From assembly GCA_002449695.1 (NCBI GenBank), contig DJXI01000010.1:10063-43373 (forward strand): a stretch of 33,311 nt of DNA. Reading direction: 5' to 3'. Position 1 is the first letter of the stretch. Every line of letters begins with the position of its first letter. Of the stretch, positions 1 through 33,311 are shown piece after piece. Below the pieces are notes generated by a model that did not search any database, was not told the origin of the DNA, and saw only the letters and a list, made by a program, of their open reading frames with translations. Origin of the DNA: Verrucomicrobia bacterium UBA7008. Its GTDB lineage: Bacteria; Verrucomicrobiota; Kiritimatiellia; RFP12; UBA1067. The position numbers were made by a program, and so were the translations under genes.

Positions 1-1088
1 GCGGCCGCCGCGACCATGAAGACGGGCTTGCCGACGATGTCCGCCGTCGCGAGCGTCGCGGAATTGACGTCTTTGAAAATCTCCTCGAGCTCCGCGGCGG
101 TTTTGCCGCGGACGTCGCCGCCGAACAGCGTCTGCGTCGCCCCCTGCGCCGCGCGGAGGCCCGCCTCGCCGTGGATGAGCAGCGTCAGCTCCTCCGCGAG
201 CGCCTTCTGCGGGATGCGCGCTTCCGGGTGCGCCTTCATCTCGGCCTCGAGCGCGGCGATCTCGTCGAGCGACTTGAGCGAAAAGACCTTGAGATAGCGG
301 ATCACGTCCGCGTCGGCCGCGCGCAGGAAATACTGGTACCAGTCGTAGACGCTCGTCATCTCGGCGTTGAGGAAGAGCGCGTTGCCCTCGGACTTGCCGA
401 ACTTCCTGCCGGTCGAATCGAGGAGGAGCGGGAACGTGAGGCCGAACGCCGACTGGCCGCGCATCTTGCGCACGAGGTCGGTGCCCGCCGTGATGTTGCC
501 CCACTGGTCCGCGCCGCCGACCTCCATCCGGCAGCCGTAGTTGTCGAAGAGGTGCAGGAAGTCGTTGCCCTGGAGGATCTGGTAGCTGAACTCGGTGAAC
601 GTGAGCGCGCCCTCGCTCGCCTCAAGGCGCTTCTTGACCGACTCCTTCGCGAGCATCTGCGGCACGCGGAAGTTGATCGCGATGTCGCGCAGGAACTCGA
701 TGGCGCTCGTGCCCTTGTACCAGTCGTAGTTGTCGACGAGGATCGCGGCGTTGGGCCCGTCGAAATCAAGGACGCGCGCGAGGTTCTCGCGGATGCCCTT
801 CTTGTTCGCCTCGACCTGCTCGACCGTCAGCATGTTGCGTTCGATCGACTTGCCGCTCGGGTCGCCGATCAGTCCCGTCGCGCCGCCGACGAGCGCGATC
901 ACCCTGTGGCCCGCCATCTGGAGCCGCTTGAGGACCATGATGGAGACGAGGTTGCCCGCCTGCAGGCTGCGCGCGCTCGGGTCGAAGCCGCAGTAGATCG
1001 TCATCGGCTTTTCGAGCGCCGTTTCAATCGCGGGGTCGGTCAGCGCCTCGACCAGCCCGCGTGCCTTCAGTTCATCGATCAGTTTCAT
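1..1088 (-). CDS. tyrS: Tyrosine--tRNA ligase, C-terminus beyond window
   Basis: This cytoplasmic enzyme charges tRNA-Tyr with tyrosine. Reading the minus strand from the ATG at 1088 gives 362 residues with no stop before the window edge, so the C-terminal S4-like RNA-binding part is missing. The Rossmann domain opens with IYCGFDPSARSLQAGNL (about residues 31-47), followed by GGATGLIGDPSGKS, then GGADQWGN, and the KMSKS-type loop KFGKSEGNALFL near residues 229-240. The class I HIGH signature is degenerate (QAGN at 43-46): the first His is Gln and the last is Asn. HxGN forms are known in TyrRS, but loss of the first His is less usual. A GGAG Shine-Dalgarno lies about 12 nt upstream of the ATG. 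It sits 59 bp downstream of the GH35 gene and may share its transcript. The family assignment is secure. Confidence 0.93.
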   Translation of the reverse strand, partial: MKLIDELKARGLVEALTDPAIETALEKPMTIYCGFDPSARSLQAGNLVSIMVLKRLQMAGHRVIALVGGATGLIGDPSGKSIERNMLTVEQVEANKKGIRENLARVLDFDGPNAAILVDNYDWYKGTSAIEFLRDIAINFRVPQMLAKESVKKRLEASEGALTFTEFSYQILQGNDFLHLFDNYGCRMEVGGADQWGNITAGTDLVRKMRGQSAFGLTFPLLLDSTGRKFGKSEGNALFLNAEMTSVYDWYQYFLRAADADVIRYLKVFSLKSLDEIAALEAEMKAHPEARIPQKALAEELTLLIHGEAGLRAAQGATQTLFGGDVRGKTAAELEEIFKDVNSATLATADIVGKPVFMVAAA

Positions 1089-1147
1089 CAGTCTGTTTTC
1101 TCCGGTTGTTCAGTCGTTCGTTCGGTCGGTTCCTTCGCCGCGCGCGG

Positions 1148-3571
1148 TCACTTCACCAGCCGGTCGCCGAGGTAGAAGCGCCACGCCTTCACGCGGCCGT
1201 TGCGGTTGTCCTGGCGCGGCGTGTAGCGGAAGCCCGCGACCGCCGCCGGCGCGCCGAGGTCGACGACGAGCGCGTGCGGCCCCTTCGCCCGGTCCGTGCT
1301 CCAGCGCGAATGCCAGAAGTTCGAGATCTGCCCGTCGATCGCGTTCTCCGCCGTGCCGTCCTCCTTCATCGCCTCCTCGCTGGAGACATGGACGAACGTC
1401 CAGGCGGCGTGCGGCAGGCTCTCGCCCTTCTCGTCGAGGAGCTCGAACTCCGCCAGCGACGCGATGTCGCCGCCCGCCCAGGCGCTGTCGACCACGAACG
1501 CGAACTGGCGCGCCGTGACCGTCCTGAAGTCGGCCGAGCAGTCCGCGCAGCCGTCCGCCGTCGCGCGCAGCCACACCTCCTGCGCCTCCGCGCGATCGGG
1601 GAATTCGCCCTTCGCCGCCGGCGCGTCCGGCAGCGCGAGCGGCGCGTTGGCGCGCTTCGGCGCGGTGATGAAGTCGCTCTCCGGGTGCAGCTCGTCCAGA
1701 ACGGGCGTGTCGACGAACGTGAGGCCCTTCATCGGCACGTTGCCGCCGAAGTCGAAGACGGTGAATTCGTTCGCGCCCTCCTTCAGCCAGCAGCCCGGCA
1801 CGAACATCGTCTGCGTCGGCCCGATGCCCCAGAAGCGGCCAAGCGGATGGCCGTTCACCCAGACGTGCCCCTTCTTCCAGCCGCGTACGAGCAGGAACGT
1901 ATCGGGTAGAGTTGAGAGTTGAGAATGGAGAGTTGAGAGTTGAGAGTGAGTGGAGTATTGAGGGGGGATGGAGACCGTGAAGCGCTTGTAGAGGCCCGGC
2001 GTGTCGGACGGCACGGTCCGGCAGTAGAACGCGCTCGCCGGCTCCAGCGCCGCGTCCGGCCCGTAGGCGACCGCGACCCAGCCCGTCAGCTCCTCGCCGT
2101 TCAGCGTCACGGGCGGCAGCAGGCCCTTCTCCGCATGGTTCATCGCCGCGCCGAAGTTGTAGCGGCTCATGTGCGTGACGAGGATCGCGAGGCAGAGCGT
2201 GCCGTCCGGCACGACGACGCCGCGGCCCGGGAAGCGGCGGTCGAGAAAGCCCAGGAACTTCATGGTGACGTTGTCCAGCACGATCGCCTGGTCGCGCAGG
2301 TTCGGCGCCTTCAGGATGCCGCCCCGGCCGCCCTTGAGCATCACGCCGTAGGCGACGGGACCGTAGCCCTGGCCGAGCCGCTCCATCGGCAGCGGACGGT
2401 CGTGCTGCGCGAGGTCCGTGAACGAGGGTTGGTTGGCCGGCACCATCAGCTCCGCCTCGGCGTCGCTCGTGAACGCCATGCGCGGCAGCGGCGCGGGCGG
2501 CTCGGGGAGCGCGGCGCGCTCGGCGTCCGTCATGTACTTCTTCATGAGTTCGCGCAGCGCGAAGAACTTCGGCGTCGCGCAGCCCTGCTCCGAGATCGGC
2601 GCTTCGTAGTCGTAGCTGGAGGTCTGCGGCTGGAACGGCGCGTTCATGCCCGCCCACCAGCCGAACGACGTGCCGCCGTGCGCCATGTAGAGCGAGAACG
2701 AGCCGCCGACGGACAGCATGTAGTCGATGTCGTCGATCATCGCCTGCGCGGGCTTGGTGTGGTGCGGCAGCCCCCACGAGTCGAACCACGCGGGGTAGTA
2801 TTCGCCGCACATCAGGGGGCCGCGCGGCTGGACTTCGCGCAGCTTCGCGAAGCCGTTCTTCGGATTCGAGCCGAAGTTCACGACCTTGACCACCTCGTCG
2901 ATCGCGCCGTTCTTCAGCTGGTAGGCGGGGTTGCACGTGAAGATCGGCACGTCGAAACCCGCCGCGCGGAGCGTCTCGTAGAGTGCGCGGATGTAGTCGT
3001 CGTCTTCGCCGAAGAAGCCGTACTCGTTCTCGTCCTGGACCATCAGGATCGGGCCGCCGTGCGTGATTTGCAGGCCGCGCAGCTCGTCGGCGACGCGCCG
3101 CAGGTACCGCTTGGCCGGTTCGAGAAACCGCGCGTCGCGCGTGCGGACCTTCACCTTGTCCGCGCCTTGGTCGAGGAGCCACCACGGCAGTCCGCCGAAC
3201 TCCCACTCCGCGCACGTGTAGGGGCCGGGCCGGAGCACGACCCACATGCCCTCCTCCTGCGCGATGCGGCAGAACGCGGCGACGTCCTTCTCGCCCGTGA
3301 AGTCGTACGCCCCGCGTGCCATCTCATGGTAGTTCCAGAACATGTAGGCGCAGACGGCGTTGAGGCCCATCGCCTTGCACATCCGGATGCGGTGGCGCCA
3401 GTACGCGCGCGGCACGCGGGCGAAATGCAGCTCGCCGCAGCGGATCTGGAACGGACGGCCGTCCAGCAGGAACGCGTCGCGTTCCATCGACACCTCGAAC
3501 GTATGGGCCGGCGCGGCAAAACCGCCGCGCACGAGTCCCAGCAGGCCCACGGCCAGAATCAGTCGCTTCAT
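1148..3571 (-). CDS. Secreted GH35 beta-galactosidase with partial F5/8-type C domain
   Basis: This is a predicted exported exo-beta-galactosidase of 807 residues. A signal peptide (MKRLILAVGLLGLVRGGFA) precedes a GH35 TIM barrel. The acid/base Glu is visible in VQDENEYG (about residue 180) and the nucleophile Glu in GPLMCGEYYPAWFDSWG (about residue 265). Jelly-roll domains follow. The last ~110 residues resemble a discoidin/CBM32-like F5/8 type C domain (NAIDGQISNFWHSRWS, then VVDLGAPAAVAGFRYTPRQ), but the protein stops at FYLGDRLVK, before the usual last strands of that fold. About residues 541-555 (STHSQLSTLHSQLSTLP) are encoded by a 7-bp repeat array and break an otherwise normal domain. 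An AAGGGGG Shine-Dalgarno precedes the ATG. The gene lies 33 bp downstream of cpaB. Confidence 0.92.
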   Translation of the reverse strand: MKRLILAVGLLGLVRGGFAAPAHTFEVSMERDAFLLDGRPFQIRCGELHFARVPRAYWRHRIRMCKAMGLNAVCAYMFWNYHEMARGAYDFTGEKDVAAFCRIAQEEGMWVVLRPGPYTCAEWEFGGLPWWLLDQGADKVKVRTRDARFLEPAKRYLRRVADELRGLQITHGGPILMVQDENEYGFFGEDDDYIRALYETLRAAGFDVPIFTCNPAYQLKNGAIDEVVKVVNFGSNPKNGFAKLREVQPRGPLMCGEYYPAWFDSWGLPHHTKPAQAMIDDIDYMLSVGGSFSLYMAHGGTSFGWWAGMNAPFQPQTSSYDYEAPISEQGCATPKFFALRELMKKYMTDAERAALPEPPAPLPRMAFTSDAEAELMVPANQPSFTDLAQHDRPLPMERLGQGYGPVAYGVMLKGGRGGILKAPNLRDQAIVLDNVTMKFLGFLDRRFPGRGVVVPDGTLCLAILVTHMSRYNFGAAMNHAEKGLLPPVTLNGEELTGWVAVAYGPDAALEPASAFYCRTVPSDTPGLYKRFTVSIPPQYSTHSQLSTLHSQLSTLPDTFLLVRGWKKGHVWVNGHPLGRFWGIGPTQTMFVPGCWLKEGANEFTVFDFGGNVPMKGLTFVDTPVLDELHPESDFITAPKRANAPLALPDAPAAKGEFPDRAEAQEVWLRATADGCADCSADFRTVTARQFAFVVDSAWAGGDIASLAEFELLDEKGESLPHAAWTFVHVSSEEAMKEDGTAENAIDGQISNFWHSRWSTDRAKGPHALVVDLGAPAAVAGFRYTPRQDNRNGRVKAWRFYLGDRLVK
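1908..1949. repeat. In-frame heptad array, six units
   Basis: Six consecutive 7-bp units of the type AGAGTTG (two of them variant) lie inside the GH35 gene. On the coding strand they read as CAACTCT heptads. Three units make 21 nt, so the encoded peptide repeats every seven residues (STLHSQL). The flanking protein sequence is ordinary GH35. Confidence 0.9.
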
Positions 3572-3604
3572 GTCATCCCCCTTCGGTTGCGGCGGTTCGC
3601 CCGC

Positions 3605-4417
3605 CTACTTCGCGCCCAGCTTCTGGAGCTGGCGCTTCTGGTTCAGTTCCTCGATCTCGCCGCGGATCTTCTCGAAATCCACCGTCGGCAGCTCCTTCTC
3701 GGTCGACGTGTCGTTGCGGTTGCGCAGCGTAAGGACGAGCCGCCCCTTGATCTGCTCCGCGAACGCCAGCATCTCCGCCTCGCGCGGCGTCACTTCGAGC
3801 GTCACCGTCGAAAAACCGCCGCCCGCGCCGTAGGTCGGCTGCTGCGTCTTCGCCGTCTCGCGGCCCGTCGCCAGCACGAGCACGTTCTGGAGGATCGTGC
3901 ACGTCACCAGATCGCCGCGCTTGAGCGTGCCCGCGTCGTCCGGGAACGCGAAGGTGCCGATCACGTCCACATGGTCGTTGGGCCGGACCATGCCCGAGAC
4001 GGAGGCCGCGCCCGTCACGTTGACCGAGATCGCGCGCATCTGCTTCTTGATGTCGGACGAAAGCCCCCGCGCCGAGGGGTTGCCGCCCTCGATGTCGCTC
4101 CAGAACAGCACCTCGCCCTTCGCGCGCATCACGAGCATCTTCTTGCCCAGCACCTCGCGGTAGTCCTGCCGCTCGACCGCCTGGCCGTTCAGGCCCATCT
4201 GGGGGACGACGAGCGAGCCGATCTCCGCGTCGGAGAGGACCGCGCCCGCCGGCACGTCCTTCTTGAAGACGACCGCCTCGATCGTGCCGAAGCGCCGCAG
4301 GAGCGCCTCTTTCCGCGCGGTGACCTCGGCCTCCTTCGCGGCGAGGTAGACGCGCGTGAGGACCGCCGCGAGAAGCCCCGCGACGAGACTGACGATCAGG
4401 ATGATCTTGCGCTTCAT
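3605..4417 (-). CDS. cpaB: CpaB/RcpC-like Flp pilus assembly protein (orphan)
   Basis: This 270-residue protein has one N-terminal membrane anchor (IILIVSLVAGLLAAVLTRVYLA) followed by a SAF-type domain: VVFKKDVPAGAVLSDAEIGSLVV, a LGKKMLVMRAKGEVLFWSDIE region, then AISVNVTGAASVSGMVRPNDHVDVIGTF. The last is the conserved CpaB/RcpC core. The C-terminus is charged (GEIEELNQKRQLQKLGAK). In Flp/Tad pili, CpaB is an inner-membrane or periplasmic assembly factor. No other tad gene is in the window. Its ATG lies one base after the fhs stop (TGAGATG), so it is probably translated by coupling to fhs, an odd partner. The family is confident; its role here is unknown. Confidence 0.85.
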   Translation of the reverse strand: MKRKIILIVSLVAGLLAAVLTRVYLAAKEAEVTARKEALLRRFGTIEAVVFKKDVPAGAVLSDAEIGSLVVPQMGLNGQAVERQDYREVLGKKMLVMRAKGEVLFWSDIEGGNPSARGLSSDIKKQMRAISVNVTGAASVSGMVRPNDHVDVIGTFAFPDDAGTLKRGDLVTCTILQNVLVLATGRETAKTQQPTYGAGGGFSTVTLEVTPREAEMLAFAEQIKGRLVLTLRNRNDTSTEKELPTVDFEKIRGEIEELNQKRQLQKLGAK

Positions 4418-4418
4418 C

Positions 4419-6182
4419 TCAGAAGAGCCCCTTCACCTTGCCGGTTTCCACGTCGACGTCGATGCGGCGGTACGCGGGCGACGCGGACGTGCCCGGCATC
4501 AGCTTGATCTCGCCCGCGACCGGTACGATCAGCCCCGCGCCCTGGTAGATGAGGACGTCCTTGACCGGCATGCGCCAGCCGCGCGGACGGCCCAGCAGCT
4601 TCGGGTCGTGCGACAGCGAATACTGCGTCTTCGCGATGCAGATCGGCAGCCGCGCCGTCTCGGGATTCGCCTGGAACGCCGCGAGCTTTTCGAGCGCCGC
4701 CGGCTCGAAGTCGACGCCGTCGCCGCCGTAGACTTCCCTGACCTGCTTCTCGATGCGGTCCTTGAGCGGCTCGGCGAGATCGCAGAGAAACGCGAAATTG
4801 TTGGGCGCGTCGCACGCCTGGATGACCGCCCGGGCGAGATCGAGCGCGCCCTCGCCGCCCTTGAGCCAGTGGTCGCTGACCGCGAACGTCGCGCCCGCGC
4901 GCTCGGCGACGCGCCGCACGAGGTCGCGCTCCGCGGGCGTATCGGTGTAGAACGCGTTGAGGCAGACGACGGGCTGCACGCCCGCGCGCCGGATGATGTC
5001 GATGTGCGCGAGCAGGTTGTCGCAGCCCTTCTCCAGCAGCTCCAGGTTCTCCGTCGTGTAGACGGGATCGAGCGGCAGGCCCGCCTTCACCGCCGGCGCG
5101 CCGCCGTGCGCCTTGAGCGCGCGCACCGTCGCGACGAGCACGACCGCGTCGGGCTTGAGGCCCGAGCAGCGGCACTTGATGTTCCAGAACTTCTCGAAGC
5201 CCATGTCGCTCGCGAAGCCCGACTCCGTGACGACGTAATCGCCGAGCGCGCACGCGAGCCGGTCCGCGACGACCGAGTTCTGTCCGATCGCGATGTTGGC
5301 GAAGGGACCCGCGTGGACGAACATCGGCTGGCCCTCGATCGACTGCATCAGCGTCGGCTGGATCGCGTTGACGAGCAGCGCGCACATCGCGCCGTCCACC
5401 TCGAGGTCGGCCGTCGTCACCGGCGCGCCCGCCTTCGTGTAGGCGACGATGATCTTGGCGAGGCGGCGGCGCAGGTCCGCGAGATCGGCGCTCATCGCGA
5501 GGATCGCCATCACCTCCGAGGCGACCGTGATGTAGAAGCCGCTCGCGCAGTTGAAGCCGTCGAGCTTTCCGCCGCGCCCGATCTCGATGTTCCTCAGGCC
5601 CTGCGCGCAGAAGTCCATCGCCCAGCGGAACTGGATGCGTTCGGGGTCGATGTCGAGGCGCTTCAATCCGCGCTCCGCGAGCCAGGCGTCGTCGTGGTTG
5701 CGCTCGTGCTGCATGCGCGCGTTGAGGGCGACCATCGCGAGGTTGTTCGCGTTCGTGATCGCGTCGATGTCGCCCGTGAGCCCCAGCGAGAGCGCCGTCA
5801 GCGGCACGACCTGCGCCAGGCCCCCGCCCGCCGCGCTGCCCTTGATGTTGAACGTCGGCCCGCCCGACGGCTGGCGCACGCACCCGATCACCTTCTTGCC
5901 GAGCTTGCCGAGGCCCTCGACGAGACCGAGCGTCGTCGTCGTCTTGCCCTCGCCGAGCGCGGTCGGGGTGATGGCGGTCACGTCGATGTACTTGCCGCGC
6001 CGGCCCGCGCCCACGCGCTTGAGGACCTTGGTGACGTCCACCTTGGCGAGCACCCTGCCGTACGGCGTCCATTCGTCGTCCCGGAGGCCCAGTTCGGCCA
6101 CGAGTTCGGCGGCGGGTTTCAGCGTTTCCTCGGCAGCTTCGGCGATCTGCCAGTCCTTCATCTTTGTCGGATCGAGTTTCAT
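4419..6182 (-). CDS. fhs: Formate--tetrahydrofolate ligase
   Basis: This enzyme catalyses ATP-dependent formation of 10-formyltetrahydrofolate from formate and THF, feeding one-carbon metabolism in the cytoplasm. The 587-residue protein is close to the family length (about 557). It carries the phosphate-binding loop TPTALGEGKTTTTLGL (about residues 72-87), then RQPSGGPTFNIKGSAAGGG, ITNANNLAMVALNARMQHE, FVHAGPFANIAIGQNS and the C-terminal LMPGTSASPAYRRIDVD. The start ATG at 6182 has no Shine-Dalgarno. A strong extended -10 element ends 7 nt upstream, so the message is predicted to be leaderless. The upstream debranching-enzyme gene stops only 13 bp before. The cpaB-like gene follows after one base. 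Confidence 0.96.
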   Translation of the reverse strand: MKLDPTKMKDWQIAEAAEETLKPAAELVAELGLRDDEWTPYGRVLAKVDVTKVLKRVGAGRRGKYIDVTAITPTALGEGKTTTTLGLVEGLGKLGKKVIGCVRQPSGGPTFNIKGSAAGGGLAQVVPLTALSLGLTGDIDAITNANNLAMVALNARMQHERNHDDAWLAERGLKRLDIDPERIQFRWAMDFCAQGLRNIEIGRGGKLDGFNCASGFYITVASEVMAILAMSADLADLRRRLAKIIVAYTKAGAPVTTADLEVDGAMCALLVNAIQPTLMQSIEGQPMFVHAGPFANIAIGQNSVVADRLACALGDYVVTESGFASDMGFEKFWNIKCRCSGLKPDAVVLVATVRALKAHGGAPAVKAGLPLDPVYTTENLELLEKGCDNLLAHIDIIRRAGVQPVVCLNAFYTDTPAERDLVRRVAERAGATFAVSDHWLKGGEGALDLARAVIQACDAPNNFAFLCDLAEPLKDRIEKQVREVYGGDGVDFEPAALEKLAAFQANPETARLPICIAKTQYSLSHDPKLLGRPRGWRMPVKDVLIYQGAGLIVPVAGEIKLMPGTSASPAYRRIDVDVETGKVKGLF

Positions 6183-6189
6183 GGTGTGT

Positions 6190-6198
6190 AGTATATCA
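6190..6198 (-). promoter_or_regulatory. Extended -10 promoter of fhs, leaderless
   Basis: The minus strand reads TGATATACT, then seven bases, then the fhs ATG. The TATACT hexamer is 6190-6195 and the TG extension is 6196-6198. The expected start of transcription falls on or within a base or two of the start codon. The TGA of this element is also the stop codon of the upstream debranching-enzyme gene. Confidence 0.7.
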
Positions 6199-9100
6199 CA
6201 TTTTCCCCTTCAGCTTCAGCCAGACGCGCAGGACTTCGCTCACGCTCCAGGCCTGCGCGGCGCACCCCTTCTGCGCGTGCGGCGCGTCGCCGTCGGCGAT
6301 CTCGCTCATGTGGCAGAGGCACCCCGCGTTCAGGTTTTCGACGGCGCTCGCGAGCAGCTGGCGCGCCGTCTCGGCGCCGGCCCAGCCCGTCGCCGCCATC
6401 GCCTCGGCGTAGAGCGCGAACGGCCACGCCCACACCGTCCCGTTGTGGTAGGCGGGTTTGCGGCTCGTATCCTCGTCGCCCGCGTACGTGCCGCGGTAGA
6501 GCGGATGGTCCGCGTTGAGCGAGCGGATGCCGCCCGGCACGAGCAGTTCCTCGGTCGCCGTCAGGATCGACGTGTCGTCGACGATGCCGAGCGACAGGAG
6601 GAAGAGCTGGTTCGGCCGGATCGTGTCCTCCGGCACGGCGCGCGCGGCCGGTTCGCCGTTCGGCGCGGCGAGGCAGTCCCAATAGCCGACGGGCGCCTTG
6701 AAATACTTCTGGAGCGACGCCGTGGCGCGCGCGGCGGTTTCGCCGCGGCCGACGAAGCGGAGCGCGGAGATCCACAGCGCCTGGATCTCGACGGGATAGC
6801 CGACGCGCGGCGTGCACGCGGGATAGTTCGTGTCCATCCACGTGAAGTGCGACGGCGACCAGACGAGGCACGAGTCAGGATCGACCTTGATCCCGTTCGG
6901 CGTTCCCTTGAGGTAGCTGGCGACGAGGCGCTCGCAGGTTTCCTTCAGCCCGGCGGCCGCCGCCGGCGCGGACGCGGCGATCTCCTCCACGCAGCGGATG
7001 AACCAGAGCTGCGCGTCGGTCGTGTCGCGGTTGCCCGCCGTCGCGCCGTAGATGATGTTCGGCAGCGTGCCGTTCTCCTCGAACGCCGCGAAGGCCGCCA
7101 GGATCTGGGCGGCCGGCGCGATCATTCCCGCGGCGATCATGCCGCGCAGGAAGATGAACGTGTCGCGGCCCCAGTCGAGGAACCACGGGTAGCCCGCGAT
7201 GACCGTCTTCAGGTCGTCGCGCTTGACGATGAAAAGTTCGAGCGCCTGGCGGAGCGCCTCTTCAATCCCGAGCGTGTCGCAGGGCGACGGGACGGGCGCG
7301 GGATACGAGACGCGAGACGCATCGACGTCGCCCAGCGCGCCTGTCAGCGTGACGCTTTCGCCCACGTGCAGGTCGGCCGACACCCAGCCGGGGCTGAAGA
7401 GGTCGCCCGCGCCGTCCTGGCCGCGCGCCGCCTCCTCGGGATGCGCCACGTTGTACGTCCACTGCGGCTCGTGGTGGTACGCGCCGCCCGCGACGCGCAG
7501 GCGGAACGTCTCGCCGTAGGGCGAAAAATCAAACCCGTCGCCGACGGCGCGCACGCCCTTCGCGAACGTCTCCTCCAGCTGGTACGCCTTCGTCGTCGCA
7601 TGGAAGCTGCGCCATTCGATGTCGGGGCGGAAGACGAGCCGCACCTGGTCGTGGACGTCCTCCTCGCCCGCGTCGTAGCGCTCGACCTTCAGCTGCGCCG
7701 CGTTCGCGCCGGGCGCGAGGCGGGCCGTGAAGCGGAACGCCGTCATCCGGCCCATGCCGCACGGCACGTGGAAATCCCACGCGGCGAAGCGGCCCGCCGG
7801 ATCAGCCGTGAACCGGACGACGCAGCGGCGGTCGAACTCGCGCGCGTACCCTTCGCGCTGGAGCCACGCGCGCGTGCGCGCCCACAGGTTGAGGCGGTCG
7901 CTCGGGCAGTTCGGGTTGGGGTTGGCCGCCAGGAGCGCGTCATACTGGCTCTGGACGAGCCCCCAGCCGATGCGCAGCTGGCTCGCCGCGCCCGCGCCGT
8001 TCGAGAGGATCGTGCGGTATTCGGGATGACGGCGCACCTCGTCGCCGTGCAGCGCGAGCTTCACCTTCGCGCACGCGCTGCGCGGCGGCACGAGGAAGCG
8101 CGAATGGACGCGGCGCGCATGGCCCGGCTCGTAGACGACCATCATGAGGTCGAGCGCGCGGCACGCCGTGCCGTCGCCCTTGTAGTGCGGCGCGTCGAAG
8201 AGCGCCGTGTGGCGGCCCGCCGCCGTGCGCGAGCGGTAGACGCGCAGCGTCTTGCCCGTCGCGGGGTCGTTGAGGCGCACGCGGAAATGGTGCGGCGCGG
8301 AGACTTCCACCCATTCGTTCTCCGGCACCACCACGTCGCGCCGCGTGTCGCGCGGATAGACCCAGTGGAAGCGCGCCGTGCGCACCGCATCCGGCGCCGG
8401 TTCGGTGCGCGCCGCCGCCGTCGCGCCGGACGCCGGACGGCACGCGAGGCAGAGGACTTCGCCGGGCGCGAGACGGACGGGGCCCGTGATCGCGACCTTG
8501 CGCTGCGTGACGAGATCGAACGCCTCGCCCGCCGGGAAGCGCCGCAGGTCCCATTCGACGTGCGCCTCCTTCGCGCAGTCGAGGTTCGCGAGGACGAGGA
8601 CGGGCGGCTGATCCTTCTTCTCGCGCACGACGGCGAGCGTGTTGCCGTCGCCGCGCGTGACAACCTCCAGGTGGCTCGCGCCCTCGAAGCTCGGATGCGT
8701 CGCGAGGATGAAATTGAGCGTGGCGATGAGATCGACCATGTTCGATTTCGCGCCCCAGTTGAGGTCGTTCTTGCCGTGGACGTCGATCTTCTCCGTGCAG
8801 AACCACTCCACGCCGTTGGCCATGCCCCACGCGCCCTGCCAGCTCAGGAGCGCGGAGAGCTGCACGCGCAGCTTCGCGTACGTCTCGCCGCCCTTCGCGA
8901 GGCGGTCGTTGTCGTGCGTCTCGGCGAAATGGACGAGCGTGCCGTACGTCTCGCTGCGCTGGATCGCGCCGGGGAGATACCACTCGAACGCGCCGCGGTC
9001 GTACGTCTGGAAGACTTCGGAGTAGGCCCAGTCGAGGTTCGATTCGGCGAGGAGCCGGTCGGTGACGCGCAGGTCGCCGCCGAGCCCTTCGAGCATGAAG

Positions 9101-10053
9101 ATCGTGTCGGGATATTCCTCGCGCACGCGCGCGACGATGTATTCCCACGTCTCGGCGGGGATCATGTAGCCCGCGTCGCAGCGGAAGCCGTCGACGCCGT
9201 TGCGGCACCAGAAGAGGAAGACGTCCGCCATGTACGCGCGCAGCTCGGGATGCGAATATTCGAGCTCGACGAGGTCGGCCCACTTCACGCCCCACGCGCC
9301 GGGGCTGACGAAACGCCCGTCGGCCTCGCGGTGGAACCAGTCGGGATGGTGCGTCTGCAGAGTCGAGGCCCAGCCGGTGTGGTTGGCGGGAAGGTCCACG
9401 AGGAAGAGGCCGCGCCGCGCGTGCACCGCGTCGATGAGCTCGCGGAACTGGTCGAGCGGCGTCGCGTACTCGTCGAACTCCGCCATCGCCGGATCGACCG
9501 AATAGAAATCGAGCGCGGCGAACGGGCAGCCGTACTCGCCCATGACCGCGTACGTCGTCGGCACCGGGAACGGCGGCAGCGTCTGGATGAGGCGGAAGCC
9601 CATCCGGTCCATGATGAGCGGCAGGCGGCGGACGATCTCGCGGAACGAGCCGAACTGGCGCGGGAAGACGGTGTAGATCGAATTGTTCTTCCGCGTCTCG
9701 GCGCTTTCGACCTTGATGTGGGTGTTGCGCCCCTCCGGCCATTCGGGGACGTTCAAGCCGTCGGGGAAGAAGCACGCCTTGCCCGAGAAGACGCCGACCT
9801 CGTCGAGCGGGATGTCGGCGCGGAAGACGCCGGGGGCGACTTCGGGGAGCGGGATGTCCGTCCAGGCGCGCGCCATCGGCGTTTCGCCGCGCTCCGTCTC
9901 GGCGATGATCTCGCGGCGGCGCACCCGGGCGTGGCCGATGTTGGTGCGAAAAGCGGCGCGGCCCTTGCGCGGCGCGTCCAGCTTCAGCGTCACGGTCAGC
10001 CGGTCGCCCCGCCACTTGAGAAGAAAATCGTGCGGACTCGGGTCTTGTGTCAT
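6196..10053 (-). CDS. Bifunctional glycogen debranching enzyme, GH13 + GH133
   Basis: This protein is predicted to remove glycogen branches with a 4-alpha-glucanotransferase-type GH13 domain and an amylo-alpha-1,6-glucosidase GH133 domain, the same order as eukaryotic debranching enzyme. It has 1285 residues from the ATG at 10053. The GH13 part shows the nucleophile Asp in GVDGFRCDAGYMIP (about residue 290), the acid/base Glu in IFMLEGLGG (about 318) and the transition-state Asp in HFAETHDND (about 374). The C-terminal GH133 toroid starts near residue 925 with AGYPWFLDWGRDTFIFLRG and includes AYHNGTVWAWPFALYAEA. The central ~450 residues are beta-rich linker domains without a clear match. A TTG at 10071 is in frame but lies inside the probable promoter, so I prefer the ATG at 10053. 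It has no signal peptide, as expected for a cytoplasmic glycogen enzyme. Confidence 0.9.
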   Translation of the reverse strand: MTQDPSPHDFLLKWRGDRLTVTLKLDAPRKGRAAFRTNIGHARVRRREIIAETERGETPMARAWTDIPLPEVAPGVFRADIPLDEVGVFSGKACFFPDGLNVPEWPEGRNTHIKVESAETRKNNSIYTVFPRQFGSFREIVRRLPLIMDRMGFRLIQTLPPFPVPTTYAVMGEYGCPFAALDFYSVDPAMAEFDEYATPLDQFRELIDAVHARRGLFLVDLPANHTGWASTLQTHHPDWFHREADGRFVSPGAWGVKWADLVELEYSHPELRAYMADVFLFWCRNGVDGFRCDAGYMIPAETWEYIVARVREEYPDTIFMLEGLGGDLRVTDRLLAESNLDWAYSEVFQTYDRGAFEWYLPGAIQRSETYGTLVHFAETHDNDRLAKGGETYAKLRVQLSALLSWQGAWGMANGVEWFCTEKIDVHGKNDLNWGAKSNMVDLIATLNFILATHPSFEGASHLEVVTRGDGNTLAVVREKKDQPPVLVLANLDCAKEAHVEWDLRRFPAGEAFDLVTQRKVAITGPVRLAPGEVLCLACRPASGATAAARTEPAPDAVRTARFHWVYPRDTRRDVVVPENEWVEVSAPHHFRVRLNDPATGKTLRVYRSRTAAGRHTALFDAPHYKGDGTACRALDLMMVVYEPGHARRVHSRFLVPPRSACAKVKLALHGDEVRRHPEYRTILSNGAGAASQLRIGWGLVQSQYDALLAANPNPNCPSDRLNLWARTRAWLQREGYAREFDRRCVVRFTADPAGRFAAWDFHVPCGMGRMTAFRFTARLAPGANAAQLKVERYDAGEEDVHDQVRLVFRPDIEWRSFHATTKAYQLEETFAKGVRAVGDGFDFSPYGETFRLRVAGGAYHHEPQWTYNVAHPEEAARGQDGAGDLFSPGWVSADLHVGESVTLTGALGDVDASRVSYPAPVPSPCDTLGIEEALRQALELFIVKRDDLKTVIAGYPWFLDWGRDTFIFLRGMIAAGMIAPAAQILAAFAAFEENGTLPNIIYGATAGNRDTTDAQLWFIRCVEEIAASAPAAAAGLKETCERLVASYLKGTPNGIKVDPDSCLVWSPSHFTWMDTNYPACTPRVGYPVEIQALWISALRFVGRGETAARATASLQKYFKAPVGYWDCLAAPNGEPAARAVPEDTIRPNQLFLLSLGIVDDTSILTATEELLVPGGIRSLNADHPLYRGTYAGDEDTSRKPAYHNGTVWAWPFALYAEAMAATGWAGAETARQLLASAVENLNAGCLCHMSEIADGDAPHAQKGCAAQAWSVSEVLRVWLKLKGKM

Positions 10054-10061
10054 GATTGAAT

Positions 10062-10070
10062 ATTTTATCA
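10062..10070 (-). promoter_or_regulatory. Extended -10 promoter of debranching enzyme, leaderless
   Basis: The minus strand reads TGATAAAAT followed by eight bases and the ATG at 10053. There is no usable Shine-Dalgarno: the G-run lies 20 nt upstream, outside the predicted transcript. Spacing and sequence match the fhs, murCB and ddl promoters. Confidence 0.6.
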
Positions 10071-10077
10071 AATCCCC

Positions 10078-10109
10078 CCTTGCCGCGGCAAGGCGGTTTA
10101 TGATATAAT
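10078..10109 (+). promoter_or_regulatory. tRNA-Ala promoter with overlapping 16-bp palindrome
   Basis: A perfect extended -10, TGATATAAT (10101-10109), lies 20 bp before the tRNA. A TTGCCG at 10080-10085 could serve as -35 with an 18-bp spacer. The perfect palindrome CCTTGCCGCGGCAAGG (10078-10093) covers that -35. It also lies just upstream of the divergent debranching-enzyme promoter, so it could be a shared operator. The promoter is clear; the palindrome's role is a guess. Confidence 0.65.
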
Positions 10110-10129
10110 ACGCGCCGTTTTCAACCGAT

Positions 10130-10206
<77 letters not shown>

Positions 10207-10222
10207 TTGAAAAAGTGCGTTT

Positions 10223-10255
10223 CGCCCAATGACATCAGGGTGGCGCGCGTTTTTT
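10223..10255 (+). terminator. Possible weak terminator after tRNA-Ala
   Basis: An imperfect hairpin (CGCCC against GGGTGGCG) is followed by CGCG and a run of six T (10250-10255). The stem is short and bulged, so this is only a candidate. Confidence 0.3.
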
Positions 10256-10496
10256 GTTTCTGCGCATCGGGTCGCTACGACCCATGTTCACGGTGGAAGC
10301 TGGAGCGCGGATGGTGTATAATGTCCGCTGTTCAAGACATCAAGATGCATTCACGCAAGCGAAGCATCAACTGCGCATATCGTTCGTTCACCCGCTGTAA
10401 AGATTGACTGTTGTTGGCAGTGAAGAAAAATTCCCTCACTCCCTCCCCGGGGATGGGACGCGCGTTTACTTTTGACAGTGGCGCGCGCGCGCCGCG
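10256..10496. other. Intergenic stretch without a convincing gene
   Basis: No credible coding sequence is visible. It holds a perfect 6-bp hairpin, GGGTCG-CTA-CGACCC (10269-10283), without a T-run. There is a lone TATAAT at 10317-10322 (GTGTATAATG) without a good -35. A sequence at about 10462-10482 (minus-strand core AGTAAACGCG) is also found near 29005-29025. These look like remains of dispersed repeats next to the gene relic that follows. Confidence 0.4.
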
Positions 10497-10611
10497 TCAT
10501 TCGATCGTCGCCTTGAAGAAGACGGGCGGGGTGTCGCCTTTGAGCGGGATTTCGGCCGTGGCCGTCTCGCCCGCGCTGAAGTCGTCGTCCGACAGCGTCA
10601 CGTCCACGAGC
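10497..10611 (-). pseudogene. 3' remnant of a secreted protein gene
   Basis: The minus strand encodes APLVDVTLSDDDFSAGET followed by ATAEIPLKGDTPPVFFKATIE and a TGA. This reads like the final ~38 residues of an exported protein: compare the neighbouring LamG-like protein, which ends in a similar short beta-rich segment closing with VLYYKVAR. No start exists: upstream the reading runs straight into the 33-bp repeat cluster at 10612. I infer that a gene of the same kind as its neighbour was cut by that repeat. It could also be a recombination scar. The parent function is unknown. Confidence 0.55.
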
Positions 10612-10739
10612 GGCGCGTGATTGAGATGTCCTCAATGTCTTATGCGGCACATTATGTCGCTTTTGATGGTTACTATCCAACTGCGGCACGCAATTGAGAT
10701 GTCCCCAGTTCGTATGCGGCACGCAATTGAGATGTCCCC
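10612..10739. repeat. Cluster of 33-bp-spaced repeats (2 full, 1 partial)
   Basis: Two identical 25-bp copies lie at 10682-10706 and 10715-10739, 33 bp apart. Their core is GCACGCAATTGAGATGTCCC. A diverged third copy at 10612-10652 shares TTGAGATGTCC and TATGCGGCAC. The unit structure resembles transposon-end or REP-like sequence. It is not a CRISPR: the spacer is only 8 bp. It abuts the truncated gene at 10497-10611. Confidence 0.8.
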
Positions 10740-10761
10740 GATTTGGCTGCAGAGGAAGAGA

Positions 10762-10798
10762 CGCCCTGGCGGGAGAGAGAGAAAAACCCGCCAGGGCG
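10762..10798 (-). terminator. Strong hairpin terminator after LamG-like gene
   Basis: A perfect 12-bp stem, CGCCCTGGCGGG (10762-10773) against CCCGCCAGGGCG (10787-10798), lies 11 bp after the stop of the LamG-like gene. Read on the minus strand, the loop and the bases after the stem are T/C-rich rather than a pure U-tract. It would end the long minus-strand cluster. Confidence 0.75.
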
Positions 10799-10809
10799 CC
10801 CAAAAACGG

Positions 10810-11814
10810 TTAGCGCGCCACTTTGTAGTAGAGCACATTGCCGCTCTCGCCGAAATTGAGCGGAATCGTCACTTGGTTGCCGGAACCAGTCTTCGTGGCG
10901 GTAGTGATGGTAGCTGTTTCGGTGCAACTCGCGGTAGTTCCGTATTTGACGGTGTAGGAGCCCGCCGGCCAGTCGCCTGGGAACGTAAGCGTAAGGCTGC
11001 TGCCATTGAACGACGCCTTCTCAATGGCAAATGTCGCACCTGCCACCGGCGCAACACCGGCCGTATATGCCTGCGCCACCGTCATCGTAGGCTTAGAATT
11101 GGCTATCGTCTCATTTACGCTGCTCTTCTCAGACCTCGTCAAATACGCACTCGGAACTGTTGAACCCTCAGCAACAGCGGCTGCCCCTTCCGCTGTCACC
11201 TGCGCATACGGCTCGAAAGTCCCGTTCTTCGCCACGAAGTCGTCTATGGCGGTCTTGCCGCTGACATCAACGCTTGCAACGGTCTGCGATTGCGGCGCGT
11301 TTGCGAGGTAGTATGTTGAAGCGGTCAGGACGCCGTTCGTCGCCACGACAAGGCTGCTGTTACTGTAGTCCACCGCGACCGTGAGCCGCAGCCAAGCACC
11401 GTCTTCGAAATTGCCGAGTGTGACGGAAGTCGCGCTTCCATCGCTCGTTGCCTTGCAATAGAGTTTCAGGGCTCCATCCGTATCGGAATAGATGGCGAAC
11501 TGGGGATTGCTGGAGTTGTAGGCGTCCGGCGTTTTATCAGGTCTAGCGACCTCGACCATCATATCGAACACATTTGCGCTCTTGACGCCGGACGTGTCGC
11601 GTGTCACCGTGCCGGAGACGGAGAGGACCTTCGCGTGCGTTGCAGCGGTTGTCGGATAGCCGTAGCCCGTCGGCGCGGTTGTCTCTGCTGTCTCCAGCTC
11701 GCCGTCGCCCGTCCAAGAGTCCATTGTCGATTCAAACGTATCGACGATGGATGTAGCGAATGAAGCGGCCGCGACTGACACAACCGCTGCAACCATGGTG
11801 GCTATGTTTTTCAT
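10810..11814 (-). CDS. Secreted LamG/concanavalin-like protein of unknown role
   Basis: This 334-residue protein starts with a clear signal peptide (MKNIATMVAAVVSVAAASFA). The first ~180 residues look like a LamG-type beta-sandwich: it begins DTFESTMDSWTGDGELE, with FDMMVEVARPD, FAIYSDTDGALKLYCK, DGAWLRLTVAVDYSNSSLVVATNG. A ~60-residue Ala/Thr-rich linker follows, then a short beta-rich tail ending VLYYKVAR. No catalytic motif is visible, so a glycan-binding or surface role is an inference. AAGGAG precedes the ATG by 9 nt. It lies downstream of the esterase-GH97 gene and has its own candidate promoter, so it may be the last member of the cluster or separately expressed. Confidence 0.75.
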   Translation of the reverse strand: MKNIATMVAAVVSVAAASFATSIVDTFESTMDSWTGDGELETAETTAPTGYGYPTTAATHAKVLSVSGTVTRDTSGVKSANVFDMMVEVARPDKTPDAYNSSNPQFAIYSDTDGALKLYCKATSDGSATSVTLGNFEDGAWLRLTVAVDYSNSSLVVATNGVLTASTYYLANAPQSQTVASVDVSGKTAIDDFVAKNGTFEPYAQVTAEGAAAVAEGSTVPSAYLTRSEKSSVNETIANSKPTMTVAQAYTAGVAPVAGATFAIEKASFNGSSLTLTFPGDWPAGSYTVKYGTTASCTETATITTATKTGSGNQVTIPLNFGESGNVLYYKVAR

Positions 11815-11854
11815 TTGTATTCTCCTTCTCTGTTTTCAGTTTCAAATCTATTTC

Positions 11855-11905
11855 GACGCCAGGCGGCGTGGGCGCCGCCCTACCGACGGCGAGGGCGTCA
11901 TTATA
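11855..11905 (-). promoter_or_regulatory. TATAAT promoter and nested hairpin before LamG-like gene
   Basis: The minus strand has TGTATAAT with the hexamer at 11900-11905, about 85 bp upstream of the ATG. Immediately downstream lies a nested inverted repeat. The outer arms are GACGCC (11855-11860) and GGCGTC (11894-11899); the perfect inner stem is GGCGGCG/CGCCGCC (11862-11868 and 11873-11879) with a 4-nt loop. The inner hairpin would be in the 5' leader. It resembles dispersed REP-type hairpins, so it may simply be a repeat inserted here. Confidence 0.5.
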
Positions 11906-11978
11906 CAGAAGGGTCTGCCCCTTTTTACCATTACGATATAGCTCCTTCCGCTATTAGTTCTGCCGAGCTTTGCTTGGC

Positions 11979-12047
11979 GTACCTGTGGCAATCAGGTGCG
12001 ACCCTTTGCCTCACTCAATTTATTGTGGCAATCGCATCTGATCCGAC
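11979..12047 (+). repeat. Two copies of the TGTGGCAATC dispersed motif
   Basis: Copies at about 11983-12005 (CTGTGGCAATCAGGTGCGAC) and 12013-12047 (core TTTATTGTGGCAATCGCATC) are in direct orientation. Both match the terminal inverted repeats of the element at 28592-28806. The second copy overlaps the last nine codons of the esterase-GH97 gene. Confidence 0.75.
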
Positions 12048-15000
12048 ATTCGCGAGAAGCGGATGATGAAGCCGCCGCCGGGGGCCATGTGAAGAGTGAA
12101 CTTCTCACCCGAGCGAACGGCTCTTTTCTCATGTACAAAGTGCGTCGGCTCGGTGTCAGCATCGTCTGCGTCGCGAAAGAACTCGGCCTTCCACTCGCCA
12201 TCGCCTAGTAAATCTGTCGTAAACTCGAAATCTCGCGCCTCTTTGTCCGTGATTCCCGCCGCATACCATGCGCCGTCTCTCCCCTTGCGCGCTACGGCGG
12301 CGAAGGTGTCGGGCGAACCACCGAGCGCAACAGTGTCCGCCCACACCGTCGGCACATTCGCCATGAACGCGAAGCATTCGGCGTTCCGTTCGTATTTGGT
12401 CGGCGCGTCGCAGAGCATCTGCAAAGGTGCCTCATAGAGCGCCATCATCGCCATCTGACGCACGCGCGTGCCGAGCGAACCGGGGTTGCCGCTCGTACCC
12501 TCGTAGCGCCCAAGCGGATAATTGTCCATCGCACCCGGCGTGTAGTCCAGCGGCCCCGCTGTCATCCGCAGGAAGAACGCCCGCACGTCGTTCGCCATGA
12601 AGTCTTCGTTTTTATAGCACTTCATGCACTCCAGTCCGTGAACGCCCTCGTAGTTAAGGACATTCGGATAGGCGCGGCTCATACCTGTCGGACGATGCGC
12701 GCCGTGGTAGTCGACCAACATCCGGTTCTTACGGCACTCCTCGGCGAATTTCCACAGGAACCGTTCGCACGCTGCATCGCCGCGATCCATAAAATCGACC
12801 TTGAATCCCTTCGCGCCCAGTCTGGCAAAATACTCCGCCACCCGCGCCTCGTCTCCGATGACCTGTCCCCATGCCATCCAGAGAATGATGCCGACCCCTC
12901 GCCGATTGGCATAGTCGATAAGATGCGGGACGTCCACGACCGGGCTGAACCGCCAGATGTCGAGCTTCTCGCTCCAGCCCTCGTCGAAGATGACATAGCC
13001 GATGCCGTTCTTCGCCGCAAAGTCGATGAACCGCTCGTAGGTTGCGGTCGTGCACCCCTCGGGGTCGCCCTTGTTGTCAAACGCATTCCACCAGTCCCAT
13101 GCGACCTGGCCCGGCTTCACCCACGAGAAGTCGTGGCCCCCGGCGGGGGCTCTGGCGAGCGCCCAGACGATGTCGGCCTCGCAGAGCTTCGACGGCTCGT
13201 CCGCAAGAATGAAAACGCGCCACGGAAACGTGCGCGTTCCCTCGGTTCCCACCAGTTCGTCCGCAAACGACGTAACGGCCTCCCAGCGCCCGCGCGTCTT
13301 GCGCGCAACCTGTTGAGACCAGTCATTACCAACCTCGGCGTAGCATGTCGTCTTGGGCAACGGCGCGAACAGCGCATCAAATGCGGACGAGCCCTTTCCT
13401 TTCACGAGATTCCAGATTGGATAGTCGCAGACGTCCGACTCCGTCACGGCGACCGTCTTGCCACCGACCTCATAGACGAACGGCAGATAGACCATGCGAC
13501 GCGGGCCATTCGCCTCGGTTGCGACATCACGGACGCGCATCGCCTCCGGCACGGTTTCCTCAAGGCCGAAATCGCGCGTGAAATTGAGCCAGCACCGCGC
13601 CGCGCCGTCCGGCACCGCAACACCCGCCGTCTCGCCGTCCACGTGGATGCGCCCCGGCATCTTCGTCTCAAAGCGGTAGGCAACGCCGTCGTCGCGCGCC
13701 GCGAGCGCAACCCCCCAGTCGCCGAAATCAAGAAACGTTTCGTTGCGCGCGACATCCACCTGGGACTTCTTGTAGACGGGCGAAGGCACGAGTTCCTTTC
13801 CGGTCACGGCTTTGCGCACAACGGTTTTCGGCTCTGCCACGCCTTCCGACAGACTCGTGCCGTCCACGGCAAGATCGAGCGGCGTTGGGGCGACCAGAAC
13901 CTTTCCGTCGCGCCGCACCTCGTAGCACAGCGGATTCAGGCTGACGGAGATTTCATTTCGCCCGTCCGGCGACACGGCGACGCAGGCGCTTGAATTGGCA
14001 GCACGTGCGGGCAATCCGACCACGTCCGCCGCGAACGGGCCGAGAGGAAGGGACATCTGGTTGTACACCGTTCCCATCGTGCGCGGGCGGACGAGATAGC
14101 GCACCTTGACCGGCGCGGCCACCTCCTCCGACTTGACGACCAGCTCGACGCCCTTCACGACGCCATTCTTTTCGACGTTCTGAAGTTTGGCGCTCTTCCA
14201 CTCACCGTCTTCGCCCGCAACTTCGAAGGCCGGCTCAATCGACCAGTCTGGCGCATAGACATACCAGCTCTTGACATGCTTGAACGTCATCGCAACCGCG
14301 CCATCCTCCACTCGCCTTGCCGATTCCAGCACGGGTGAATCGTCCTCGTCGATGGCAAAGCCATAGTCGCGCTTGAGCGCATGGACGGCCAGCCGCTTGG
14401 CGACAATCTCCTTGTTGTTCGGATGAATGTCGTCAAAGTTTCCGACATCCGCCGTCACCGCAAGCGCCGCATTCGGCTCTTCCGCGCAAAAACGGTTCTG
14501 CGCCGTGCAGATGCCCAGCCAGTTCTGCGTGTACGGAGCCAGTTGGACGAGATAGAACTTCAGTCCGGGATTCGCAAACTGGCGAGACCAGCCGTTGTAA
14601 AGCGCGTGGAGCTTGGCGCAATAGAACTGCGACTCGCCATTGTTGTGGCAGCCCTGATACCAAATCAAGCCGCGCATCGCCATCGGCGCCCAGCTGTCCA
14701 CCATGCCATTGAACAGCACCGTCGGCTGCTGATGCGCGCCGCCAATCGGCCCTTTCCTCATGGAGTTGTCCCAGTTGTCCGCAATCGGGAATTCCGCCGT
14801 TTCGCGAATCGACTCGTCGCAGCCCGCGTAGCCGCAGCGCGGCGTCCAGGCGTCAATGTTCGTGCCGCCCCAGCTTGCGTCAACAATTCCTACAGGGACT
14901 CCGCCAAGAGCGAGGTAAATCTCGCGTGCATAGTAGTAGGCGACCGCCGAAAGCGTATAACCCGTGAAGGACGCGGACTCAAACTTCTTCCAACCCTGCG

Positions 15001-15496
15001 ACTTTGCGCGCGCGGGCATCGCCGACCACGCCTTGTCATTCTTCGCAAAACGGATATTCGGCAAATGGTCCATCGCGGTGACGAGTGAACCTGCGCCGTC
15101 GCGGTAGCGCGGGTTGCCGCCCCAGATCGGGCACTCCATGTTGCTCTGGCCCGACGCGAACCACACCTCGCCGACGAGGATGTCGGAAATTTCAACGCGG
15201 TCGGTCACGGTCTCGCCCGTACGCTCCGTCACCGTCATCGCACGATTCTCGGACGATGCCGTCATCGCGGGCAGCTTGAGCAACCAGTTGCCGTTCGCAG
15301 CAGTCTCAGTGGCGACTTCCGCGCCCGCGAAAGCAACGGTGACACACGAATCTGGTTCAGCCGTGCCCCAGACCGGCACCTCAACGCCGCGCTGCAACAC
15401 CGCCTGGTCCGAGAACGGCGTGCCCATCTCGATCTTCGCCTGCGACAATCCGGTAGCCAGCGCCGCCATCAGCGCCAAACATTGCTTCATCCTCAT
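12020..15496 (-). CDS. Sialate O-acetylesterase - GH97 fusion, secreted
   Basis: This 1158-residue exported enzyme joins two activities normally on separate proteins. After a signal peptide (MRMKQCLALMAALATGLSQA), residues about 20-500 form a SASA-type SGNH esterase. The nucleophile Ser is in WFASGQSNME and the Asp/His pair in DDIHPNNKEIVAKRLA; it should remove O-acetyl groups from glycans. Residues about 505-1148 are GH97: VSPDGRNEISVSLNP, then YVIFDEGWS, then KGFKVDFMDRGD near residue 898. An Asp in KVDFM is typical of retaining GH97 alpha-galactosidases, whereas inverting alpha-glucosidases use Glu bases; this specificity is an inference. AAAGGAG eight bases upstream picks the ATG at 15496 over in-frame upstream codons. 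The last nine residues (MSDQMRLPQ) come from a dispersed repeat. Confidence 0.88.
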   Translation of the reverse strand: MRMKQCLALMAALATGLSQAKIEMGTPFSDQAVLQRGVEVPVWGTAEPDSCVTVAFAGAEVATETAANGNWLLKLPAMTASSENRAMTVTERTGETVTDRVEISDILVGEVWFASGQSNMECPIWGGNPRYRDGAGSLVTAMDHLPNIRFAKNDKAWSAMPARAKSQGWKKFESASFTGYTLSAVAYYYAREIYLALGGVPVGIVDASWGGTNIDAWTPRCGYAGCDESIRETAEFPIADNWDNSMRKGPIGGAHQQPTVLFNGMVDSWAPMAMRGLIWYQGCHNNGESQFYCAKLHALYNGWSRQFANPGLKFYLVQLAPYTQNWLGICTAQNRFCAEEPNAALAVTADVGNFDDIHPNNKEIVAKRLAVHALKRDYGFAIDEDDSPVLESARRVEDGAVAMTFKHVKSWYVYAPDWSIEPAFEVAGEDGEWKSAKLQNVEKNGVVKGVELVVKSEEVAAPVKVRYLVRPRTMGTVYNQMSLPLGPFAADVVGLPARAANSSACVAVSPDGRNEISVSLNPLCYEVRRDGKVLVAPTPLDLAVDGTSLSEGVAEPKTVVRKAVTGKELVPSPVYKKSQVDVARNETFLDFGDWGVALAARDDGVAYRFETKMPGRIHVDGETAGVAVPDGAARCWLNFTRDFGLEETVPEAMRVRDVATEANGPRRMVYLPFVYEVGGKTVAVTESDVCDYPIWNLVKGKGSSAFDALFAPLPKTTCYAEVGNDWSQQVARKTRGRWEAVTSFADELVGTEGTRTFPWRVFILADEPSKLCEADIVWALARAPAGGHDFSWVKPGQVAWDWWNAFDNKGDPEGCTTATYERFIDFAAKNGIGYVIFDEGWSEKLDIWRFSPVVDVPHLIDYANRRGVGIILWMAWGQVIGDEARVAEYFARLGAKGFKVDFMDRGDAACERFLWKFAEECRKNRMLVDYHGAHRPTGMSRAYPNVLNYEGVHGLECMKCYKNEDFMANDVRAFFLRMTAGPLDYTPGAMDNYPLGRYEGTSGNPGSLGTRVRQMAMMALYEAPLQMLCDAPTKYERNAECFAFMANVPTVWADTVALGGSPDTFAAVARKGRDGAWYAAGITDKEARDFEFTTDLLGDGEWKAEFFRDADDADTEPTHFVHEKRAVRSGEKFTLHMAPGGGFIIRFSRMSDQMRLPQ

Positions 15497-15523
15497 TGTT
15501 CTTTCTCCTTTGCTTTCCATCTT

Positions 15524-15529
15524 TTTATA
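15524..15529 (-). promoter_or_regulatory. Possible internal -10 upstream of esterase-GH97 gene
   Basis: The 85-bp gap between the two fusion genes contains TATAAA on the minus strand, about 28 bp before the ATG at 15496. No TG extension or good -35 is visible. It may allow separate transcription. Confidence 0.3.
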
Positions 15530-15581
15530 TCGCCACACGCCACGCTCAAGGTTCCTCCGACCGTGTCGTATCGACCGTATC

Positions 15582-18500
15582 TCAAGGGCTCCTCTCGCAC
15601 GGCTTGATCGTCACCAATCCGTTCGTACGGCGTCCGCTGACGCGGCGGCCGTCGGAGAGCGCGACATTCTCGAACGAGACATCCCGCCACATATCAGGGC
15701 AGCCGCGGAAATAGTGGACTTCGCCGTTGATTTCGTGCACCAGCAATTCGAGGACTGCCGTCGCGGCTGCGCATTGCCCGTCCATCTGCATGACGTCGCG
15801 TCCATTGCGCAAGTTCGTAAAGCCGTCGAAGACTGCGTTATGGTGCGAGCCATGCCCCTCGTCGCAGAAATACGCGTCCCAGGCGCGAAGCATCTGGACG
15901 GCCGCGACCGCATTGCCGGCATCGACATGGAGAACGGAAGCCCACGGCACGCACCAGCCCGTCCACAGACCCGTGCCGCGCAACGTCCAGTTTTCATAGG
16001 AACTGTCGATCATCTCGCGGTTCTCGCCCTTGCCGCGCGGGATCGTGTCAAACGGGTAGAGACCCGCCAGATGCGAGTGGTGGCGATGGCTCTCATGGAG
16101 ATTGACGCCTTCGAAAATCGCAAGGCCGTCCGAGACCGCATTGCCCCAGACAGCTGCGTCGCCGACAGTCTCCGTGATGCGGGAGAACGCGGGGAGGCGT
16201 TTCTCGACGTCCAGCCAGCGGGCGTCGGGCGTCTCGCCAATCCGCGCAGCGGCGTCTATCAGGTCTTGCGCCAGGCGATGGCAGGCCGCCAGCTGGAAGC
16301 TCGGGTTGCGTCCGACGGCGCGGCGGGTGTCGGTGCCCATCCATTCGGGGCTCGGACCCAGCGGAATCGAAAGCCGCCCGTCCCTTTCCTCCAACATTGC
16401 GAGATAGACGTTCATCGCGCCCTTCATGAAATCGTAGGCCCCGTCCTTCAGAAACGCGAGGTCGCCCGAATACTTCACGTAGCGGTACATGTACGAGGCC
16501 ATCCAGGCCGCCGACGCATGGTCTATCGTACCGGTCCAGAAGCCGCCGATGCAGACACCGCGGTCGTCGACGGAATGCGGCAGCACATAGCCGTCGTCTA
16601 TGCCGCAGAATTTGCGGGCGTTCTCCCTGAGAAGCGGACGCCACGACAAGATCATCCGAAAGAGCGGCATCAGATGCGCAAAATGTCCCCCGCGAAAGGC
16701 CGGCGAATAGCACGCCTGCACGTTGATGTTAAAATGGTAGTCGCCGTTCCACGGCACGAGCATTTCATCCTCAAGCCACGGCCCCTGCAACCCCGCCGGA
16801 ACGCCTTCTGGATCGGTCATCGCCCCGAATCGGTACATGCCGTAGTCGAATATGCGCTGAATCACGGGGTCGGGCACCTTTACGCGCGCGCCTTCCTGCC
16901 AGAAGCGACGCCATTGCGCAGTTGAGGCGGCGGCGACCTTCCCGTAATCGCAGCCGCCGGAAACTACCTCGCCGCCACGCCCCGTGCGCAGGCAGAGGTC
17001 GCCGCCATGTTTGCGCCAAGAGAGCCACACCGACTCGTCGGCGGGGAGACGCCACCTGAAACCGCCGTTGCCTTCGATGGCACCGTCAAAGGACACGGCC
17101 TTCTCAAAGCCGACCGACTTGAGACTCTTTTCATAGACTGCGGTTTCCGTCGCCGGGACGCTCTTCACGTCATATGCGACTCCCGCCGGGAAGCGCGCGG
17201 CAAAAGCACGATCCGCCTTCGACATCGCAAGCTCCACCTGTCCGCCCTCGGCAAACTCGATTGCCGCGAGTCCAGTACGCGTGTCGAGCCAGCCGCGCTT
17301 CAGCGTCTTGCCGTGCACCTTCACAACGACCCGACCAAGCGGCAGCATGTAGGGATTGCGCGGCTCGACGGCGGGCGTGGATTTCTTGAACAAGGAGCGG
17401 AGCCTTTCGTCCTGACGAGCCCGCCAAAGCGCGACGATGTTCGTATAGCACTGCTCGTCAGTCCAGGGATATCCGCCGCGATGGTCCCATAAGTCGGCGC
17501 GTCCGATGGTCAGGCGCAGTTCGTCGCCGCCGCCCCAGACAAGGACCCCTGTCACGCCATCCGAAAACGCCATGCCCTCGTGGCAGTTGCCCATTCGCGG
17601 AAACAGCCACTCGACGACACCCTCCGGCTTCTGCCTCTTGGCCAGAACGGCCTTGAACTTCGTGACGAACTTGTGCTCGCGACTTCGCGGAGCCGTCACA
17701 AAGACCGTCGTCGCCGGATGCGTGCGCAGGTCGTTGCGTCCGACGAACCACCCGGCAAGGGACGGGCTCGTCCGCCCGACTGCGGCAGAAACGCGCTCAG
17801 CGCCGTCGAACGACATTTCAAGCGCCCATTTGCGGCCATGTCCGTAATCTGCGCGAAGGGAACGTCCGTCGGCGGCGATGACGACATTGGTTGCGTCGAG
17901 ATGGAACAGGAGCGCATATTCGTGCTCCGCGCCGTCCGCGCTCCGCACGTCGTCCGTCACGGTAAAGGCGTCGGCAACTTTGTCGAAGCGTATCTCGCGG
18001 CGATGCACCGCAAGTTTCGCCATCTCCGGGCCGAATCCCTGGTCGTACACGCCGAACGCAAAATCGCCCTCCGGCGACGTCGTCCATCCGGCATCGATGG
18101 GACAGCCGCTTTTGCGCGGTTCTTGGCGGTTCTGGGCAAATCCGTCCACGAGAAGCGTGTTATGGTCATGGCCGGACAGCGCGTATCGGCGAAGTTCCGA
18201 ATCCTCGTACTGCCCGCCGCCGTCGTCGAACACGAGCTCCTCCGCCCCCTTCCAGAAGGTAAAGGACAACTTGTCCTGGTGGTCATGGTTCATTCCGAGC
18301 GGTCCGACGTCAAAGGCAAGATACGATGAATCTTCCGACCAGCCGCCACGCATGACCGCGAAACCGGCGTAGGGGAGGTAGCGGGATGCCGTTTCGCCGC
18401 AAGGCGGTGCGCCTTTCCGTCCGCCGCTCGCCCCCCACAGGAAGTCGCTTCGCTCCGGGAAAAAATCCGAGGCGTGGCGCAACACAAAGGACGCTGGGAT

Positions 18501-21500
18501 CGTGTAGCAGTCGTTGAAACGCGGCAGGACAAACCCAGGCGTTGTCATCGCAAGCGTCCCCTCCGCGCCGCGACGGAGGCAGTCCCGGAAATCGGCGGGC
18601 AGTTCGCCTTCAAGACCCGCTGCAATCGCAAGACGGTAGATTTCCGCCATCGTCGAATAGAGCACGCCATGGTAGTCCGGAGAAAGTTCGTCGTGGATGC
18701 CATCCGGCAGAAGCTGCGCGCGGACTGCCGCCGTAAAGCGCCTCAACGCCTCCTTGCGCATTTCCTCCGCGCCTGGAATCTCCGGGAACGTGACGGCAAA
18801 AACATAGACGCCGGACATCTCCATCAGCAACCAGTTGTACCCCGTCGAATGGGACAGAAGGTGCCGCGCCTGCGCCTCGGAAGATTGGACAAACGCGAGA
18901 AGCAGGTCGTCGGGAAACGACGGCGACTTGCGGAACACCTCGAATGCCGCATGCCACGACCGGGAAAGACGCAACCCCTCCTCGATCGTTCGCCACGGCG
19001 AGTCGACTTCATTGTATCCGCTCTCGGACGGAACGCCCCCCGTTTGGCCAATCCAGTCGGCGAACTGCCCCGCGAACGCACGTGCATATTTCTCGTCGCC
19101 CGTCTCGTCATAGGCCCGAGCGAGAGTCGTCCAGCCCTCCATTCTGTTGAGCTGCCACGTCCACTCAGGGTTGAACGGCCCCATTTCCTTGGTGGGATTG
19201 AACAGCCAGTCGATGCGGTTTGAAGGGAATGCCCACGGAATGTTCACAACCGTAACTTCACCAGCTGCAATTCGATCCGCCGCCTTAAGATCCAATGGCG
19301 GGCTCATCCGCCACCTGTCCGCACCCCAGTCCGGCGATGCAAGTCTCTTCCGGTAATAGGCGGCCGTCGGGTTCGCGTGCCGGTTGAAATCTGGCGCAAC
19401 AGACGTCATTTCAAAGACGAGTTCGCCGCCGGCCATGATGTCGGAATGGCGAATTTTCCAATCGACAATCGGCTTCCCGTTCAGCGTCACCGACTTCACG
19501 TACTTGTTCTCGCGGGAGAGGTTCTTTGCTATGATTGTGAAGTTGTTTGGCCGTGTAGAACATGTAGAACGTGTAGAAAGCGTCACCTTCGGCACCTGGG
19601 GCGCACCGATGATGTACTCGCCGCCGCAGGGATTGAACGGATAGAAGCCCATCGCAGAAAATAGATACCACGCGCTCATCTGCCCACAATCATCGTTACC
19701 GCAGAGCCCATCTGGTTTGTTGATGTAGAATCTGTCAAACACATCGCGTATGCGCTCCGCCGCCCTTCCCGGATAGCCGACTTGCGGATAGAAATAGATA
19801 ACATGATGGCTCGGCTCGTTGCCGTGGACATACTGCCCGATCAGTCCCGTGACATCTACCACGCACCCGGGCCCTTCCACCTTCTCAGGATGCAAGAAGA
19901 GCGAATCCAGCTTCTTGACGAACATGTCGCGCCCTCCCATCGCATCGACGAGTCCCTTCGGATTCTGCAACACGTGCCATGTGTACTGAAACGCGTTCCC
20001 CTCGGTAAAGTCATTCGCCAAATCCGCGCCATGTCCGATTTCATAGGGGTTGTACGGCTCACGCCAGTTGCCTTTCGAGTCCTTGCCGCGCACAAGGCCG
20101 ATGGTTGGGTCGAACACGTTGCGCCAATTCTCCGATCTCTTAAAGAAGAACTCCGCATCTGCTTTAAGGCTTTCGTCCCGTTCCCCATCCCCCGTTCCCC
20201 ATTCCCCCAGCTTTTGCGCCATCATGCCCGCGCACCAGTCGTCATAGGCGCATTCCATCGTACGGCTCACACTTTCGCCCTTTATCTTGTCAAACGGATA
20301 GTAGCCGTACTTGTCGAGCAAGTCCCACCGCTCCTTGATGCGCCCTTCGTGCGGCTTCGTGAGCGTGTCCTTGATTTGCGCATAGGCGGAAAGCCAGTAG
20401 TCCTTTTGTTTTTTGAGAGGATTAACAGGATTGACAGGATTTGTGTCATCCCCATTGGCTGTTTCCATATTTTCATATTTCCATAATTCCACATTTCCAC
20501 ATTCTTTCAAGAACCAATCCACAATCACCGGAACGGAATGCGTCCCGATCATGCACTGGTTTTCGATTCCCCACAGAGACCAAACGGGAAGATAGCCAGT
20601 CCTCCTTCCTTGCTCCAGCATAGAATCGACGAACTCCGCCTCCTTCTCCGGCACGATAATCGTATAGAGCGGATGCGCCGCGCGGAAGGTGTCCCATGTC
20701 GAGAAGGTCGAATAGAACGGCTTCTCTCCGACATCGGCTATGTTGTTCGGTTGGGAACAGAGGTGGTAAAGGGCTGTATACCAGCTGCGCCTCTGGTCCT
20801 CCGACCCCTCGCAGGTCATGCGCGAGAGAAGCACATTCCACACATCTCCCGCAGCGACGCGAACGCCGTCAAAGTCCCATCCGGGAATCTCTGCGTCAAG
20901 ATTCTTCGCCGCTCCACTGGCTCCTGTCGCCGAAAGTCCAACCTTCATCATCAGCGGCCTCAACCCCGATGCGAACGTCGCCACGTATCGCGGCGCCTCG
21001 TCAGGCGTTCCAAGCGTCCCCGGCACACGTTCAAGCCTTAGCCAGTCACGGTCGAATTCGATTGCATAGGCGACCTTGCGACGCGAAATCCATCCCGTGC
21101 GGAAATATTCTCCGCGCAGCCCATGCGCCTCGACAACCTCGCTCTTGGCGCCGTCCGTACGAACATTGACCTTGTCTGCATCTGGCTCGTAGACGTGGTC
21201 CCCCAGACCGAACGGCAAGTTGACCAGCACCTTGATCTCGCTGTTCCGACCGCCGCTCATGCGATAGATCGCCGCCCGTTGGGTCGCCGCGATCTCGACG
21301 CAGATGTCGTCCTCGGGCTGCACGACCGAATAATATCCCGGAGTGGCCTTTTCGGACGACTTGTCAATCTTCCGCCGCATCGGCATAACGCCGAAATCCC
21401 CCGTGAACGGCAGAATCTGCACGTCACCGCAGTCAGGGCATCCAGTTCCAGACAGGTGGGTCTGCGAATAGCCTATGACCGCGCCGTCCTTGTATTGATA

Positions 21501-21689
21501 GCCGGAGCAGTACGACCAGTCGTTGCACCCCGTGTCAGGCCCGGCCTGTACCATGCCAAACGGACGGCACGCCGCAGGATGCGTATGGCCCGTCCCGGCG
21601 GTTCCGACGAACGGATCGACGTAGTCGGTCAATGCTCCAAAAGCGGCGGCAGCTGCAGCCATGAAGGAAATGGAAACTGTCTTTCTCAT
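15582..21689 (-). CDS. Three-enzyme fusion: GH92 + heparinase II/III + GH95-like
   Basis: This single uninterrupted 2035-residue reading frame starts at ATG 21689, overlapping the upstream stop by 4 bp (ATGA). A signal peptide (MRKTVSISFMAAAAAAFGA) is followed by GH92 alpha-mannosidase to about residue 760 (DYVDPFVGTAGTGHTHPAAC, GNEPSHHVIYFYPQVGYPG, CGNDDCGQMSAWYLFSAMGF). Residues about 765-1350 are heparinase II/III-like lyase: an alpha/alpha toroid, then GMNHDHQDKLSFTFWKGAEE, DDGGGQYEDSELRRYALSG and HDHNTLLVDG. Residues about 1355-2035 are GH95-like (alpha-L-fucosidase family): a N-domain from EWLFPRMGNCHEGMAF, then WNGDYHFNINVQACY, IPLGPSPEWMG and HRHHSHLAGLYPF. No internal signal peptide remains, which suggests true gene fusion. 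Four in-frame short-period repeats lie in the GH92 part. Substrate and activity of each domain are inferred from family. Confidence 0.88.
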   Translation of the reverse strand: MRKTVSISFMAAAAAAFGALTDYVDPFVGTAGTGHTHPAACRPFGMVQAGPDTGCNDWSYCSGYQYKDGAVIGYSQTHLSGTGCPDCGDVQILPFTGDFGVMPMRRKIDKSSEKATPGYYSVVQPEDDICVEIAATQRAAIYRMSGGRNSEIKVLVNLPFGLGDHVYEPDADKVNVRTDGAKSEVVEAHGLRGEYFRTGWISRRKVAYAIEFDRDWLRLERVPGTLGTPDEAPRYVATFASGLRPLMMKVGLSATGASGAAKNLDAEIPGWDFDGVRVAAGDVWNVLLSRMTCEGSEDQRRSWYTALYHLCSQPNNIADVGEKPFYSTFSTWDTFRAAHPLYTIIVPEKEAEFVDSMLEQGRRTGYLPVWSLWGIENQCMIGTHSVPVIVDWFLKECGNVELWKYENMETANGDDTNPVNPVNPLKKQKDYWLSAYAQIKDTLTKPHEGRIKERWDLLDKYGYYPFDKIKGESVSRTMECAYDDWCAGMMAQKLGEWGTGDGERDESLKADAEFFFKRSENWRNVFDPTIGLVRGKDSKGNWREPYNPYEIGHGADLANDFTEGNAFQYTWHVLQNPKGLVDAMGGRDMFVKKLDSLFLHPEKVEGPGCVVDVTGLIGQYVHGNEPSHHVIYFYPQVGYPGRAAERIRDVFDRFYINKPDGLCGNDDCGQMSAWYLFSAMGFYPFNPCGGEYIIGAPQVPKVTLSTRSTCSTRPNNFTIIAKNLSRENKYVKSVTLNGKPIVDWKIRHSDIMAGGELVFEMTSVAPDFNRHANPTAAYYRKRLASPDWGADRWRMSPPLDLKAADRIAAGEVTVVNIPWAFPSNRIDWLFNPTKEMGPFNPEWTWQLNRMEGWTTLARAYDETGDEKYARAFAGQFADWIGQTGGVPSESGYNEVDSPWRTIEEGLRLSRSWHAAFEVFRKSPSFPDDLLLAFVQSSEAQARHLLSHSTGYNWLLMEMSGVYVFAVTFPEIPGAEEMRKEALRRFTAAVRAQLLPDGIHDELSPDYHGVLYSTMAEIYRLAIAAGLEGELPADFRDCLRRGAEGTLAMTTPGFVLPRFNDCYTIPASFVLRHASDFFPERSDFLWGASGGRKGAPPCGETASRYLPYAGFAVMRGGWSEDSSYLAFDVGPLGMNHDHQDKLSFTFWKGAEELVFDDGGGQYEDSELRRYALSGHDHNTLLVDGFAQNRQEPRKSGCPIDAGWTTSPEGDFAFGVYDQGFGPEMAKLAVHRREIRFDKVADAFTVTDDVRSADGAEHEYALLFHLDATNVVIAADGRSLRADYGHGRKWALEMSFDGAERVSAAVGRTSPSLAGWFVGRNDLRTHPATTVFVTAPRSREHKFVTKFKAVLAKRQKPEGVVEWLFPRMGNCHEGMAFSDGVTGVLVWGGGDELRLTIGRADLWDHRGGYPWTDEQCYTNIVALWRARQDERLRSLFKKSTPAVEPRNPYMLPLGRVVVKVHGKTLKRGWLDTRTGLAAIEFAEGGQVELAMSKADRAFAARFPAGVAYDVKSVPATETAVYEKSLKSVGFEKAVSFDGAIEGNGGFRWRLPADESVWLSWRKHGGDLCLRTGRGGEVVSGGCDYGKVAAASTAQWRRFWQEGARVKVPDPVIQRIFDYGMYRFGAMTDPEGVPAGLQGPWLEDEMLVPWNGDYHFNINVQACYSPAFRGGHFAHLMPLFRMILSWRPLLRENARKFCGIDDGYVLPHSVDDRGVCIGGFWTGTIDHASAAWMASYMYRYVKYSGDLAFLKDGAYDFMKGAMNVYLAMLEERDGRLSIPLGPSPEWMGTDTRRAVGRNPSFQLAACHRLAQDLIDAAARIGETPDARWLDVEKRLPAFSRITETVGDAAVWGNAVSDGLAIFEGVNLHESHRHHSHLAGLYPFDTIPRGKGENREMIDSSYENWTLRGTGLWTGWCVPWASVLHVDAGNAVAAVQMLRAWDAYFCDEGHGSHHNAVFDGFTNLRNGRDVMQMDGQCAAATAVLELLVHEINGEVHYFRGCPDMWRDVSFENVALSDGRRVSGRRTNGLVTIKPCERSP
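19552..19578. repeat. In-frame 9-bp array, three units
   Basis: Three consecutive units of CGTGTAGAA/CATGTAGAA lie in the GH92 part of the fusion gene and encode STRSTCSTR. Confidence 0.85.
20180..20207. repeat. In-frame 7-bp array, four units
   Basis: Four consecutive heptads of the type GTTCCCC/ATTCCCC lie in the GH92 part. The coding strand reads GGGGAAT/GGGGAAC and encodes LGEWGTGDGERD. Confidence 0.85.
20415..20441. repeat. In-frame 9-bp array, three units
   Basis: Three units of AACAGGATT/GACAGGATT encode NPVNPVNPL and are followed by the lysine-rich KKQK. I recall similar ACAGGATT strings as intergenic repeats in unrelated bacteria; that is memory, not a search. Confidence 0.85.
20463..20502. 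repeat. In-frame 8-bp array, five units
   Basis: Five octads of the type TTCCATAT/TTCCACAT lie 21 bp from the previous array. They encode about CGNVELWKYENMETAN. Together the two arrays make a long low-complexity insert in GH92. Confidence 0.85.
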
Positions 21690-23011
21690 GGCCGGTAATA
21701 TTGAATGAAGGCCGCCAAAGGAATCCCCATCGAGGGATAGCTGAAATACGGATGCGGCGTTCCACGATAGACCCGATAGACGCCGTTGGAGCAATTTTCA
21801 TGGGGCATCGTCTGCGGCCCTGTTTCAAAGCAGTAGCCGTTTTCCGCATCGATGCAAATGCCCAAATCCAGCAAGTAGAACCCTTCGTCCTCGCGGCGGT
21901 CGAACGTCCGGATCAACCAATCGCGGAACCGCCACATGGCCGCGTCCTGGTACGGCGTGAAATCACCGACGGCATTGTCAATCGGCCCGCAGGTCGAGCA
22001 GGGAATGCAGATGACAAACTTGCCCTGTGGACAGGCCTTGAGATACGCGTCCTTCATGATGGCGACTCGGCGCCCCCATTCCGTGAAATCGGCCTTGACA
22101 TCATGGCGGAAATCGTTCAGCCCGAGGAGCACGAAGACGAACTGCGGCGGCGGAATCCGCCACATGTCGAGATACTTGCCGTAGTCGAACTGCCACGTCA
22201 GCATTTTCTCGTCCACAGATTGCCAGGCCTCCCCGTCGAAGCGCACCATCCGCCTCGTCTCGTCCTCGATCTGATAGTCGCCTGTGACGGGATCGAGCAG
22301 CAGGCCCGTTGTCTCGTCGAACCGCACGACGCAGTCGTCGAAGCGCGAACAGGAATAAGACGGCTCGAATCCCTTCGGCTGCGTCTTTCGGACACACCGC
22401 CAGGCCATCTTCCAGAACCGCGCGTCGCCCCAATACCGGCCGTCCTGCGGGTGGAGGAAGCCATGGTAGGCGAGATGCTCGGTCCTCGGCACGGTAAAAT
22501 ACTGCTCCATCGCCCATCCGCCGCGTCCTTCGTCGCATTGTCCTTCGGCGCACGTGCGCAGTCCGACAAGATGAAGTTTCGGAACGTAGCCCGACTCCAG
22601 AAGCGCGGACTTGAAAAATGCGCCGTGCGTGTAGCTGTCGCCGATGATCTGCGCATAGACATCCTTGGCACCGACGCCCTTCTTGCCGACGCGCAGGACA
22701 CTTTTGAGCGTCTTCACGGTCTCGAACTCGTCCCCGTTGACGAGATCGACCTTCAACACGGCGCCATCGACGCAATTTGTGATGCTCACCACGCGGCTCA
22801 GCCGCCGCGAAAAGGAAATCTTGCCGTCCTCGCAGGAAAATCTCACGAAAGCGTCATACGGACGCCACCGCCGAATCATCGGCTGGACGAAAATGTCGTT
22901 CTGCGCGTCCGACAGCATCCACAGCGTCGAGGGAAGGCAGATGTCGTTTGCCGCCGAGGCCGTCAGCGACGACACGACGAGCGCAAGGGCAAAGACGCGC
23001 TTCGGCGACAT
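21686..23011 (-). CDS. Secreted SGNH/GDSL-type esterase
   Basis: This 441-residue protein has a signal peptide (MSPKRVFALALVVSSLTASA) and an SGNH-hydrolase core. The block I nucleophile Ser is in AQIIGDSYTHG (about residue 147), the Gly/Asn block is VFVLLGLNDFRHD, and a late His is in RGTPHPYFSYPSMG. Such enzymes de-acetylate glycans, which fits its place between hydrolase genes. The N-terminal ~130 residues form a beta-rich accessory domain. The usual DxxH block is reduced to a single visible His. It is tightly coupled: one base after the upstream stop (TGAGATG) and a 4-bp overlap with the fusion gene downstream. Its substrate is unknown. Confidence 0.82.
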   Translation of the reverse strand: MSPKRVFALALVVSSLTASAANDICLPSTLWMLSDAQNDIFVQPMIRRWRPYDAFVRFSCEDGKISFSRRLSRVVSITNCVDGAVLKVDLVNGDEFETVKTLKSVLRVGKKGVGAKDVYAQIIGDSYTHGAFFKSALLESGYVPKLHLVGLRTCAEGQCDEGRGGWAMEQYFTVPRTEHLAYHGFLHPQDGRYWGDARFWKMAWRCVRKTQPKGFEPSYSCSRFDDCVVRFDETTGLLLDPVTGDYQIEDETRRMVRFDGEAWQSVDEKMLTWQFDYGKYLDMWRIPPPQFVFVLLGLNDFRHDVKADFTEWGRRVAIMKDAYLKACPQGKFVICIPCSTCGPIDNAVGDFTPYQDAAMWRFRDWLIRTFDRREDEGFYLLDLGICIDAENGYCFETGPQTMPHENCSNGVYRVYRGTPHPYFSYPSMGIPLAAFIQYYRP

Positions 23012-23012
23012 C

Positions 23013-24620
23013 TCACTTGCCTCCCAGCTTTTCCTTCAACGCAAGGTATCCGGGCTTCGGCGCCAGGTCGCGGTGAACCATCCCGAAGTGGTCTTCGCTG
23101 TAGAAGGGATCTTTCTCGTTCGACTGGAACTCGTAGAAAAACGTCCGTTCGATTCCAAGCCGCCGCGCGATATCCACCGTGGCGACGAGATAGCGGGCCT
23201 GCTCGGACTCTGTCGTGCAGCCTTTTTCAACGCAGTTGCCGACGACGACCACGGCCCCCTTGTAGTCGCTGTCGAACTGGTACAAGGCCGCGCCAGCGTA
23301 TTCACGGCCATTCTTCCCCTTGGCCGTCGTCAGCGGAATGAAACGGTCGCCGGGCTTCAGCCGTGCACCGTCGAAGAACCTGAAGCAGGCAAATCCGTTC
23401 GGCTCGAACTTGAGTCCCGCCGCCGTCGCCGCCGCCGTCGCCAGCGTCTTGGCCTTGCGATCCAGCCCGTTTTTCGCGTTCGGCCAGATCACGTTGACTC
23501 GAAACGCCTCCCACGCCAACTCGCGCCAGGCCCGTCCGGACGGAGACTTCTCGACATGCCGACCGCCCTTGTACGTGAACCACAGGGGACAACCCCCGAA
23601 ATCCACAAGCACGCCGCCATTCTTCACGAACTGCGCGACGGGCTCAATAAGATCCAGATGCCCCGCTTCGCCATAGGGGAAAACGACGGCGTCGAGCTCT
23701 CCAAGCCGCGACGGGAGCTCCCGCACCGAATACGCGCGCGCCGTCGATCCTTGCGGCAGAATGGACTGCATCTGCTCCGCGAGATCCGCGCCTTTCGCCT
23801 CGTCCTCGCAGATGTCGACATAGCCGATGCGCCATGCTTCCTGCGTCGGCCGAGCAGCCTTGAGCCCCGCCAGAAAAAGGTTGTGCAGCGGCAAAGTCGC
23901 CTTCTGCGTCGGCCAGCCGATCTCGGTAATCCAAATGGGCTTGTCCCCGTCGCCGAATTCTGCCATCAGCTTGCGCAAGGCCATCAACTGAACGTCCAGG
24001 CTGCCTTCCGGCGGTTCCGGCCACGTATAGGGATGAACGGCCATTACGTCGAAATACGGCTTGCACCCTTCATTGTAGAGTGCGCGGATGTAGCTGATAT
24101 CCACGCCGGCAAGCCCACCAAGGACGACACGGACGGACGGATCAGTCTCACGCGCCGATTCAAACGCAGCCCGCATAACGGGCGCAAAGTCGACGGGATT
24201 GGGGTTCGGCCAGAAACCGGGATGGTTTTCCTCGTTCCAGACCTCGACTGCGAAAATCCGTCCACGATAGCGTTTCAGCACCTCTTTCACGAAACGGCGC
24301 CATTCCGGCAGGTGATCCGCGACTGGCAGCGCCCATTTCGGAGGGAAGCCGACCAGAGGTACAACTTCTACTCCGACCCGTTCGGCATCGGCCACGACCT
24401 GATCGTAGCGTGAGAAGTCGAACGGTGCATCCGGCGAAGGCTGAATCCTGTCCCACGGGAAGTCGGTCCGGACACTTGAAAGTCCGGCCTGGCGCATCAT
24501 CTCAAGCGCCCTCTCCCGCGTATCGAATTCATGATCCGTCAGATGCGCCGCTACGCCGAAGGAAACTTCGTCGCAATAGGCCGACAGCGCGAGGCAGCAG
24601 ACCGCAATCGCACATTTCAC
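23013..24620 (-). CDS. Secreted GH39/GH5-like glycosidase with inserted GATase-like domain
   Basis: This 535-residue protein has a short signal peptide (MKCAIAVCCLALSAYC) and a clan GH-A TIM barrel. The acid/base Glu is in VEVWNEENHPGFW (about residue 127) and the nucleophile Glu in PIWITEIGWPT (about residue 235). Between these barrel strands and the last one (FFYEFQSNEKDPFYSEDHFG) lies an insert of about 190 residues that reads like a class I glutamine-amidotransferase-like Rossmann fold (LDAVVFPYGEAGHLDLIEPV, then VKNGGVLVDFGG). GATase-like domains are known at the end of GH42 barrels; an insertion before the final strand is less familiar. The ATG is 16 bp after the glycine-rich gene. The exact family is uncertain. 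Confidence 0.75.
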   Translation of the reverse strand: MKCAIAVCCLALSAYCDEVSFGVAAHLTDHEFDTRERALEMMRQAGLSSVRTDFPWDRIQPSPDAPFDFSRYDQVVADAERVGVEVVPLVGFPPKWALPVADHLPEWRRFVKEVLKRYRGRIFAVEVWNEENHPGFWPNPNPVDFAPVMRAAFESARETDPSVRVVLGGLAGVDISYIRALYNEGCKPYFDVMAVHPYTWPEPPEGSLDVQLMALRKLMAEFGDGDKPIWITEIGWPTQKATLPLHNLFLAGLKAARPTQEAWRIGYVDICEDEAKGADLAEQMQSILPQGSTARAYSVRELPSRLGELDAVVFPYGEAGHLDLIEPVAQFVKNGGVLVDFGGCPLWFTYKGGRHVEKSPSGRAWRELAWEAFRVNVIWPNAKNGLDRKAKTLATAAATAAGLKFEPNGFACFRFFDGARLKPGDRFIPLTTAKGKNGREYAGAALYQFDSDYKGAVVVVGNCVEKGCTTESEQARYLVATVDIARRLGIERTFFYEFQSNEKDPFYSEDHFGMVHRDLAPKPGYLALKEKLGGK

Positions 24621-24636
24621 AGTCCGACCCCCACGA

Positions 24637-27168
24637 TTATCTGAAAGTTATGACCAACCCCCGCCGTTGTGACGGGACATAGCGCACGATTACCACGCCG
24701 TCGCCGCCCTTCAACGGAGCTGCCGCAGTTGTACCGCCGCCACCGCCGCCAAGGCCGTCCGTACCGGCGGTGTTCTCGTCGCCTCCGCCGCCCAATCCGC
24801 CGACTGCGTTGTGGTCGCGCGCACTGCCCGCGCCGCCGCCGCCGTAATAGACGTTCTCGCCCGTGATGGCGCACACCTTGCCGATGCCGCCCTGGCTCGG
24901 ATTCGACGAGGCGTGCCCGTCATAGCCAGCGCCACCCGCACCGCCGCCGCCACCGGCGGCGTACTGCGTCGTGCTTCCGCCGCCCGCGTAGCCAAGTCCC
25001 GCAGTGGCTGCACCACCATAGAGCGTCGAGCCGCTGTCACTCTTCGAGCCAGAACCACCGCCCGAAGCACCGGCTACGCCCACCCCGTAATAGCCACCGC
25101 CCGCGCCGCCGCCAGGTGCTGTCACACCAAGAAGCGATGAAGCTCCGCCCGACGCACCGGCCGCGCTGCCACCCGCTCCGACGACAACATCGTATTCGCC
25201 GTTCGTCACGGCAATCGTCTTGGCGTACACGACGGCACCGCCGCCACCGCCGCCGCCATTCTGACTCGTAGAGCCATTCCATCCTTTGCCGCCAGCGCCA
25301 CCACCGCCAACCACCAGCAGTTCAAGCATGCCAGTGCCGGTCACGGTCATCTTTCCGCTCTTTGTAAAGACGCGAATCCTTTCCCCGTCCACGCGAAGCA
25401 TCCTATCGCCGCCATGGACATTAAAATCACCACTCGACTGTTTCGCCTGACGTCTGAAGCGGATAATCACAACGCCGCTGCCGCCGCTGCCGCCGCTACC
25501 GCTGCCGCCGGCACCGCCGCCACCGCCGCCAAGTCCGTTCGTACCGTTCGAATTGAAGTTGCCGCCGCCGCCCTGTCCACCATTGGCACCTATGCTAGGT
25601 CCGCCGCCGCCACCACCACCGCCGGCGTAATAAACCTCAGAACCCGTAATCGAACAGGCAAAGCCGATGCCGCCCTTACCGGGCGTTGTCGCGTCATCGC
25701 CGTCAAAGCCCGCGCCGCCCGCGCCGCCACCGCCACCGGTATAATATAGCATCAAGTTGTCGTTATTGTAGCAATTGGGGGATTTGCCGCCAGCACATCC
25801 ATGATAGTCCGGATCTGCCGTGTCGCCAGTTGCGGAACCTCCACCAATTTTCCAATCGCGCTCTGTGCTGCCGGCTGCGCCTCCGCCGCAGCCGCCATCT
25901 TGGTTTGTAGATGGGAACGCCGTCCAGCCGCGCCCCCGTCCGCCATGGCCGCCACCGGGAGCCGTCAACCCGAAAGCAACCGAGTCGCCGCCTTTTTCAC
26001 CCGCAGCGCCACCAGCGCCAACGGTAATGGCATAGCCGTCCGCCGTCTCGGCCAGGATGAAATCCTGCTTGTAGTAGAGGCCACCCGCGCCGCCGCCGGC
26101 ACCATATCCACCACTGCCCTCAAGTCCGCCGCCGCCACCACCACCGACAATCAGGATATCGGCAAGTCCTGCGCCCGTCACGTTGACCGTCGCATTCTGT
26201 GTCAGCGTAATGACCGTATCTTCCTCGAGATATTTCACCGACACGCCTTCACCTGTGGCAGAAACGGAAAAGTCCTCCGAATATCCGCTAAAGGGAATGC
26301 TGACGATCACGACGCCGCTGCCGCCGCTGCAGCCGCTGACGTTGTTGCCGCCCGCACCGCCGCCACCGCCGCCAAGGCCATCTGTTCCGTTAGCATTGAA
26401 GTTGCCGCCACCGCCAAGTCCGCCGTTGGCACCAACGCCTATTCCGCCGCCGCCACCACCGCCGCCAGCATAATAGACCTCAACTCCCGTAATCGAACAA
26501 GGGAAGCCGATACCGCCCCGACCGGGCGTCGTCGCGTCATCGCCGTCACAACCTGCGCCGCCCGCGCCACCGCCACCACCGGTGCGATACATCATGGCCT
26601 GATCGTTTTCCGATCCATAGCCAAGCGGAGAATTGCCGCCGGCAGATCCGTGATAGTCAGGATCGGTCGTGTCTCCCGTGACAGCACCACCAGAAATTTT
26701 ATAGTTGCGATCCACATTGCCTACGGCTCCGCCGCCGCAACCTCCGTCTCGGCTGTTGCCTATATCCCATCCACGTCCCCGTCCGCCATGGCCGCCACCA
26801 GGAGCCGTTAGGCCGAACGCCGACGAATCGCCGCCCTTGGCACCTGCCGCACCACCAGTGCCGACGGTAATGGCATAGCCGCCCGCCGTTTCGGACAAAA
26901 CGAAACCCTGCTTGTAGTAGAGACCGCCAGCACCGCCGCCACCGCCATACCCGCCGCTGCCTTGCGTTCCGCCACCGCCGCCGCCGCCAACTATCAGGAT
27001 GTCGGCATTGCCGCTCCCCTTCACGGTCAGTGTGCCGCTCTGACGGAACGTGACAATCTTGCGCGTTCTCGTATAGGTAACAGTGGCATTGGCATCACCC
27101 TGTATGTCAAACGCCTGCGCCGTGGCAACAGCAGTTGCCGCACCTAACATCAATAGCAGTTTTTTCAT
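24637..27168 (-). CDS. Secreted glycine-rich protein, three large repeats
   Basis: This 843-residue protein starts at the ATG at 27168, chosen because AAGGAGGTG lies just upstream. A signal peptide (MKKLLLMLGAATAVATAQAF) is followed by three repeats of about 240-290 residues. Each opens with a beta segment such as GNADILIVGGGGGGG, continues through YAITVGTGGAAGAKGGDSSA and FGLTAPGGGHGG, includes SITGVEVYYAGGGGGG and closes with SGVVIVSIPF or a similar strand. Repeats 1 and 2 are close; repeat 3 is more diverged. The pattern matches glycine-rich repeat domains seen in surface and phage-tail proteins. No enzyme motif is visible. It is first in the operon, so it may be a surface scaffold or matrix for the co-transcribed glycosidases; that role is inference. 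Confidence 0.85.
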   Translation of the reverse strand: MKKLLLMLGAATAVATAQAFDIQGDANATVTYTRTRKIVTFRQSGTLTVKGSGNADILIVGGGGGGGTQGSGGYGGGGGAGGLYYKQGFVLSETAGGYAITVGTGGAAGAKGGDSSAFGLTAPGGGHGGRGRGWDIGNSRDGGCGGGAVGNVDRNYKISGGAVTGDTTDPDYHGSAGGNSPLGYGSENDQAMMYRTGGGGGAGGAGCDGDDATTPGRGGIGFPCSITGVEVYYAGGGGGGGGIGVGANGGLGGGGNFNANGTDGLGGGGGGAGGNNVSGCSGGSGVVIVSIPFSGYSEDFSVSATGEGVSVKYLEEDTVITLTQNATVNVTGAGLADILIVGGGGGGGLEGSGGYGAGGGAGGLYYKQDFILAETADGYAITVGAGGAAGEKGGDSVAFGLTAPGGGHGGRGRGWTAFPSTNQDGGCGGGAAGSTERDWKIGGGSATGDTADPDYHGCAGGKSPNCYNNDNLMLYYTGGGGGAGGAGFDGDDATTPGKGGIGFACSITGSEVYYAGGGGGGGGPSIGANGGQGGGGNFNSNGTNGLGGGGGGAGGSGSGGSGGSGVVIIRFRRQAKQSSGDFNVHGGDRMLRVDGERIRVFTKSGKMTVTGTGMLELLVVGGGGAGGKGWNGSTSQNGGGGGGGAVVYAKTIAVTNGEYDVVVGAGGSAAGASGGASSLLGVTAPGGGAGGGYYGVGVAGASGGGSGSKSDSGSTLYGGAATAGLGYAGGGSTTQYAAGGGGGAGGAGYDGHASSNPSQGGIGKVCAITGENVYYGGGGAGSARDHNAVGGLGGGGDENTAGTDGLGGGGGGTTAAAPLKGGDGVVIVRYVPSQRRGLVITFR

Positions 27169-27190
27169 TTTACACCTCCTTGGTACGCGC

Positions 27191-27199
27191 ATTATATCA
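27191..27199 (-). promoter_or_regulatory. Extended -10 promoter of glycan operon
   Basis: TGATATAAT on the minus strand lies 22 bp before the glycine-rich gene. The predicted leader is about 15-16 nt and includes a full AAGGAGGTG ribosome site. A weak -35 (ATGACG, 27213-27218) is spaced 16 bp. It probably drives the whole operon down to the fusion gene. Confidence 0.7.
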
Positions 27200-27228
27200 T
27201 ATTTTTGCGCGTCGTCATTATCCTATTC

Positions 27229-27247
27229 GGCAATAAATATTTGGCAA
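27229..27247. promoter_or_regulatory. Candidate activator site upstream of operon promoter
   Basis: GGCAA occurs twice in direct orientation at 27229-27233 and 27243-27247, separated by an AT-rich TAAATATTT. It lies about 45-65 bp upstream of the expected transcription start. AraC/XylR-type regulators often bind direct repeats at such positions, and the regulator gene ends here. The match is short and could be chance. Confidence 0.3.
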
Positions 27248-27248
27248 A

Positions 27249-28427
27249 TCAAGCAGTATGCTGCCGCCACACCTTGGGAGAAATGCCCGTAACGCGCCTA
27301 AATACGCGATCCAATTCATTAATTGTTGGGAAACCACAAAGCCCTGCGACGGCGGAAATGGAAACATTCTTGTCTACCAACATCGCCTTGGCGCTCTCGA
27401 CTCGCGCTTTCGTTATCTCGCCAAGAATGGAACGACACCGCGATGCCTTGAAAAGTGTGTCGGCTGTCCGACGCGAACAGCCCATGTGCTTGACAACATC
27501 CTGCACCCCTATGCCGAAAGTAGCATGTTGGCGAATGAATTCAAGTGCCGACCTAACGCGGTGGTCTACGCCTAGCGCCCTTGAGGACGCACGGCGAACT
27601 GTCTTCCCGACTCCGAAGAGACAAATCTCCGGCGCACGGGAAGGATTTGCCATGACACGCTCGAGGCATTCGCACGCAATCCGGCCCGATTCCTCGAAAC
27701 GTTGCGGGACGCTCGAAATAGACACGACGGAGTTTTCGCATACGTCTTCCAGGTTGTCCACGCCTACGACGGCAAAGTCATCTGGGATCGAGAGCCCATT
27801 CATGGAGCAAACGCCTATGATATGTTCCGCGACAAGATCGTTGGCCGCGAATATGGCAAGTGGGCGTGGCAGGGACTTCAGCGTCGCCAAGAGCCTCGAA
27901 TTGGACGCCTCTGTGCCAAGGGACGAGCGAGTCATGTCAATAACGTGCATTTCAAGGCCCTTCTTTGCCAAGATGTCGGCGAACGCCTTCTGCCTGCGCA
28001 CAGTCCACGGAAGCGGATCGTACCAACCCGCAAACGCGAAATTCGGAGCGCCCGTGGACGCCAGCTCCTCAAAGGCAGCTTCGGCAATGCGCTGTTCGTC
28101 GATGAACACGCAGGAAGCCGGCGACGAAAGAGTCGATGGATCTCTGTCGAGGAAAACGACTGGCACACCCAGGAAATCATCCGGCTGTAGGCAAAACGGC
28201 GCAGCACCACACTCCACGATGCAACCGTCCGGCTTCCAGAAGTCGAGAAGACCCTTCACGTCGCAGACGCCAAAGTCCTTCACAAGATGGTAGCGGCTCG
28301 CCGCCGCCTCGGCGTAGGAAACACACTGGACGCGCCAGTGCGTGGCTCGCGCGTAGTGAAGCACTTCGTCGCGCCCGCGTTTCTCTGCCTGGCTATAGCC
28401 CGATAAAAAGAGCAAAATCGTCTTCAT
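27249..28427 (-). CDS. XylR-type regulator: sugar-binding domain + AraC HTH
   Basis: This cytoplasmic transcription factor has 392 residues from the ATG at 28427. Residues about 1-270 resemble the LacI/periplasmic-binding-type sensor (MKTILLFLSGYSQAEKRGRD, PVVFLDRDPSTLSS, PLAIFAANDLVAEHIIGVC, IPDDFAVVGVDNLEDVCE). Residues about 285-392 are an AraC HTH pair (IGVQDVVKHMGCSRRTADTL, then VSISAVAGLCGFPTINELDR and VFRRVTGISPKVWR). This is the E. coli XylR architecture: a sugar ligand switches it to activate nearby operons. It sits 80 bp upstream of the glycine-rich gene in the same direction, so it most likely controls this glycan cluster. An in-frame ATG five codons earlier lies within the -10 element and is rejected. 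Confidence 0.9.
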   Translation of the reverse strand: MKTILLFLSGYSQAEKRGRDEVLHYARATHWRVQCVSYAEAAASRYHLVKDFGVCDVKGLLDFWKPDGCIVECGAAPFCLQPDDFLGVPVVFLDRDPSTLSSPASCVFIDEQRIAEAAFEELASTGAPNFAFAGWYDPLPWTVRRQKAFADILAKKGLEMHVIDMTRSSLGTEASNSRLLATLKSLPRPLAIFAANDLVAEHIIGVCSMNGLSIPDDFAVVGVDNLEDVCENSVVSISSVPQRFEESGRIACECLERVMANPSRAPEICLFGVGKTVRRASSRALGVDHRVRSALEFIRQHATFGIGVQDVVKHMGCSRRTADTLFKASRCRSILGEITKARVESAKAMLVDKNVSISAVAGLCGFPTINELDRVFRRVTGISPKVWRQHTA

Positions 28428-28440
28428 TTCCGTGCCAGGC

Positions 28441-28449
28441 ATTCTATCA
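28441..28449 (-). promoter_or_regulatory. Extended -10 promoter of regulator gene
   Basis: TGATAGAAT on the minus strand, with 13 bp to the ATG at 28427. The predicted leader is only about 6-7 nt, too short for a normal ribosome site. Confidence 0.5.
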
Positions 28450-28543
28450 AAAACGCATTCAGCCAGCTGGACAGCACAGGGCCCGCCTTTTGCAAATCAC
28501 ACCGCCCGAGCGCTGCTGGACAACCTGCTGTCAAGGTCGGCAA

Positions 28544-28560
28544 AGGCATTTCCAATGCCT
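28544..28560. repeat. Perfect 7-bp hairpin
   Basis: AGGCATT-TCC-AATGCCT lies in the 160-bp stretch between the regulator promoter and the mobile element. There is no T-run on either side. No gene is visible here. Confidence 0.5.
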
Positions 28561-28634
28561 CGACATGGTAAAGTTCGAAGCCAACAGGGTCAGACCTGAT
28601 TGCCACAGTAAATTGCCACAGTAGGTTTTCCTTG

Positions 28635-28748
28635 TCATAGCGGCGCGACCCTTTCGATTCGCAGCTTGCCCCCTTCAAACGCGCGGTGTTCCACTCGGCC
28701 GATCAGGCGCTGGCACCGATTTGGAAGATTTATCCTGCACCGTCTCAT
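28635..28748 (-). pseudogene. Remnant of a REP-associated (Y1) transposase
   Basis: The 37-codon frame begins MRRCRINLPNRC, then QRLIGRVEHRAFE, and ends GGKLRIERVAPL. The segment NRCQRLIGRVEHRAF resembles the opening of RAYT/IS200-like transposases, which start with a similar arrangement (cysteine/tyrosine-rich, then SRV.HRAF before a DDEER segment). The catalytic HUH (usually NHFH) and Tyr are absent. I infer an internal deletion joining the N-terminus to a short tail. The ATG lies exactly 7 nt after an extended -10, so even this relic has a leaderless start. The family call is from memory of the pattern. Confidence 0.5.
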
Positions 28749-28755
28749 GCTGAAC

Positions 28756-28764
28756 AGTATATCA
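28756..28764 (-). promoter_or_regulatory. Extended -10 promoter of transposase remnant, leaderless
   Basis: TGATATACT on the minus strand is followed by seven bases and the ATG at 28748, identical in sequence and spacing to the fhs promoter. Confidence 0.6.
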
Positions 28765-28818
28765 CAAACTCCCGCTTCTGTGGTAATTTACTTTGGCAAT
28801 CAAGTCTTGTCGGCTCCA

Positions 28819-28862
28819 CGCGGCGGATGTGCCGCGGGAGCGGGCGCCTCGGAGATGCGCCC
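28819..28862. repeat. Pair of REP-like GC hairpins
   Basis: Two adjacent perfect stems: CGCGGC/GCCGCG (28819-28836, 6-nt loop) and GGGCGC/GCGCCC (28842-28862, 9-nt loop). They directly follow the left end of the mini-transposon. On minus the outer flank reads GTAGGGGCG, similar to GTAGGGCGGCG in the hairpin at 11862-11883. Confidence 0.6.
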
Positions 28863-29134
28863 CTACCAAGACGGCGCATATCCCCCTGCTGAAGGCAGCC
28901 CGAAGGGCGGAATCGGAGCGGAGACCGAGGCGGGCTTCCGCACGCAGCGACAAAGGGATTCGCCAGAAGTTATCGGATAAACTTGCGGTTACTTTCAGAA
29001 CACGCGTTTACTCTTGGACACGACGATCCCGGATTTTTGAATGAGTGGGACCGGACGATCTGTAGCGGATCGCCTCGGGCGGTGTATGGGCAGATGGTTC
29101 ATGGCGCGAAGCCCGGCAAGAAAGCCGTCGGGTG
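28863..29134. other. Intergenic stretch, possible decayed coding sequence
   Basis: No gene is convincing. On the plus strand a frame without ATG encodes LSEHAFTLGHDDPGFLNEW and runs to a stop in the octad array. On the minus strand a 35-codon frame ends SGIVVSKSKRVF. Neither is recognised. The core AGTAAACGCG (minus, about 29005-29025) is shared with 10462-10482. Confidence 0.35.
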
Positions 29135-29198
29135 GATTCTAGGATTCTAGAAGTCTAGAAACCTAGAAGTCTAGAATTCTAGAGGCCTAGAATCCTAG
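29135..29198. repeat. Octad array of eight NNNYCTAG units
   Basis: Eight uninterrupted 8-bp units each end in CTAG (GATTCTAG twice, then AAGTCTAG, AAACCTAG, AAGTCTAG, AATTCTAG, AGGCCTAG and AATCCTAG). CTAG is generally rare in bacterial genomes, so eight in 64 bp is extreme. The array is intergenic, downstream of murCB. Confidence 0.95.
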
Positions 29199-29230
29199 AA
29201 TTGCCCCGCCGTGCGGCGCTTGATTCGGCA

Positions 29231-29273
29231 TTGCCGCCAACTTGCCGCCAACTGCCGCCAACTTGCCGCCCAC
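29231..29273. repeat. TTGCCGCCAAC tandem array, four units
   Basis: Units of 11, 11, 10 and 11 bp (TTGCCGCCAAC and close variants) lie 17-59 bp downstream of the murCB stop. On minus they read GTTGGCGGCAA. Confidence 0.85.
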
Positions 29274-29289
29274 TCGCGCTCGCCGCCGT

Positions 29290-31254
29290 TCAACCCAAGA
29301 CTAAACCTGTTATCTCCGGCTCGAGCACGACGCCGAAGCGGTCGCGCACGCGCAGCTGCATCAGCCGCGCCAGCGCCAGGATGTCGCTCGACGTCGCGCC
29401 GTCGCCCGCGACGATCACGTTCGCGTGCTCCTCCCAGACGAACGCGCCGCCGACGCGCAGCCCCTTCGCGCCCGCCGCCTCCAGCAGCCGCCCCGCGAAG
29501 TCGCCCGGCGGATTCTTGAAGACGCTCCCGCAGCACCGCGCCGGAAACCTTTTGCGCCGCGCGAGGAACGCGCGCGCCGGCTCCGCCGCCGCGACGCCGC
29601 CGAAATCCCATTCCACGTCCTCGATCACGCCCGCGATCGCCGACGTCCGGTAGCCGAAGCCGCAGTCCGCGCGGTCGATCCAGCGGCCGTCGACCTTGAC
29701 GCGGCGGACGACTTCCGAAATCGAATGGCCGAATGCGCCCGCGTTCATCTTCACCCAGCCGCCGATCGTGCCGGGAACGCCCGCCATCCACGGAATGCCC
29801 AGCGTCGCGCCCGCCGCGCCGGCGGGCCCCGCGACCCGAACGTACTCCGCGTCGGTCGTCAGATCGGAAATCCATGTGTTCGAGCCCGCGCCCGCGATCA
29901 CGCGCCCGCCGCCACCGACCGAGCGCCCGCCCGTGCGGAAAAACGAAAACGGCTTCAGATCGACCGGCGTCCCCGCGCTGCGTACCGCCTGCGCGCGGTC
30001 GCGCACGACGGCCGGCGCCAGATTGATGATGTCGCCCGCGCCCAGGAGGAGCGTCACGTCGCCGCCCTGCATCTCCAGCTGCGCGTGACGCCACGCCTCG
30101 GCGCAGCTTTGCGCCAGCAGGACGCGCGGCCCCTCTCGGCGGCTCGGCGCCTCGGCGCGCGCAAACGCGTCCCGGCACGCCGCGTAGAGGTCGGCGATGT
30201 CGCCGCCCGCAACGGGCGGCTCGAACGCGGCGTATGTCGGGCAGAGCACCACCTCGTCCGCGCCCGCGAAGGCGGCCGGGAAATCCTTCAGGAGCGCCTT
30301 CGTGCGCGAGTAGCGGTGCGGCTGGAAAAGGACGCGGAGCGTGCCGCGGCAGATCTGCCGCGCCATGTCGATGGCGCAGCGCATCTCCGTGGGATGGTGC
30401 GCGTAGTCCGTCACCACGCCGGGCGCGAGCGTCTGGAAGCGCCGGTCGGGGAGCTGCGCCACCACCGCCGGCAGCGCCGCGCAGATCGCGTCCCACGTGT
30501 GCCCGCGCCGGAGCGCCACCTCCGCCGCCGCGCGCGCATTGCGCAGGTTATGCGGCGCCAAACCGTGGGGACAGACCCCGTTTTCGTGGGGAGGGACCCC
30601 AAGGAGATTGATGAAAAAAGATGGAATTTCGAGGTTTTCGGACAGAATGACGTCTTGGGCGTTGTTCTGGGCCGTCGCGAAGCAGGCGAAGTACTCGTCC
30701 GGCGTCTTGAAGTGATCGGGGTGGTCGTACTCGCATTTGTTGACGACGAGCGTCGTCGGGCGGTAGAGGGACAGGGTGCCGTCGGACTCGTCCGCCTCGA
30801 CGACGAGCACGCCGCCGTTCTCCGCCGCGACCGGAAAGTCGCCCGTCTCGCCGCCGATCGCCCAGCTCACCTTCTCGCCGAGCGCCAGGAGCAGTTTCGC
30901 GATGAACGTCGCCGTCGTCGTCTTGCCGTGCGCGCCGCAGACGGCGATCGACGCGCGCGCGCCCACCAGTTCCGCCAGCACCTCGCCGCGATACCGGATT
31001 TTCCCCCGCGCCGCGACAAACTCGGGATTGTCCGCGTGCACGGCGGGCGTGACGACGACGACATCCGCCGCCGCCACGTGGCGCGCGTCGTGCCCGAAGT
31101 CGACGGGAATCCCCTGCCGCGCCAGCCAGCGCGTGCGCGGCGACGGATGGAGGTCGCACCCCGTCACCGTGTCGCCGCGCGCCTTCAGGAGAACCGCCAG
31201 AGCCGCCATCCCGACGCCGCCGATGCCGATGAAATGTATCTTCTTTCCGCTCAC
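29290..31254 (-). CDS. murC-murB: MurC-MurB fusion: UDP-MurNAc--alanine ligase + UDP-enolpyruvyl-GlcNAc reductase
   Basis: This 654-residue protein joins two steps of cytoplasmic peptidoglycan-precursor synthesis. Residues 1-about 425 are MurC: HFIGIGGVGMAALAVLL, the ATP loop GAHGKTTTATF, VVEADESDG, DRRFQ, TDYAHHPTEM, FQPHRYSRTKAL and LLLGAGDI. Residues about 430-654 are MurB: SFFRTGG, AGAGSNTW, GVPGTIGGWVKMNAGAFG, YRTS, GSVFKNP (catalytic Ser) and a final LEPEI (catalytic Glu). The MurB half is short: about 30 residues are missing between GSN and GVPG compared with common forms. The MurC middle domain is also short and holds a repeat-derived insert (about residues 205-231). The start is GTG at 31254, 7 nt after an extended -10; it is probably leaderless. 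It diverges from ddl. Confidence 0.92.
   Translation of the reverse strand: MSGKKIHFIGIGGVGMAALAVLLKARGDTVTGCDLHPSPRTRWLARQGIPVDFGHDARHVAAADVVVVTPAVHADNPEFVAARGKIRYRGEVLAELVGARASIAVCGAHGKTTTATFIAKLLLALGEKVSWAIGGETGDFPVAAENGGVLVVEADESDGTLSLYRPTTLVVNKCEYDHPDHFKTPDEYFACFATAQNNAQDVILSENLEIPSFFINLLGVPPHENGVCPHGLAPHNLRNARAAAEVALRRGHTWDAICAALPAVVAQLPDRRFQTLAPGVVTDYAHHPTEMRCAIDMARQICRGTLRVLFQPHRYSRTKALLKDFPAAFAGADEVVLCPTYAAFEPPVAGGDIADLYAACRDAFARAEAPSRREGPRVLLAQSCAEAWRHAQLEMQGGDVTLLLGAGDIINLAPAVVRDRAQAVRSAGTPVDLKPFSFFRTGGRSVGGGGRVIAGAGSNTWISDLTTDAEYVRVAGPAGAAGATLGIPWMAGVPGTIGGWVKMNAGAFGHSISEVVRRVKVDGRWIDRADCGFGYRTSAIAGVIEDVEWDFGGVAAAEPARAFLARRKRFPARCCGSVFKNPPGDFAGRLLEAAGAKGLRVGGAFVWEEHANVIVAGDGATSSDILALARLMQLRVRDRFGVVLEPEITGLVLG
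30564..30600. repeat. REP-like doubled motif inside murC
   Basis: CGTGGGGACAGACCCC (30564-30579) and CGTGGGGAGGGACCCC (30585-30600) are 21 bp apart, each internally near-palindromic. They encode GVPPHENGVCPHG in MurC without breaking the frame. The adjacent 30601-30645 is unusually AT-rich for this gene and may belong to the same insert. GGGGTCTGTCCCC-type motifs are familiar dispersed repeats, but this is from memory. Confidence 0.8.
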
Positions 31255-31261
31255 GGCGCAT

Positions 31262-31270
31262 AGTATATCA
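31262..31270 (-). promoter_or_regulatory. Extended -10 promoter of murCB, leaderless
   Basis: TGATATACT on the minus strand is followed by seven bases and the GTG start at 31254. It is back to back with the ddl promoter, only 12 bp away. Confidence 0.65.
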
Positions 31271-31282
31271 CATCAGGAATTA

Positions 31283-31291
31283 TGATATACT
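31283..31291 (+). promoter_or_regulatory. Extended -10 promoter of ddl-ftsQ-ftsA, leaderless
   Basis: TGATATACT on the plus strand is followed by eight bases and the ddl ATG at 31300. It is the mirror image of the murCB element, forming a perfect 9-bp inverted repeat. The -35 region of each promoter overlaps the -10 of the other. Confidence 0.65.
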
Positions 31292-31299
31292 ACACGGTC

Positions 31300-32241
31300 A
31301 TGAAAAAGATTGCAGTCTTGATGGGCGGAACCTCGAGCGAGCGCGCGGTTTCGCTGGTGAGCGGCCGGAACGTGGCCGAAGCGCTCGCCTCGCTCGGCAA
31401 ATATGAAGTCTGTCCCGTCGTCCTCGACACCGACAGCCTCGACGCGCTCCCGGACGGCGTCGACGCGGCCTACATCGCGCTGCATGGCGGCTGGGGTGAA
31501 GACGGCGGCGTGCAGACGGCGCTCAACGCGCGCAAGATCCCCTACACGGGGCCGGGCGCGGACGCCTCGCGCCTCGCGATGGACAAGATCAAGACGAAAC
31601 TCGTTCTTGAAATGAAAGGCGTGCCGACGGCCCGGTGGACGCTCGCCTCCAAGGGCGCGCCGACCTGCCCGCTGCCCCTTCCCGTCGTCGTCAAGCCGCC
31701 GCGCGACGGCTCGTCCGTCGGCATCTCCAAGGTCGCGACGCCGGACGAATGGCCCGCCGCGCTCGACGCCGCGCTCGCGGCGCAGGGCGGCGACGGCGAA
31801 GTCCTCGTCGAATCGTTCATCCCCGGACGCGAAATGACGGTCGGGCTCATCGACGGCGCGCCGCTGCCGGTCCTCGAGATCATCGCCGCGAACGGCTGGT
31901 ACGGCTACGAGGAGAAGTACAATTCCGAGGCGACGCGCTACCCCTTCCTCGCGGACTCGGCCGATCCCGCCGACCGCGCGCTCGAAGCGCGGCTGAAGGA
32001 GGTCGCCGTCCAGGCCTACCGCGCCCTCGGCTGCCGCGGCGTCACGCGCGTCGATTTCCGCGTCGATCCCGACGGCAACATCTTCGTCCTCGAGCTGAAC
32101 ACGTCGCCCGGCTTCACCTCGCACTCGCTCGTCCCCAAGGCCGGGATGCGCACGGGGCTGACGTTCGCGGAAGTCTGCGACAGGATTCTCGCACGCGCGG
32201 CGACCGACGACGGCGCACGGTTCACGGACGCGCGCGCGTGA
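31300..32241 (+). CDS. ddl: D-alanine--D-alanine ligase
   Basis: This enzyme makes the D-Ala-D-Ala dipeptide for peptidoglycan in the cytoplasm, using ATP. The 313-residue ATP-grasp protein shows VLMGGTSSERAVSLVSG (about residues 6-22), IALHGGWGEDGGVQ, YTGPGADASRLAMDK, VVKPPRDGSSVGISK, ESFIPGREMTVGL and the metal-binding RVDFRVDPDGN...LELNTSPGFTSHSLVP. An in-frame ATG at 31282 lies in the promoter and gives a poor N-terminus (MIYYTV), so 31300 is preferred. No Shine-Dalgarno is present. It precedes ftsQ in a dcw-type order. In Chlamydia, Ddl is fused to MurC; here it diverges from MurC-MurB. Confidence 0.95.
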   Translation: MKKIAVLMGGTSSERAVSLVSGRNVAEALASLGKYEVCPVVLDTDSLDALPDGVDAAYIALHGGWGEDGGVQTALNARKIPYTGPGADASRLAMDKIKTKLVLEMKGVPTARWTLASKGAPTCPLPLPVVVKPPRDGSSVGISKVATPDEWPAALDAALAAQGGDGEVLVESFIPGREMTVGLIDGAPLPVLEIIAANGWYGYEEKYNSEATRYPFLADSADPADRALEARLKEVAVQAYRALGCRGVTRVDFRVDPDGNIFVLELNTSPGFTSHSLVPKAGMRTGLTFAEVCDRILARAATDDGARFTDARA

Positions 32242-32276
32242 AAACGCACGGGCGGAAGAGGCGGACACCCTGAGGA

Positions 32277-33203
32277 ATGAGGAATGAAGAAGAAGACACG
32301 GCTACCATGAGGAAAAACAGGAAAAGAAAAACGATTCTCCACTCCGCGATGAAGGCGAACCGGCGGGAGATCGGCGGCCGGCGGCGCACGGGACTGATCG
32401 TGCTCGCGTGCGTGCTCGTCGCGGCGGCCGCGACGGGCGCACTCGTCGCCTACCAGAAACTCCACGCCCTGTGGATCACGCAGTGCGTCGTCACCGATCT
32501 CGCGCGCCAGGTCGCGGTGACGACGGGGCAGAACGTCCGTCCGGGCGTGATTCTCGAAGCCTTCGGTCTCACGAACGGCTGCAACCTCGCGCAGATCGAC
32601 TTCCGGCGCAAGCGCGACGAGATCATGGCGAAGATCCCGAACATCCGCGCGCTCACCGTCACGCGCCGTCTGCCCGACCGCGTGGACATCGTCATCGAGG
32701 AGCGCGAGCCCGTCGCGCGGATGAACGTCCTCGACGACAAGGGCGTCGCCCGGCGCACCGCCACCGGCCGCGTCGTCGACGCCGAGGGCGTCGTTTTCGT
32801 CCGCCAGGCCGGCACCCAGATGATGCCGACCATCTTTGAGCGCGACGGCAGCCACACCCGGCCCGGCCAGCGGCTGACCGGACGCGCGCTCGCCGCGCTG
32901 CGCCTCCTCGAATACTGCCGCGACGGCGCGGCGGCGGAGCTCGCCATCCAGCGCGTCGACACCACGCGCCCCGACTTCCTCTTCGCAATCCTCGGCAACT
33001 ATTCGCAGGCGCGGATCGCGTGGGAAGGCATGGACACGCCCACCGCCGCGACGCAGGCCGCGATGGAAAAGCAGATCGACAATTTCGTCAAGGCCTACCG
33101 GACGCGGCTCGCCGTTCCCTCGAACGGCGTCATGAGCGCCGTCGTCTGGAACGCGACCGAACCCGGCGTCATCTACGCCGACACCAAGGAACCCATTCAA
33201 TGA
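32277..33203 (+). CDS. ftsQ: FtsQ-like cell division protein
   Basis: This 308-residue bitopic protein has a basic cytoplasmic N-terminus, one membrane segment (GLIVLACVLVAAAATGALVAY, about residues 39-59) and a periplasmic POTRA-like domain (NGCNLAQIDFRRKRDEIMAKI, then IRALTVTRRLPDRVDIVIEE and REPVARM). This is the divisome link between cytoplasmic and cell-wall proteins. The position between ddl and ftsA supports the call. The start is uncertain: ATG at 32277 or 32307, neither with a clear ribosome site. GAGGAAT is repeated at the first start, another 7-bp duplication. It overlaps ftsA by 4 bp. Confidence 0.87.
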   Translation: MRNEEEDTATMRKNRKRKTILHSAMKANRREIGGRRRTGLIVLACVLVAAAATGALVAYQKLHALWITQCVVTDLARQVAVTTGQNVRPGVILEAFGLTNGCNLAQIDFRRKRDEIMAKIPNIRALTVTRRLPDRVDIVIEEREPVARMNVLDDKGVARRTATGRVVDAEGVVFVRQAGTQMMPTIFERDGSHTRPGQRLTGRALAALRLLEYCRDGAAAELAIQRVDTTRPDFLFAILGNYSQARIAWEGMDTPTAATQAAMEKQIDNFVKAYRTRLAVPSNGVMSAVVWNATEPGVIYADTKEPIQ

Positions 33204-33311
33204 CCAACATCTACGCCGCGCTTGAAATCGGCACCACCCGCACCGTCCTCGCCATCGGCGAGGCGGAGACCGGCGGAAGGCTCAAGGTCGTCTGCCACGC
33301 GCAGATCCCCT
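33200..33311 (+). CDS. ftsA: FtsA cell division protein, 5' end only
   Basis: The first 37 residues (MTNIYAALEIGTTRTVLAIG, then EAETGGRLKVV) show the actin-fold phosphate-1 loop typical of FtsA (ALEIGTTRTVLAIGE). The ATG overlaps the ftsQ stop as ATGA. The rest lies beyond the window. Confidence 0.88.
   Translation, partial: MTNIYAALEIGTTRTVLAIGEAETGGRLKVVCHAQIP

What the first reader, a model, noticed from the sequence alone, without database searches (positions are those of the whole stretch)
15582..21689. GH92 + heparinase II/III + GH95 in one 2035-residue secreted protein
Seen: one open frame with family signatures of three unrelated folds in order, one signal peptide, and no stop or leftover leader between parts. 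Known: these families are usually single-catalytic-domain proteins. Inferred: a processive or channelled enzyme that removes alpha-mannose and alpha-fucose around a uronate-containing backbone. I do not know of this combination. An alternative is a recent fusion by deletion, with one or more domains inactive.
Basis: partly seen in the sequence, partly recalled or inferred. Interest (0 to 1): 0.85.

Follow-up and report, generated by a model that had tools for sequence, protein, structure and literature searches.

The report
Three sugar-cutting enzymes in one protein
An uncultured, probably gut-dwelling bacterium encodes one giant exported protein that strings together three complete enzymes for taking apart a complex sugar polymer, and related genomes show the same kinds of enzymes joined, split and reordered.

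Summary
Window 15582-21689, minus strand, is one 2035-residue open frame: leader, GH92, a PL12-like heparinase II/III lyase, GH95. Catalytic residues of all three are present and invariant in aligned relatives. Each junction joins one enzyme's tail to the mature start of the next, with no leader or linker domain. The trio was found nowhere else: 0 of 112 relatives, 1 of 161 genomes of the order, its own. Its genus holds solo lyases and GH95s, best 74% and 68% identical.

It is one case of a wider pattern in these Kiritimatiellae. The same genome encodes GH92-FAD_oxidored-GH125-PL8 (2249 aa) and GH95-GH31-GH43 (1996 aa). The latter's GH95, at 74-83% identity, is in congeners solo, in GH95-GH31, or in GH43-GH95, reversed. 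One relative seems to have lost a fused lyase by a 634-residue in-frame deletion. I read these as concatenated exported enzymes made and unmade by in-frame deletion. The benefit is probably co-delivery to one glycan. Processivity or channelling has no support. The substrate is unknown, and neutral fusion is a serious rival.

The parts
15582..21689 (-). GH92-PL12-like lyase-GH95 protein gene, 2035 aa plus stop
   Evidence: translation without internal stop; Pfam
21633..21689 (-). signal-peptide-like leader, about residues 1-19 (by eye; no Cys near the likely cleavage site, so type I rather than lipoprotein)
   Evidence: sequence; hydropathy 2.0 against 1.19 and 0.82 at the junctions
20931..21623 (-). 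GH92 N-terminal domain, residues 23-253
   Evidence: PF17678, 1.9e-47
19404..20915 (-). GH92 catalytic domain, residues 259-762; acid E563 and base D667 by alignment with BT3990
   Evidence: PF07971, 3.1e-147; alignment; conserved in 23 of 23 rows with a letter
19353..19403 (-). junction 1, residues 763-779: GH92 tail running into the mature start of the lyase
   Evidence: comparison with solo GH92 and solo lyase termini
18435..19364 (-). Heparinase II/III N domain, residues 776-1085; N952 and Y1006
   Evidence: PF16889, 2.1e-64; residues
17673..18389 (-). Heparinase II/III C domain, residues 1101-1339; H1135 and H1176
   Evidence: PF07940, 9.2e-26; residues
17619..17654 (-). junction 2, residues 1346-1357: lyase tail followed by mature GH95
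   Evidence: comparison with solo termini
15585..17621 (-). GH95 module, residues 1357-2035 (catalytic domain 1609-1983); N1654, N1656, E1782, D1970
   Evidence: PF22124, 1.2e-42; residues; Foldseek best hits are GH95
21686..23011 (-). upstream gene, 441 aa, stop overlaps the fusion's ATG; weak GDSL-like match only (E 0.011)
23013..24620 (-). 535-aa hydrolase with best solved relatives 5jvk (uncharacterized) and PslG
12020..15538 (-). downstream fusion gene: SASA-type esterase plus GH97, 1172 aa
27249..28442 (-). regulator with periplasmic-binding-like domain plus AraC-type HTH, 397 aa

Best explanation
It is an exported polyenzyme: three complete glycan-degrading enzymes (an alpha-mannosidase of GH92, a PL12-like uronate lyase, and an alpha-L-fucosidase or alpha-L-galactosidase of GH95) end to end behind one signal peptide. 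SHOWN by sequence: intact frame, complete modules, conserved catalytic residues, leaders absent at both junctions, solo relatives in the same genus. INFERRED: each join arose by an in-frame deletion that removed the upstream stop, the intergenic DNA and the downstream signal peptide. INFERRED: each module folds and works on its own, and the gain is fixed stoichiometry and joint delivery to one heteroglycan that bears alpha-mannose, a 4-linked uronate and a terminal alpha-L-fucose or L-galactose. No product channelling or processivity is assumed.
For: Domains. Catalytic residues invariant in every aligned relative with a letter at that column, matched to literature residues for PL12 and GH95. 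Folds: Foldseek of residues 256-1356 finds GH92 7zgm (3e-31) and HepC 4mmh (4e-23) in one model; residues 1098-2035 find GH95 8zbv (2e-22). Junction anatomy. Leader-like hydrophobicity (my threshold) at 1 of 63 inner junctions of the fused proteins, the query's two included, against 101 of 110 N-termini. The lyase module's sister is a solo gene, L041 (97/95). The GH92-lyase protein P0004 lies elsewhere on both module trees, so that pairing seems to have arisen twice. Possible co-substrate logic in the same genome: GH95-GH31-GH43 (families that act on xyloglucan side chains, established knowledge) and a chain with two alpha-mannosidase families plus PL8. Overlap with its upstream gene in a cluster of carbohydrate genes. 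In-frame deletion is seen in L047 against P0039: 634 residues absent, leader and tail of the lost lyase kept.
Against: The trio is known from one genome (1 of 161), so it is not conserved as a long-selected machine would be. Fusions also hit housekeeping genes here (MurC-MurB; RpiB-SHMT), which hints at a general fusion bias. Several other enzymes looked at in this genome are not in very long frames: 3 of 5 GH95 matches lie in 724-751-aa frames (for one of them, on C60, one search prints 1214, while the fetched locus shows 732) and 3 of 3 GH28 matches in 408-809-aa frames; both GH92 matches are in frames over 2000 aa. GH92 partners are very diverse, more than one substrate would explain. No glycan that needs exactly these three activities was identified. 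No expression, activity or read-level data.
Confidence: 0.55

Rival explanations
1. Neutral fusion: a deletion-prone lineage keeps joining genes in frame. The enzymes work independently, the joining has no benefit, and it is soon undone.
For: Housekeeping fusions MurC-MurB and RpiB-SHMT. The trio is confined to one genome. Partner families are diverse. Solo and fused forms alternate at 74-83% identity, and one fused form seems to have reverted to solo.
Against: Leaders are absent at 62 of 63 inner junctions and modules are complete, so selection at least keeps the modules exportable. GH95-GH31-GH43 and GH92-GH125 group families that can share a substrate. GH92-lyase seems to have arisen twice in the same order.
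Confidence: 0.3
2. Exported polyprotein: the chain is cut after export into three free enzymes.
For: Modules are complete and joined by short stretches; model confidence dips near junction 1.
Against: I did not look for a protease or a cleavage motif; junction sequences differ between relatives.
Confidence: 0.08
3. Assembly or frame artefact in a metagenome-assembled genome.
For: One draft genome (81.85% complete, 94 contigs); no reads. The protein's 90% cluster lists 11 member sequences but only 1 contig, so it is no independent confirmation.
Against: Two in-frame joins at exact module ends with leaders absent; coding-type third-position GC across the junctions; two more such proteins lie in the same genome.
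Confidence: 0.04
4. One or more modules are dead leftovers.
For: GH92 carries N665 where BT3990 has an aspartate, but so do solved GH92 enzymes 7zgm and 6f8z in the same call.
Against: The other catalytic residues are invariant in aligned relatives; modules are full length.
Confidence: 0.03

Closest known systems
Sulfatase-glycoside hydrolase gene fusions of Kiritimatiellales strains F1 and F21 (PMC6388578, two passages)
   Same: Same wider lineage; authors infer fusions of S1_7 sulfatase with GH10 or GH32 domains and cite similar ones in Polaribacter and Planctomycetes.
   Different: Other families; marine strains; as far as the passages say, two activities per gene. GH92 and GH95 have 0 occurrences in that text.
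Multicatalytic CAZymes: CelA and CbXyn10C/Cel48B of Caldicellulosiruptor (PMC6892212, search listing), archaeal GH5-GH12-GH12 (PMC12265866, abstract), CE15-GH8 (PMC8417218, search listing)
   Same: Two or three catalytic modules in one chain.
   Different: The Caldicellulosiruptor and archaeal examples carry binding modules (abstract text). Here three complete enzymes of other families are joined without a recognised binding module.
CelAly, GH5 cellulase plus PL31 alginate lyase of Aquimarina (PMC13235733, abstract)
   Same: A hydrolase and a lyase in one chain for mixed polysaccharides; nearest in idea.
   Different: Two catalytic modules of other families with three substrate-binding modules; marine.
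B035DRAFT_03340 GH92 (PDB 7ZGM), alpha-1,3-mannosidase for plant N-glycans (PMC9522356, passages)
   Same: Closest solved relative of the GH92 module.
   Different: Stand-alone GH92 protein encoded next to a PNGase gene.
HepC / heparinase III, PL12 (PDB 4MMH, 4FNV)
   Same: Fold and catalytic Asn, Tyr, His.
   Different: 22% identity to 4MMH over the fold alignment; NCBIfam HepC models score far below cut-off (150.6 of 700 bits), so heparan sulfate is not implied.
GH95 alpha-L-fucosidases (AfcA, BH0842, Pontiella 8ZBV)
   Same: Catalytic domain and residues.
   Different: N-terminal part divergent (no PF14498 match); fucose against L-galactose not decided.
P0004, a metagenomic GH92-heparinase II/III protein (1191 aa)
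   Same: Same order of the first two modules.
   Different: Both modules lie elsewhere on the trees; no GH95; begins at query residue 108, so probably cut at its 5' end.

Membership tests
GH92 | GH92N plus catalytic domain over curated cut-off | tested here: met
   162.5 and 491.7 bits against 34.5 and 24.6; TIGR01180 531.2 against 249.55
GH92 | catalytic Glu acid and Asp base | tested here: met
   E563, D667 aligned to BT3990 chain residues 514 and 625 (counted by hand); invariant; the BT3990 numbers E533 and D644 and their roles are recalled
GH92 | calcium-dependent alpha-mannosidase activity | not testable with these tools
   needs assay
PL12 | toroid plus beta-sandwich lyase fold with Asn, Tyr, His triad | tested here: met
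   PF16889 and PF07940; fold match; N952, Y1006, H1135 align with chain residues 216, 270, 400 of 4MMI/4MMH, that is N240, Y294, H424 of PMC12088678 with a constant offset of 24
PL12 | heparan-sulfate lyase equivalog (NCBIfam HepC) | tested here: not met
   150.6 and 95.2 bits against 700 and 600; filed as PL12-like only
GH95 | GH95 catalytic domain over curated cut-off | tested here: met
   146.8 bits against 27
GH95 | Glu acid with Asn, Asn, Asp | tested here: met
   E1782, N1654, N1656, D1970 invariant in 23 of 23 rows with a letter; roles from PMC11943901; assignment by motif alignment to 2rdy and 4ufc, not to AfcA itself
GH95 | alpha-1,2-L-fucosidase specificity | not testable with these tools
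   family also holds L-galactosidases (recalled)
Multicatalytic CAZyme | two or more intact catalytic modules in one exported chain | tested here: met
   sequence only; activity and export not tested
Multicatalytic CAZyme | binding modules or linkers between catalytic modules (common, not obligatory) | tested here: not met
   no binding module among Pfam matches; direct joins

The most novel reading that the evidence does not exclude
A family of gut Kiritimatiellae uses covalent concatenation of whole enzymes as its own way of organising glycan breakdown, in place of cellulosomes or Sus-type loci. One chain carries the exo-enzymes and lyase for one glycan, and modules are joined, dropped and reordered by in-frame deletion between sister species while their sequences stay about 80% identical. 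The GH92-lyase-GH95 trio is a fresh product of this.
Probability: 0.4. Interest if true: 0.8.

Novelty: new variant of a known kind. Interest (0 to 1): 0.58.

Why it matters
If right, these genomes hold many natural multi-enzyme chains in which the fused set hints at one glycan, so architectures become a reading key for unknown substrates. Congeners with the same orthologous enzymes fused, split or reversed are ready-made natural controls for an old question: does covalent fusion of enzymes improve degradation, or is it neutral? The direct joins without recognised binding modules are also possible models for engineered enzyme chains.

Tried and rejected
Channelling or processivity: no support. 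The two models are more confident within domains than overall (pTM 0.64 and 0.58), so no mutual orientation was read from them. A first alignment for the second model misaligned the lyase rows and was replaced.

Operon-then-fusion by simple stop loss: none of the 31 named loci had two of the three modules together (many loci end at contig ends), so no unfused neighbour pair was found as a precursor.

P0004 as ancestor of the trio: rejected by both module trees, though the GH92 tree was a quick search with a simple model and long branches.

Substrate: heparan sulfate not accepted as a default (HepC models far below cut-off). Plant N-glycan, xanthan-like oligosaccharides (GH88, GH92 and GH3 of B. 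intestinalis act on them, PMC10881899 passages), glucuronomannan gum or bacterial exopolysaccharide (PslG-like neighbour) all remain open. The alpha-1,2 His-Glu pair of BT3990 falls in a gap for this GH92 (which residues these are is recalled), so I lean away from alpha-1,2-mannosidase.

Literature: of ten searches, seven aimed at fused or multicatalytic enzymes. I saw their top rows only (one search matched 864 papers, 15 listed). No listed title or abstract start described this trio. One hit, PMC6388578, does report sulfatase-GH fusions in Kiritimatiellales; PMC10880615 had no relevant passage for the terms tried. Most subscription papers are not held.

Limits of counts: one search keeps only proteins of 0.55-1.75 times the query length, so it selects fusions, and scored only the 7991 best candidates; searches likewise. 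One search scored at most 2 candidates per genome and many genomes are incomplete. The GH92 tally was retyped: 126 rows retyped for the genus, 96 kept (380 or more of 464 positions); 43 retyped for the phylum sample outside the family, 42 kept; rows are related, so the p-value is only a guide. Trees mix fused-only and unselected rows, so their change counts (12, 8 and 6) are rough. Four GH92 rows with open ends got no state; L045, L046 and L052 also touch a contig end but were counted as solo. The hydropathy threshold was my own.
Full report
WHAT IS THERE. On the minus strand, window 21689 down to 15582, one frame encodes 2035 residues with no internal stop. It begins with a leader-like stretch (MRKTVSISFMAAAAAAFGA, by eye), then GH92N and GH92, Heparinase II/III N and C, and GH95, each far above its Pfam cut-off.

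ARE THE ENZYMES WHOLE? Module ends were set by comparison with solo genes of related genomes. After the motif ...GGELVFEM, solo GH92 frames L015 and L100 run on for 8 residues and L095 for 22. In the query about 15 residues follow it and then sequence that resembles the mature start of the solo lyase L041, just after its leader (by eye). The lyase's own tail (...TAPRSREHKFVTKFKAV) is followed within about 10 residues by VVEWLFPRMGNCHEG, which matches solo GH95 just after its leader. So each join keeps both enzymes complete and lacks only the inner leader. Catalytic residues: GH92 E563 and D667; lyase N952, Y1006, H1135, H1176; GH95 N1654, N1656, E1782, D1970. Each is invariant in the rows that have a letter there (23, 12 and 23 rows). 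The lyase residues N952, Y1006 and H1135 match N240, Y294 and H424 listed for 4MMH, with a constant offset of 24. The GH95 residues have the roles given for AfcA in PMC11943901 (passages); their assignment here rests on motif alignment to 2rdy and 4ufc.

STRUCTURE. Residues 256-1356 modelled at mean pLDDT 80.8; the one model matches both GH92 (7zgm, E 3e-31) and PL12 HepC (4mmh, E 4e-23). Residues 1098-2035 modelled at 67.8, with weak confidence over much of the lyase part; Foldseek best hits are GH95, first the fucosidase of Pontiella sulfatireligans. Domain arrangement is not determined.

IS THE TRIO KNOWN ELSEWHERE? Of 112 other proteins found in 5.8 billion, none lists the three families; one (P0004) has GH92 and lyase in the same order. 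Searches from the lyase region (8 others) and the GH95 region (17 others) gave none. Among 161 genomes of the order only its own has it (at most 2 candidates scored per genome). In its genus the best solo lyase is 74% identical (G084) and the best separate GH95 68% (G002 and others).

WHOSE GENOME? Named relatives (31 loci) are titled Kiritimatiellae or Kiritimatiellia, Verrucomicrobia, Lentisphaerae or just uncultured bacterium, with two distant lyase hits in Lentisphaeria and Latescibacterota. Where a title names a sample it is mostly a mammal gut (yak, sheep, deer, cattle, horse). Genome G010 of the same genus carries the same lyase gene as a Kiritimatiellae record from sheep rectum (L013 and L047). 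'Gut Kiritimatiellae' is therefore inferred.

HOW DID IT FORM? Lyase tree (16 rows): the query's sister is the solo L041 with support 97/95; P0004 lies outside the six-row clade (97/99) that holds the query. GH95 tree (40 rows, 16 fused): the query groups with L045 (reaches the contig end, so its state is unsure) and P0005 (GH2-GH95) at 100. GH92 tree (133 rows, 109 fused, 20 solo, 4 unscored): clade-mates are P0012 and P0018, where GH92 is the second module (97); solo L095 is nearest by path length; P0004 lies far off. So the three modules have different histories, and GH92-lyase seems to have been made at least twice. Inner junctions show a leader-like stretch in 1 of 63 cases, N-termini in 101 of 110. 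A deletion was seen in L047 (same gene as L013): its 668-aa frame equals P0039 (1292 aa, a PL33-like lyase plus this lyase) at 98.7% over 628 residues, minus 634 residues, in frame, keeping the leader and the tail of the missing lyase. An assembly error cannot be excluded for that one draft genome.

NOT ALONE. The same genome has GH92-FAD_oxidored-GH125-PL8 in 2249 residues and GH95-GH31-GH43 in 1996 residues. The latter gave the best test. In congeners the orthologous GH95, 74-83% identical, is solo in G008, G104, G072 and G096, joined as GH95-GH31 in G094, and as GH43-GH95, reversed, in G144. The GH95 tree puts G094 as sister of the query genome (99/99), so GH95-GH31 probably came first and GH43 was added; G144 is a separate fusion. 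In G104 and G096 the GH43 is instead the second part of a 921-aa frame, with a GH5-like first part in G104 (G096 not scanned). Across the genus 23 of 96 GH92 matches are in frames of 1000 aa or more, against 3 of 42 in a phylum sample outside the family (Fisher p 0.019; rows not independent). Against the pattern: in the window's own genome 3 of 5 GH95 matches (724-751 aa; one search prints 1214 for the one on C60, where the fetched locus shows 732) and 3 of 3 GH28 matches lie in frames under 1000 aa.

WHAT IT PROBABLY DOES. The GH92 module is nearest among solved structures to a plant N-glycan alpha-1,3-mannosidase (PMC9522356 passages). The lyase is PL12-like but not HepC. GH95 is alpha-L-fucosidase or L-galactosidase by family. 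The gene overlaps an upstream gene and sits among a PslG-like hydrolase, an esterase-GH97 fusion and a sugar-type regulator. I infer joint delivery to one heteroglycan that bears mannose, uronate and fucose or L-galactose. The substrate is not identified. Neutral fusion is the main rival, helped by MurC-MurB and RpiB-SHMT fusions in the same genome.

PRIOR WORK. Gene fusions of sulfatases with GH10 or GH32 have been reported in two cultured Kiritimatiellales strains (PMC6388578, passages). I found this on rechecking and lowered interest from 0.60 to 0.58 for it; the other odds did not change.

VERDICT. A real, intact and so far unique trio, and a new variant of a known kind (multicatalytic CAZymes). 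The wider and more surprising point is the joining, splitting and reordering of whole exported enzymes between close relatives in this lineage.

Noticed in passing
G000:C17, locus L101:1828-8577 (-): A 2249-aa protein GH92-FAD_oxidored-GH125-PL8: four enzyme families in one chain, with an MFS_2 sugar transporter gene nearby.
   Followed up: partly
G000:C54, locus L121:1939-7929 (-): A 1996-aa protein GH95-GH31-GH43; congeners hold the orthologous GH95 solo, in GH95-GH31, or in GH43-GH95.
   Followed up: yes
L047:9782-11755 (+), same gene as L013: A lyase gene that seems to have lost a fused PL33-like partner by a 634-residue in-frame deletion, keeping leader and relic tail.
   Followed up: yes
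29290-31254 (-): MurC-MurB fusion, 654 aa.
   Followed up: no
locus L121:10131-11810 (-): RpiB-SHMT fusion, 559 aa, two housekeeping enzymes in one frame.
   Followed up: no
6196-10071 (-): 1291-aa protein joining an alpha-amylase-like domain to a glycogen debranching enzyme.
   Followed up: no
12020-15538 (-): SASA esterase plus GH97 fusion, 1172 aa, next downstream of the finding.
   Followed up: no
24637-27192 (-): 851-aa protein with a glycine-rich domain (PF21722) in three stretches, on the same strand upstream of the finding.
   Followed up: no
G000:C5, locus L122:3487-7440 (-): 1317-aa frame with FAD_oxidored at 767-1181 and a weak Golvesin_C match before it; the first 600 residues match no Pfam family at E 0.001.
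   Followed up: no
P0002: GH92 followed by a second partial GH92 copy 78% identical to the query over residues 431-774.
   Followed up: no
P0003: 2459-aa protein with two GH92 modules in tandem and a GH29 fucosidase domain.
   Followed up: no
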